This document shows, in pieces, positions 1-64,000 of a stretch of DNA of 64,000 nucleotides. The notes under the pieces were generated by a model. That model saw nothing but the letters and a program-made list of their open reading frames with translations. It had not been told where the DNA came from and did no database searches. The position numbers were made by a program, and so were the translations under genes. This DNA is from Aurantiochytrium sp. KH105 (lineage: Eukaryota; Sar; Bigyra; Thraustochytrida; Thraustochytriidae). The stretch is taken from positions 62,001 through 126,000 of the forward strand of contig BGKB01000021.1 in the NCBI GenBank assembly GCA_003116975.1, in the 5' to 3' direction. The first letter of the stretch is position 1. Every line of letters begins with the position of its first letter.

Positions 1-696
1 AATCGGGTTCTTGCTGCCATGGGATCAACGAAGATCACGCGTCGGGATCTACAGTGCCTCCGAGACGGTGAATGGCTCAATGACGAAGTGATTAATTTTT
101 TTCTTGCCACGGTCCAGGAACGTGTCCGGTGCAAGCGTCAGCTTTGGTACGGGAGACGAGCAGGCGATGATGACACCAAGATTCTGAATACGCACTTTTT
201 CACCAAATTATCAAATCGACGAACGGACGACCCCAATGAGAGATTGACGTACTCGTACGAGAATGTCCGGCGCTGGATCAAGTTCGAACTCGCAGACTAT
301 GATCGCATCGTCGTGCCGCTTCACGAGGGCAATCATTGGCGGACGGCGGTCATCGACCTTGCGCGCAAGCGGATCATTTGCTACGACTCGCTTCTCCAGG
401 CCCAATTTGGTATTCGCGGCCTCAAGTTTTTGGCATGCTGGGTGTGTGACTTGTACGCCGAGGCATACGCACAAGATCTAAGTCTGTCTGATTGGTCATT
501 GGAGCTTGCCAAGACGGCGCCCCAACAATCCAATACCGTTGACTGCGGCGTCTTTGCGTGCATGTTTGCCGTCACGGCTGGCTACAATCTACCCATCAAG
601 TACGGCGCCCGGGACATGGCCTTTTTCCGCCGAAGGATTCTCCTTGATATTCTCGATTGGGGAAAGGAGAAAACGGGAGTCCAGGCACGCGAATGA
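1..696 (+). CDS. Ulp1/SENP-type SUMO protease (C48 family), 5' truncated by the window
   Basis: Cysteine protease of the Ulp1/SENP family, which removes SUMO or a related ubiquitin-like modifier from proteins. The visible 225 residues from the first ATG (19) are the catalytic domain. The signature GEWLNDEVINFFL opens it, the catalytic His is in GNHWRTAVID, the Asp in CYDSL, the oxyanion Gln in PQQSNTVDCG and the nucleophile is the Cys of DCGVFAC. The frame is open from base 1 to the ATG, so the true start probably lies upstream of the window and a longer N-terminal region is missing. The length from the WLND motif to the end matches a Ulp1 catalytic core. A NEDD8-type (SENP8) specificity cannot be excluded from the core alone. 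Confidence 0.85.
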   Translation, partial: NRVLAAMGSTKITRRDLQCLRDGEWLNDEVINFFLATVQERVRCKRQLWYGRRAGDDDTKILNTHFFTKLSNRRTDDPNERLTYSYENVRRWIKFELADYDRIVVPLHEGNHWRTAVIDLARKRIICYDSLLQAQFGIRGLKFLACWVCDLYAEAYAQDLSLSDWSLELAKTAPQQSNTVDCGVFACMFAVTAGYNLPIKYGARDMAFFRRRILLDILDWGKEKTGVQARE

Positions 697-1445
697 GCCG
701 GCGCGCTCGTGCAAAAAGGAAAAAAGGGGAAAAGGGTTGTTACGAGCGAGTACAATAAGAATATGCAGGGTACTTTGCCAGATCGCATTCATTGGCGAGA
801 TGGGCGAATTATCATTCTATCTGCATTCTTCAATGCATCAGCGCGTGTCTCTTCACACATTCGGAGCCCCTCTTTCGTCGCGCTGGATTGATCATCATAT
901 TTACAACAGCAAGAACATCATCGTCTGGGAAAGGAACAGTAGTGTTCAAAAGTCGAGGATGCACGGCTTCAAAATTTATGTCCATAAATTTTGTGCGCCC
1001 GACAGAAAGGCGTCCCGCGTTGTGTATAAATCGCGTCAAAGATAGAAAGATCTTGTTCTTTTCTGACTTCTTCTCTTTTTTCCTTCTTCTTTTCTCGCGT
1101 TGCAAATAGCCTATTCTCTTCCTCTTCTTTCATCAGCAAAATAGGGATCTTGAGCGCATGCTCCCACTGTATGCATTGCCACGGGCGCCAAGGGGCAAAT
1201 GCTGGCAACCCAGAGACGGGCAGGAGAGAGAAAGGGCGACAAAGTCCCCCCTGAGACCTTTCCTGACTGCAGTCATATGCCCGGTCTTCGGTGGCAACGT
1301 CAAGACTGGCTTGTCGTCCGCCCTTCCCCCCTCACTCTTTCTCTCGTCGCTCTTGATAGTACGAGGTGACTTTGAGCGTTGCCCCCTGCATCAGCGTGGG
1401 CGGTCTATTGTACACAAAGAAGCCTTTCTAGAAAATCCATGAAGA
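697..1445. other. intergenic region between convergent genes
   Basis: No coding region supported. The stretch joins the 3' ends of the Ulp1-type gene (+) and the membrane-protein gene (-). It has a pyrimidine-rich block around 1060-1135. No RNA gene recognised. Confidence 0.5.
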
Positions 1446-2819
1446 TCAGGCCGAGGTCTTGCTTGACTTGCTCGGAAATCGCGACTTCGCGCCTTGGGCC
1501 CGCGCTTGTTGTACCGTCGTCTGAACCTCGTCCCGCTTTTCGCGTCGCTGCTGGCAATGTTCGATAGCGCGAAAGAGATACTGCTCCGTTTCGGTAGAGT
1601 CGAGCAAGAGGTTCAAAATGTTTTGAAGACTGCGCTCCTCCATGTCCTCAAACGTGAAACTCGCGTACATGAGGCAGCCTGCGACAACGAGTGGCACGAG
1701 TACGCAGCGAAAGACCCACATTTTCTCCCACGAGGTGAGCCAGCAGAGAACGGGGGCCTGGTTGACATAATCATAGCTATGCACCGGTGCTCCATATCCA
1801 ATGACAGCCCTGCCGTCTACGAAAAGGAGGACACCGAGTGCAGTCAGCCCGGAGCGAAGGCCAGCGTGAAGGCGGCGACTCAGTGTACTTGCAAGAACGA
1901 GAACCCATACGTGCACTGCATAGAAACCGAATACGCTTGAAAGGAGCCCCAAGAGCGCCCAAAGGCTCGAGACATTCCCCTGAGCTTGGCCAAACATGTC
2001 GTACGATTCACGAAAATTTCCGTCGCGAAGCTTTGCAAAGAGCTCCTTCTCAGCGACATCACTCAAACCAAAGGCAGGATCGACACCTCGGCGCTTTGCG
2101 ATCAACATAAAGCTTCCAAAGCGTGGATCTTGTAAGGTGAAGGGCGGCACCCCGGCAATCTCAAAAAGATTGCGTGGCCTGTAATAGCTGACCCACGTGA
2201 GCGCGATAAGTGCGGCCAGAATTACAGTTCCCCCCAGCAAATGAGGAAAGCCACCCATGTCTGGGATCCATGCCGGATACGGATGACGCGCGCGGACATC
2301 TGTAAGATTGCAGCCGCGAAGTTCGGGCTCGTCTTTCTCGAGATAAATGAGCATGAGCTTTCGCAGCATGACACGTTGGTCCTCACGAGTGAGCGTTCGA
2401 CTACCGATTATTTCGTCCTTGACCTTCTCCAAGCGCTTCTTTCGCGCAGCAGGCGCATCGGCAGCGGCGGCGGCTTCGGTCATCTCTGTTTCGAGCCGCT
2501 TGCATTCCTGCTTTCGCAACTCGAAACGTTCTGCACGCTGCCGCTCACGCAAGCTGGGGCCCTTTCTAGGTGTGTCTTCGGTGCCCTTTGCTTCTCGTTC
2601 CCGGCCATCCTTACCCTGGGTCGTCGCGCCATTTTCGTGCTCGTCGCCGTCTCCGTTGTCGTCGCCGGCGTCTCCTTCTTCGTCGTCGAGGTCATCCACT
2701 TCGCTCGACGCGTGAAACTCCTCAAACTCTTCAAACTCTCCAAGCCAGTGCGCCAGGACTGCAGAGATCGCCACCACGCCTGCCTCCGCTACGGCGAGCG
2801 CGCTCACGGGTACCGCCAT
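1446..2819 (-). CDS. hypothetical multi-pass membrane protein with acidic and coiled-coil N-terminal region
   Basis: I do not recognise this 457-residue protein. Residues 1-25 are hydrophobic (possible signal anchor). About 28-75 are strongly acidic (runs of D and E). About 85-150 are charged and helical with many R, K and E (likely coiled coil). At least three further hydrophobic segments follow: one near the LLGGTVILAALIALTW stretch, one or two near VSSLWALLGLLSSVFGF and VLVLAST, and one near CVLVPLVVAGCLMYASF. The C-terminal 70 residues are again charged and end in a Ser/Lys-rich tail. It is divergent from RIO2, with about 700 bp between the start codons. The single ATG start is at 2819. 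No family motif supports a function. Confidence 0.7.
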   Translation of the reverse strand: MAVPVSALAVAEAGVVAISAVLAHWLGEFEEFEEFHASSEVDDLDDEEGDAGDDNGDGDEHENGATTQGKDGREREAKGTEDTPRKGPSLRERQRAERFELRKQECKRLETEMTEAAAAADAPAARKKRLEKVKDEIIGSRTLTREDQRVMLRKLMLIYLEKDEPELRGCNLTDVRARHPYPAWIPDMGGFPHLLGGTVILAALIALTWVSYYRPRNLFEIAGVPPFTLQDPRFGSFMLIAKRRGVDPAFGLSDVAEKELFAKLRDGNFRESYDMFGQAQGNVSSLWALLGLLSSVFGFYAVHVWVLVLASTLSRRLHAGLRSGLTALGVLLFVDGRAVIGYGAPVHSYDYVNQAPVLCWLTSWEKMWVFRCVLVPLVVAGCLMYASFTFEDMEERSLQNILNLLLDSTETEQYLFRAIEHCQQRREKRDEVQTTVQQARAQGAKSRFPSKSSKTSA

Positions 2820-3526
2820 GGTTGACGCTGCGCTTTCTTTTTGATCTTGCTAATGCTGATGCTGCAAGAAGAAGGCGAAGGCGAAGAAGCAGGAAGAGTA
2901 ATAAAAATGAAGGCAAATCCAGACAAGCCAAGTTTCGTCTTTTCCTGCAAGCTGCAGCTGCTCAGAGAGAAAGAAAGCAAGGAGAAGGAAAATGACGCTT
3001 TCCATTTGGAAAAGAGAAAATGAAGAAGAAGAAGAAGAATGCAAGCCGCTTGGTCGTATTACATCATCATCGTCATTATCATCATCATCAAAGACATGAG
3101 CTTGTAGATTACATACTGTTACAACACAAGGATGCTGTCCATCAACTCTCTGACATCGAGATATCACATACTGCTTATGGCCCGCGACATCATTTGCAGT
3201 CATGACATTGTCCTTCCCGAGTACTCCAAGTTGACTCAAGTTTAGCCGCCAAGCGGGTGGCCGCTTTGACCAAGGTCGACCGTTCTCGTTCCAGGTGCAG
3301 ACGTTCTTTTCAGTCTTCTCAGTAAGACTCGACTAATGGAGTGGAGTGGGTGGCTGCTGCGCAGACCAGGAACTCGCGGCACGAAGCGAGCGCGAGCGGC
3401 TTGGACACGAACGCACGAGCAAGCGGAGGCGGAGCGGCTGCGCCAAAAGGGCGCGTTTCTACTCAAAGCGCAAGTACTGAGTCGTAGCGAACGTGGAGAA
3501 GGAGAGAAAGTCTTGCACCACCCACC
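2820..3526. promoter_or_regulatory. bidirectional promoter region with simple repeats
   Basis: Separates the divergent membrane-protein gene and RIO2. It holds a (GAA)n run near 3020-3038 and an ATC/ATT-rich triplet tract near 3062-3092. No clear TATA box or other named element was identified, so the promoter role is inferred from gene orientation. Confidence 0.4.
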
Positions 3527-5095
3527 ATGAAGCTCGACGCCAACGCACTCCGGTACCTTGACCGCGAGGACTTTCGGGTCCTCACGGCGGTCGAAATGGG
3601 AATGCGAAACCATGAACTGGTGCCTGTGGAGCTGGTGACGCAGATTGCATCGTTGCGGCTCGGCGGAGCCAAGAAGATTCTGAGTACGCTGCTGCGGCAC
3701 AAGCTGCTGCACCACGACAGGCAACATTTCGATGGGTATCGTTTGACGAGCCTGGGATACGATTTCTTGGCGCTGCGCACGCTCGTGGCGCGCGGTCTCG
3801 TCATGGGCGTAGGCAGGCAGATTGGTGTTGGCAAAGAGTCTGATATTTTTGTGGTCTTGAACGAAGACCACGAGGAGTTTTGCCTGAAACTGCATCGTCT
3901 CGGCCGGACGAGTTTTCGTGCCATCAAAAACAAGCGCGATTATCACCAGCATCGTGGAAGTCCCTCATGGCTGTATTTGTCCCGTCTGGCTGCTAACAAA
4001 GAACTCACGTTCATGCGCATCCTGCATGAACACGACTTTCCCGTCCCGACACCCATTGATGGCAATCGTCATGTGATTCTCATGTCCCTTGCGGACGGCT
4101 TTCCTCTGAACCAGGTGCGCAACATGGAGGATCCGGCGCCGGTGTACACGGAGATGATGGATTTGATCGAGCGTTTTGCCAAGCATGGGCTGATTCACGG
4201 TGATTTTAACGAGTTCAACGTGCTCATCAATGAAAAGGGCAAGCTGACTGTGATTGACTTTCCGCAAATGGTTTCGATCAATCATCCCAATGCGCGCATG
4301 TACTTTGAGCGTGATGTGAATTGCGTGCGCCGCTTTTTCCGGAAAAAATTCAACTTTGTTGCGGACATGCGGCCTGACTTTGACGAGGTTCTGGCCAACC
4401 GCGTTGCCGATCTCGACGTCAAGGTTGCAGCCTCTGGGTTCACACGCAAAATGGCCAAGGACTTTGATCGCTTCGTGGAGTCCATGGCATCAAAAGAGGA
4501 TCAAAACGAGTCTGATGAGTCTGATGACGACGAGTCAGATGGCGACGATGGAGAGGAGAGTTCTGCTGACGAAGGCGATGATGACGAGGCTGGCAGTGAG
4601 GCCGATGTCGCCAAGGTGGACGAGTCGACACCCAAAGAGGCATCCAAAGAAGCCACGGCTACACAAGCCCCGCTTGCAGCTGCTGCGCCAGAGCCACCTT
4701 TGACGGAACAGCAAGTCGCAGGGGTAATCGCGACTGGAAATACGAATGCTGAGAAGGAAAGCAGCAACGATATCGCTGTCAACGCGAAGGAGCAGGAGAG
4801 AGAAGAAGATGATGCAGAAGAAGAGCCAAAGGAAGAACATCAACAACAACAAGAAGTTTCTGATGATGATGACATCGATGCCGCGACGCTCGGCGACGGA
4901 CCACGAGCACATCTCGACTTTGACCAGACAAGCAAGGCATCGGAGCGGCCTCGGGTCGATGATATTCGGCGGCGCGTGCGGCGAGACTTGCGTAAGAAGC
5001 ACAAACACGGCCAGGGCAAGGGCAAGTCGAGTCGTAACACCATTAAATCTCGGGAGAAGCGCTTGGTGTACCAGGACATGAAGAATGCGCTCTAA
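3527..5095 (+). CDS. RIOK2: RIO2 atypical serine kinase (40S ribosome maturation)
   Basis: RIO2 kinase/ATPase, acting on late pre-40S particles in the cytoplasm and needed for 18S rRNA maturation. Residues 1-90 form the RIO2-specific winged helix (MKLDANALRYLDREDFRVLTA start, SLGYDFLALR end). The ATP loop is GVGKESDIF (100-108), the ATP-binding Lys is about K121 (FCLKLHRLG), the catalytic loop is HGDFNEFN (224-231) and the metal-binding motif is IDFPQ (243-247). After about residue 325 the protein is a long acidic, low-complexity linker. It ends with a basic C-terminus (RRDLRKKHKHGQGKGK) typical of RIO2. The 522-residue length is within the family range. The ATG at 3527 directly gives the conserved N-terminus. 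Confidence 0.95.
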   Translation: MKLDANALRYLDREDFRVLTAVEMGMRNHELVPVELVTQIASLRLGGAKKILSTLLRHKLLHHDRQHFDGYRLTSLGYDFLALRTLVARGLVMGVGRQIGVGKESDIFVVLNEDHEEFCLKLHRLGRTSFRAIKNKRDYHQHRGSPSWLYLSRLAANKELTFMRILHEHDFPVPTPIDGNRHVILMSLADGFPLNQVRNMEDPAPVYTEMMDLIERFAKHGLIHGDFNEFNVLINEKGKLTVIDFPQMVSINHPNARMYFERDVNCVRRFFRKKFNFVADMRPDFDEVLANRVADLDVKVAASGFTRKMAKDFDRFVESMASKEDQNESDESDDDESDGDDGEESSADEGDDDEAGSEADVAKVDESTPKEASKEATATQAPLAAAAPEPPLTEQQVAGVIATGNTNAEKESSNDIAVNAKEQEREEDDAEEEPKEEHQQQQEVSDDDDIDAATLGDGPRAHLDFDQTSKASERPRVDDIRRRVRRDLRKKHKHGQGKGKSSRNTIKSREKRLVYQDMKNAL

Positions 5096-5759
5096 ACAGC
5101 CTTATCAACAACGAAAAGATCATCATCATCACTGAAAATTGTACTTTGTGAATCGTTTCTGCTTGCTTGCTTTCTTTTTTACAAAGAAAAGAAAAGAAAA
5201 GAAAGAGTTGTCTCTTTGCGAGCAGCACGAACGTAAACAAGAGTAAAAAATATAGACGGAGTCATCGGCACTTGTTTTCTGTTTTATGTGTCGCGTACGT
5301 GTCGAACGGATTTGTGACTGTCCTTCGCGCGCAGACTAGATTCAGGATTGATGGGGATGTTATTTTCGTTCCTCATGAGTGGCGTCGACATCGCTTTCGC
5401 TGCCGATACGGCGAGCGACGACTTTCCGAATGATATCTTGTAGTTCTGCAGGTAAGAGTGGAAGAGAAAAGCATTTGCTGCGATCGACTTTTATGAAGCG
5501 TCCATCCGATCCAAGTATACCCTTGTTCCATGCGCGAAACGTTGCGAGGATGACGTCAACTTGCTTTGGAAAACTCACTTGCGCGAAAAATCGGCTTCTT
5601 TTTCCTTTTCTGCTTCGGCGGGTTACGCGTCACGTGCACTCTGCTGGATCTCGCAGATGCAAGCAAACAAGGTAGTAAATCGTGACTACAAGGTAGCATA
5701 GCAAATCGTCCCCGCAAAGTAGCAGAGTGGGTACTTCGACTTGGTTGATTTCATCTCGA
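5096..5759. other. intergenic region between convergent RIO2 and LRR-kinase-TIR genes
   Basis: Contains a short A/G tract (5178-5202). A 72-codon minus-strand open frame (5360-5578) starts only with GTG and has no recognisable similarity. It may be part of the 3' untranslated region of the neighbouring minus-strand gene. No RNA gene seen. Confidence 0.4.
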
Positions 5760-8700
5760 TTAACTATCAAGCGCACTTGCACGCAGCGCCCTTCGCACAC
5801 GAAGACATAACTCTGAAATGAGCGCAGGCTGCTCGTGGTCCACCAGGTAGGTAGCATTCTCCTTGTTTGTCTTCGCGCGCCATGGGAGGACCTCGAGCTC
5901 GTCGAGAAGCTTCGTTTGCCATTCGGGCTTTAAGTCTTTGCGATCATCTGCGAACTTCCACTTATGGTGGACCGCTAGAAGCGGTACATTTGCGGGCGCA
6001 GCATCGAGTGCAGCATTCACATCAGCTTGGCATTTTGGTTCCAGGACAACAAGAACAACAGGGGCTTTCTCGATCTTGCACAAGTTCGCCCCAGCATCTT
6101 GAAGCAGCTCCTTGAGCTCGTTTGCAATCGGTGACGATTGCTTACTCACAATGCAAAGACGCAGCTCTGACGATTGCGGCGGGGGCAGGGGCACAGCACG
6201 AAAGCCTGCGTGTCGTGCAAGTGCTCGGAGCATCGCCTCTTCTTCGTACATTCGACGACGGTATGGAATCTTGCTGCATTCTCGGACCGTATTTTCGGCA
6301 TCACGCAGAACTTCTTCAGGGTCGAGGTCGAGGCTAGCGAGCCCTTCCTTGAGCTTTTCGATATCAGAGGCTTTGATGGACGAACTCCACGGGACGTTTT
6401 TGTCTTCATCCCACGCGCTGAAACGGCTGTCTCCCTCAACGACGAACGTTATGTACTTTGTGACGCCCCCTTCCAATCTGGAAAAGCGATCAATCGCAAA
6501 CTTGAGTTCCGCAAGGCAAAAAGGACGGAAAAGCACATCTGTTGTCAAGACCATGACAAATCGCTGCGAAGATAGAACTCCGCGCTGCATGGACTTGAGC
6601 GTGATCTCACTGGCACGCATATCGACCCATGCCGTCATTTCGTTACGCTCGAGGCCCATCAAGAGGTCCTTGACGGTCCCCGCTGCCTGCGCTTGCATGT
6701 GAGAAAGGAAAAAGTGGTATGCCGGGAGCTCAATGAGTTCGTTGTGCGCAGAAGCTGCGTAGAATTTGCTCGTATGACTGTCATTTTCGAGTGGCGGGGC
6801 TGTCGTGCGACCAAAGAGACTAAAGCGTGTCGGGACCACGAGCCTGTGAAGGCCCATAACTCGCTCGGAGAACCGCGGATTTTCTTGGGTGTTCGATCTA
6901 CGCGGTGAGTTTCCGGAATCGTAATCTTGATCCTCGTTGGAGTCGTTGCCCTGGCCCTCGTTCACGTCATCTTCTTGATCCTCATCATCCTGATCCTCGT
7001 TTGCGTCATCCTGATCCTCGTTCGAGTCCTCGCGATCCCCGTTCGGATCATCCTGGTCCTTGTTCGGCTGGCGCGCATTCAGGCGTTCAACATCGAAAAA
7101 GGGGTGATGTTCAACGATCTGATCTACGCTGATCCGCTCACTCGGGTCGCCACGCAGACACAGGCGCACAAGGTCGCGTGCAGCTTCAATCTCAAAGTCC
7201 GTCGCAGTGAGACCATCTGCCTTTGACTTGCCCGTCTTACCTTTGTCCTTGCGCTCGTTCTTGTCTTCCCGCTTTTGGATGCGGTGAAGTCGTTCGTTGT
7301 CTAGGGCAAGCCAATTCATCAATTCCGTCTTGTCGTTGTTTGCGATGATGTTGTCGTCAGACTCGTCAACCATGAAAAGCTTCGTACCAGAAAGCAGCTG
7401 AAAGAGTACCACGCCAAAACCCCAGACATCGATTGCTGGGACGGCCTCGGGTGCCACTCCCCCTTCTGTTCCATCGCGAAACTCCCATCGCGCGACTTCA
7501 GGCGCCACATAGCCAGTGCTCATTTTCCCGGTGAGCAACTTTCTCTCGTTGGGGTGTTCTGCGCTGGAGATCTCCGCCGATGCATCCAAGTCGATCAGCT
7601 GCCAGTCCTCCTCGTCTGCGGCATCGAAGAGCTCCCCAGCGCTATCGTCCTTCCATGCCTTCGAGACTTCGAATTGACCGCCTTTTGCGCCATCTTTGAA
7701 CGTGTGTTGCTTTGAAGCATTCACGCGCACCACGTTCCGCGGCTTGATGTCACCGTGGATACGACCACTGTTGTGAAGGTTCTGAATCACGCAAATTACT
7801 TTGTACGCGATCATACGGATCTTTGGCAGGTCTCGACCAGCAAATCGCTCCGTGTTGATGGCTTCGAAAAGCGAGCGAGAGGCTTGCGTCATGACCAAAC
7901 AAAAGTCCTTGTCGAGGGCTTCTGCCAGTTCCGCGTCGTCGCGGTACAGAATCGACATGCAGCCGTCGACGGCCATTCCATCCGCGTCGCGCGCATCCTT
8001 TTCACGCTCGTACTGCTCTTTCACACGCATGATCTTGAGGGCCACAGGGCCGTCGGTCTCAATATCTGTCCCGAAGTGAACTGCGCAAGTCTTGGACTCG
8101 TGCACGGGCGGGCCTTCCGCAATGCGGAAGCGTTTGAGATACGTCCCGTACGATCGGGCCCAGTCCGAAGTATTGCTGTTTGCAAACGCAAGGGGCTGCA
8201 GAGACCGGCCTCCAGAGTCCTTGGCGTCCATCATGAGGAGTCCGTCTTCCAAACGCACCCAGTGATCGAACAATTCGCAAAACCTCCCGGGGAGGGCAAA
8301 TTCGTTGGATACATGACAGGCGAAAAGGGCATGGATCAAAGGAAGGCCTGTCGTAACCTCGACTCCGTCGCATTCCACAGCCTCCTGAAGCCAGAGACTG
8401 GGGTCGGAGAGCAGAGACTGCACCTTGGTGTCCTTTTCGTTGAGATTGAACATCAAGACCGCAAAGACGTGTGCCGATTTCTGCGCCATCATGTGAGCAT
8501 TAAGGGTCCACGCGTCGGACTCAGTGTCGAAAAGATAGTCGCGAATCCGCTCCATTCTCGCTTCCCCCTTCGGTGCAGAGAGAACCGCTCTCCACATTGA
8601 ATCCAGATAGTCCTCCGGGAGGCCACTGACAGAACACATTCGAAACGGTCAGTTTCCGCGGACTAAAATGACGGCAAAGCAATTGTAGACTTACAGTACC

Positions 8701-11596
8701 TGGACCAAGGTATCGTTCTCGGTCAAGATCAGCTCCGCCAACGAGGCGATACCTTCGCAGTTAATCTTGTTGCCCCCAAGACTGTGCATGATGTTGTGAG
8801 GAACGTGAGTCGATCTGCCCTCTGCTACCCTTGCTTTTGACTTTCAATGAATATTTATCGCCTCCCGCATATGCATGCCTGCCACCTTCAAGCTCGTCCT
8901 TCTACTTACACCAATGAGGTGAGCGAGCTGTTCTTGCCCAAACCTTTTCCGAGTCCGACCGCGCCCTTGTCTCCAATTTTGTTGCCGCGAAGGCTGTGCA
9001 GTATGCTCAAAGTGTCAGTGTCAGATTCCCAGGCTCCTACTGCCATTGCCTACCTTTGCGAAATCCCAGCTTTCGCAACTCTCCACCACACCGAATTCCC
9101 TCTTTGAGAGTTAGGTGCGAACAAACAAACTTACATTAAGGAGTCCAGAGAGCTGTTGTTGCTCAAGGCATCGCCGAGCGCGATGGTGCCCGATGCGCCG
9201 ATTTTGTTGTCCTCAAGACTGCGCATAATTATTAGCGTAATAAGTGCCAAGTGTAAGCGTTCGTTCATTCGAGCATCCCGCCTTCCTGCTCCTCGGCAAA
9301 GCATGCTGGCGCCTTGCCTCAAATGACGCGCAACAAACATACATGAGTTCCTTGAGCGAGCGATTCTTGCTCACGCCTTTCCCGAGCCCGATGGCACCAC
9401 TGTCACCGATCCTGTTCTTCTGGAGACTGTGCATCGTGATGGTGGGTGAAAACGGCCCCTCGACAATGTCAGTGTACGCTCTTCGCATTTCGATTTCCCG
9501 TGAATGCAGCCTTTTTGGTGTCGTCTCAAAACGCGAACGAACGACACAAGCTTCAAGCAACGTACGTCATGAACGTCAGCGAGCTACTCTTGCCAAGGCC
9601 TTTTCCGACCGCAGCAGCGCCCTTGCTGCCAATCTTGTTGTAAGAAACGCTGTTTGTCATGATTGTGGCGAAAAGTGCAAAGTGTCAGCATCAACCTCTC
9701 GTCTTGGTGGGGATTCCCGCCTCTCATTTTTGCTTCTCTCTGTATCTGCCGCCTACACACCCTTGCCCGCCATCTTGGTTCGAGTCAAAAATCTGGACAA
9801 GACACTTACTTGAACGAGGTCAGCGATTTGTGTTTACCCAGGCCCTCTCCGAGACTCTGACCGCCCGCAGGGCCGATGTTGTTCCACTGAAGACTGTGTG
9901 TCGATGTGCATTGTCAGAGACCGTTACCACATTACCGTCGACTTGCCCGACATGGACCTTTTTGAACTGATGGGACTGCGCAATTCGACATTCAACTTAC
10001 GTAATCGAGGTCAGTGACTTGTTCTTGCCCAAGCCTTCCCCGAGCGCGACAGCGCCGTCGTCGCCGACCTTGTTGGAGTGAAGGCTGTAGATAATGATCG
10101 CGGCGAAGAGCGTGAAATGTCAGTATCTACCCTTTGGTGGTGCCACACTTGCGTCATTGGACGGGCACCTGAAACTTACTTCAAAAGTGTCAGCGATTTG
10201 GTCTCGCGCAGACCTCGACCGATCTCAGCAGCGCCCTCATCGCCGACGCTGTTGTTGTGGAGACTGTGTATGGAGTGCGTGTCAAAAGACATATTATCGT
10301 TAGAGTGCTTACACCACGTTCCGCCACAGTCAAGCTGCTTTGACGAAATCCTTGCCGGTATCGCCTCGGACCGTCTTTCGAAGAGCCATATGCGCAACCT
10401 ACATCAACTCCTCCAGCAAGCTCTTGCCCAAGGCTTTCCCGAGAGCGCTGCCACCCTTTGCCTTGATCATGTTGCTATCGAGACTGTGTATCATACGATG
10501 GTGGTGATAATGTGAGTATTTAACACTGAACAGCAGGCCATCTATTTCGTCTCTGCAATTCTGCGGCTAACGTACTTTAGGACCTTGAGCGGACAACCCA
10601 TGGTCAGAGCTTCCGCGATAGCAACTGCGCCGGTAGGTCCGATGGCGTTACGGTCTTCCCACCAATTGCCTCCGAGACTTTACAGAAAATTGAATCGAAT
10701 TGAATGTGTGTGAGTCCTCTCTCTTCAATGATGGTCAACTTTCGCGCGTTCATGCTTCACTCTTGAGCAAGAGCTCTTTTAAGATCGAAGGTGTCCAGGT
10801 AACGCTGCCGTTTCAACTACTTACTTGAGCGAGGTCAACGTCTTGTTTTTGCTCAGCCCTTTGCCAATCGCAATGCCACCCTGCTCATGGATGATGTTGT
10901 TGAAGAGACTGTGATAACCGGCCGGCCGGTTATGAGTTAGTATTTTCCTGTTTTCGATTTTCATTCATCTCGTCTCGGCCGTCTTGGGCCAGAGACTCTC
11001 TGAGACAAGATGTCGAAGGGAAGAAAGGAAACTCACTTCAGCGAAACGAGCGAGGCATTCTTGCCAAGCTCTTCTCCGAGTACCTCAGCGTCTTCATCGC
11101 CAATTCCACGATCAGCGAGACTGCGTATAGATGTCAGTATAAAAAGAAATCCGTCAGTCAAAGTGAAAGACATGCAAGACTTTTTCAGTGAAAAAACGTA
11201 CTCGAGCTCTTTGACGCCTTTGCGCATCAGTGCAATCGCAGCATGCACCGCATCGAGTCCACGAAGCCGGACCTCGATGCCATCTTCGGGGACTTGATCA
11301 TCGTTCTCGTCGTCACTGCGATCGCCGCCACCGCCGCCGCTGCCATCGTTGTCATCGTCGTTGTCATGCTCCTGACCGCCACCATCATCTCCTCCGTCGT
11401 CTCCCCCATTGTCTCCATGCAGAGACCCCGTCTCTTGTATATGGTCACCTTCATTGTTGGGGTCGCGAACCTCGTTTTCTGCGAGATCACGACTCTCATC
11501 GTCTCCATGGCCTGCGCTACGCGCGGAAGGAGACGTGCGTTCGGCCTCCGACATGCGAGAAGCGTATCTAAAAAGCGAGGCAGTAAAGCTCTTCAT
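5760..11596 (-). CDS. LRR-protein kinase-TIR receptor-like protein (14 exons, 1428 aa model)
   Basis: Receptor-like, probably cytosolic: no signal peptide or membrane segment is seen. I assembled the exons by hand at GT-AG sites: 11596-11202, 11120-11037, 10908-10825, 10677-10576, 10483-10403, 10263-10180, 10084-10001, 9893-9810, 9649-9566, 9426-9343, 9218-9135, 8993-8910, 8781-8695, 8625-5760. The sum is 4287 bp, one frame, 1428 residues. Every intron is phase 2. Order: acidic Asp/Gly-rich N-terminus (about 1-120), 12 ribonuclease-inhibitor-type LRRs (about 132-473), a region of unknown fold, a divergent kinase (VALK near 670, HGDIKPRN near 764, DLD in place of DFG, APE), an Asn/Asp/Glu-rich linker, and a TIR-like domain (FFLSH start near 1112, FCLAEL with the expected NADase Glu). 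Known TIR enzymes cleave NAD+; activity here is inferred. An in-frame stop lies upstream of the ATG. The kinase glycine loop is not canonical. Confidence 0.85.
6905..7062 (-). repeat. imperfect short tandem repeat coding for the acidic NEDQDD linker
   Basis: On the + strand the repeat is made of variants of ATCCTCGTT. In the gene it encodes NEDQDD-like units between the kinase and TIR domains. Such tracts vary easily in length; here the frame stays open. Confidence 0.75.
8695..11120 (-). repeat. tandem array of 12 single-LRR exons and related introns
   Basis: Twelve exons, nine of 84 bp and the others of 81, 87 and 102 bp, each encode one LRR. Each repeat runs LxxNxIGxxGAxxLG followed by xGLxKNxSLxSL. 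All start after one base of a codon and end after two, so all are interchangeable. The introns of 69-160 bp share short similar stretches (for example AAGTGTCAG-like sequences on the + strand near 9006, 9670 and 10108). This suggests that exon and intron were duplicated together as units of roughly 180-240 bp. Confidence 0.85.
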
Positions 11597-11699
11597 CTCC
11601 GCTCTTCGTCACTTCCGTGTCGTCTGCTTCTGATACCGTCAAGTCGTCTGGCCGCTTGCTGTCCTCCCGCTACGCCGTCTCCCCTCCCAAGCACCAGGT

Positions 11700-11730
<31 letters not shown>

Positions 11731-13139
11731 CATGCAGGCAGACTACCTCCCTCCCTCGCTCGCTCGCTTGATCGCCGCGTGCGCGTTTCGGACGCCGGTG
11801 AACTCGGGTCTCGCCTGCGCTTGGAGCGATGCTGCGTTGCGGATCTGCTGTTTGTCTCAAAAGAGTGGCGGGGCCGTGCAATCGCCCGTCCTGCGCTGCC
11901 TCTGTTGATCTCTCCTCTGTCCTTTGCGCTCCGGCGGATTGGAGACCGAGGGGGGTTAGTGGGGGGGGGGTGGGGGGGTGTAGCCGCCGAGCAGGGAGCC
12001 ACTCGCGCAGGGACGGCCGCGGAGCGCGAGCTAGCGCGAAGGAGCGCGTTGTCCATTTCCTCGTGCCACTGGTCGCTCGCGCATGCCATGCAAAATAACG
12101 CAAACCTTCCTTTTTCAGTAGTAGACTCTGAAAGAAAGAGGGGACAAAAAAAGGGACTGCAGCGCGTGCACACGCGCCGTCGTGCTGGGTGTGCACCCTA
12201 CTCACTCTCAATGTTTGTATTAGGTAGGCCTAGTAGTTGGGTAGTAGGCCTATACTGCTTTTTTCTTTTGAATCTCATGCAGCGCCACCTCTGCTTCGTT
12301 GCCGCGCTGCGGCTGGCTGGCTGCGGCTACGCCGGCCGGCTGCGGCTATGTAGACCCGCTCACCAGGGCGTTCAAGCAAGCAGTCAATGGCTGTGGCGTG
12401 TTGGCGCCGCGCGCTGCACAGCTGCAGAGCCGCGGTTGCCAACCGGCAGGGGCCGCCTGCCACGGCCAGCGGCCAATGGTCCGCGATCCCACAGTTGCCT
12501 CGACAGAGAGAAAGTCTCGCGGGCGGGAGCACTTGTCTTTGATGTAATGACAGTGAGTGCCAGGCAACGAGGCGACTGCGCCATGCAGCCTGTGCTACCG
12601 GCACCGTGGCTGGCGGCCGCTCTTGACGCGCGAAGGGAGGGAGACTGACGGCGAGTACGAGGTGTCCGCAACGCACACGGCCACGCTGGCCTCGTCTGGG
12701 TCTGGCCTGTTTGCTACTTCATACGCCGGGGCCGCTTTCGCGAGTCATGGTGGATGGCTGTTCTGCTCGGTGCTGGGGCATGGCACGCCCTTTTAGCTTG
12801 CACTTTTCGCGGGAGCATTGTCCGGCAAGCCTTCATAATCAAGTTGCGACAGCCATACCTACCCCATCCCCCCTTTCTCCTCCGGAAGTCGAATTTGCGC
12901 TGCCGGCTGGTCGTGCGACAGTACCCAGCCGCTGGGCTGGCCAAAATGGTAAGCACAGGGGAGGAACTGGGTCAACAACAACAACAACAACAACAACAAG
13001 ACAAACTTGCTCTTAGCTATCGTTGTTAGTCGGACTCGTCTCGATTTTGCAATACTTGGTCTTCACGTTGGCAATACTTATTTTAGTTGGCTTTGGCCTT
13101 TTGAAATGCTCAGATAAGGTCTTCATAACTTGCTTGGGT
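11597..13139. other. gene-poor region with simple repeats
   Basis: Open frames here have low-complexity translations and no family signature. Visible content: a (GGCA)n run at about 11697-11737, a run of G around 11956-11978, GC-rich direct repeats of GGCTGGCTGCGG type near 12305-12345, and a (CAA)n run near 12975-13000. The upstream promoter of the LRR-kinase-TIR gene should lie at the left edge. Confidence 0.5.
11697..11737 (+). repeat. (GGCA)n microsatellite
   Basis: About nine copies of GGCA with one change to TGCA near the end. It lies just upstream of the LRR-kinase-TIR gene. Confidence 0.95.
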
Positions 13140-13900
13140 GCCTCGTTAGGAGAAGTGACCTTGCGAAGTCCAATTTAACTGCCATGCTTCCTGTTGCGTG
13201 CTTAGCTGCCCGATGAGCAGGCTGATGCATTGCTCTAAAGGGAGACACAAGCATCCTGGCAAATCCTTCTCGAGCTGCGCGCGTATCGTACTGGGCCCCC
13301 ATTGTGTTCGACGGATTTTCAACGCCATCTCTAAAGAGATCCTCAGCTGGCCACTTGAAAGGGCCATGAAGTAAGTTGTTGCCGAATGTTAAGCCGTGAT
13401 CAGGCCGCTGCGCCAGACTTTGTGGTTTACCTAAAAGGCTATGGTGTTCAGCAAACGCGTGTACTCTGGCGAGTGAACCATTCTCTGCGAGTCATCGCTC
13501 ACTGTTGCCATTCGACTCGCAAGCTTGATCATTTGTTTCCACGTCTCCTTGGGCGTCTTCACGCACATCAATCCCTGTCGAGGTCGGGTCTCGCATGAGC
13601 AAGTCGCTACCTTGGTCGTGAACCTGCGTATGCAACGACATCACAAAGCTTGCTAACCGCTGCTGCTCTCCTTGCTGCTGCAGTTGATGCTCGTCTGATA
13701 TGCTATTGGCTCTGTTTTGTTTGTTGCACCGCTCGGCGGAGCTTGTCGTGTAGGCCTTTGATGATTAGGAAAAATGCCATAACGAAATGCACGTATGCCA
13801 TCTGGACTCCCCAAGGATTGATATACCATGGTATGTACGCAAAGAATACAGGAACAAAAACACAATCAAGGAAAGGAGACGGAAAGGGATCAAGAAAGCC
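13140..13900 (-). pseudogene. possible broken coding relic or unrecognised multi-exon gene
   Basis: Three neighbouring minus-strand stretches read like protein but in different frames. About 13900-13730 gives a hydrophobic segment (VHFVMAFFLIIKG then a Lys/Gln-rich end). About 13745-13505 gives a Gln-rich stretch (HQLQQQGEQQRL). About 13367-13146 gives another open frame. The first switch happens within a few bases near 13700, which looks like a one-base frameshift rather than an intron. No family is recognised. It could be a decayed gene, or a short multi-exon gene whose splice sites I could not settle. Confidence 0.3.
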
Positions 13901-13986
13901 TCGTTATGCATTGGCAAAACGCGATCAGTCAATCAGAAAAGGACAAAGGAGACAGCAAAAGCACGATGCCAATAGTTGTAAAAAAA

Positions 13987-15165
13987 TTAGAACTTGAGCA
14001 GGTGCGGGGCCATGCCCTTGGTCAAGGTGAAGGGGGCCTTGAGGTACTCAATGAGAAGGGGCTCCTTCTCGATGGCGCTGAGAAGGGCAGTGTCGACCGT
14101 CTTCTGGTCTTCCTTGCGCTTGGCGAGCCACTCGGGGTTGATCTCCTTCTGGAGGTTGAAGAAGCCCTCCTCGCCACGCTTTGGCTGCTTGGTGCGGGCA
14201 AAATACTTGTCGTCAATGTGGTCCGGGATCTTGACGCCGCTGATGTCGACCTGTGTGGAGGTGCCAATGACAAAGGACTGGTTGATGCGGCGGATGGGGC
14301 AGCCGTTGCACTTGTAGGGGCCTATGGAGATTACATTGCGGGGGATGAGCGCTGTTAGTCACTTTTTCTTCTCTCTTCTCTCTCTTTCTCGTCCTTCTTT
14401 CACCGCCCTTGTTGCGTTCCGAGATTGCTCTGTTCGCTTGCTCACGCTTGGCGGCCCTCAGCTCTCATAGCAATGGATCATTGCGCGCTCTTGCAGGCTG
14501 TGCCACGAGACCGCATCAACGTCGAGGCTCTCGTTCACCCCACGTTCGCAGCGCGCGCGCGAGGAGGCCGATGGGAGACCGGCTGATCGGTCCACCGGAG
14601 CCACGGGCGCGCCACGAGTCGGAGGCGATAGCGTCAGACGGGGCCGACACCTCGCGGCACAACTAGCCACGCTCACTGAAAGTTTTTCGATCATCGAGCG
14701 CGCCCATCGCATGAACTGAGAAGCTTGAGCGAACAAGCCATGAACAAACAGACCCACAAAAGCAACGGAGCGATACTTTTGTATCTCTTGTTGCTTGGTA
14801 ACGCGGGGAGGCGGTGAAGGTGAAGAAGGACAAGACGAGGTCTCGACTCGCACAAGTTTCGAGACTTGTGCGAATCGAGATGAAAAGACAGAAATAAACG
14901 TACCGGTCACGAGAAGGTAGCCCGACTCGAGCTGCTTGAGGAAAACAACGCGCTTGCCACGGAAGCGGCCGGAGAGCACGATGAGCACAGAGCCTGGTTT
15001 GATCGAGGCCTTGAGCTTGGTCGGTCGCTCGGTGTTGTTGATGTTGACCTTGGGGATGGCCTCATCGTCGGCGAAGTAGACGCCCTCCTTGCGGGCCTGG
15101 AAGGCCTTGTTGCGCTTCTCGACGCGCTTCTTGTACACCGCCGAGCGGCTCACCTTGGTGGACAT
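13987..15165 (-). CDS. RPL6: 60S ribosomal protein eL6 (two exons, 198 aa)
   Basis: Large-subunit ribosomal protein eL6. Exon 1 runs 15165-14904 and exon 2 runs 14321-13987. The 582-bp intron has a GTACGT donor and a CCATAG acceptor, and the join restores the family motif LLVTGPYKCNG. The conserved core [19 protein letters not shown] and [10 protein letters not shown] is in exon 1. Exon 2 carries [10 protein letters not shown] and the basic tail. The two exons sum to 597 bp. The start ATG gives [18 protein letters not shown]. eL6 normally has a longer N-terminal extension in animals; this short form resembles other protists. The 5' flank shares a telomere-like box with the eS4 gene in this window. 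Confidence 0.95.
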
Positions 15166-16252
<1,087 letters not shown>

Positions 16253-17689
16253 ATGGGCGAGCGCGCCGCGCCCGCCGGCTCCGCGCGAGAGGCGCGAGGG
16301 CAGGACCGGATGGGCGCGACGATGCTGGGAAACCAGTCGTCGCTCGAGGCCCAGCGCCGCCAACGCCTGCAGCAAGAGCAGCAGGAGCAGGAGCAGCAGC
16401 GGCGTGCGCGTCTGCGCCAGGAGGCCGAAGCCAAGAAACGCGCCAAGGCCGTCGCGCAGCTGAGACAAAGCGTCCTGCGCGCGTACCTCGAGGCCATGGA
16501 GCAGGCCAAGCCACAGGTCGTGGAAAAATTCGTTCCTTGCCGGCGCTGCGGCGCCTCGCAAACACGGGTCGTCGACGAGAAGAGCGGCGACGTCACGTGT
16601 CTGCAGTGCGGCTGCAGCGGGTTCGCCTGGGAGCGCAACGGCCAGGATGCTCACTTTGGCGCTGGCGCCGCACAGTACTCGGAGAGTTCCACGCGCGAAA
16701 GCTATGAACTCGACCGTGCCCTCCGAGAGCGCGCGCGCTCTGGCTGGCTCACAACGCGACTACACAAGAACAAACTAGCACGGAAGGCTCGCGCTGATCT
16801 CGAGGCACTCTGCAGCGACGACCGCACCGTCGAAATCGCCGCCCGCATGTTCGAGGCCTACTCGGAAGGCCTGGAACGACTCTGTGGATTCTCCAAGGTC
16901 GTTCAGGCCTGTGCCGACGCCGCGTCGACGCTTCTCAAAAGACGGGCACTTAATGAGGATGGAAAACCACCCCCTACATTTTCTTGCAAGCGTTGCAGAC
17001 GTGCCTTTTCGTGTAAAAAGGATGTCCGGCTTCATCGGTGCAAACTTGCGCCAGGACTTGCACCGTTGGCCGACGCCAAACCCAAGTCCCGCGTAGATAG
17101 ATTGTCTTCAGCACAGGAGACCCGAGGCGAACGAGTCTCACTTGAAACAAGTCAAACGCTAGCGTCATCGGCGCCTGCACAAACCAAGACCACAAGCGAC
17201 CCCTTGTGGCCCTTTTCGCCTGCTTCCGCCGAAGTGCAGAGCCCTGCAGGCACTGACATGGTCAGCTCCGTGACAGGCGAAGAGGAAGAGGAAGCGAGCA
17301 TGCACAGCAAGCATCAGCCACAACAGAAGTCTCAGCATGAACAGCAGTCCGAGCAGCAGCAATCGGCCGCCGTGAATGCCATCGGTTGCCGTGCCAAGGA
17401 GAAGGATTCCGTCGTTGTGGACTCCTCAGCAGAATCCAAGACACATCCGTCGCGCGACCTTTTATTGGCGGCCGCGCCTGGAAGTCTCAAGCGCAAGTTT
17501 CTTCAGGGAGGTCCCGGTGTCGACGCCGCAGGAGTCTCTGACACGAGCAAACTTTCCTCGAGTGGCGCTCAAAGCGAGACCACAACGTCTGGAGTTCTTG
17601 CCAAGTCACGCTCTTCTTCGCGTCCGGTTCAGACGACCAAGCGCAAGGCGCGCCCCTCCAAGGCGAAAAAGCTTCGCACTCGTTGCTAA
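16253..17689 (+). CDS. zinc-ribbon protein with TFIIB-like core and C-terminal C2HC finger
   Basis: 478 residues from the ATG at 16253. The frame is open further upstream, but that part runs through simple repeats and is not credible coding. After a Gln/Arg-rich coiled stretch comes a zinc ribbon: CRRC, then CLQCGCSG 15 residues later, with GDV before the second pair as in TFIIB-type ribbons. The next 110 residues are helical (LEALCSDDRTVEIAARMF, VVQACADAASTLLKRR) and resemble one cyclin-like repeat of TFIIB relatives. A single finger CKRCRRAFSCKKDVRLHRC follows. The rest is a disordered Ser/Gln-rich tail ending with a basic nuclear-localisation-like cluster. It is probably a nuclear DNA-binding or transcription protein. 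The TFIIB relation is my inference from motif spacing only. Confidence 0.65.
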   Translation: MGERAAPAGSAREARGQDRMGATMLGNQSSLEAQRRQRLQQEQQEQEQQRRARLRQEAEAKKRAKAVAQLRQSVLRAYLEAMEQAKPQVVEKFVPCRRCGASQTRVVDEKSGDVTCLQCGCSGFAWERNGQDAHFGAGAAQYSESSTRESYELDRALRERARSGWLTTRLHKNKLARKARADLEALCSDDRTVEIAARMFEAYSEGLERLCGFSKVVQACADAASTLLKRRALNEDGKPPPTFSCKRCRRAFSCKKDVRLHRCKLAPGLAPLADAKPKSRVDRLSSAQETRGERVSLETSQTLASSAPAQTKTTSDPLWPFSPASAEVQSPAGTDMVSSVTGEEEEEASMHSKHQPQQKSQHEQQSEQQQSAAVNAIGCRAKEKDSVVVDSSAESKTHPSRDLLLAAAPGSLKRKFLQGGPGVDAAGVSDTSKLSSSGAQSETTTSGVLAKSRSSSRPVQTTKRKARPSKAKKLRTRC

Positions 17690-18272
17690 CGTGCAAACAA
17701 GGCAGCAACCCATTGTAGACCTAGAAAGCATCTCCTGTCGATGAAAAAGGAGAGCGCCTTACACACACTGTGCAGATCGGACTTTCTTTCCTCTCCTGTC
17801 TCTTTTCCCTTTTCGTCGATGCGAATGAGCGAGCAAACTCTCGCGCCTTCTCGCTCTCTTTCTCCCTTTGTAGTAGAAAAAACCAATGACCTCATGATCT
17901 TCCGGTCCCGTTCTGGGACACCATCACTTCACCTACTTCTCCTTTCGCATCCGGCGTCTACGTACTATTATCCATTATCTGTCAAAGACTCGAATGGCAA
18001 TCAATGCTCGTCTTGATATAGCCGTCGCGACCAGCCCAGCCAGCCAGCCAGCAAAAGCCGCGAGGTGTCTCTGCACAAGTTCCTGCGGCAGCACGTGTCT
18101 CGCTGGTCCTTCTAAAGTAGCCGTCTTGTTCTCCCTTGCTTGTTCTCCTACCAGCAGCAGCGCCTGGAATGTCGAGCGCAAGTAAAGTAAATCAAGGCGA
18201 AGCTCAAGCAAGATTGCGTGGTCGACGCCGGCAGGAAGGCAGTCCTGCATTTGGCCAGCGGCGCGGCGCGAG
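17690..18272. other. intergenic region and 5' leader of CRT-like gene
   Basis: No coding region supported. It contains CCAG/GCCAGCCAGCC-type short repeats near 18030-18050. The promoter of the CRT-like transporter is presumed here. Confidence 0.4.
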
Positions 18273-20297
18273 ATGCTGCGCGGGGACGGTAGCGAGGCCG
18301 ACGGCCTCGGCCGCTTCGGCAGCGGCGATGACGGTTTTGGTGGTAGCAGCAGCGGCGGCGCAGGAGGACGAGGTGGAGCTGGAGGAGGTGGCGCTTTGCC
18401 GACAGCGTCCCGGGTCACGACGTCCACCGTCGGGGGAGGCCGCGGCGGCGGCGGCGCGAGCGCCGTGGGGAGCAGCAGCGGCGGCGGAAGCACAGGCTAT
18501 GGAGGGTACTCGCGGAGGAGGTTGCTGTCCACGCCATCGTCACCACGAACTGCAGCAAGATTCGAACGGCTCAACGAAGGGATCGAGTTCGACCGCGGCA
18601 ACTGCTGCGCACAAAGCGCGCAGACCGCGAGAAATCGCGCTGCGAGACTATGGAGGCTCGTGAAGACTGGGAGCATTTCGCTGCTTCGTTCATGCGGATT
18701 CATGGTCGACAGCATTGACGCAATTCGGGCAAGCCAGCGGGATGATTACCTCGAGTTGGACTCGGAGGACGACCCCGAGGACCCCTCGTCGCTGATGCTT
18801 TCACATAACATCCAGCTTTTCCTCGCAGTTGTGGCACTTATCTGTGTCACCGCTCTCGAACCTGTTCTCCTCAAAGTCATGGCCGACCATACCATGGTGG
18901 ACGAGCTGCGCGACTACCGCTACGTGCTGGCTCAACTCTTGATGCTTACGCACGTCCCGCTCGCCATTGGTTCGGCCATTTGGTACTCGTGCAAGTATTC
19001 TCGCAATGCCATGGAATCGTGCGATTTTCCAAAGACCTGGTTTGTGCTGCTCGCCTTCCTCAATGCTCTTCATCTGATCATGCAAGTCGTTTCTAGCGGC
19101 TCTGTTCCGGCACCCTTGACCATCCTTCTCGTTAACGCTTCCATCCCGCTCACAAAGCTCTTTGGGGCACTACTTACCGGTGTCATGATTGCAGTTCGCT
19201 ACTGGATGCCAAATCTTCCCGAGTACTGGCTCTCAGACGACTCGCCGGCCGAGCCTATGCTCCAACAAGCGCAACACCAGCTCATGCTCGAGCAACGTAA
19301 CCGGCAACAGCAGCAGAATGCATCGCGGGTCAATTTGTCGCCCGAGGTGACCTCAGACGCAGGCTGTTTCCGGCTTGCCTTCGAGCGGACACTGAAAAAG
19401 ACCCGACGGTTCATTGTCAACCAGCCATATGCAATCATGTCCATGTTCCTGGTGGTGTGCGGTGCTGCAATTGGCCTTTTCCCTGTCATATCGAACAGTG
19501 TCTCTGCCCTCGGCGCAAAGTCCTATTGCCACGTTTACAATGCTGACTGCGCCTCGAGCACATTAATCTTCTTGCTTGCTGCAGTGCCAGCAGCGCTCTC
19601 CGCCATTTGCGAGGAGCGGACTCTCGTGCGATACTCGCTACCTGTTGCGCCCATGATGCTGCACGGCTGGCTTGTCCCTATGCAATTTCTTTTCGGCGTC
19701 ATTTTGGCTCCCATCGGCCGTCATCTCCAGCATCCAACGCGCAAGTGGTCCAATGTGAGCATGGAGCTCCATGGTCTCGATGAAGAGGTCTCACAAGGTC
19801 TGCAGTGTATTCTTCTTGGCAAAGAAACAGGCATAGGATACATTGGTCATGCGGACCCCGACTGGTGCAAGCCGCTGTTGCCGCTGCTCATTCTCTTTTT
19901 GCTCGTTAGCTTCTCGTACCACATGCTCACGCTCTATATTATGCGCAAGGCCACGGAACTTTGTCTTCGAATTTGCACAGCGCTTGCCATTCCTATCGGC
20001 TGGTCCGCGCTCATCATTTACGACATCAATTTCCAGCCAAATGTTTCGAAAGACGTTCCAACTCAAATTGTTGTATCCTCGTACAACAAGGTGGCACTGG
20101 TTTTAATTGTACTCAGCATGTTCTTGCACAAAACCATTGCGGAGCCAGAGACCAGCTACATTCTCACGTCGCCTTTTGAGGAGCGAGATCGCATTTCCAT
20201 TGAGGCCGCCTCGGAACGGCATCGACGAACACTCATGCAAGCTCGATCGCAAGACAACGGTTCGGAGGTCCGTTTGCCTTCTCATGAAATCTTGTAG
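18273..20297 (+). CDS. CRT-like (chloroquine-resistance-transporter family) membrane transporter
   Basis: 674 residues. Residues 1-110 are Gly/Ser-rich and disordered. From about 178 there are about ten hydrophobic segments, as in the drug/metabolite transporter superfamily. Family landmarks match the CRT group: SIPLTKLFGALLTGV in the TM4 region, AAVPAALSAICEERTLV, an EVSQGLQCILLGKETG loop, and LLVSFSYHMLTLYIM near the end. The loop between the TM halves is enlarged (Gln-rich, about 325-375). Plant and protist CRT-like proteins sit in plastid or vacuole/lysosome-type membranes and move glutathione, peptides or amino acids; the substrate here is unknown. The length is greater than the usual 420-450 because of the N-terminal and central insertions. 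The ATG at 18273 is the first in frame. Confidence 0.8.
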   Translation: MLRGDGSEADGLGRFGSGDDGFGGSSSGGAGGRGGAGGGGALPTASRVTTSTVGGGRGGGGASAVGSSSGGGSTGYGGYSRRRLLSTPSSPRTAARFERLNEGIEFDRGNCCAQSAQTARNRAARLWRLVKTGSISLLRSCGFMVDSIDAIRASQRDDYLELDSEDDPEDPSSLMLSHNIQLFLAVVALICVTALEPVLLKVMADHTMVDELRDYRYVLAQLLMLTHVPLAIGSAIWYSCKYSRNAMESCDFPKTWFVLLAFLNALHLIMQVVSSGSVPAPLTILLVNASIPLTKLFGALLTGVMIAVRYWMPNLPEYWLSDDSPAEPMLQQAQHQLMLEQRNRQQQQNASRVNLSPEVTSDAGCFRLAFERTLKKTRRFIVNQPYAIMSMFLVVCGAAIGLFPVISNSVSALGAKSYCHVYNADCASSTLIFLLAAVPAALSAICEERTLVRYSLPVAPMMLHGWLVPMQFLFGVILAPIGRHLQHPTRKWSNVSMELHGLDEEVSQGLQCILLGKETGIGYIGHADPDWCKPLLPLLILFLLVSFSYHMLTLYIMRKATELCLRICTALAIPIGWSALIIYDINFQPNVSKDVPTQIVVSSYNKVALVLIVLSMFLHKTIAEPETSYILTSPFEERDRISIEAASERHRRTLMQARSQDNGSEVRLPSHEIL

Positions 20298-20340
20298 TGT
20301 GTTCAGATTCATTCTTTGCTCGTCCCGTTTGATTTTAATT

Positions 20341-20985
20341 TTAATTAACACGGAGTTCGCGAGTAAAGTACGTGATCGTCTCCTCATAATCGAAGGCCTC
20401 CTGGGCATCAGACCCATCCGGCTTTGCCTCGATCGGCGCGCGGCCGCGGCAGCGTGCGCGCGACCCCGGGGGAGGACGCCGGCCGGGAGCGCGCGGGCGT
20501 GCGGGGTGTCCCTGCAAAATTGCTTCGGCCCGGCAAAGACCTAATCAGCAGCTAATCATCAGGAAGCATCTTAGGGAACAAGCAGGCAGAACCGGGACCT
20601 GCGAGCCCCTGAGCGTCCGTGCGGGCCTTGCGGGGGCGTAGAAGGCGCGACAAGGCCGGTGGGCGAGCCGCATGAGCGGAGTAGAANCCGCCGCACCCCT
20701 GCGATCCCCGTCTGCTCCCGCCGTTAGGCGCGCCGCCCTCCCCCTTCTGCTCCGCCCTTCACGCGCCCGCCTGCCCATATATTATATAGGGCGCCCCGGG
20801 GCGCCCGCGGTCTAACTTTGCAACGAGTTGACTTTGCAGACCAAGACTGCGGCAATCGACGTTTCTCGCCGGTGGGCGAACGGTCGACCAACCGATTCGA
20901 AAAAAAAATCAAAGCCGGAGGGGTCTAGGTGCCGATTGGCCTTCGCAAAATCATGTATTTCTCTCGTGGACTCCGTGTTAATTAA
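20341..20985. mobile_element. MITE-like element with 36-bp terminal inverted repeats
   Basis: The left end (20341-20376) begins TTAATTAACACGGAGT. The right end (20950-20985) carries the same 16 bases in inverted orientation. The similarity continues inward for about 36 bp with a few mismatches. The 645-bp interior has no credible coding region and is very GC-rich in the middle. It contains the one ambiguous base of the window (N at 20687). Both outer flanks are A/T-rich, so the target-site duplication cannot be read with certainty. It is probably a non-autonomous DNA transposon. Confidence 0.65.
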
Positions 20986-21252
20986 AAAAAAAGCGTACCT
21001 CTCGCTGTTCAACTTGCCCTTGACAGCAGCACTCGCGGGGTCGAAAGATGTCTACGTTGCAGAACAAGCCTTTTGTAGTCTCTGATATTTCTATATTTTC
21101 TTTTTCTAGCTTCCAAATCTTTTCAATCTTTTCAAGACAATAAATTGCTTGTTCAAGAGCTCTACGATGCCACTCCGCGGCCATTCTCGGCCAAGGGACT
21201 CTTTGCTCCCGCCGATTTGCTGCGAGGTCCCGGGCTGCAGCTGCGACTGCGA
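20986..21252. other. short intergenic region between MITE-like element and FAM133-like gene
   Basis: A/T-rich, without coding signals. It should hold the 3' end of the minus-strand FAM133-like transcript. Confidence 0.4.
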
Positions 21253-22092
21253 CTATGTTTCCGCCTGCGCTTGTGCCGGTGTCGTCTTTCCCCCGTCAGA
21301 TTTGCTATTGTCCTTTTTTTCGCCGTGATCGTCGTTGTCGCTACTTTTACTACCATCGCTGTCGCTCTTGCGGCGGTGCTTTCTCCGTTTGTGTTTGCTT
21401 CTTTTCGTGCTTCTTTTAGCGCTGCGGTCTCTGTGATCGTTTTTGCTACTCTTACCGCCGTCGTCGCTCTCGACGTCATGATTGGCCTTGTCTCGAGGTC
21501 TAGGAGTATCACTGTCACTGTCGCTCTCGCTGTCGCTCGCATCCCTCTTTCGCTTGTCGTATCGATTGCTCCGCCTTTTGCTCTTTTTCGAGGTGTCACG
21601 CCTCTTTCGGCTTTTTCTCTCGCCACTTTCGCTGTTGCTGCTAATGTCATCGTCGTCACTATCGTCGTCACTATCGTCGTCACTATCGTCGTCGCGGCGT
21701 CGGCGGCTCTTGTGCTTTCGCTTGTGGTTTTTCTTGGACTTTTTGTGCTTTTTACTTTTCTTCTTTTCCCTTTTAGACCTTTTGCTCGAGTCTCGCTGCA
21801 TGGCACGCAGCTTTTCCTCGCGTTCTTCATCAAGTGCGCGCTTGTACTCCTCCATGGCGTCCTCCATGTTATGTCCGAGCTTGTCCATGTGCTGCTGCTT
21901 GAAGTCTTCCCAATCGGGCCGGCTCGTGTCTCCGATCCGGTCTTCAATCGTCGACATTTCGCGGCCGACCTTGAGCAAGAGTGGGTCCACGGTTTCCCCT
22001 CGCGCCTGCTGCGCCAGGATCATCGACTGCAGGCTCAGCGGCGCGGGCTTGGCCTTGGTCGCCTCGTCGGGTTTTCGAGGCCCAATCTCCAT
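21253..22092 (-). CDS. FAM133-like Lys/Ser/Asp-rich nuclear protein
   Basis: 279 residues from the ATG at 22092. The N-terminal 110 residues hold a conserved-looking helical region: a RPDWEDFKQQHMDKL stretch, then MEEYKRALDEEREEKL. This matches the start of FAM133-type proteins (a proline-tryptophan-glutamate motif followed by a glutamate/lysine helix). The rest is low complexity: Lys/Arg/Ser blocks (KREKKKSKKHKKSKK), runs of DDDSDDDS and RS-like stretches. Such proteins are nuclear, often linked with splicing speckles. The gene is divergent from ADRM1. A longer open frame upstream of this ATG passes through the GC-rich promoter and is rejected. The family call is moderate because most of the protein is compositionally biased. 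Confidence 0.6.
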   Translation of the reverse strand: MEIGPRKPDEATKAKPAPLSLQSMILAQQARGETVDPLLLKVGREMSTIEDRIGDTSRPDWEDFKQQHMDKLGHNMEDAMEEYKRALDEEREEKLRAMQRDSSKRSKREKKKSKKHKKSKKNHKRKHKSRRRRDDDSDDDSDDDSDDDDISSNSESGERKSRKRRDTSKKSKRRSNRYDKRKRDASDSESDSDSDTPRPRDKANHDVESDDGGKSSKNDHRDRSAKRSTKRSKHKRRKHRRKSDSDGSKSSDNDDHGEKKDNSKSDGGKTTPAQAQAET

Positions 22093-22620
22093 CTTGTCTT
22101 GCTGCTGACTCCGGTAAATCCGCCCGCCGCGAGGACACCACGCGCGACGGCGACCGCCGGCAGGCGTTCTGCGCGGCGAGAGAGGACGCGCGGCGAGGCC
22201 AGCGCGTGCGAGCGCGTGGAGAGACGCGGCGGCGCGCCTGTGGAAGGGGCGCCCGCGTTTTGCGCGTGGAGGGCGCCGCTGTTCCCGCATTCTCCACTTG
22301 CGGCGGCATTCCCGACTTGCGGGCGGCCATTCGGCCCTTGCCGCGCCGTTATTCCGCACTTGCGCGCGGCGGTGCCCGACTTGCCGCCGCCCCGCAAGTG
22401 CGGCTTCGCGCCGGCGCAAGTGCGGAATGGCGTTTGCGGCACTTGCGGCGGCGGCGAACGGGGCGAAGCTTCTTTTCCGCCTTCTCCCGCGCGTTGAACG
22501 GGGCGAGCAAAGTCGAACGAAGATCATCGATCCCGCGACCCGCGCGCGCACGGAAGCGAGCGAGCGAGCGAGCGAGCGAGGGACGGAGCGCGCGAGCCTA
22601 GACCCTGGCGGTGCGGCACG
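22093..22620. promoter_or_regulatory. divergent promoter with many GCAAGTGCGG / CACTTGCGGC motifs
   Basis: Between about 22300 and 22475 there are at least eight copies, in both orientations, of a motif close to GCGCAAGTGCGG (for example CCACTTGCGGCGG, CCGACTTGCGGG, CCGCAAGTGCGG, GCGCAAGTGCGG). A (GCGA)n run follows (22556-22580) just before the ADRM1 start. The same motif family occurs upstream of CK2 alpha. Confidence 0.55.
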
Positions 22621-24390
22621 ATGGCGAGCGTGACGCTCTTCGAGTTCAAGGCGGGCATGCTGAATGCCACGGAGAAACGCGGCGCGGAGGGCGTGTGGAA
22701 GGTGGAGGCAGACCCGCGCAAGGGCCAGCTGTGCCTTACGCGCGGCAACGAGGGCGCCATCCACCTCGTGTGGAAGCTGCGCCCCAGCGGCCAGGTCGAA
22801 GAGGATCTCCTTGTTTTCCCTGAGAGCCAGACCTTCACCAAGGTGAACACCGGCCGTCGCGACGATCGCGTGTACCTGTTGCAGTTCAACAACTCCCGCC
22901 GCCGTAACTTCTTTTGGATGCAAGGCAAGAAGGAGGATGACGAGGACAATGCTCGCAAGCTTAACGAGTACATGTCGAACCCGCCTGCTGCTCCTGTCGG
23001 CAGCCTTGGTGGCGCAGGTGGCACCGCATCGGGAGCCCCGGATCAGCACGCCATGATGCAGCTCTTGTCCCAATTTGGCGCTGGCGGTGGCAATGGCCGC
23101 CAGCAGCTTGACGAGAGTCAGCTACAGAGCGTGTTGCAGGGTTTTGGTATGACGGGCGGTACGTTACAAAGACAAGGCCTGAGAAATGGAGCTAAAAAGG
23201 ACAGGAGTAAAAGAGAAGAGGTCTGACTAACGCTTTGGATCATCAATCCATTTTCTTGCTTACGCGCGGACATTCTTGCATATCACGTCGCATCGCATCG
23301 CATCGCATCACATCGCATCGCATCGCATCGTATCGGACAACCCCTTTGTCATCGGACTTGCGACTGTGCAGGCTCTGGGAACCCAAGCTCGAGCCGGAGC
23401 CAGCGTCGGCGCGGCGGCGACAATGATGACGACGACGACGACGAAGAGGAGGGAAGCTCAGGTCGGTCTAGAAATCGTCGCAACCGCGACAACAACGACG
23501 AAGACGACGAGGGCAAGGACGACGACTTTTACAACTGATGATAAAAACCCGACGCAAGGCTTAGCGCTCGCCAGCTTTATTTCTCTTTGCTGGCCTGGCC
23601 GCATCTGTCGAGCGATCTGTCTGACTGTCGGACTGTTTGGTGGCGCAGTGCCGTGCCGTGCCGTGTAGTGCAGTACATTCAGAATTCTGCTCCTGGCTTT
23701 GACATTTGCGCGTGCACGCTCAGGTGCTAGAAAAAAGCTACTTTGAGTGGGTGGACGAAGCGCTTCGCGTCGGGCTTATATCCGCGTCGTGAGGCCAGTC
23801 AGTCCCTGCAGTCGGTCGGTCGGTCGGTTGCTTGTTGTTGATAGATCGAAACTAACCGGATACCATGTTTTTTTGCTTTTTACGCCACAGGCTCTGGATC
23901 AGCTCCTGCAGCTCCTGTGGCCCCCGCAGCTTCCACCACGGCGGCTTCGACGAGCGGTGCATCCACCGATGGCCCGGCTGCCAGCGGGACACAGCAGCAA
24001 TTTACCGCTGAGGATCTTCAGCGTGCCCTTGCTGGCGTCTCGGGCGCCATGCAGCAACAGCGCACACCGCCATTAAACGAGATTTACAGGGCTTCGGAAC
24101 TTCTCCCGATGCTCGAGGATCCTGCCATTCGCGACGAGCTCATGCAATTCTTGCCAGAGGATCGACAAACAGACCAGGAGCTGCGATACTCGCTGTCGAG
24201 TCCGCAAGTCAGACAAGCCTTTGCCATGCTCTCGCATGCACTGCAATCAGACAACTTCAACTCTGTCATGACCAATTTTGGTCTTGATCCCATGGCCGGC
24301 GCCGCGGAGCTTCAACGTGGCGATGGCATCGGCGCTTTCTTGCGTGCACTCCAGGCCAAGGCTGACGAGGAGAGCGACCTGTATGATTGA
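22621..24390 (+). CDS. ADRM1: Rpn13/ADRM1 proteasomal ubiquitin receptor (two exons, 345 aa main form)
   Basis: Ubiquitin receptor of the 19S proteasome cap. Exon 1 (22621-23158) encodes the Pru domain, which binds Rpn2 and ubiquitin: TLFEFKAGML, GAIHLVWKLRPSG, DDRVYLLQF, RRNFFWMQ and DEDNARKLNEYM. The main second exon (23891-24390, acceptor CGCCACAG) encodes a Thr/Ala linker and the DEUBAD domain that recruits and activates UCH37: FTAEDLQRAL, ELLPMLEDPAIRDELMQFLPE and QVRQAFAMLSHALQS. The donor at 23159 is GTACGT and the phase is 1. The total of 1038 bp gives 345 residues, a normal size for the family. A second possible terminal exon at 23372-23538 would give a form without DEUBAD. Divergent from the FAM133-like gene. 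Confidence 0.95.
23283..23332 (+). repeat. (CATCG)n pentamer repeat inside ADRM1 intron
   Basis: About nine copies of GCATC/ACATC lie between the exon 1 donor and the candidate alternative exon. Confidence 0.9.
23372..23538 (+). CDS. ADRM1: candidate alternative terminal exon of ADRM1 (acidic tail instead of DEUBAD)
   Basis: After the acceptor GACTGTGCAG the sequence begins GCTCTGG, exactly as the main second exon does. It is in the same phase from the exon 1 donor. It encodes 54 further residues: a Ser/Arg stretch, an Asp/Glu run, an Arg/Asn stretch, and an end in DDDFYN followed by TGA. The product would be 234 residues with the Pru domain but no UCH37-binding domain. The coding quality (clean frame, acidic/basic blocks) argues for use. 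Transcript data are needed to confirm it; it could also be a relic of a duplicated exon. Confidence 0.5.
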
Positions 24391-26259
<1,869 letters not shown>

Positions 26260-26597
26260 TGATGTCATAAAAAAGGAAGATTGAGAATGGATTATTTGTT
26301 TTTGGGAATGAAGTTTTGCCTCTCGACACAACTAAATGAGTGAGGTGTGAAAAGAGAGAGAGACACGAGGGGGGAAAAGGGATATAAAAGAGTCACTAGA
26401 GCTCGCACACTAAAGAAAAGAAACCAGGTACAGTTGGGTCTTCTGGCTCCCTTGGGTGCATAGCACCCATCTGCAAAGACCCTGCCAGTGAGACATACTA
26501 GTTTTTGGTGAAGCGAAAGGAAGTGAGACAAAGCGCCCAACGCCAGTCCTCTCCATCTGGCATTATGTGAGTTCTCGAACGTGCACTAACGCGCGGC
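26260..26597. other. 3' region between convergent thiolase and chorismate synthase genes
   Basis: No coding sequence. Most of it (from about 26425) is one arm of an inverted duplication described separately. Confidence 0.5.
26425..26597 (-). repeat. inverted duplication, arm 1 (3' flank of chorismate synthase)
   Basis: Read on the minus strand directly after the chorismate synthase stop codon, this sequence starts GCCGCGCGTTAGTGCACG. It matches 29889-30060 on the + strand over its whole length, with scattered substitutions and one gap of roughly ten bases. Shared blocks include GGACTGGCGTTGGGCGCTTT, TCACTTCCTTTCGCTTCACC and TATGCACCCAAGGGAGCCAG. Confidence 0.9.
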
Positions 26598-28061
26598 TTA
26601 CTCCGTCTTCTGGCGCTTGGCCTCGCGCTCGGCAACGAGCTTAGCAGACTCGGAAGGATCGGCCTCAAAAACCTTTGCCCTTGAGGGAATGGTCTGGCTG
26701 CCGATCTGGTCAACGCGCGTGCGCTGGAGCATGGCCGCGTCAATTAGCGTGAGCGAGGTCATTGCTTCGATGAGAGGCGGCGTGCGAGGAAGCACGCAAG
26801 GGTCATGGCGGCCCTTGGCCTCGAGCACCGTGTCGTTGCCCTCAAAGTCCACCGTCTGCTGCGGTCGCCCGATGGTGCTCACGGCCTTGACGGCAACACG
26901 AAAAACAATATCGGCGCCGCTGGAGATACCACCGAGCGTGCCACCAGCGTTGTTGGTCTTGGGCTGGACCATGTGCGGGCGCGAGGACTTCTCAAAGGGG
27001 TCATTGTGCTGCGAGCCGCGCATCTTGGTTCCCTCGAATCCGGAGCCAATCTCGAAACCCTTGGTAGCGGGCAGCGACATGACACCGTGCGCGAGCATGG
27101 CTTCGAGCTTGTCAAAGCAAGGCTCACCCAGGCCAGCAGGGACGTTGGAGCAAACGCACGCCACCGTTCCGCCGATCGAGTCTTCCTCGGACTTGACCTG
27201 GCGAATCAGGGTCGACATGCGGCAGGCTGTGGCCGCATGCGGACACCTCACGTGCACGAGGTCATCAGTAAGGTGAGCCTCGACATCCTTGATGGTCTTT
27301 TCGAGCAGAACGCCCTGGCGCGTGTAAACACGATCCTTGGCGTCCACGTAGGCCGGGGTAGCATCGTCATCTTCAGCCTTCAGAAAAGCCTCTTCGTCCT
27401 TATCGTCGAGGGCCTTTTGCGCCTTGCCGCGCGCAACCTCGTCGGCCTCGTCCTCCGCAGTGAGCGTACGCCAGCCAGAAGCCGGGTTGCGCAGAATGCG
27501 CAGGCAGCCTTCAGCATCGACCTCCTCGCGGGTCCAGGGGCGACCGCTCGGGTGCTGCATGCCCTCGGCGGGCAGCTTGATGTCGCCGATGGAATGCACA
27601 AACGAGACGACGGTGGTCCCGTAGGTTTCCAGGAGCCACTTGTCGGCGACAGCGCCGGCAGCGACGCGGCCAATGGTCTCGCGGGCCGAAGACCGACCGC
27701 CGCCGCTCGTGGCGCGGATGCCGTACTTGATCTGGTACGTCAGGTCGGCATGTCCGGGCCGGGGCACCTTGCTCATTTCCTTGTAGTCGCCGGGGCGCAC
27801 GTTGAGGTTGTCGACGCAGAGGAAGAGGGGCGTGCCGAGCGTGAACCCGCACTCGGTGCCGGCCTTGATGGTCACTGCATCCTTCTCGTCTCGCGGCGTC
27901 GTCAGCTTGCTCTGTCCGGGCCGCCGCCGCGTCAGCTGCGGCTGCACGTCGGCCTCCGTCAGCCGCATGCCGGGCGGGCACCCGTCGATGATCACGCCCA
28001 CCGACTGCGCATGGCTCTCCCCGAAGGTCGTCGCGCGGAACACGCGCCCGAACGTGCTCAT
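26598..28061 (-). CDS. aroC: chorismate synthase
   Basis: Last step of the shikimate pathway: converts 5-enolpyruvylshikimate-3-phosphate to chorismate using reduced FMN. 487 residues from the ATG at 28061 (MSTFGRVFRATTFGESHA, the standard N-terminus). Other signatures are GCPPGMRLTEADVQPQLTRR, RATSGGGRSSARETIGRVAAG, MRGSQHNDPFE and NNAGGTLGGISSGADI. The protein is about 100 residues longer than bacterial forms. Part of the excess is an acidic insertion at about 213-270 (TAEDEADEVARG to PAYVDAKDRVY). The C-terminus is a short charged tail. It shares a promoter with the divergent cytidine deaminase. No clear plastid or mitochondrial presequence is present, so it is probably cytosolic. Confidence 0.97.
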   Translation of the reverse strand: MSTFGRVFRATTFGESHAQSVGVIIDGCPPGMRLTEADVQPQLTRRRPGQSKLTTPRDEKDAVTIKAGTECGFTLGTPLFLCVDNLNVRPGDYKEMSKVPRPGHADLTYQIKYGIRATSGGGRSSARETIGRVAAGAVADKWLLETYGTTVVSFVHSIGDIKLPAEGMQHPSGRPWTREEVDAEGCLRILRNPASGWRTLTAEDEADEVARGKAQKALDDKDEEAFLKAEDDDATPAYVDAKDRVYTRQGVLLEKTIKDVEAHLTDDLVHVRCPHAATACRMSTLIRQVKSEEDSIGGTVACVCSNVPAGLGEPCFDKLEAMLAHGVMSLPATKGFEIGSGFEGTKMRGSQHNDPFEKSSRPHMVQPKTNNAGGTLGGISSGADIVFRVAVKAVSTIGRPQQTVDFEGNDTVLEAKGRHDPCVLPRTPPLIEAMTSLTLIDAAMLQRTRVDQIGSQTIPSRAKVFEADPSESAKLVAEREAKRQKTE

Positions 28062-28483
28062 CCTGCCCCGCGCCCGCCGGGTCTGCTCTCTCCCGCGCCT
28101 CCTCGCTCGCTCCCTCGCCGCCCTGCGCTGCCACCTCCGCCCAATCGCACTTTGCTTCTTTCTGCCTGCTCCTGCTCGCGCCGCGGCCACACGCTGCGGC
28201 CCGGCGCACACCCGCGCGGCCCCTCAAATGTGCCGCCGCCCGCGCGGCCCCGCAAATGTGCCGCTGCGCCCGGCCGGCCTCTCGAAGAACGCGGCGGCCG
28301 GATTTCAAACTACCAGCCGCACCTTCGCGGCGCGCGGCGCGGGCGAGCGCGGATTCGCCGGGGCACGGCCGCCCGGGGACGCCCCGCGCCTGGCTGCTGC
28401 CGTGAGGTTCGCGGCCGCGAGCCGCGCCGCCCTCGCCCGGGCCGCCCTGCGCTCGCCGTCAGCGCGCTCGCGCCGTCGCGCGG
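28062..28483. promoter_or_regulatory. divergent promoter with tandem GCAAATGTGCCGC repeat
   Basis: At about 28207-28265 a unit close to CGCGCGGCCCCKCAAATGTG appears twice in tandem, each followed by CCGC. The core GCAAATGTG resembles the GCAAGTG motif seen upstream of ADRM1 and CK2 alpha. Its role is inferred. Confidence 0.4.
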
Positions 28484-29410
28484 ATGGATCTGCGCATGCT
28501 CGGCATGGCGACGGACTCCGACGCCGCCACGGCGCGCCAGCTGCTCGAGGCCGCCTGGCAGGCGCGCGAGCTCGCGAGGGCGCCCGTGTCCGGGTTCAGA
28601 GTCGGCGCCGCCGCGCTGGATGCCCAGGGGGATGTCCACCTGGGCTACAACGTCGAGTTCGCAGGCGCGCCCCTGGGCGAAACTCTGCATGCCGAGCACG
28701 CGGCCGTCGCCGTCGCGAGGAGATACGCGGCGGCGCAAAAGCGCGGCGACCTGAAGATTGACGTGATCGCAGTCACGGCGACGCCTTGCGGCCATTGCCG
28801 GCAAATGCTGGCGGAGCGCTTCCCGCATATCCAAATTGTGCTGGGCGATCGCGGTGGCGCTGCAGAGCCAACCGTCCTGAGCCTAAAGGAGGACTTGCTG
28901 CCCCGTGCAGTGACGTTTGACCTCTTGGCTAACCCTTCAAAACTTGCACTCTGCGCCAAAGACCTCGAAGCCTCTGTCTTGGCTCCGAAAAATCTCGGCG
29001 CTACTGTGCTTACGGAGGCCCTCTCAAGCTTTGTGAGTGCGGACGCCCGTTTCTCAGGCTGGCCACGCGCCTGTGTGTTTGTTTCTGACGCGGGCCAATC
29101 CTTGGCGACGGGCTCGTGCATGGAGTCTGTAGCTTTTAATCCCTCGCAGGGCTGCTTTCAGACGGCTCTGATGGCCTTGGCTTCCGAGGCTCAACATCTC
29201 TCGCGCCATGGGCTCCCTATTACGCTCGACGCGCCAAGTGCTCTCCAAGCCTTGGCCTCGTCCATGGAAAAGGTGCGCAAGGTCGTTCTTGTGCAATATC
29301 AGGGTGCTCTTGTGGACGATCAGGTCATTGTCGAGCACTTGAGTTCCAAAGTGTTTTCCGCGACGACGAGCACGCTTTGGGTGGCAAAGCCCGAGACAGG
29401 AAATGAATGA
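28484..29410 (+). CDS. CDA: cytidine deaminase, two-domain (dimeric) type
   Basis: Pyrimidine salvage enzyme that deaminates cytidine and deoxycytidine to uridine and deoxyuridine. 308 residues, like the E. coli and plant enzymes (about 295-300), which are two fused deaminase domains. The N-terminal domain has the catalytic HAEHAAV (69-75) and the zinc Cys pair PCGHC (101-105). The C-terminal half lacks the zinc motifs, as expected for the structural domain. Start alternatives are the ATGs at 28484, 28496 and 28505; the first is used here and the conserved region begins at about residue 20. Divergent from chorismate synthase. Confidence 0.93.
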   Translation: MDLRMLGMATDSDAATARQLLEAAWQARELARAPVSGFRVGAAALDAQGDVHLGYNVEFAGAPLGETLHAEHAAVAVARRYAAAQKRGDLKIDVIAVTATPCGHCRQMLAERFPHIQIVLGDRGGAAEPTVLSLKEDLLPRAVTFDLLANPSKLALCAKDLEASVLAPKNLGATVLTEALSSFVSADARFSGWPRACVFVSDAGQSLATGSCMESVAFNPSQGCFQTALMALASEAQHLSRHGLPITLDAPSALQALASSMEKVRKVVLVQYQGALVDDQVIVEHLSSKVFSATTSTLWVAKPETGNE

Positions 29411-30216
29411 ACATTAGCTAGGAAATCAACATGTAAATGAACGAGCGAGCTTGTCTCCTTTTTTCTTAGCGTCCTGCTGTTTTGCTTTTGATGGCGTCAG
29501 CCAAGTGGTTATGCCCACATGCTGCATTGTTGTCTCACGTGTAAAGGTGGCAAGCCAACGCAAGGGGGAGAGTTATTTTTGTTTGTGGAGCGTGCCAGTG
29601 GAGAGTTGAGTCAACTGAGCGTTCGAGCAAGCTATCGGACATGGAGAGTTTTCATGTATCGTTTGATGATAAATGAAATGAATAGTATTTTATCTCGCAG
29701 GCAAGCTAGGCCTAGAGAAGTCTGTTTGGGTGACGTGCGATGACCGCGTCTAAAGAGTCTTGGCTATGTGCACGTGAAGCTTGGAGTCCATGTCATGGTC
29801 CGAGAACATCGTAGAAAGTCGGTGCCCTTTTGACTAAGCCTGCGCCAAACGTTGATCGACGTGCCGTCTCGCCTGTGCGTGGAAGGATCAAGCCGCGCGT
29901 TAGTGCACGTTCGAAAACTCAAATGATGTGAGATGGGGAGGACTGGCGTTGGGCGCTTTGACTCACTTCCTTTCGCTTCACCAAAATTCAGTATGTTTCA
30001 CCGGCAGGGAGGTCCTATGCACCCAAGGGAGCCAGAAGTCCTACCCGTACCTTGCAGTCAGTTTGTGCTGGCTGGCCAAAATAGGATTCTCAAAGGCGCT
30101 TCTGAAAAGCTGCACGCCATTCTTTTGGTGTCAAGAATTTTCAGGGATCTATCAAAGCAGACAGCCAGAGAAATACATGTATAGATTACTGATGTCGCAA
30201 GGAGCGGGCATCTAGT
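29411..30216. other. intergenic region between cytidine deaminase and histone H3
   Basis: No gene recognised. The segment 29889-30060 is the second arm of the inverted duplication. No canonical histone 3' stem-loop is seen downstream of H3 (minus strand, below 30217). Confidence 0.5.
29889..30060 (+). repeat. inverted duplication, arm 2 (copy of chorismate synthase 3' flank)
   Basis: Starts AAGCCGCGCGTTAGTGCACG and runs through GGACTGGCGTTGGGCGCTTT and TATGCACCCAAGGGAGCCAG. It is an inverted copy of 26425-26597. The sequence just upstream of this arm shows at most faint likeness to the end of the chorismate synthase coding region. About 3.3 kb lies between the arms. Confidence 0.9.
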
Positions 30217-31436
<1,220 letters not shown>

Positions 31437-31928
31437 ACAAACGAATGATTTGCATGTATTTTGTATTTTTCAATTCTCATTCTTCTTCCCCTTTGATCGA
31501 TCGTCTTTCACTCTCCCGCTTTCTTGTCGCTTTCTTGTCGCTTGCTTGCTCGTTAGCTTGTGCGCCCCATGTCATCGCATCATGCATCTAGGTCGTTGGA
31601 AATTCCATCTCCATGGTTGGACCCGGATGGTCTTTTGACCGAAACGGATGGCTCTTGTTCGCTCGCCCGCCTGCCGCGGCACCGGCAAGGAATGAGACTG
31701 GAATGAGAGTGAAATGAAATTCTCCCTCCGCACGGCCCTGACCAGTCATGATCGTTTCTTTACAGTGGAGAGTGAGTTAAGGTGAGAAAAAGAATCTAAT
31801 CTCACAGTGACGCCCGACACAGGCCGTCTGCGACGGCCTTCCGACCGAAACTCGCACGTGTCTCTCTCTCTCATCCTCCCCCATTTATCTGAGAATTCGC
31901 CTCGCGATAGGGTGCAATAAACAATAAA
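31437..31928. other. intergenic region between convergent H4 and HECT ligase genes
   Basis: No coding region. It contains a CTTGTCGCTTTCTTGTCGC-type direct repeat near 31522-31542. Otherwise unremarkable. Confidence 0.5.
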
Positions 31929-34900
31929 TCAGGACAGCTCAAAGCCCGCGCCCGAGCGGATCGCCGTCACGAGCTTCTCCTTCATCACTTTGCTCGACGA
32001 GTACGTCGGTAGCTTAAGGATGTTAAAACACGTCGATGCAGACGGCAAGGCCTGGTCATCAGAGCGAATAGAGACACGCTGAAGCGTAAAAGGCGGGCTT
32101 AGCGCGCCAAAACCAAGGAGCGGAGCGCGCTCGCAGCTCGTCACAAAGCGCAAAAGTCGCCCTTGGTCCTCAGCTGATAGTTCTGCCAGAACTTTCCAGA
32201 AACGCGCGACTGTGCGATCGAGCCCGTGAAATCCATTGGCGTACGATGTATGGCGACGTAAATCATCGATGCTAAAGACGCCTGCAGCGCCAGAAATGAG
32301 CGTTTGCAACTCCGGCTCGGAAAAGAGCCGCGTCCAGCTCGGCTGAATGAGCTGCGAAAATCCACGCAAAAACGCCTGGCTCTGCGCGTGAGCGCGAACG
32401 TTCAAATAGTAGTTTGCCATGAGGTGAACGTAGCGGAACTTGTTGTGCGAGGTCACCTCGAGATTGCGACCGCCTGGCACGAGATCCACCTCCCGCTGCT
32501 CGCCAAGATCATCCTCAGTAACAGAAAAGGTGAGGCAAAGATCCCGAATATCACCGTCAAAGGTTTTGAGAAAAGACAGATTGCGATAGAGCTCGACATC
32601 CAGCGACGGCAAGTCACCGATCGAAGACGCGCGATGGAGTAGTTTGGACAGGAAAAAACGAGCGAATCGGGGCTGAATCACCAGCTCTTCATACAAGGCC
32701 TTGCCTACAATGCAGCCGAGGAACTCGAAGAGCTCGAGATGATCCTGCTGAATGACGCCCGATCGCGGATTTGGGTACAAAAGCTGATCTTCGGTCGTAG
32801 CGAAAAGACCATAGCTTGCGTCGAAGGCGACACCGCTTAAAGTCGTCCAAAACTCCTTGAAGAGGCCCCCTGCGTCAATGCCCGTTTCTTCGGCGCCAGC
32901 ATCGTTGACGAAAACCACATACAGGCGTCCTTTCAAGCGCGGTCCAAGTTTTGCAAGCTTTCGAAAGCCGTCTTCGAGAATGTTGGAGCGACGGACCGTA
33001 AAGCGAAAAGATGAGCCATCGCGAGGTTGGTGCGCTTCGCGATCAGCAGCAAGCATCTTTTGAAACATGCGGACGCGCTCGGCAAATGGAATTCCAAACG
33101 CCATTTCGCGCACAACGCGCTGGCGCTGCTCCTCGGAAACTGACCTGCTCAACGCATTGACTCCATCTCTAAAGTTGAGCTGTGGCACGAGCCAGACTTT
33201 CGTGGCACACAGCGGCCTCCTCGAATGTCGCTCGTACAGCGCGGCCAGTAACGCCGACGCGCGCTCCGCAAGAGTATCCGCAAGCGCCTTTGTTGATGAG
33301 CCAGCCGCCGATTCTACTCGTGTCGACGCCGACGAGGACGACAACGTCGCGCTTGATGCATGGCCCGGCGATGCTTCCGTGATGGTGTGAAAGAGCCGCT
33401 GCTTGAGCTCGAGTATAAGAGCTTCGAGATCGTTTCGATGGAGTGGCACGTGCTCATCGTAAATTTCGGCATCGTCAGCAATGAGAAGACCGTGCTGCAG
33501 TACAGCGCAGAGGACGAGCAGCACGGCCTGGGCTCCGGCATCGAGGCGCTCAAAACTTTGCGACTGCTGCGAGCGAAGAGGCGTCAGCATACTGTAAAGT
33601 GCCCAGAGCCGAGTCGGAAGCTCGCGATCCCCAAAGGAGAGAGCGTTCAAGAGGCCCAGCGTAAAGGTATTGTTTGCGCGGGGAGGCCATAGCCAAATAA
33701 ATGTGCCAAACGTGCGTGCCCACACAAGCGCAAGATCCAGAGGCGTGCTTGTTTGCTTTCCTCGTACGGCAGACGGCTGCGGCAGTTCAGGTGGCATGCC
33801 CGCTCCATCGGGTTGGGGCGTAGAACCCTCGGCAAGACCGCGAGCCACATGGGACGTATTGCGAAGACCTGCACGTGCTTGGGCTGCAGTCAAGGTCGCC
33901 GAGGGCCTGCGAAGGGAGCGACGCGATGTTCCAAGCATGCGACTCCACGACGAGGATGACCAGGCATCTTTGACGCGATCCAAGACTGATTTCGCAGCCG
34001 CCGCTTTAAGACTGGGTTCCGTGAGTGTCTTGTCTGCGAGCGCAGTGGCCTTGGAGGTCCACTCCCGATCGTTGCGCACGCGACGTGCTTGGAGATCTGC
34101 CGCTGAGACCACGTGAGTGCATGTATTGACAAGGAAACTGCAGACTTCGAGACGCTGTATTTGACGAAGCTGTGCGCGGAGGAAGTCATTCATGGCCACG
34201 CAGACGCCATCACGGATCCAGATAACCGACATTTTCCCACAAAATGTCTGCTCGGGAATACTTAGAAAAAGGCTGTGCATCTTTTTCATGCCAACTTGAA
34301 ACCAGGAAGGCTCTTGGCCGGCTTGGGCCTCGAGCGACACAAGGCTGAGAAGGTTGCCGAGCTGAAAGAGGACCCCGGGCACACCTTCGGGACCTGGACC
34401 AACAATTGCGTGGCATTGCAGAGCACGTGCTATCAGATCTGGATATGCTCGCACGGAATCGAGATCGGCGCGATGCTCGAGAACTGCTAGAGAAAGAAGA
34501 TCAAGCATAGCCCGCGCCGTAGAGTCCGTATCAGGAGCAACTTGCAAGATACCGAGGCAAATGTCCACCCAGCGTGCGCCCATGGCCTTGCGGGTAGCTG
34601 TCCATGGCCTTTCGCTGGTCGGGATGCCAAGAGCGTCAAGACCCTTGGAGAGTTCTTCGACCGCGAGTGGAGCTACGCTCTGTGAGATTTCAACGTGGGA
34701 CTCGACAATTAATGCGAGGACATCAAGAAGTCGCTCCTCCGCTCTTGGTGAGAAACCTGCCGCTGCGAGGTGCGCCGCAAACACGCTCGCACGTTCCTTT
34801 GATAAAAACCCGGCACCCTCTCGCGCCTCGGCTTCGAGAGCATCTTGGCAGAGCCCCGCAAGATAGGTGAGTGCGGCATCATCGAATCCCGGGCGGTAGA

Positions 34901-35210
34901 ATGCATTGACCTGCAGTACAAGAGCCGCAAGCGTGGCATCCGGGACCACAAACAACGGTCGGCCGGCAGCTGCGAGAACTGCTTTGACCCGGTTGATATC
35001 CGCTTGTTTGCGTGCAAAGTCTTCCCGTAGCGTCCTCCGCAGACGCATGCGTGCCAGCCCGGACCTCACCACGCATTGCACGCGCACCGCGTGTTTCGCG
35101 AGTTCCCGCTCCCTCGCGCGCGCCTCGCGCTTCTCGCGAGCTTTGGCGACGACATCTTGCTTTCTGCTCGCCGCACCTCGGCCGCCTCGTCCGCCGTCCG
35201 AATCGAACAT
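31929..35210 (-). CDS. UBE3C: HECT-type E3 ubiquitin ligase, UBE3C/Hul5-like
   Basis: 1093 residues from the ATG at 35210 (MFDSDGG). The open frame continues upstream into pentanucleotide repeats, but this ATG gives the UBE3C-type start (Met-Phe, GAASRKQ, then a long Arg/Glu helix and an IQ-like motif VRVQCVVRSGLARMRLRR). The C-terminal 380 residues are the HECT domain: RLYVVFVNDAGAEETGIDAG, FKEFWTTL, EFLGCIVGKALYEEL and the thioester Cys at about 1061 in TCFNILKLP. UBE3C/Hul5 extends ubiquitin chains on proteasome-bound substrates and so supports processivity. ADRM1 in this window acts in the same machine. The middle region (about 400-560) is low in conservation. Confidence 0.93.
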   Translation of the reverse strand: MFDSDGGRGGRGAASRKQDVVAKAREKREARARERELAKHAVRVQCVVRSGLARMRLRRTLREDFARKQADINRVKAVLAAAGRPLFVVPDATLAALVLQVNAFYRPGFDDAALTYLAGLCQDALEAEAREGAGFLSKERASVFAAHLAAAGFSPRAEERLLDVLALIVESHVEISQSVAPLAVEELSKGLDALGIPTSERPWTATRKAMGARWVDICLGILQVAPDTDSTARAMLDLLSLAVLEHRADLDSVRAYPDLIARALQCHAIVGPGPEGVPGVLFQLGNLLSLVSLEAQAGQEPSWFQVGMKKMHSLFLSIPEQTFCGKMSVIWIRDGVCVAMNDFLRAQLRQIQRLEVCSFLVNTCTHVVSAADLQARRVRNDREWTSKATALADKTLTEPSLKAAAAKSVLDRVKDAWSSSSWSRMLGTSRRSLRRPSATLTAAQARAGLRNTSHVARGLAEGSTPQPDGAGMPPELPQPSAVRGKQTSTPLDLALVWARTFGTFIWLWPPRANNTFTLGLLNALSFGDRELPTRLWALYSMLTPLRSQQSQSFERLDAGAQAVLLVLCAVLQHGLLIADDAEIYDEHVPLHRNDLEALILELKQRLFHTITEASPGHASSATLSSSSASTRVESAAGSSTKALADTLAERASALLAALYERHSRRPLCATKVWLVPQLNFRDGVNALSRSVSEEQRQRVVREMAFGIPFAERVRMFQKMLAADREAHQPRDGSSFRFTVRRSNILEDGFRKLAKLGPRLKGRLYVVFVNDAGAEETGIDAGGLFKEFWTTLSGVAFDASYGLFATTEDQLLYPNPRSGVIQQDHLELFEFLGCIVGKALYEELVIQPRFARFFLSKLLHRASSIGDLPSLDVELYRNLSFLKTFDGDIRDLCLTFSVTEDDLGEQREVDLVPGGRNLEVTSHNKFRYVHLMANYYLNVRAHAQSQAFLRGFSQLIQPSWTRLFSEPELQTLISGAAGVFSIDDLRRHTSYANGFHGLDRTVARFWKVLAELSAEDQGRLLRFVTSCERAPLLGFGALSPPFTLQRVSIRSDDQALPSASTCFNILKLPTYSSSKVMKEKLVTAIRSGAGFELS

Positions 35211-35247
35211 GCGGGCGGCCTTGGCCTCGCCTCGGGCCGGGCCCTCT

Positions 35248-35346
35248 GTGCTGTGCTGTGCTGCGCTGCGCTGCCGCGCTGGCCCGCGTCGCGCGAGACG
35301 ACACGAGACGACACGAGACGAGACGACACGAGACGAGACGAGACAA
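35248..35346 (+). repeat. CTGTG/CTGCG and ACGAG pentamer arrays at the HECT gene 5' end
   Basis: CTGTGCTGTGCTGCGCTGCGCTG is followed by a run of GAGACGACAC / GAGACGAGAC units. In the gene's direction this reads (CTCGT)n then (GCAGC)n just before the start codon. The MATE gene has the same arrangement. Confidence 0.85.
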
Positions 35347-35516
35347 CACGGATTGCTCGGCACGCGATCGACGATGACTTGTCTTCCCCGGTACGATATC
35401 ATGTCTCCGCGCGTACGATACTGTTCTTCGTGTTGGTCTTGTTGTTGGCCTTGGTGATGATCTTGGAGACGGCTTCGGCGCTCCAGCGCACTGCACTGGA
35501 CTCTAAACGCTTCCAT

Positions 35517-35606
35517 GAGGTGATGGTCAGCGAGGTGATGATCAGCGAGGTGATGATCATCGAGGTGATGATCAGCGAGGTGATGAACATCGAGGTGATG
35601 ACCAGC
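35517..35606 (+). repeat. minisatellite, six copies of a 15-bp unit
   Basis: The unit is GAGGTGATGATCAGC with few changes. 90 bp are exactly six units. It lies upstream of the HECT ligase start and could be read in frame (Glu-Val-Met-Ile-Ser), but no gene context supports coding. Confidence 0.95.
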
Positions 35607-36488
35607 TCGCTCGAAGCCTAGTTGGTGTGAAAGTAATAATAACGATGACTGACAGCCAAAATGTCATACGTGAAGTGGGCGATCAACCCTCTCAGCTCCA
35701 TGAGTCTTCGTTTTCTATCCAAAGGATGTTTCCTTTCCAAAGGATCTTTACTGGCAATAAGTAAGTTGCTGCTGGTTCCTTCACAGAAACTTCTTTCTTG
35801 TCCAAGCGAGCCGTGTGCTGTTCGCCCCTATTGTCTGTCCCCTTTTGCTCTCCATCGCACGTCAGCTCATACCGTTTTCCCGCCAATGCTGGCAGGTATA
35901 GATACTAGATACCATAGGCAAGTGGAAACTACCAGCTTGGACTCCCAACCAACGCCTTCCCATGATGATTCACGGCACTCGCCGAGTGTGTCTCGCTGGT
36001 CCAATCGCCGTCGAGACAGTGCGAATTCTTTACAAGCCGGCCTCCATCGCGGTCGATCGCGGAAGCCTCTCGCAGCCGCTCGTTGGCGTGGCTGTCCCGG
36101 CGCCCTCTGCGCAGTTTGCCACGCCTCCGTTGGCCCCTCCTCCAGCATACTCGCGCTGCATCATCTGCTGGGCTGCTGGTCGAGCTTGTGCTCTTCCGGC
36201 ACGAACTGGGCGCGGGGGGGCCTGTGCAGAGCACCATCCTGCGAGGTCGCGGAGCGGAGTGGCGCTGAAGCGGACGCACGGGCCCCTGCGGAGGCAGCGT
36301 AGCGTGGCTTGCGTGGCTTGCGAGGCTTGCGAGGCTTGCGTGGCAGGAACGCTTGGCCAGCAGCAGCGCGTCTGGCTGGTGAACTCGACGTGCTCTGAGC
36401 AGCAGACCAGAACTGGACGCTGCGCGACGCACGAGCGAGGCCGGGTGCTGCTCGCTCGCGCGCGCACGAGTAGGGAGCAGGAGAGACG

Positions 36489-37646
36489 ATGTCGGGCGTG
36501 GTGATCCGCGCGGGGGCTGCACGCGAGGACACCGCCGACGAGGTGAACTCGGAAAAGGTCGAGGGCGTGGAGGAGGAGCAGACTGCGAACATGGGCCCCA
36601 AGGTGCTCGTCTTGTACATTGGCGGCACCATTGGCATGGTCGCCGACAGCTTGGGGTCCCTCAAGCCGTGCCCTGGATACCTGACCAAGGAGCTGACGAC
36701 GATGCCGGAGATGACGGCGGACGACATGCCGAACGTCGACGTTAAGGAATACGATACGCTTGTGGACTCGTCCGACATGGATGCGAGCGACTGGGCCGCC
36801 ATTGTGCGGGACATCGAAGACAACTACTTTAACTACGACGGCTTCGTGGTGCTCCAGGGCACTGACACGATGGCGTACTCGGCTAGCGCACTTTCTTTCA
36901 TGCTCGAGAACCTTGGCAAACCTGTAGTGCTCACGGGGTCGATGATTCCGCTGATCAAGGGGTACAGTGACGCGCGAAGGAACTTGCTCATGGCAATCTT
37001 CATTGCCGGCACCTCGTGCATTCCTGAGGTGTGCATCTTCTTTTTCGACAAGCTCCTGCGCGGCAACCGCAGCAAGAAGCTTGACACCGGTTCTCTCGAC
37101 GCTTTCCAGTCGCCCAACTTTGGTCCGTTGGCCAGCGTGGGCGTAGGGATTCAGTACCACGAATCCTTTCATTTGGACCCGCCCAAGAAGCCTTTCCGTA
37201 CGCATAAAACGATGGATCGGGGTGTGGCAGCCATTCGTATGATCCCCGGCTTTGACGACGAGATCTTGCGCGCGCTCAAGAACGTGTCTTCGCTCAAGGC
37301 AATTGTTGTCGAGCTTTACGGCACGGGGAATGCGCCAAGCCGCAAACGAGGCCTCGTCGAGGCTTTGGAGAGTCTCATTGCGGCGGGAAAGCTCGTCGTG
37401 GTCGTGTCGCAGTGCCCTACGGGTAATGTGGACTTGCTCGCGTATGCTGTGGGCCGACGCTTGGCCGAGGCAGGCTGTCTTTCCGGTCATGACATGACTG
37501 TCGAGGCCGTGGCCGCCAAGCTTAGCTATTTGTTTGGCCGGGGTTTGAGCCCTGCAATTGTTCGTGATCGTCTGTCGGTGAGCTTGCGCGGCGAGCTTAC
37601 CACTTCGTCGGAGCGTCGTGCGCCGCGTCTTACCTCGCCTCTTTAG
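36489..37646 (+). CDS. L-asparaginase, type I (AnsA-like)
   Basis: Hydrolyses asparagine to aspartate and ammonia. 385 residues. The first 35 form an acidic extension before MGPKVLVLYIGGTIGM (catalytic Thr at about 47). The second active-site motif is QGTDTMAYSASALSFM at about 123, where most type I enzymes have HGTDT; the Thr-Asp pair is kept but the His is a Gln. KPVVLTGSMIPL and SDARRNLLMAIFIAG follow as in cytosolic AnsA. The usual AnsA length is about 340. The protein has no signal peptide, so a cytosolic place is likely. A downstream start at the Met of MGPKV is possible. The C-terminus matches the usual second domain. Confidence 0.9.
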   Translation: MSGVVIRAGAAREDTADEVNSEKVEGVEEEQTANMGPKVLVLYIGGTIGMVADSLGSLKPCPGYLTKELTTMPEMTADDMPNVDVKEYDTLVDSSDMDASDWAAIVRDIEDNYFNYDGFVVLQGTDTMAYSASALSFMLENLGKPVVLTGSMIPLIKGYSDARRNLLMAIFIAGTSCIPEVCIFFFDKLLRGNRSKKLDTGSLDAFQSPNFGPLASVGVGIQYHESFHLDPPKKPFRTHKTMDRGVAAIRMIPGFDDEILRALKNVSSLKAIVVELYGTGNAPSRKRGLVEALESLIAAGKLVVVVSQCPTGNVDLLAYAVGRRLAEAGCLSGHDMTVEAVAAKLSYLFGRGLSPAIVRDRLSVSLRGELTTSSERRAPRLTSPL

Positions 37647-38226
37647 GATGAGATTCGGATCTCTCGTTGGGTTCTAACCACGACAACTATCTTTATTCTT
37701 ATATTCCTATTGCGCGCAGTTTGGAGGAACGTGAGGACTCACTTGGTGATACTTTCGCCAGTAAAACAAAGAGCCCAGGTTTTCTTTGTAAATTTTGGCA
37801 GACCAGACAAGTGATGACTGGCGACTTCGCAGTCTCCGTTGTTGAGGCCTTTTTGCAAACCACCAAAGAAATAGAGATCTTTACCTTGCTCAGGCCTGGT
37901 GCTCGGAATGCACTGTTTCTGTTTATTGTTTTCGTGTGCTCTTTTTGTAGAAACCTGAGCTAGATTGATTGGAGCAAAACAAACCCACGCGTTATCGCTT
38001 AGCGCGTCTTTTGGTGGTCGTAAATTTTAATTAAACATACACACAGAGTAGCCTTGAGAGGAAAAGTTCCCTGTTAACTTCTTCTGGATCCTTGCCATTT
38101 GCGGAATGTATAAAAAACAAAAAAAGAAGAAGCACGTTCTACAGCATACACGTGACGGTGAGAAAAGGAATAGAAAAACAAAGGAAGGGATGAGAAAGGA
38201 CTTTCTCATTTTCGCTTGCAACTCTT
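37647..38226. other. intergenic region between convergent asparaginase and MATE genes
   Basis: A/T-rich compared with the window average. No coding region or RNA gene recognised. Confidence 0.5.
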
Positions 38227-39915
38227 TCACGTAAGCACGGGGGAAGGAAAGGGCATGGTGTCTGCAGATATAATCGAGCCCAATCGCTGCCTGTTGTCTC
38301 GGCCCTCTGCTGCAAACGGATATTGCTGCATGTCGCTTGTCGCCATTGCATTTCGCCGCAGGGCATCGTCAAGGACCTTGTTCCAGTCCGTAGTCAGCAC
38401 ATTGACACAGAGTACGAGCGTCGTGACTGCATATCCAGCCATGAGACCGAGCCATAATCCAAGAATGCCCATATCGAGGACAAGCGCCAGCACGTAGGCA
38501 AGAGGGACTGCAACGACCCATGCGCCACAAAAGAAGGCAAGAGCCACGACATTCGGACGGCCCTGCGCGTCGAGTAGGGCCATGCTTAGATAAAAGAGGC
38601 TGAGGGCCACAAAGCCAAAGCTCATGGGCAATACAATCGTTGCTGCCTCATTGATGACCCGTTCATCCTTGCTGATGATTTCTCCAATTTTGAAGCGAAA
38701 CAAGAGAAGGAGGCAGCAGCTGATCAGAGACACGATAATGCATACCACAAAGGCAATCTTGGCCACGAGCTTGGCGTGCATGGCGTCCTGCATTCCAATA
38801 TACATGGCGCAGCGCACAGAGGTGGCCTTCATGACGCCCCATTGAAAGGCGAGAATGCTCAGGAAGAAGCTCAACAAGCCGTTGTGCGTGCCGATAATCC
38901 AGGCGCCGTCCGTTTGTCTGCTGGCGTAAATAATGGCAAAGGATGAGACCGTCTGCATCTGGATGTCTTCCAAAAGCGTAGCGAGCGTGAGGGGCAAGCC
39001 TTGGCGCAGAAACTCGCGGACGCGAGGGCCGTAAAAGACGTCTCTGCTCCAGCCTGGCCAGCACCGCGCCGTGTCCGTGCGCCAGTAAAAGACATAGAAA
39101 AAGGAGACTCCGCAAATGAAGAAATTTGTGCTGGCCGTAGCGATGGGGCTACCCACGAAACCGAGACCGGCCCAGCCCCAGGCACCATGAATCAAGACCT
39201 GATTGAGGACGATGTTAAGCGCGATCGATACAAAAGCAATAACGACCAAGGGCAGAATAATGCCTTGCGAGAGGCAGAACTGTCGGATGGCCCCGGCAAA
39301 GAGCTGAGGGTACAGTCTAAGAATGGAGTAACGAGAGAACTGCGCAATGAGGTCTTTCACTTCGACATCGAGAGCAAAGATCGCGCCAAGAATGTCGGAT
39401 GCAAACCACCAAAGCAGGGCCACAGGGATTCCAAGCACCGTGCAGAGCACAAGACAGAGCTGCAGCCAGCGTCCCAGGAGGCTGTATTGGCCGGCCCCGA
39501 AGGCCTGCGAGCAGAGTACCGTGAGAACTTGAAGGAAACCTCGCAAGAAAATTGCAATGGTCACGTCAAAGAGAACGCCAGCCTCGGAGCTGGCGGCTAG
39601 GTACTTGCTGGACTCCTCCGGGGTTCCGAGATGGCCCAAAAAGCTCATATCGACAAGAGTAAAACTTGTTGACGCGAAAAAGAGCGTCATGGTCGGCCAG
39701 GTAATGGACCACCAGGCGCGAAGTTCCGCACGTTGCTCCCTCGAGCGCCAGTCGAGCTTAAGATCCCCCATGAGTCGGTCCTCTTGAGCCCCGCCCGTGG
39801 GCAGCGTCTCGTACGGCGTCTCATTGTCGCCCGCAAGGTCCTCGCTCGTCACCGTGCTCGGCTCCACGCGTCGATAGTCGTACTCGTACGCGTCGTCCGA
39901 AGAAGACCTATTCAT
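38227..39915 (-). CDS. MATE-family multidrug/organic cation antiporter
   Basis: 562 residues with about 12 hydrophobic segments in two homologous halves, the layout of MATE exporters, which expel organic cations or metabolites in exchange for H+ or Na+. Landmarks: TLFFASTSFTLVDMSFLGHLG in the first helix, LQVLTVLCSQAFGAGQ (the family's CGQA(F/Y)GAG region, here CSQAFGAGQ), PLVVIAFVSIALNIVLNQVL, and in the second half ALLDAQGRPNVVALAFFCGA. Residues 1-65 are an acidic, Tyr-rich cytosolic tail. The ATG at 39915 is used. Substrate and membrane are unknown. Confidence 0.92.
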   Translation of the reverse strand: MNRSSSDDAYEYDYRRVEPSTVTSEDLAGDNETPYETLPTGGAQEDRLMGDLKLDWRSREQRAELRAWWSITWPTMTLFFASTSFTLVDMSFLGHLGTPEESSKYLAASSEAGVLFDVTIAIFLRGFLQVLTVLCSQAFGAGQYSLLGRWLQLCLVLCTVLGIPVALLWWFASDILGAIFALDVEVKDLIAQFSRYSILRLYPQLFAGAIRQFCLSQGIILPLVVIAFVSIALNIVLNQVLIHGAWGWAGLGFVGSPIATASTNFFICGVSFFYVFYWRTDTARCWPGWSRDVFYGPRVREFLRQGLPLTLATLLEDIQMQTVSSFAIIYASRQTDGAWIIGTHNGLLSFFLSILAFQWGVMKATSVRCAMYIGMQDAMHAKLVAKIAFVVCIIVSLISCCLLLLFRFKIGEIISKDERVINEAATIVLPMSFGFVALSLFYLSMALLDAQGRPNVVALAFFCGAWVVAVPLAYVLALVLDMGILGLWLGLMAGYAVTTLVLCVNVLTTDWNKVLDDALRRNAMATSDMQQYPFAAEGRDNRQRLGSIISADTMPFPSPVLT

Positions 39916-40451
39916 CGTACGGCGTGGCGTGTACGAGTCGTCCGTGGCGTGGCGAGTTGAAGTGAGGTAAGACAGGACAGGGTGTCACAACGGCGGTGAC
40001 GCTGCCTGCCAAGGTCTTTACACCGACGACAACGTCGATGACGCACTGGGACCCAGGCGGCGCGCAGCTCAAAAAAGGCAGTCAACGCAGCGCAGCGCAG
40101 CGCAGCGCAGCGCAGCGCAGCACAGCTCGAGACGAGACGAGACGAGGCGGAGCGAGATGACGCGACGGTCGGCGAGTGCTTGGCGCTTGCATGCGCGTCC
40201 GCTCGCTCGACCCTCGCGGAATCCGGGTTTGCTCTCTCGGCCAGAGTCTGTTTGGCTGCCTGCGACGTTTCTCCTGCCACTCCCACAACCGAGTGTTGTT
40301 TTAGAAAAAGGAATTTCTCTGAAACGAGGGTGAACAACGGTTTATTTTAAAGACCGGGCCCCTGGCTTAGCTATTTTGGGACGAGTCGAGCAGGGCCCAT
40401 CGCATCAACCGCACGAAGAGCACTTGTTATAGCTGGACAGGACAGCCGCGA
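39916..40451. other. 5' flank of MATE gene with CAGCG and ACGAG pentamer repeats
   Basis: At 40085-40120 the GCAGC unit is repeated about six times, followed by GAGACGAGACGAG (40132-40147). The same two repeat types, in the same order relative to the gene, lie upstream of the HECT ligase. No gene recognised. Confidence 0.5.
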
Positions 40452-41927
40452 TCAAAGATCTTGAAGGGCGCAGAGCATCGCCAGCTTTCGTCGTCTTTCC
40501 TTTTCCTGATTGGAAAGTTTAGCGCTGATGTAGAAGGCAATATCATTTTTCTTTGCTGTGAACATTAGCTTCCGGAGAGAACTTTCTGCTCTGGATCACT
40601 TGAAGCGCGGGATTCTTTTCCAAGTGCTTGTGCAGATTGTAGCGTCATTACCGGGATTGACATGGACGTGGTGCGGCCACGTTTTGCACAAGGTTTTTCA
40701 GGCTGCGCCGGTCTTGTACCACAAGTAGACTTTCCATCCCTTACAGTTCTGAGTTGGTTCTGCAGTGAGTGCTCACTTGCAAAATCTCAAATCTGGTCAT
40801 TCTACGCGAGGACGAGCGTGTTCCGCTGTACGGCATCGGAAGTATTGATGACCTTGCTTGGATCATCTGGAGTAGCGCGGAGGCTTGTCGTGAGTACGAC
40901 GTGGATGATAGGTCTTCGCTTTCCTTTCGATGCCAGATGTAAACGTCACCGAAAGCTGCCGGGCGCCGTTGCTGAGATGCATGAATTGTTGTTCGGCGTG
41001 GCAGCGAAGCGCATCGTGCACGTCACAGAGGATTTTCTCGACATTGAAGGCAGGAGAGTTTATGTCATGGCAGGACGCAAGCTGCACATTGGTAACAATG
41101 AGCGAGACGGAAGGAATGCGTACCGGCGCAGCCATGATGACATGTGGTAAGACCATAAGGCTTGCGCAATCCCGATGAGCCGCGGATCGTTTATAGAGGG
41201 TCACAACCTGACGAATTTCCTCGGCGAACGCGGCCCAGGTTTCAGGGTCTCCGTCTTGGACAAAGCTTATGTTGTGCAAATGGCACGTAAGGAAAGCAAA
41301 ATGGCCAAAGCGCGTAAAATCGAACCCCGTTATAGTCCGCCCCAATCCAAAGTTCCGGATTGTGTAAGTCTCTGGGACATGTTTTAAGGCAGATGTGAAG
41401 TTCTGCAAATGGCCCTTTTTAATTAGATGACTCCGGAGGTTGCCGAGATTGATGACCATGTCGTCGCGCGTTGATGTTCCGCTGGACTTTCGAATGAATG
41501 AGAGTCTCTCGCAACCTGATCCACAGCAGGAAATCGAGATCGAGCCCGACACTGATTGGGTAAGCTCAAAGATCTGACCACGATCGTTCTTGCCAAAGAC
41601 TTGACCTTCGTTGCTCACCGCCTTGCCCTCGGCATCGAAGGATTCGGCAACAACAAACACGCGCAGGAACCTTGTCACCTCGCCGCGCTCCATGCGCCTC
41701 TGCCAAGCATACTTTCCTTCGTTATCCTGCAAGGCCGTCCGTATCCATGGTCTCAGGAACTCCTCGTTCCACGAAACCCAAGGAATGCTGTCTCCGCTCA
41801 TGAGCTGAGTCGTCTGGTGCTGGCGCGGGCGCTGGTACTGCTGTTGGTGGTCGTGGCACTGCTGCTGGTTGACGTAGCCCTCAAAAGCAGTTGGCCGCGG
41901 TGTGCGAAACGCGGTAAAGTACCCCAT
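40452..41927 (-). CDS. hypothetical protein, probably spliced and possibly frame-shifted
   Basis: Not recognised. The main open frame (41927 down to 40863) gives about 354 residues: a Gln/His-rich start, then a globular-looking part with motifs such as CCGSGCERLSFIRKS and NISFVQDGDPETWAAFAEEI. It stops at 40863. A neighbouring frame, offset by one base at about 40890-40930, continues with a clean protein-like stretch ending NTSDAVQRNTLVLA. From there a GT donor at 40805 and an AG acceptor at 40591 join to a final exon (40590-40452) that encodes LRKLMFTAKKNDIAFYISAK and ends MLCALQDL. So the real 3' end is likely at 40452, with a frameshift or an unseen intron before it. Function unknown. Confidence 0.45.
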
Positions 41928-42166
41928 AAACGGGTGTCTCCAGCAAATCACTGGATAGAGAGAAGTATGCGCTCGCGCCGGCGCAAAGTTTGATCATTCC
42001 GGCACGACCGAAGCGAAGGCGGCGACTGGCGGGTGGCACCTGCAGAATGGGCACGCCACGGCGACGCGCACTCGCTCGCTCACGCGGCATGTAGCAGAGT
42101 GATATCGCCGCCGAAGAAGGGAAGTGGCCGCGCTCGGTGGCAGGGTGTATAGGATAGGATAGAAGG

Positions 42167-43159
42167 ATGCTTGCGACAGTTGCAGGAGTTCTTGCGGCGA
42201 TCGTCTCGGGAGCCTGTCTTGCGATACAAAGCGCCACGAATGCAGCGCTCGCCGTGCCGCTGGATAGTGGTCTGATGGCCTCCTTCTTTTCGTTCATGGG
42301 CGGAGTGGCCTCGCTGGTGATTATCTTTCCTTTTACGCTCGGGCAAATCCGACGCCAAAAGGACGCAGTATCTAAGCCTGTGCGATGGTGGTTTTGGGTT
42401 TGTGGCGGCTTTATTGCGGCATTCTTTGTCACGACGGGGACGTTTATGGGCCCGAAGCTCGGGTATGGGCTGTTTTATGCGTCCGTCATTGCTGGTCAAC
42501 TTTTGATGAGTTTGTTTGTGGACCACATTGCCTTTATGGGCCTACGACGGCAGCCTGCAACGCTATGGCGCTGTGGCTCGATGCTGATTGTCTTGGCCGG
42601 AGCAATGCTTGCCGTAGCGGACAAGGTAGACGTCTCCGGGATCAGTGTGGGACGTGTGGTAGGATACGTTATCCTGAGCTTTGTCGGGGGCTGTTTGCTA
42701 GCTCTTCAAGTGCCCGTGAATAATGCCTTTACGATCCGTATGGGGACACTGCCTCATCGAACGTCTTTGCTGGGCTTTTGTGTAGGTTGCGTGAGTGTTG
42801 GCACGGTCTGGGGCATTTCTGTAGGTATTCGTGGTGATGGTCTGGACAATGTAAACATGGACGCCACGAAGAGCTGGGAATTTCTTGGTGGCGTCTATGG
42901 CGCTTTTTATCTTGTGTGCTCGGTGGCGCTTGCGCCTGTGCTCGGCATTGCTTGGTTTTTCGTTTCTGTGATCGCCGGCCAGCTGCTCATGTCGCTCCTG
43001 ATCGATACCTTTGGCTTGTTTTCGTCGACGGTCATTCCTGTCTCAGTGATGCGGATCGTCGGTGTTCTACTAGTTTTTCTCGGCGCTGCAAGTTTTCGTC
43101 TTTTGCCACTTCGGTTTTCCCAGACAACGAAACCTGCCGCGGCTGTGCCAGATCCATAG
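42167..43159 (+). CDS. YdcZ/DUF606-type transporter, fused double form (copy 1)
   Basis: 330 residues, about ten hydrophobic segments. Two halves show the same pattern: GACLAIQSATNAALAVPLDSG then GTFMGPKLGYGLFYASVIAGQLLMSL in the first, and VGGCLLALQVPVNNAFTIRMG then FFVSVIAGQLLMSLLIDTFG in the second. This is the DUF606 (YdcZ) family of the drug/metabolite transporter superfamily, mainly known from bacteria, where a half-size (about 150 residue) or fused double form occurs. Substrate unknown. The gene next door (44299) is a close paralogue. A bacterial origin by transfer is possible. Divergent from the unknown minus-strand gene, with about 240 bp between starts. Confidence 0.85.
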   Translation: MLATVAGVLAAIVSGACLAIQSATNAALAVPLDSGLMASFFSFMGGVASLVIIFPFTLGQIRRQKDAVSKPVRWWFWVCGGFIAAFFVTTGTFMGPKLGYGLFYASVIAGQLLMSLFVDHIAFMGLRRQPATLWRCGSMLIVLAGAMLAVADKVDVSGISVGRVVGYVILSFVGGCLLALQVPVNNAFTIRMGTLPHRTSLLGFCVGCVSVGTVWGISVGIRGDGLDNVNMDATKSWEFLGGVYGAFYLVCSVALAPVLGIAWFFVSVIAGQLLMSLLIDTFGLFSSTVIPVSVMRIVGVLLVFLGAASFRLLPLRFSQTTKPAAAVPDP

Positions 43160-44298
43160 GAAACATCGCCTCCTGAGGCTTATGAGGTTGCGCGCGTTTA
43201 GTCAGACGAGCGAGCGAGGCTGGTGTGATATTTCATGCTTCGCCTTGTCAAGTTCTCTCTCTTTGTCTCTCATTCCTTCCTTCCTTCCTCCCGTCGGTCA
43301 GCCAGTCAAATCATTGTAATATTTTATAGATCGAAAGTCCAATTCTTCTTTGACGGGAATGACCTTTGTGAGGATTGCGCGTGTCTTGACATCCAGCGCA
43401 CTGGCGCGAGCGAACAAAGTTGTTGTGCTGTGATATTCTTCTTCACCTATCGACGTCAAGGTTTCGCCTTTGTCCCATTACTCGATTCTCTCGTTCATCT
43501 TGCCACTCGATCCTTTCTACATTTCTTTTGTTCCAAAGTAGGAGGCGAAAAGTAGCGAAAGTTCGCCCGAGCTCGAACAAGCTGACTCGTTGTTCAACCT
43601 TACATTCACTCACGGTCGTAGTCTGGGCGCAAGTCTTACTTTTTGCCTTTCTTTGGCCAGCTACTCACAGTCAATCCAATCTCTTTCTTTGTCCGAGCTC
43701 AAGCCGCCCCCCTTTTCGCAACCCTTGCCACGCCACGCAATCGCAAGCCAGAGCGAGTATCATCCTCCGCCGTCGCCCTGCAGAAACCAAGCCCTGCCAG
43801 ACACGCACACCACCGCCAGCCGAGCGAGTCGTAAGTTCTCACCGCCGAGTTCGCTCCTGAACATTGCGAGCGGTCCGTTCTCTTCTTCCCCAGGGCCCTC
43901 TCCTCGTTCTGGCCCCGCTCGGCCTTGAGACGACGTCGCGCCGCCGCGGCGTTTCATTTCATCGCGGCGGTGGGCGGCGAGCGAGGCAGCGAGACCTCGC
44001 TGCGAGCCCTCGAGAGAGAACCTGCGCGAGCGAGCGAGAAGCTGCGCGACTGCTGCAGGCTTAGCTGTTTAGAGAGCGAGACTGACGAGAACGTGCACGC
44101 AGACCCCGAACGAGACGAGACGAGACGAGACACGCGCGCGGCGACGAGCTCGGGCGCGCCCGCTCGCCCGCTCGCGCGCTCGCTCGCGCGCTTGCGTCGC
44201 TCGACCTTTGTCAGCCCGGTCTGCACAGGCCGGAGCGGTCGGGAAGCCCCGTCGCTACCAAAGGCCGCTCTTGGCCAGTCGTCGAAGCGAGGGCCGCG
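43160..44298. other. intergenic region between the two YdcZ-like genes
   Basis: No gene recognised. The end near the second gene is purine/GC-rich with GAGAC repeats (44106-44130) and a GCTCGC-type repeat (44160-44195). Confidence 0.5.
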
Positions 44299-45414
44299 AT
44301 GAGCGGCGCGACGAGCAAGCTGCTTGGCATGGTGGCCGCCCTGGGCTCGGGCGCGGGCCTCGCGATCCAGAGCGCCATGAATGGCGCGCTGGCCGTGCCG
44401 CTGGGGAGCGGCCTCATGGCCTCGCTGGTGAGCTTCCTGGTGGGCGTGGCCACGCTCCTCCTCGTGGCGCCCTTTAAGCTTGGACAAAAACCACGCGATA
44501 AGGGACCCAACCCGAAACCATTGTACTGGTGGCACTGGTGCACAGGCGGGAGCATTGGCGTGTGCTACATTTGCGCAGGGACATTTTTGGGCCCAAAACT
44601 CGGGTACGGGCTCTTCTTTTGCTCAGTGGTGGCGGGACAAATCATCACAAGCCTCGTCCTCGACCACATTGCCTTTTTAGACCTCCGACGCCAGCCCGTG
44701 ACGGTGTGGCGCGTAGGCTCAACGGTCGTTGTCTTGGTGGGCGCAGTTCTTGCCATTGTGGACAAGGTCGACGTGGCGCTTGGTGTTGGCAAGCTTGTGG
44801 GATTCGTGCTGTTGTCCTTTGCTTCGGGATGCCTGATGGCCATCCAGGCGCCCATCAATAGCTCCCTTACGATCCGTTTCGGCACCTTGCCACATCGGAC
44901 TGCGCTTATATCCTTTAGCGTTGGTACACTGTACATTTTGGTCATTTGGGGAATCTCCGTCGGCGTCAAAGGACGCGGCCTCGCTGACGTGCACGTGAGT
45001 GAATCGGAACCTTTTATGTGGTTTGGCGGCGTCCTCGGGGTCTTGTACGTTGTAGCAAGCGTATCTCTCGCCCCAATTCTTGGTGTTGGTCTCTTTGTGG
45101 TTTTCGTTGTGTTTGGCCAGCTCTTTATGTCGCTCTTTATTGATGTCTTTGGCCTTTTTGCGTCCAACTCGATTTCCGCTACGCCCTTGCGCATTGTCGG
45201 CGTTGTTTTGGTCTTTGTCGGCGCCGCTGGCTTCCGAATGCTACCACTGCGTCTGTCGTCATGTCCGTGTGCAGGCCAAGTGTCGAAAGCGGGAGAGCCA
45301 ACGACCAGTGCGGAGCAAAAGATGCATGAACAGCGGGCTGAGGTGGAAGACCCGTCCGAAGACGAAGCAGACGTCGCATATGCTAGTGCTCCAGCGGGCC
45401 TTGCTCGCGTGTAG
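44299..45414 (+). CDS. YdcZ/DUF606-type transporter, fused double form (copy 2)
   Basis: 371 residues and the same architecture as copy 1. Matching blocks are GAGLAIQSAMNGALAVPLGSG, GTFLGPKLGYGLFFCSVVAGQ, DHIAFLDLRRQPVTVWR and GCLMAIQAPINSSLTIRFGT. The C-terminus is longer by about 45 residues, an acidic Glu/Asp tail. The two copies are in direct order with about 1.1 kb between them, so they arose by tandem duplication and have since diverged clearly in sequence. Function unknown beyond membrane transport. Confidence 0.85.
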   Translation: MSGATSKLLGMVAALGSGAGLAIQSAMNGALAVPLGSGLMASLVSFLVGVATLLLVAPFKLGQKPRDKGPNPKPLYWWHWCTGGSIGVCYICAGTFLGPKLGYGLFFCSVVAGQIITSLVLDHIAFLDLRRQPVTVWRVGSTVVVLVGAVLAIVDKVDVALGVGKLVGFVLLSFASGCLMAIQAPINSSLTIRFGTLPHRTALISFSVGTLYILVIWGISVGVKGRGLADVHVSESEPFMWFGGVLGVLYVVASVSLAPILGVGLFVVFVVFGQLFMSLFIDVFGLFASNSISATPLRIVGVVLVFVGAAGFRMLPLRLSSCPCAGQVSKAGEPTTSAEQKMHEQRAEVEDPSEDEADVAYASAPAGLARV

Positions 45415-45494
45415 TAGGGTCAGCGGTTCTCCTTTATTTCTCGAAGTGACAAATAAATTTGGTGGTCGTAACGATGTTAAGAATATGCTCCTGG

Positions 45495-45526
<32 letters not shown>

Positions 45527-45662
45527 ATGTTGATGAGGATGATCGTAAAGATGAAAATTGCTGCAGTGATCGTGACAGAGATATGCATACGGAAAAAACA
45601 AAGAAAAGGAACATTTGTTTGCTTGAACAGTTCATCAATGAGCAAAAGGAAATAGCATAAGA

Positions 45663-46994
45663 TCAGGCGAGATGGAAGACATGGTGCAGAATGAGCGCGG
45701 TGGAGAAGCCCGTGGCGCCGACGGCACCAGCTCCGGCAAGACCCACAATGAAGGGTTTGATGCCGACACCACGCAGTGCACTTGCCGAGGTACTGAGACC
45801 AACACCGGCCATGGCGGTACCCAAAAGGTAGTGCGATCCAAGTTCGTTGCCAACAAACTTGGTCAGGGTCTTCCAGGTGTCAGCGTCAAAAACACCAAAG
45901 GCAGCCGCGGTGTCGCTTGCAAGCGTCATGTCGCCAACAGTACGGAGAGCACTCATGCCCACAAAGCCAGCGACGAAACCAGGAAAGTACTTTTTCACCT
46001 CGGCAAAGGATGGGACGAGGCTTGATGGAGCCTCAAGGGTAGCGGCGGCTCCAGGGTTTTCCTTTGCGGCAGCAGCAGCAGCCAACTGGCTTTCGCTACG
46101 CGCTGTCATGTAGGTCAAGCCAGGGATCACACCAGCCAGAAAAAGATTGCGCGTGAGCTTTGTGACGGTTGCCACCTTGAGAACCTCTTCGTCGCCAAAG
46201 ACAGTTGAGTAGGAGAGGGCGCAGCCAATGACCTGGCTCGTGTCATGGACGCTGAGTCCAAGGGCAATTCCAATAGCATGGCTCGAGGGAATAATGGCGT
46301 GCGCAACATAAGGGTAAACAAGCATGCCGATGGTGCCGAAAGCGACAACGTTGGCGACGGCAAAGCTGGTGTCCTGCTGCGAGGCCTTGATGGCGGGCGA
46401 GAGAGCCGTAATGGCCGTGACACCGCAAATGGACGTACCGGCGGCAATGAGGGAGCTCATCTTGGCCGGAAGACCCATCTTGTTGCCAAGCCAGGGGATA
46501 AAGGTGAGGCCGACGCCAATGCTAGTCACGACGGCTGGCAGGCCAACGAGGCCGGTGGTGACGAGGTCAACAGCACTGAGCTTGGCGCCGACGCAAACGA
46601 TACCAGCCTGAAGGACGGGCTTGGTGGCGAACTTGATGCCGTCCTCGAGCTGCGAAGGCACGCCAACGGTGTTTTTAATGGCCATGCCGAGCAGGATGGC
46701 GACGGGAATGCCTGAAATGGGACTCGCGCCCGAGATGCCCTGCAGGGCCAGCAGGCCTTGGCCCAGGTACTCTGCGCCCATGAAGCCTCCCTGCATGACT
46801 ATGGCCGAAGCCGCGACGCCCGGCGCGAGCTTGGCGACGGAGCTCTGGGCCCGCGCGGCGCCGGGCAGGCGGCCTCGTCGGTGCTGCTCATCGTCGCTCT
46901 CAAGTCTCGCGCCGCAGTCGAGCACGGTCTGCACGCGCGCAAGGGCGCGCGAGTCCAGGCCGCGTCTCCTCGCGAGTCCGCGCGCGGCGAGCAT
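45663..46994 (-). CDS. YeiH/UPF0324-type membrane transporter with probable mitochondrial presequence
   Basis: 443 residues. Residues about 1-50 are Arg-rich with almost no acidic residues at first (MLAARGLARRRGLDSRALAR), as in mitochondrial targeting sequences. The rest has about ten hydrophobic segments and the family features of YeiH (putative sulfate exporter family): ISGIPVAILLGMAIKN, VGAKLSAVDLV, AAGTSICGVTAITALSPAI, LSVHDTSQVIG and VTKLTRNLFLAGVIP. A charged loop (about 305-330) precedes the last three helices. The family is mostly bacterial. A eukaryotic copy with a presequence suggests transfer and retargeting; this is inference. It is followed upstream by the class III alcohol dehydrogenase gene in the same direction. 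Confidence 0.85.
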   Translation of the reverse strand: MLAARGLARRRGLDSRALARVQTVLDCGARLESDDEQHRRGRLPGAARAQSSVAKLAPGVAASAIVMQGGFMGAEYLGQGLLALQGISGASPISGIPVAILLGMAIKNTVGVPSQLEDGIKFATKPVLQAGIVCVGAKLSAVDLVTTGLVGLPAVVTSIGVGLTFIPWLGNKMGLPAKMSSLIAAGTSICGVTAITALSPAIKASQQDTSFAVANVVAFGTIGMLVYPYVAHAIIPSSHAIGIALGLSVHDTSQVIGCALSYSTVFGDEEVLKVATVTKLTRNLFLAGVIPGLTYMTARSESQLAAAAAAKENPGAAATLEAPSSLVPSFAEVKKYFPGFVAGFVGMSALRTVGDMTLASDTAAAFGVFDADTWKTLTKFVGNELGSHYLLGTAMAGVGLSTSASALRGVGIKPFIVGLAGAGAVGATGFSTALILHHVFHLA

Positions 46995-47675
46995 TCTGCC
47001 AGGCCCCGCTTCGCTCCTCCTGATCCTCCTCCTCCTCCTCCTCGCGGGAACGAACTCCGATTGACTTCAGGTTCTGGCGCCGGGCTCCAAGGTCTGCGCT
47101 GTGCTGCGCCGCCGCGTCAAACGTCACCATTCCGCGCTCGCTCACTGTGAATCACTGGCAGAAAGGGGAGGAAGGGAGGCGACGTTGACGACGGGCCAGT
47201 GGCCAGTGAGGGAGGGCGTGAGTGCGCGCAGCTGCAAAGCTGCACAACTTGCGTTGCGCAGGCGCAAAGTGTCGCGCCTGGCTGTTGTGGCTGCGGCTGC
47301 TCGTTCGGTCGGGTTCGGCGGCTTGCTCATGTGCTTCTTGGGGGTTGCTGAGACTGACAGAGATGTGAGTGGATGCGGCCCAAATGTTGTTGATGGCCGC
47401 GCGAGCAACAGCCGATCATTACAATACCAGCCATGGCAGATCAAGCATTTTTATTTATTGCAGCGGAGCTGGTAGTACATTGTGTAGGATAGATTGGATC
47501 GATTGTCGAACGAAGGTGTTGCCCTTGATTATTGCAACAGGAAGAGAGAGAGAGAGAGAGAGAGAGAATCAAATAAAGTTCATCTCATCCGTCATATCAA
47601 GCAAGCCGGCGGTCGCTGCGCCTGACATAGTCAATCAAGTCGATATCAACCAAGTCATCCAATCAATCAAATGAT

Positions 47676-47730
<55 letters not shown>

Positions 47731-47816
47731 ACAAGTCATTCGTCATCAAGCACCCTTCGTTCATCATTCATTCAATCTACTGCTGTTGGTTGCACTGTTC
47801 GCGCAGACACATATGC
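46995..47816. other. intergenic region with GA and AAGC microsatellites
   Basis: (GA)n at about 47541-47567 and (AAGC)n at 47676-47734, with TCAATCAA repeats between. The left part is the promoter side of the YeiH-like gene. No gene recognised. Confidence 0.6.
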
Positions 47817-50049
<2,233 letters not shown>

Positions 50050-50050
<1 letters not shown>

Positions 50051-53000
50051 CGCAGGTGACATGATTTCTGGCTGGCGTAAACGATCTCCATAGTATGCGT
50101 ATTAATGTGTTTGTAATAACGGAACAATGGCAACGGACTGAAGAACGCACCCATGAGTTTCGCCAGTGACATGATTTTGCGGCAATCGATCGAACCTGCG
50201 AATGAATGTGCTTGTAATAAAGGCCAGCTGTCATTTCGCGTGTCTTGGGTTGTCCCGGCAACAAACGATTAAGCGCACCGCACGCAGGCCTAGTAGGTCT
50301 GTCTACCTTGGTTGGAACTGACTGGCAGGCGAGCGGACACCGGAGCGTGTGGCATGCATACAGACGGCGTTGTCGGATGATCTGAGATTTCTTAATTTTT
50401 TGTTTACGATTGGTCTGAACCATTGTTAAAGTTGCGCAAGGACTTGAGAAATTGTGTTGGAGAGAAGCGCCTCATCATGGACTTCCTGACGACGATGCGG
50501 CCGAATACTCGAGTCCACTCGGCATCAAAAGACTCGTGATCCTGGCGGCAGTGACGCAAATCAAGACTCGCCATTCCAAGATCAACAAGTCTGACCGTTC
50601 CGTTTCCTTGGATAGTGACATTGCGCAGTCCCATGTCGCCATGAGTGATACCAGCTCCGTGCAGCTTATCCAGAAGTGCATGGACTCGCGAGTGCACGGT
50701 ATTGAGCCCGACTGACCTCGCCGTTTGCTGCCCGACTTTCGATCCGAGAGAGTGCCCAGTATTGGACATCACAATCATGAAGTAAAAGCCCCCGTCAATG
50801 GGGAACTTTCCACTGTAATGGACTACAGGGAGCACGCTGCCTTGAAGTGCGCGAGCTGCACCATCGTAGAGACGGGCTTCCTCCACTAGCATGCCCATAA
50901 ACTCAGTGGCCTGCTCATTGTTGAGATTGTAGCCGGTGTCATACGAAGTCTCGTCGTCTAGATAGAGTGACGCCTTGGCGAAGCAGTCGTTGAAAGTTGT
51001 ACCTGCGATTTCGAGGGTGCTGTCCGAAAAGCCAACGCCGTATGCACCATGAAGTCGGACTACACTTCCTATGGATGTACAGACGGTCAACACAGCCAGC
51101 AAATCGTCCCTTTCGGAATTGTCACCGCCGCTGCCTGTCTGCCGGAATGTCGTTTGTGCGTGACTAGAGGATGCGATACTGGATTCAAACCTGCTCATGT
51201 TGGGTCCCTTGCTCGAAAATTGATCGGCGTTTTTATCGATCCTGTTTTGGATCGCCTTGTTGTAGGAATCCGAGTCAAGTCCGGACGGGATCAAGGTCTC
51301 GTCCTTCATCACAAGATGAACGAATACGGTCATCGCCTGCAGGAGCGAAACTGGCTGTTCTGCAAAGATACTGCCCATGGTAATATTTCCGGGTCCCGCG
51401 GCCGATGCGTTCGCGTCTAGCGCCATGGTAGATGTCCATGGCTCAAATCTCTCGGAATGGTGCAGCGTCGTCTGGCCGTTTTCGTCGATATCGAGCTTCA
51501 AAAAGTAGGTGGACTCCCAATTCGATAAGATGCCATAGCGGCATCCAGTCAGCATCATGTAGCTGCACACTTGGGTCACAGGATTCTTCACGGATTCGTA
51601 CTTTTTTCTTTTCCGGGAGCTACCGCTTTCATCGTAAAACGGATTCAGCTCACTCCTTTTGTATTTTTCGAACGTGTTTTTGAGTAAGGTCTTGTCCGTT
51701 TTGTATTCGATCATGCAAACCGGGAACGACTCCAAGTAAATTATGCCGTCCGGTTGGCGTGGTGTTTTTGAGACGAAGTCGAAGACACTATAGTTACCAC
51801 CGCTCTGATAACTGAGTTGGACGCTGTTCGGTTCGTTGGTTGTCCTCAAGATATGCTCCGCAGCTTCGTACAGTTTCTTCATGATGTCCACGACACACTG
51901 CTCGGAAGTACCTGGCTTGTAATCGCGGAGGTACACAATTGACTCGGGGAAAGAACTACGTTTTTCTTGAAAGGCGACAAGCCTGCCGACAAATTCTTGC
52001 AGATCGCTGTGAGAATATGCACATTCATCGAAACTGGCAAAACCCCATGGAACAGCGATGTCGGGGCTGTAGAAATGTGGAATGCTCGTAGTACCCGTAC
52101 TGCTCGCATTTATAAAAAACGGAGGGTCGTGTGCCATAAGGTTGCTCCATACAGATACCACCGCCTCCTGTCTCGCTCGAAGTTCCGCGATTTCTTGAGC
52201 AAGCGCCTGTTTTCCCGCAAGGGCATCATCCAATTCCTTCTTGAAGTCCATCTCGCGCGTCTCGGATTTGCGCTTCAAGCCGCGCACTTCTTCGCGGAGT
52301 CTAGCTTCAGAAGCTTCCCGTTCTGCTAGTTGTTGGTCCTTCTTTATTTGTCCCGCCTCAGCATCCAGGTAATCGGCTAAATGATCTGGGATCCATGATG
52401 TGTCTCCATCGCTCCTCCTAACAAGCGACTCCAGTTCATCGGACGCTTCTGTGATGAGATGATGATCCGAGGGATTGTTTTTCCATTTCTTGATTTGTGC
52501 AAAAGTGACATTTTGCACGAAGGTATGTTGCTCATCCTCCAAATCGAGCATAGTATCGCGTCGTGGTAGTGCGGCTGCAGCCGCGCGCCCGTCCCCGCAC
52601 AACGCTTGGTTCGCTGTAGCACCACTCCTCCCGCCCGGTGCGTTGTCACTTGCACACCGACACGCTTTCCCTCGCTGCCCTGTTTTACTCGATGCTGGGC
52701 TTGAAAGCAGCCTCTACGGGGTTAGGTTTGGTTCTTTCTACAAGGTTAAGTTTAGGACACACGGTGTGCGCGCTACTCATTCCGGCATCACGCACGCACG
52801 TGCTTGGTTGGCACCGGTGACACGATTTTCTGCGGCATCGCGAGATCATAGTACGCACTCTAATGTATTTGTAATGACGGACTTTGGCATTCGCTGCTTA
52901 TCCCGGCACCATGCACACGTGCACTGGCAGAATACAAAGTCGCTTATCCCGGCACCATTACTCTAATAATCCTAGGCTAGGTTGGCTAGGTTGTCCCGGC

Positions 53001-53115
53001 ACCATTAATTACCCCATTCTTAGTTAGGCTGTCCCGGCACAATTACCCCATTCTCTGGTCGAGGTTGTCCCGGCACCAAACGATCGAACGAAGCCAGGTA
53101 GGTTGTCCCGGCACC
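50050..53115. mobile_element. candidate mobile unit carrying a Crinkler-type gene, with subterminal repeats
   Basis: Direct repeats flank the gene. A 60-70 bp unit beginning GTGACATGATTT and containing AATGTGTTTGTAATAACGGA occurs at 50055-50123 and 50165-50223 on one side. A diverged copy occurs at 52816-52881 on the other. A second motif, TTGTCCCGGCACCA, occurs once on the left (50250) and about six times on the right between 52895 and 53115 at roughly 40-bp spacing. I cannot see clear terminal repeats or a target-site duplication, so the borders are approximate. Confidence 0.55.
50404..52551 (-). CDS. Crinkler-type protein: coiled coil, PD-(D/E)XK nuclease-like domain, kinase-like domain
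   Basis: 715 residues from the ATG at 52551; in-frame codons continue upstream, so a further 5' exon is possible. Residues about 60-140 form a charged coiled coil. About 180-360 looks like a PD-(D/E)XK nuclease: Asp268 in RQPDGIIY, then Glu282 and Lys284 in CMIEYKTDKT, with a Gln-containing helix after (NPVTQVCSYM). About 490-700 is a kinase-like domain: THGDMGLRN (catalytic Asp about 639, Asn 644) and RLVDLGMASL. This nuclease-plus-kinase order is known from the Crinkler (CR) effector-like proteins found in oomycetes, fungi and many protists, which have been linked with transposons. The usual LFLAK header is not seen. The flanking repeats support mobility. Whether it acts inside the cell or on others is unknown. 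Confidence 0.7.
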   Translation of the reverse strand: MLDLEDEQHTFVQNVTFAQIKKWKNNPSDHHLITEASDELESLVRRSDGDTSWIPDHLADYLDAEAGQIKKDQQLAEREASEARLREEVRGLKRKSETREMDFKKELDDALAGKQALAQEIAELRARQEAVVSVWSNLMAHDPPFFINASSTGTTSIPHFYSPDIAVPWGFASFDECAYSHSDLQEFVGRLVAFQEKRSSFPESIVYLRDYKPGTSEQCVVDIMKKLYEAAEHILRTTNEPNSVQLSYQSGGNYSVFDFVSKTPRQPDGIIYLESFPVCMIEYKTDKTLLKNTFEKYKRSELNPFYDESGSSRKRKKYESVKNPVTQVCSYMMLTGCRYGILSNWESTYFLKLDIDENGQTTLHHSERFEPWTSTMALDANASAAGPGNITMGSIFAEQPVSLLQAMTVFVHLVMKDETLIPSGLDSDSYNKAIQNRIDKNADQFSSKGPNMSRFESSIASSSHAQTTFRQTGSGGDNSERDDLLAVLTVCTSIGSVVRLHGAYGVGFSDSTLEIAGTTFNDCFAKASLYLDDETSYDTGYNLNNEQATEFMGMLVEEARLYDGAARALQGSVLPVVHYSGKFPIDGGFYFMIVMSNTGHSLGSKVGQQTARSVGLNTVHSRVHALLDKLHGAGITHGDMGLRNVTIQGNGTVRLVDLGMASLDLRHCRQDHESFDAEWTRVFGRIVVRKSMMRRFSPTQFLKSLRNFNNGSDQS

Positions 53116-54304
53116 AATGCCCTCGAAACCTCCCTCCCTCCACAGTGACTTCGTACATCAAGGTTGAGATATTTTTCGAAGCAGGTGATCCAGGCTTCGT
53201 CTCCGCGCAAGTATAAGACCGTGCGCCTCGACTCGCACGAAGCGACCGCCGGCTCCGGGCGCCGGTGAAGAACTCGCGCGAACGAGAGCCTCTTTGTCTG
53301 ACTCGTGTGAGTGACTGTCACCTGCTGCTGGTTGGAGTCCCACGAGTTCCGCTCGGCGGCTTCTGTCTGGCGCGTGCAACGAGGGCTCAGCGTCCACCCA
53401 GCTGGGATGTTCTCTGATCCGTTCTGGTTTGGTGGTTGGTGTTCCCGAGCGGTGTGTCTCTTATTTTCTTCGAGCCGGCGTGCCATGGTTGTTTTGCTTT
53501 TTCTTATTTTTTGAGACAGCGCGATTTCTGTATCGCTCTGGTGGGCGGGCAGGCGGGCAGGCTTGAGGATGACCGCCTTCTGCCGGCCTTGACACCGTGA
53601 CGAGCGGCTGGTCAGTTCAGGCTGGTCTTCAGCCTGAGCTCACGGCCATTCGTGCGCAAAGGAAATAAGAATGAAAGGGCGCCTGCCACCACGTAGCACA
53701 GTGAGCTATCGCCGCGCCGCAAGTGCCACAAACAGCGATAGCCCACTTGCGGCAAGCGCTAGTTTGCACTATAATGCTGTTTCCTTGTTGCCGCTGCGAG
53801 TTGGTTGGGTGGGCGCCTGGCTGAATAGCGCACTTGGGCTCCCGCGGACGCAAGAGGGTTATAGCGCGGCGCAAGTGGGCCCCGGCGCGGCGCAAGGGCA
53901 GGAAAAGGAGAGGAGGAGCGAAGCAGACGAAGAAGCAAAAGACAGGCAGGCAGAAAGAAAGAAAGAAAGGCCCGCGCCGCGCGCCCGCTCCGCGCCGCCG
54001 CGCCCGCGCCTCGCGGCAGCCCGGCGGACCCGGCCTAGGCAGCCCCCTCCCCCGCTCCCGCGCCGAGACACGCTCGCGCAGCTCGCACCGCCGCGCGGCG
54101 CCAGAACGCCCCGGCGAGGAACGAGCGCCCGACGCGCGTCGGTTTGAAGCAGGAGCGAGCCCGTGCGGACGGACGCTCGTTCTCCCTGGCCCGCGCGCGC
54201 GCGCACGCACGTGCGAGCTCTCGCACCCAGCGCCTACGCGCGCAGACCCTCCTCCTCCGCCGCCGCCGCTGACGCCGTAGACCGCCCGTGACAAGGCTCC
54301 AACC
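53116..54304. promoter_or_regulatory. 5' flank of CK2 alpha with GCGCAAGTG motifs
   Basis: Motifs like those upstream of ADRM1 occur at about 53715 (GCCGCAAGTGCC), 53742 (CCCACTTGCGGC), 53830 (GCGCACTTGGGC), 53868 (GGCGCAAGTGGGC) and 53888 (GGCGCAAGGGC). Two are in opposite orientation around GCGATAGC. No gene recognised in the interval; the open frames are GC-rich by-products. Confidence 0.5.
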
Positions 54305-55372
54305 ATGTCGCACGCACGCGTCTACGCAGACGTCAACGTGCACAGGCCCAAGAGCTACTGGGACTACGACTCGCTGACGGTGACCTGGGGCAACCAGGAG
54401 GACTATGAGGTGGTCAAGAAGATCGGCCGTGGAAAGTACTCGGAGGTCTTCGACGGCTACAATGTGCGCAACAAACAGCGTTGCGTCGTCAAGATCCTCA
54501 AGCCGGTCAAGAAGAAGAAGATCAAGCGAGAGATCAAGATTTTGCAAAACCTGTGCGGCGGACCCAACATCGTCAAGCTCTACGACGTCGTGCGCGATCC
54601 ACAGAGCAAGACCCCGAGCCTCATCATGGAGCACGTCGACAACGTGGACTTTAAGATCCTCTACCCGACGCTCACTGACTATGACATTCGATACTACATT
54701 CGACAGGTGCTCCTCGCGCTCGACTTTGCCCACTCCAACGGCATTATGCACAGAGACATCAAGCCGCACAACATTATGATTGATGCTGCGCGTCGGCGGT
54801 TACGCGTCATCGACTGGGGTCTTGCCGAGTTTTACCACCCGGGTCGAGAATACAACGTCCGTGTGGCCTCGCGCTACTTCAAGGGCCCCGAGCTTTTGGT
54901 CGAGTACCTCGAGTACGATTATTCGCTCGACATGTGGTCCCTCGGTTGCATGTTTGCGGGCATGATCTTCCGCCGCGAGCCCTTCTTCCATGGCGCCGAC
55001 AACTACGACCAGCTTGTCAAGATCGCCAAGGTGCTTGGCACCGACGAGCTCTTGCAATACCTTGAGCGGTACGACCTCGAGCTCGACCCCCATTTTGACG
55101 GTATTCTGGGACGTCACTCCAAAAAGGCTTGGTCAAAGTTCACCAATGCCGACAACCAGCACCTCGTGTCTCCGGAGGCTCTTGACTTTTTGTCCAAGCT
55201 TTTGCGTTACGACCACCAGGAGCGCCTCACGGCCAGGGAGGCCATGGCCCACCCGTACTTTGCACCCGTCTCCCAGCACGAGTCTGCTCCCTCTGCCTCG
55301 CCCGAGGGCGCTGGTGATGCGCAGGGAACGGCCGCCACCGCTGCTGCCAGCGCCGACTCGGTCAACGAGTAG
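54305..55372 (+). CDS. CSNK2A: casein kinase 2 alpha (catalytic subunit)
   Basis: Constitutively active, acidophilic Ser/Thr kinase of nucleus and cytosol. 355 residues. Glycine loop GRGKYS (41-46), ATP Lys 63 (VVKILKPV), the CK2-specific basic cluster [12 protein letters not shown] (about 69-80), catalytic loop HRDIKPHN (149-156), DWG in place of DFG (170-172), and the family insert [13 protein letters not shown]. The end is an Ala/Ser-rich tail after the kinase core (PYFAPV). The length fits CK2 alpha (330-390). CK2 often phosphorylates the acidic tracts of proteins such as RIO2 and the FAM133-like protein here, but that link is only an inference. Confidence 0.98.
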
Positions 55373-56785
55373 GCCAGCTTCCTCTGTCGGGGCCTTCACC
55401 GAGTTCGTTGATGCCTAACTTGCCTAATCTAGCTTTGATGCTTTTTTACTTTCTTCTTATTATTACTGCTGCCGGACGTGTCTCTTTAGGAATATTACCT
55501 CCAACGAATCAAAACCCTTCACCATCGCATGCGCGAAGTGCTCCTTCGAAAATGATTTTTTTTTTGCATGAAACAAGACTTGCATCGCCAAAGGAACTTT
55601 CGACGGGTGATCAGTGAAGTGTATCAACTTCTTTGCCATATTGCTGCTGCGCAGACCATGGCAAGTTTTTCCTCCACAACCATGTCGCGACCGGGCAGTC
55701 AAGCCTTCATTCCTTGGTTCGATGGCAAGCAAAGATATTGCAAGTTCCTGACTCAACTCATTGTGTGAAGCAGACGATTTCTAACCTGTGCTACTGGCAA
55801 AGAATGTAAAAAGCTACTCCCACAGCTATCAAGCATTTCTCTAATGCAAAGTCGAGGGCAAGACGCAGCGAGACTTGGAAGAAGACGAACTCTGTCGAAA
55901 ACGAAAATGTAGTGCCGCGAAGCGTTTGAGCTGACGCCGATAATCTTCGTTGATACTATCGAAGACGGTAACGCGGGGCATCGATCCCCATTTTCATGCC
56001 TTCACTATCACTAGCGGAAAGCAAAACCATAGGCGCCATCTCGCCAAAGTCTTAGCTTCATTTTTGGCCCTGGACACGCGGAGATCCGACGGTAAACACC
56101 TCTGGCTCTGTAAGAGATCAAACGATAGTTTTGGTAAATGCTCAGACGGTAGCAATCGGCAGCTCTCGATCGGCACGGTCCGTGTGGCGCATCAGCCATG
56201 CCAGAACAAACTGCCAGGCGTCCTTGAGGCGAGCGAGTCAGGTATCAATGCCCCACACGAGACATTCAGTTTTCTTACATCAGCAGTGCAGCGGTACAGC
56301 ACGCGCGTCATGATCAATGTAGTGTTGGCCTCTATTCCGCAGCGGTGATGCGGCACAGTTTACGAGGCTGAAAGGATCGGTAATCGGAGGCCTGCACTCC
56401 TTTTTAGGTACGCTAGAAGACGTCCGCTCTGCCATTCGAGACAAATCTGTAACATGTGGACGCGAGACGAAGAATTTGCGAGATTGGTTGAGCTGGCAAG
56501 CGCGCACATTTACCAATAACTCGTTCGCGCTAAAATGAAGGATCGGCGAAACTGATTGCGTTCGAATTAAAGAAAACTTGCAGGCGCGCATGAGCTTCAG
56601 CTAAACACGGATTGGCCGCTATGTGCCAGAACCGCAAAGCATGAGCAATGCAGATTTTCAGAACATCGCAGTTCTCTTCAGTGTGCTGCAAGTATCTGCA
56701 AGTGTGCGATTGGCTGGATAGCGGCGAGCCGCACTCTCACTCTCGCGGGTCGAAGGATGCCAGAGCTCCACATTCTTTTCATCGA
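55373..56785. other. gene-poor interval, possibly with decayed coding sequence
   Basis: GC content is lower than in the neighbouring genes. Short minus-strand open frames (56658-56846, 56280-56591, 55994-56176) read partly like protein, for example GDGKLIVTGIVDEKNVELWH, but none is complete and no family is certain. It may be the remains of a gene interrupted by the foldback element. Confidence 0.35.
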
Positions 56786-57252
56786 CGATGCCCGTCACGA
56801 TGAGCTTGCCATCTCCTTGACACCAGGTGGTAAGCTGCTGTAGCATTCACGCGCAGCGCATGTTAAGCGCACCCCAAGATGCGAATCTGTATCTAGGCCA
56901 AGGTGTACCCACTAAATTGATGCAGCCTTGAAGAAGGCTCAGCGCATCGGCCCTTTACTTAGTATTGCCGCCTTGACGAGGGCTCTGCGCAGAACTGAAT
57001 GATGCCGCCTTGACGGAGGCCCAGCGCATACTGCGCTGGGTCTCAGTCAAGACGGCATTGCTCACTGAAGGAATGACACGCTGGGTCTCGTTAAGCCGGC
57101 ATCATCTCAGTGGGTGCGATTTGGCTCGCACGCGTGTTGCGTTAGGATTCGCATAGATCTTTGGGTGAGTATACTTTTACGCTGTGCGTGGATGCTGCAG
57201 CAGTTTACTATCTGATGCTAATGTGATGGCAAGCTCATCGTGACGGGCATCA
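56786..57252. mobile_element. foldback (long imperfect palindrome) element, about 470 bp
   Basis: The two ends are inverted copies: 57228-57252 reads GATGGCAAGCTCATCGTGAC and so on, and 56786-56812 is its reverse complement. The match continues inward for about 100 bp with substitutions (blocks GATTCGCAT, GCGTGGATGC, CAGCAG). The centre (57003-57057) is a strong hairpin of 26 + 26 bp with a three-base loop, from the arms TGCCGCCTTGACGGAGG and its complement. Between centre and ends, two more copies of the CCGCCTTGACG unit stand in mirrored order. Almost the whole element is thus self-complementary. Confidence 0.7.
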
Positions 57253-57802
57253 CGTCGTTTAAACCCGAAGAAGATTCCGAGGCGACCACGCCGTCGGGTA
57301 GCCATTTGCAAGCGGGCTCTTCCAAATCGTTCGACTCCCTTGCAACCTAGGCAAATAATATCGTCTCCGAGCAGCCACGAGAGACTCCAAGCATTTTCCT
57401 CCCCATCGCGCTACTCGCGCGGAGGGGGGATTTCTTTCACGTTTATACGAATCATCTATGCCAATCTTTTCCCAAATAGACTTTGCGTCATTTAGATCAT
57501 CACGATGGCTTGCCTGAATCACACAACGAACCCTTGTTTCAATTCCCGCAAAGACTTGCTACGAAATTATGAAGATGCTCAAGACAATTTCGTTCTCGGA
57601 CTATCGCAACGCCTTACCTTTTCTCTGAGTCAGTACGTACAAGCTCTTGCTTGGATGACTCATCGCGAGAAAAGGATCCTTGAGCAACGTGGCCAAGCAA
57701 AGGTTTCAAATATGTTCAACAATCGATTGACCGCAAGATCCGAGTGGAAGACAAGAAGAGAAAACAAGAACAAAAGTGGGGAATAGTAGGGTGTTTGTGG
57801 GT
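57253..57802. other. 3' region downstream of eS4
   Basis: A minus-strand open frame of 87 codons (57259-57522) has no recognisable family and may be a relic. The remainder is the 3' flank of the eS4 gene. Confidence 0.4.
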
Positions 57803-59048
57803 TTACTTGCGCATGCGGGCAACATGGGCAGCCTTCTTCGCCTTGGCAGCCTTCTCCTCGATGATGCTGAGCTTGATACCCTTGCCCTTGGGGAGCTTGA
57901 TGGCCGACTGGTTCTCGTTGCCAATGACAAAGGAGGCGCTGAGGCGAGTGGCAAAGAGGTTGCCACGGGAATCCTTGACGTAGATGATGTCAAAGGAACC
58001 CTGGTGGACCTCGCGCGACTGGAGGACACCGACGCGACCAGCGTTCTTGCCGCGGACGATGAGGACGAGCTGGCCGATCTCGTACTTGTAGATCTCCAGG
58101 ATCTTGTTGGTCTCGAGGTCAAGCTTGATGGTGTCGTTCACCTTGATGAGCGGGTCCGGGTAGCGGATGGTGCGGCCATCGTGGGTGGTGATCATGGGCA
58201 CCTTCTTGGGGCCGACACGGACGGCGGTGACCTTGCAGAGCTTCCACTTGGCCTCGGCCTTGTCAATGGGGGTCAGGGTAAAGCGGCCCTTGGTGTCGTA
58301 GAGAAGGCGGAAGTCCTCCTTGGTCTTCTCGATGGAGACAACGTCCATGAGACCGGTGGGGAAGCGCGGGTCGGTGCGGACCTTGCCGTCGACCTTGATC
58401 AGGCGGCGCATACAGATTGACAGAGCCTCCTTGGCGGTAAGCGCGTACTTGAGGCGCTGGCGCAGGATGAGAATAACCGGGAGCGAGTCCTGGAGGGCGT
58501 GGGGGCCGGCGCTGGAGCGGGGCGCCCAGATGCCGCCCAGCTTGTCCATCATCCAGTGGTTGGGGGCATTGAGCCGCTTGAGGTGCTTCTTGGGACCGCG
58601 AGCCTGTACATCATCGCAAATGCATCAATCAGTTGATCAATCAATCGATCAGCAGCAGCACGTCGTTGTTAGTCTCCTCGTTCGCGAATTTCCTCCCAGC
58701 CTCTCTTTTTAACCTGACCTTGGCCTCGGGGCCGGAGGCGAGAAAGAAAAACGCGGCGCTCGAGCTTCGGCCGGACCCGCCTTGGCGATTCGAGCGTCCA
58801 CCACGCCTCGTCTCCTTTCGTTTCGCAGCTCCCCGCTCGCCCGCGCGTCTCTCCAGGCGCGTCTCGTCCACCGCCCGCCCGCCAGCCAGCCAGCCCGGCG
58901 GCCATCATCATCCTCATCATCCTCATCCTCCATCTCCCGCCTCGCCTCGCCGCGGCCTCTCCGGCCTTCGACGCCGCGCGCGCGGAGGCCTCCTCCTCCT
59001 CCCGCGCCGCGCCGCCCGCGCGCCCGCGCGCCCGCGCGCACGTACCAT
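57803..59048 (-). CDS. RPS4: 40S ribosomal protein eS4 (start codon alone on exon 1, 267 aa)
   Basis: Small-subunit ribosomal protein. Exon 1 ends exactly after the ATG (59048-59046) and is followed by a GTACGT donor. The 442-bp intron ends TGTACAG, and exon 2 (58603-57803) starts with the codon for Ala. This gives [18 protein letters not shown], the standard N-terminus. The rest ([14 protein letters not shown]-type motif here [52 protein letters not shown]) matches eS4 end to end. The total of 804 bp gives 267 residues, normal length. An intron directly after the start codon is a known feature of ribosomal protein genes. Confidence 0.95.
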
Positions 59049-60322
59049 GGTGCTAGCTGGTGCTGCTGCCGCTGCTGCTGCTGGCCTGTCGTCTTCTCCG
59101 TCTGCTTCTGCCTCCCGCGCCCTGCCTGCTGCTTGCCCGCGGTGCTCCTGCTCGCCCCTCGTTCCCTCCCTCCTCCCTGCTTCGCCCCCTTGCCCGCCCC
59201 CGCCTCTCTCTCCCGCCTGCTGCCTGCCTATCCAGCCGCCACCCGCCCCCGAACCCAGGGGTCCCCCGCGTACCCTAACCCTAGCTCGCCGGGCGGCGAT
59301 GGGGAGAGGGGCAGGCGGGAACGGGGAGAACGCCGAGGGAGGGAACGGGGGCGGGCGCAACGCAGATTGGGTGGGCGCAACGCGGAATAGGTGGCGCAAC
59401 GCAGATTGGGTGGGCGCAACACAGAATGGGTGGGCGCAACGCAGAATAGGTGGCGCAACGCAGAATCGTGGGCGCAACGCAGAATAGGTGGCGCAACGCA
59501 GATTGGGTGGGCGCAAAGCAGAACGGTGGGCGCAACGCAGAACGGTGGGGACAAGGCTGGCTGGCGCGCGAGTGGGCGCTGGGGCCGTTGTGGAAGGAAG
59601 CACACTGCACTGGAGCGCGCGTGGAGGCCGGCCGGTACTTTGGTCACGAGAGGGGGCGAGGGTGAGGAAATGGTCGTTAGGTTGACGAGCATTGCGTGGG
59701 TAGGAAAAGGGAGAGCGCGAGAGAGTGAGCAGGTCCGCTGAGGAAAGAAACGAAATGTTTGTCGTTGCGATGATGAGTGCTAAAAAAAAATGAACGCGAC
59801 GAGAAACGAAACTTTACGCAAAGAAAAATCGAAAAAGAAAACAGAAAGCCTTCGTTTGCGATGTCGACACTAGTGGGGCGCGAACCTTTAATTATTGAAA
59901 TCATTACTTTTCTTTTGAGATCGCAAAATCGACTGCGACGTGAAAGAAATCACTCGCGTGCAAAAAAACAAAGAACAAAACTGTTACTATCTCCTTTCCT
60001 GGTTCAAACTCTTTCTTCGTTAATCTTTTTCTCTCTGGTGGACATCGCCAAAACTGCTAGCCAAATATACGGTCCCAACCCTCTTTTTTCCTTCGAGTGA
60101 CGAGTCGAAGATCCGTTCGAAAAGAGAAATTACGCGGCGGAGTGATTGGGGTGACCTCGCTGGGACAAAGCAATTTTTTTTTATCGTTTTTTATTTATTT
60201 ATAAAAGCAAAGCTCGTCACGATTACACTTCGCGTCGGGTCACACAGCCGAGGAGCGAGCCAGCCAGCCAGGCAGCCCCGACATGTGCTTATCCCAAGTC
60301 TGAGCTAGAGCAAGAGTGTCCC
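59049..60322. promoter_or_regulatory. eS4 5' flank: telomere-like box, GCGCAACGC tandem array
   Basis: TACCCTAACCCTAG is at 59271-59284, about 225 bp upstream of the start codon. From 59345 to about 59550 a unit of the type GTGGGCGCAACGCAGAA/TAGGTGGCGCAACGC is repeated about ten times with small changes. Beyond 59750 the sequence turns A/T-rich and forms the 3' region of the glyoxalase II gene's neighbour interval. No other gene seen. Confidence 0.6.
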
Positions 60323-61195
60323 TCAAAAATTGTCCTTTTGCTTTCGCAGTTCCGAAAACCGTTCAAGAGTCTCTGCGCGGAGAAACGGATTAAATCGGAG
60401 CTCTTGACCAAGCGTGGTGGGGACAGTGGGCTCCTTCGCGGCGACCTGTGCCTTGAGGAACTCGGCGTGGGCTGCCAAGTCGGCATTGTTGGGGTCAGCC
60501 CACACGGCAAAGGCAGCGTTACTCAAAGCGTACTCGTGCGCGGCAAAAATGAGCGTCTCGTGGGGCAGTTCCTTGATGCGATTGAGCGCTTCGTAAGAGT
60601 CCTCAAAGGTACCCTCGAAGACGCGGCCGCACCCAAGTGGAAAGATCGAATCGCCAGGAAAGAGAACCTTGGATCGCGTAAAGTAGTACGCAATGTGTCC
60701 GAGAGTGTGGCCGCTGACATTGATGACGCGGACAGTCTCGCCGGCGAGCTCAATCTCGTCGCCGGGCTTGACAGTATCAGTGAGTTTGGGAATGTGGTTC
60801 GTTTCCTCTTCCGGGCCGTAGAGTCGAAGGCCAGATCCAAAGTATTTGGCTGCATCCTCGTGGCCCGCAACGTGGTCATGATGGCCATGCGTGGTGAGGA
60901 GGACATCGAGTTTGCTTCCGTGCAGAGCTTCGAGCAAAGGAGCCCATTCGGGAGTGTCTACTGCGAGAGTTTCGCCGGTGTCACCACCGCCGTTTCCGCC
61001 GCCGCGCACGACAAAGCCGTAATTGTCTTGACGCGCTCCAAAGGTGGCGACTTCGAGTCCCGTTTCGTCAACGCGCGTGGTCCGCGTGGAGACCCAGGAC
61101 GGGAGCACCTCTTGCTGAATGCTGTGCATGTTGCGGCGCAGACGTGCGCGTTGCGCGCAAAGGCCGCGGGAGCGCATCGTCCTTGCTGCGTGCAT
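60323..61195 (-). CDS. glyoxalase II-like hydroxyacylglutathione hydrolase (metallo-beta-lactamase fold)
   Basis: Hydrolyses S-D-lactoylglutathione (or related glutathione thioesters) to the acid and glutathione. 290 residues from the ATG at 61195. The first 30 are Arg-rich without acidic residues (MHAARTMRSRGLCAQRARLRR), probably a mitochondrial presequence. Metal ligands: THGHHDH (102-108), the His of SGHTLGHIAYYF, the Asp of FPGDSIF and the His of AAHEYAL. The usual C-terminal helices that bind glutathione are present (TTLGQELRFNPFLRAE). A longer frame upstream begins only with TTG. The glutathione-linked ADH5 is also in this window, but the two genes are far apart. Confidence 0.92.
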   Translation of the reverse strand: MHAARTMRSRGLCAQRARLRRNMHSIQQEVLPSWVSTRTTRVDETGLEVATFGARQDNYGFVVRGGGNGGGDTGETLAVDTPEWAPLLEALHGSKLDVLLTTHGHHDHVAGHEDAAKYFGSGLRLYGPEEETNHIPKLTDTVKPGDEIELAGETVRVINVSGHTLGHIAYYFTRSKVLFPGDSIFPLGCGRVFEGTFEDSYEALNRIKELPHETLIFAAHEYALSNAAFAVWADPNNADLAAHAEFLKAQVAAKEPTVPTTLGQELRFNPFLRAETLERFSELRKQKDNF

Positions 61196-63522
61196 CTTGA
61201 GCGTCGACTTGTGGTCGAGTGTCTGGGCTTGCCGGTCTGCCTCGTCGCTGTGAAGCAAACAAACTTCTTTCTTGCCAACCAAGTCGGCGAAGGAAAGATA
61301 GGCCTTCAGACACAAGGAAAAAAGAAGGGCCCCTCAGCCTCGCAATCACAGTCAGTCAATGCCTCGTTTCCATTGCGATTGCTTGCCATCCGCGGCGTGC
61401 GCAACGCGTTTTCCATTGATTTCCTGCGCAACGCATTTCTTATGAAGAAATGGGGACACCTTCTCGTCGTCCCGGCGTCCTCATCATTTGTTGGGACAGG
61501 GAGCGAGGAAGAATTCGCTGGCTTGAGGAGCCAAAGCAATGCTTAAAATCAAGAGAACAATGATGAAAGACAATCTTGCAACAAGCATCGAGTAGTGTAC
61601 TATATGCTTCCGGGGCAAAGGCTGGTGAAGCCCTTGTGAAGAAAAGGGTTGCGTCCAAGTGTTCAAACTTGAATAAGATGTTGCAGAGCGACAACCTTCT
61701 AGCTGAGTCGTGCCTTCGTTAGTGGTCACTGCTGTCCATGCCACAGCCACTGCCATACGTGGATATGGTTCTCGAGGATCAGACCGTCGGAATGGAGAAG
61801 AGAAACCGCGCTCTTTTTTTTGGAGGGTGGCCTTCTTTCTGCAGACGGTCCCAGGGGGAAAGTGGCCAGCCTAAAATCGCCGCAATTCCAAACCGAGGCC
61901 TCAAGAACCTTCTCGCGTGCCCTGTCCCGCTTTCAAGGGCATCTTGTTCGATCAGGGTGCGATTTCCCGGCCGCAAAGCGATTTCGAAGCCTGGTTGAGT
62001 CGTCGCGGTCGCCCATGCCAACTGCGTCGTCGTTCGTTGAGGCAAACACTGTTGCGCCGTGCAGATGCACACCATCCAGCAGTTGCCTCTTTTGTTGGCC
62101 TTGTTCCTTTCAACAAGGCCAGTTTGGGTCCATCACAGCTTCGCTCGACGGCTGCCTGGCCGACCGGCGGTTACCTTCGACATGGGAAGCTTTTCGAACA
62201 AAAGCAGAAAAAAAAAAACGGAATGAAAGCAACTGCACGTGCCGCGTTTGTGAGGAGATCCGCTTGTGATCATCGGTCCAGTCGAAGCTTCTGCTACTCA
62301 TGGCTGGCTTTGAAGGAGCGAAAGTAAAAAAACTGCAATTTTTTTTCGTTGGGCTGTCCTCGAGTCGAGAGACGTCGCCTGTTGCGGCTTCCCGGGGCGA
62401 TTGCGCTGCGCTCGAGAGGAGGGAGACAAAGACATGCTCAGACGTTGTAGATCTTTGTGTCGGCGGCGTGATCGCGTAGCTTCTCAAAGGACCCGTATGG
62501 ACTTGCAGGTCGGTTGGCTTGCGAATGAAGGCCACCGCGCCCAAGAAGAATTTTTTTTCTTTCGAAAGTTTGTGATAAAAGAAGGGGCCCCATTTTTCGT
62601 TAAGATGCCCTGACTTCTTTCTCACCGGTCTCCTGGGCCTTCTCGTCTGGTAGAAGACATCTTGCGCGCCTGGTCCTTCTCCAGCCTGCGATCCCGATCC
62701 CTTCTTTACAATTCCTTCGCTGGCAGCCGCAGGTTTCGCGCGAAACGGCGCTTCGATCGCTGCATCGGCCAGCTCGACGACGTCTCTTTCCCAATTCGCG
62801 GTCGCTCGAGCTGCGCAGAGCCGAGGCCAACGCTCGCCGTGCGGAAATGGCACTCGCAATCGGCATCGGCATCCAGGTGAGACCGCTGCGGAAAAGGAAA
62901 AGAAGGGAAAAGAAAGTTCAATTCTTCCTTCCTACTTCCTTCCTTCTTTCCTTCCTTCCTGACCGCTGTCCCCCGAAAAGAAGAAGTTTGAGCTTTTTCT
63001 TTTTTCTTTTCTTTCTTTCTTTCTTTCTTTCTTTTCTTTCTTTCGTTTCGTTCTCGGTAGAACGCGCAGCTGCAAGCCCTGATCATGGATGGACGGATGG
63101 ATGGTGGATGTGGATGGGCGGTTCCTCTCTAGTACCTACTCCCGCTTTCCGGATTCACGCAGCTGCAGCTGCAGCCAGCGCAGAGGAGCGTCTCGCCCGC
63201 CGTCTTACGTCGCCTTGCGTCGCGCCGCGTCACACGGCACGGGCCCCCGGCGTCCAGCCTTCGCCATCGGCCTGCAAGTCCAAGATAAACGTGACCATAC
63301 AGACAGCCAGACGTATCGTAGTAAGATACACCACATTTGCGTGGTGGGCGCGAACGCAAACTCAAGTAGTAGTACTATCTATACTGCAGCATGCTCGTAC
63401 AGCGCACAGTGGGCCTTGGCGGCGGCAACAGCGCCAGCGCACTGGCGCAAACGCAGCGCCGGCCGGGCCGCGTGGAGCCGCGCCACGCAACCCGAACCAA
63501 CTCGCGCCACATGCCAAGCAAC

Positions 63523-63553
<31 letters not shown>

Positions 63554-64000
63554 TCGAGTCGAATCACCTCCCCGCCTCGCCGCGCCTCGCGCTGCTTCGC
63601 GGCCGAACTCGGCGCCAAGATTTCTCCCCTCCCCGCCCTCGTAGCCGTGGCTCGGGCCGCAGCTGCAGCCAGCAGCGGCTACAGCCAGCCAGCTGTGCTG
63701 CAGCCAGCCAGCCGCCACCGGCCCACGCCGCGTACGCTGCTGCGCGTCGACGACCGGCGCGTCGATCCGGGCGCTCGAGGGATCCATCCATCCATCCATC
63801 CGGCCATCCATCCATCCATCCAGCCAGGCCGGCGGCGAGGGGTCGTAGCAAGGACGGGCCGCCCGCGAGGTGAAGCGACGAAGCGGCGCGCGTCCGCCCG
63901 CGAGGCGCGGATGGTCGCGCGCGCTCCGGGCGGGCGCAGTGCGGCGGCGGGCTGGCGAGGGAGGGAGGGCGGCCGTGGATGCGGTGCAGCTGCGCAAATC
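61196..64000. other. gene-poor end region with low-complexity repeats
   Basis: Contains a T/C-rich (TTCT)n tract (63000-63045), (ATGG)n (63083-63115), (AAGC)n (63522-63552), (CCAT)n (63783-63825), and GCAGCTGCAGCCAGC-type repeats (63165-63180 and 63655-63715). One minus-strand open frame of about 250 codons (62110-62859) starts MRVPFPHGERWPRLC and could be a gene, but shows no domain and a poor amino-acid pattern after residue 90. No RNA gene recognised. Confidence 0.4.
62110..62859 (-). CDS. doubtful hypothetical ORF (249 codons)
   Basis: Starts with ATG at 62859. The first 80 residues look moderately protein-like (WERDVVELADAAIEAPFR). The remainder is rich in Ser, Phe and Lys without any motif. 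No homologue is recognised. It may be a chance frame in a GC-moderate stretch. Confidence 0.2.
   Translation of the reverse strand: MRVPFPHGERWPRLCAARATANWERDVVELADAAIEAPFRAKPAAASEGIVKKGSGSQAGEGPGAQDVFYQTRRPRRPVRKKSGHLNEKWGPFFYHKLSKEKKFFLGAVAFIRKPTDLQVHTGPLRSYAITPPTQRSTTSEHVFVSLLSSAAQSPREAATGDVSRLEDSPTKKNCSFFTFAPSKPAMSSRSFDWTDDHKRISSQTRHVQLLSFRFFFSAFVRKASHVEGNRRSARQPSSEAVMDPNWPC

Follow-up and report, generated by a model that had tools for sequence, protein, structure and literature searches.

NLRs, which include the plant TIR-NB-LRR proteins and the NLRC3-type proteins of animals, couple a leucine-rich repeat (LRR) sensor to a TIR domain or to another output. TIR domains can be enzymes; RUN1, SARM1, AbTir and Cat1, for instance, are TIR NADases. 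In fungi, NLR-like genes serve self/non-self recognition between cells. To our knowledge, little is known about the innate immunity of single-celled eukaryotes.

Choanoflagellate Kinase TLRs, as described in Richter et al. 2018 (PMC6040629), contain LRRs, a kinase and a TIR domain in that order, together with a transmembrane segment. That paper calls Kinase TLRs and Kinase TIRs unique to choanoflagellates, and its authors propose a form of signalling that needs no separate recruitment of a kinase.

Brown algal LRR-ROCO genes (Teng et al. 2024, PMC11378527; Zambounis 2012 as cited there) are proposed immune receptors. According to Teng et al. 2024 (PMC11378527), the ROCO genes encode a single LRR in each phase 2 exon, sites on the concave face are positively selected, and the transcripts are alternatively spliced.

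The gene described here lies in a stretch of 64,000 nucleotides from the thraustochytrid Aurantiochytrium sp. KH105, called the window below. It runs on the minus strand from 11596 to 5760. The rebuilt spliced frame has 14 exons and encodes 1428 residues followed by a stop (Table 1). All 13 introns are of the GT-AG type and all 13 are in phase 2.

Table 1. Features of the gene and its predicted protein, in window positions.
Feature	Position	Strand	Remarks
Exon 1	11202..11596	-	residues 1-131: start Met, acidic low-complexity N-terminus, cap preceding first LRR
Exons 2-13	8695..11120	-	single LRR per exon; flanking introns all phase 2
Exon 2	11120-11037	-	84 nt, LRR
Exon 3	10908-10825	-	84 nt, LRR
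Exon 4	10677-10576	-	102 nt, LRR
Exon 5	10483-10403	-	81 nt, LRR
Exon 6	10263-10180	-	84 nt, LRR
Exon 7	10084-10001	-	84 nt, LRR
Exon 8	9893-9810	-	84 nt, LRR
Exon 9	9649-9566	-	84 nt, LRR
Exon 10	9426-9343	-	84 nt, LRR
Exon 11	9218-9135	-	84 nt, LRR
Exon 12	8993-8910	-	84 nt, LRR
Exon 13	8781-8695	-	87 nt, LRR
In-frame ATG within intron 13	8637..8639	-	candidate internal start; may give a kinase-TIR-only transcript
Exon 14	5760..8625	-	pre-kinase segment, kinase, TIR, TIR-like domain, stop
Helical pre-kinase segment	8127..8625	-	residues 474-640; may be a degenerate stretch of ankyrin type
Protein kinase domain	7104..8081	-	residues 656-981; Pkinase match; Lys671, Asp766, Asn771, Asp819 kept; DFG = DLD
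Acidic linker, kinase to TIR	6735..7103	-	residues 982-1104
TIR domain	6198..6734	-	residues 1105-1283; TIR_2, profile match to solved TIRs, modelled fold; Glu1180 in FCLAEL
Second, putative degenerate TIR-like domain without Glu	5766..6164	-	residues 1295-1427; hhalign and secondary structure order

An earlier note on this DNA had joined the same continuous frame by hand-splicing and had read in it 12 LRRs, a divergent kinase and a C-terminal TIR-like domain with a glutamate in FCLAEL. The domain searches that it suggested agree with this reading. Pfam finds LRR_6 (E 3.7e-32), Pkinase (1.2e-20) and TIR_2 (5.9e-7, residues 1112-1204) in this order, and HGDIKPRN, LIDLDAS (in place of DFG) and FCLAEL are all present. 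The pre-kinase segment gives weak matches only, to ankyrin-like, importin-like and other families.

The array is not a product of random sequence. Its 3 kb hold nine 84-nt units in which an exon with the LRR scaffold stands between AG and GT, and 300 dinucleotide shuffles gave none. Elsewhere in the window (1-5000 and 13001-64000, 56 kb, both strands) there is one such unit. Together with the rebuilt frame, an intact second copy on contig C5 and relatives with an uninterrupted frame, this control rules out chance motifs or mis-splicing as the source of the gene.

The surroundings of the gene are as follows. A short GGCA-type repeat lies immediately upstream of its start, at 11700-11740. The adjoining gene (3488-5095, plus strand) encodes a RIO2 kinase (Pfam Rio2_N 1e-31, RIO1 3.3e-52). 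Further frames match a CRT-like transporter (18186-20297, plus), a HECT ubiquitin ligase (31929-35663, minus), a MatE transporter (38227-39984, minus) and Cons_hypoth698 (45663-47066, minus); counting RIO2, 5 of the 10 frames scanned have a domain match. Exon 14 has no megablast match among plasmids.

The earlier note had likened this plan to an NLR without its nucleotide-binding domain, and the comparison holds. A Pfam scan of the spliced protein (E 0.01) finds no NB-ARC, NACHT or other nucleotide-binding domain and no ROC-COR, while the LRRs and the TIR are present. Like an NLR, the gene joins an LRR sensor to a TIR-type output in a predicted cytosolic protein. Unlike an NLR, it has a kinase in place of the nucleotide-binding domain, with the LRRs at the N-terminus and the TIR at the C-terminus.

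The cytosolic location is predicted from a simple hydropathy scan. In the window protein the highest 19-residue value is 1.62, within the kinase, and the N-terminal maximum is -0.34; thus the scan sees neither the signal peptide nor the transmembrane segment of Toll-like receptors and Kinase TLRs. The same scan finds no such segment in seven family members, where all peaks above 1.6 fall within the kinase.

The order of LRR, kinase and TIR has been described before, in the Kinase TLRs of choanoflagellates (Richter et al. 2018, PMC6040629), and the earlier note's view that no described family has this order does not stand. The likeness is one of domain order, taken from the published description. 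The two differ in that the Kinase TLRs are described with a transmembrane segment, whereas none is seen here by hydropathy and the LRRs are of the Pfam LRR_6 type.

The last 320 residues, for which a predicted structure without a TIR fold would have refuted the note, do show a TIR fold in the structure model, in the expected part. Foldseek places the modelled domain close to the TIRs of RUN1 and SARM1. The TIR matches span model residues 42-219; model residues 1-42 belong to the acidic linker and have pLDDT <50. The Foldseek list also includes enzymes other than TIRs whose alignments cover the full model; GlmS, for example, stands at rank 3 (E 6.0e-5, TM 0.21). Profile comparison puts FCLAEL opposite the Cys-x-x-Glu of Cat1. 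The predicted fold and the position of the glutamate are thus those of the TIR NADases RUN1, SARM1, AbTir and Cat1. Unlike these, the present TIR shares its chain with a kinase and has a putative second TIR-like domain behind it, and its activity is a prediction.

The note had described one TIR-like domain at the C-terminus. This domain is real, and a putative second one comes after it. A colinear hhalign alignment with the TIR profile (probability 59.5, E 9e-5) and the order of secondary structures suggest that the final domain is also TIR-like; P0006, P0016, L027 and L028, in which the motif was not found, were excluded from this comparison. A control against the kinase gave a probability of 0.2 (E 0.29). 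Pfam matches this domain in none of nine members.

The twelve LRR exons and the large last exon could instead belong to separate transcripts. The public protein of the window gene, P0001 of Hondaea fermentalgiana (931 aa, 99.57% identical), begins at an internal Met inside exon 14 and lacks the LRRs, and intron 13 offers an in-frame ATG. Against this, frame and phase are preserved through 14 exons, and the same layout from array to kinase recurs at many loci. The copy on contig C5 (L009) keeps all 12 LRR exons and differs from the window gene by a single 3-nt indel in exon 1, with no frameshift and an overall pN/pS of 0.16. Two other genes of this genome, each with two copies, carry LRRs, kinase and TIR in a single uninterrupted frame: L030/L031 (1313 aa; 98.7 and 99.8% identical to P0009) and L035/L036 (1570 aa; 97.1 and 93.4% identical to P0012, whose TIR_2 score of 26.6 bits is slightly below the curated cut-off of 28). 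Because the C5 copy is intact, P0001 is a shortened form of nearly the same sequence and these relatives are uninterrupted, one polypeptide is favoured and separate transcripts are very improbable.

The window gene is one member of a large multigene family. Its genome assembly comprises 76 Mb in 367 contigs and appears to hold both haplotypes, because many loci occur as near-identical pairs. Exon 14 has at least 78 matches in this genome, a lower bound because 47 of 245 candidates were scored. The window locus and 31 fetched loci were examined, and 26 of these 32 contain a kinase frame. The catalytic Asp, Asn and Asp are kept in all 26 and the Lys in all 25 where it is covered; DFG reads DLD or DMD throughout. 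A TIR motif is found in 24 of the 26, with its glutamate kept in 22.

Some members depart from this pattern. L019 (C21:839800-848300) and L020 (C68:191500-200200) each have 21 recognised LRR exons and a kinase frame, and in both copies the TIR Glu is replaced by Gly, so that they provide a natural TIR without Glu. L027 (C182) and L028 (C96) encode an LRR-kinase with no TIR frame; KPRN has become EPRN, and each copy has a kinase frame of 506 aa. The loci without a kinase frame (L032, L033, L034, L037, L038 and L039) contain no more than pieces of the kinase, of the TIR or of the C-terminal region, some with stops in the match, and are probably broken or partial copies. At L017 (C57), L018 (C300) and L022 (C29) the LRR array extends into the end of the contig, and therefore the repeats may break the assembly.

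Related proteins extend beyond these loci. An alignment-based search finds at least 25 proteins at 1e-30; each search scored 8000 candidates, and P0011 and P0013, which are in the query alignment, are missing from this list. Pfam was applied to 7 of the 14 newly found proteins (P0014-P0027). It reads P0014 as LRR-kinase-TIR, P0017 and P0025 as ankyrin-kinase-TIR, P0022 as kinase-TIR, and P0018 as LRR-kinase-PH without a listed TIR. P0016 has a kinase and a weak ankyrin match with no TIR_2 at 0.001, and P0023 has WD40 and then a kinase among the best 25 of 32 families, its TIR_2 appearing in precomputed domains only. P0019, by its precomputed domains, combines LRRs in an array with a related kinase and a PH domain, and no TIR is listed. 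P0016, P0017, P0022, P0023 and P0025 are 26-33% identical to their best matches within the exon frames of the family. P0009 is named 'Protein NLRC3' by NCBI. A fish NLRC5, P0020, is included for its profile score only, as BLASTP gives no match between it and the query.

In a kinase tree, the members with exon arrays, including the window gene, cluster with Hondaea proteins, and L030/L031 and L035/L036 cluster with P0008 and P0014 and with P0011. P0007, P0020 and P0026 were left out of this tree, where support is weak at several deeper nodes.

In many paralogues, 84-nt LRR exons form long arrays whose spacing hardly varies. It is about 274 bp in a first group (L011-L013 and L015) and about 341 bp in a second. 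Within these exons, codons 2-3 encode the xx of LxLxxN, on the concave face of the LRR. Units were picked by their LRR scaffold positions, their spacing and, for the closest pairs, intron similarity, and not by the hypervariable codons. In the first group (32 units), differences per site amount to 0.517 for codons 2-3, 0.170 for the flanking introns and 0.090 for other exon sites. In the second (30 units), the values are 0.610, 0.121 and 0.171. The ratio of codons 2-3 to both flanking introns is 3.05 in the first group and 5.03 in the second (95% intervals 2.21-4.67 and 4.38-5.90, from 200 bootstraps over units). In the second group the remaining exon sites, too, differ more than the introns, with a ratio of 1.41 (1.20-1.61), and positions 5, 8, 9, 25 and 26 are variable; the split codon is moderately variable in both.

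Finer comparisons show the same pattern. For the first group's twelve closest pairs, the difference is 0.022 in introns and 0.43 in codons 2-3. When units 1-5 of four fast loci are matched by position, codons 2-3 differ at 0.167-0.367 versus 0.031-0.157 in introns. The six comparisons give p values from 0.0006 to 0.07, with five below 0.05; they share sequences and are not independent.

Local hypermutation could also produce such codons, and synonymous differences are indeed high there as well. By eye, however, identical codon pairs turn up at different loci, and the adjacent Leu codon varies along with them at its third base. These patterns fit old variants that have been retained and reshuffled, and hypermutation, though it may contribute, is not needed to explain the hypervariable codons.

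Hypervariability of the window gene itself is not supported: codons 2-3 differ at 3 of 54 sites (0.056) versus 92 of 1414 in introns (0.065; p=0.69). Nor is there an excess over introns in L019/L020 (p=0.16) or L027/L028 (p=0.98). The window gene is therefore a slow member, and the immune-type signature sits in its relatives. The immune-receptor reading of the earlier note thus gains from the concave faces of the paralogues and loses from the gene to which it was applied, where no diversifying selection is seen.

The best explanation, with a probability of about 0.58, is that the family encodes a cytosolic non-self receptor with a kinase-gated TIR output and a diversifying LRR face. From TIR and LRR biology we infer its ligand, the gating by the kinase, the enzyme activity and the immune role.

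A comparison of the two ends of the gene points to exchange between loci. By kinase exon, L011 pairs with L015 (95.2%, 3' flank 93.3%) and L012 with L013 (92.9%, 3' flank 98.0%). By LRRs 1-5, L011 pairs with L012 (94.4%) and L013 with L015 (96.2%). Since these pairings disagree, LRR arrays have probably been exchanged between loci. Identical short variants also recur at different loci. The numbers of recognised LRR exons in two probable allele pairs are 12 versus 16 and 11 versus 19; L011, whose array has a 1.3-kb gap without recognised exons, may be undercounted, and misassembly of tandem arrays may contribute to such differences.

Alleles that diverge in LRR number and in concave-face residues are what a compatibility system would show, and its output domains would be identical. 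The family might then serve mating or allorecognition between cells rather than antimicrobial defence, a use that hypervariability fits as well. The many loci with differing LRR arrays and the slow, conserved members fit a repertoire better than one compatibility locus, and this alternative is unlikely.

Selection differs along the protein. Purifying selection acts on the kinase and the linker in all ten pairs (pN/pS 0.07-0.34). In nine pairs, pN/pS ranges over 0-0.65 for the TIR and 0.09-0.84 for the C-terminal domain, so that both are weakly constrained in some pairs. In L030/L031 it is 0.00 to 0.14 by domain. Slow evolution of this pair and of the window gene relative to L009, together with the Glu-less TIR of L019/L020, would suit an ordinary signalling scaffold, with LRRs that recognise one set partner of the host and a TIR that works as an adaptor and not as an enzyme. 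Such a role is at odds with the glutamate kept at nearly all TIR-bearing loci, with the close fold match to the RUN1 and SARM1 TIRs and with the existence of hypervariable paralogues; we regard it as slightly less probable still than allorecognition.

If the family does encode non-self receptors, the LRR horseshoe would bind a non-self or stress ligand on its concave face, and binding would release the kinase. Because its catalytic residues are kept, the kinase probably phosphorylates its own protein or a partner, which would let the first TIR assemble. That TIR would then act as an NAD-consuming or nucleotide-making enzyme and trigger defence or cell death. The second TIR-like domain, which lacks the Glu, could be an assembly partner or an autoinhibitory brake. 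The family would diversify its ligand face as LRR exons are duplicated, arrays pass from locus to locus and concave-face codons come under selection.

Like the brown algal LRR-ROCO genes described in Teng et al. 2024 (PMC11378527), the family has a single LRR per phase 2 exon, shuffled arrays and a stramenopile host, and both are proposed to be immune receptors. Selection on concave-face sites is described for the algal genes; the excess over introns in the fast paralogues may reflect the like here, and the window gene shows no such excess. The exons are 72 nt there and 84 nt here, and ROC-COR is replaced by kinase-TIR. Neither the family nor the combination of kinase-TIR with exon-per-LRR shuffling was found in the open-access PMC papers searched.

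A broader and more tentative reading is that a kinase-TIR core with exchangeable sensors (LRR, ankyrin, WD40) forms a separate class of intracellular immune receptors, a kinase-switched counterpart of the NLRs. The thraustochytrid LRR arm would then be a recombining cassette array whose ligand face outpaces its own introns, giving a rapidly renewed repertoire.

The family thus places a sensor, a possible switch and an output in one chain, and its natural copies differ most in the predicted binding face. It appears to represent a new variety of receptor, for immunity or for self/non-self recognition, in a single-celled marine protist. If confirmed, it would be another route to diversified intracellular receptors, besides NLRs and the LRR-ROCO and NB-TPR genes of brown algae, with a kinase standing where the nucleotide switch sits. 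The presence of diversified immune receptors in protists would then become a testable question.
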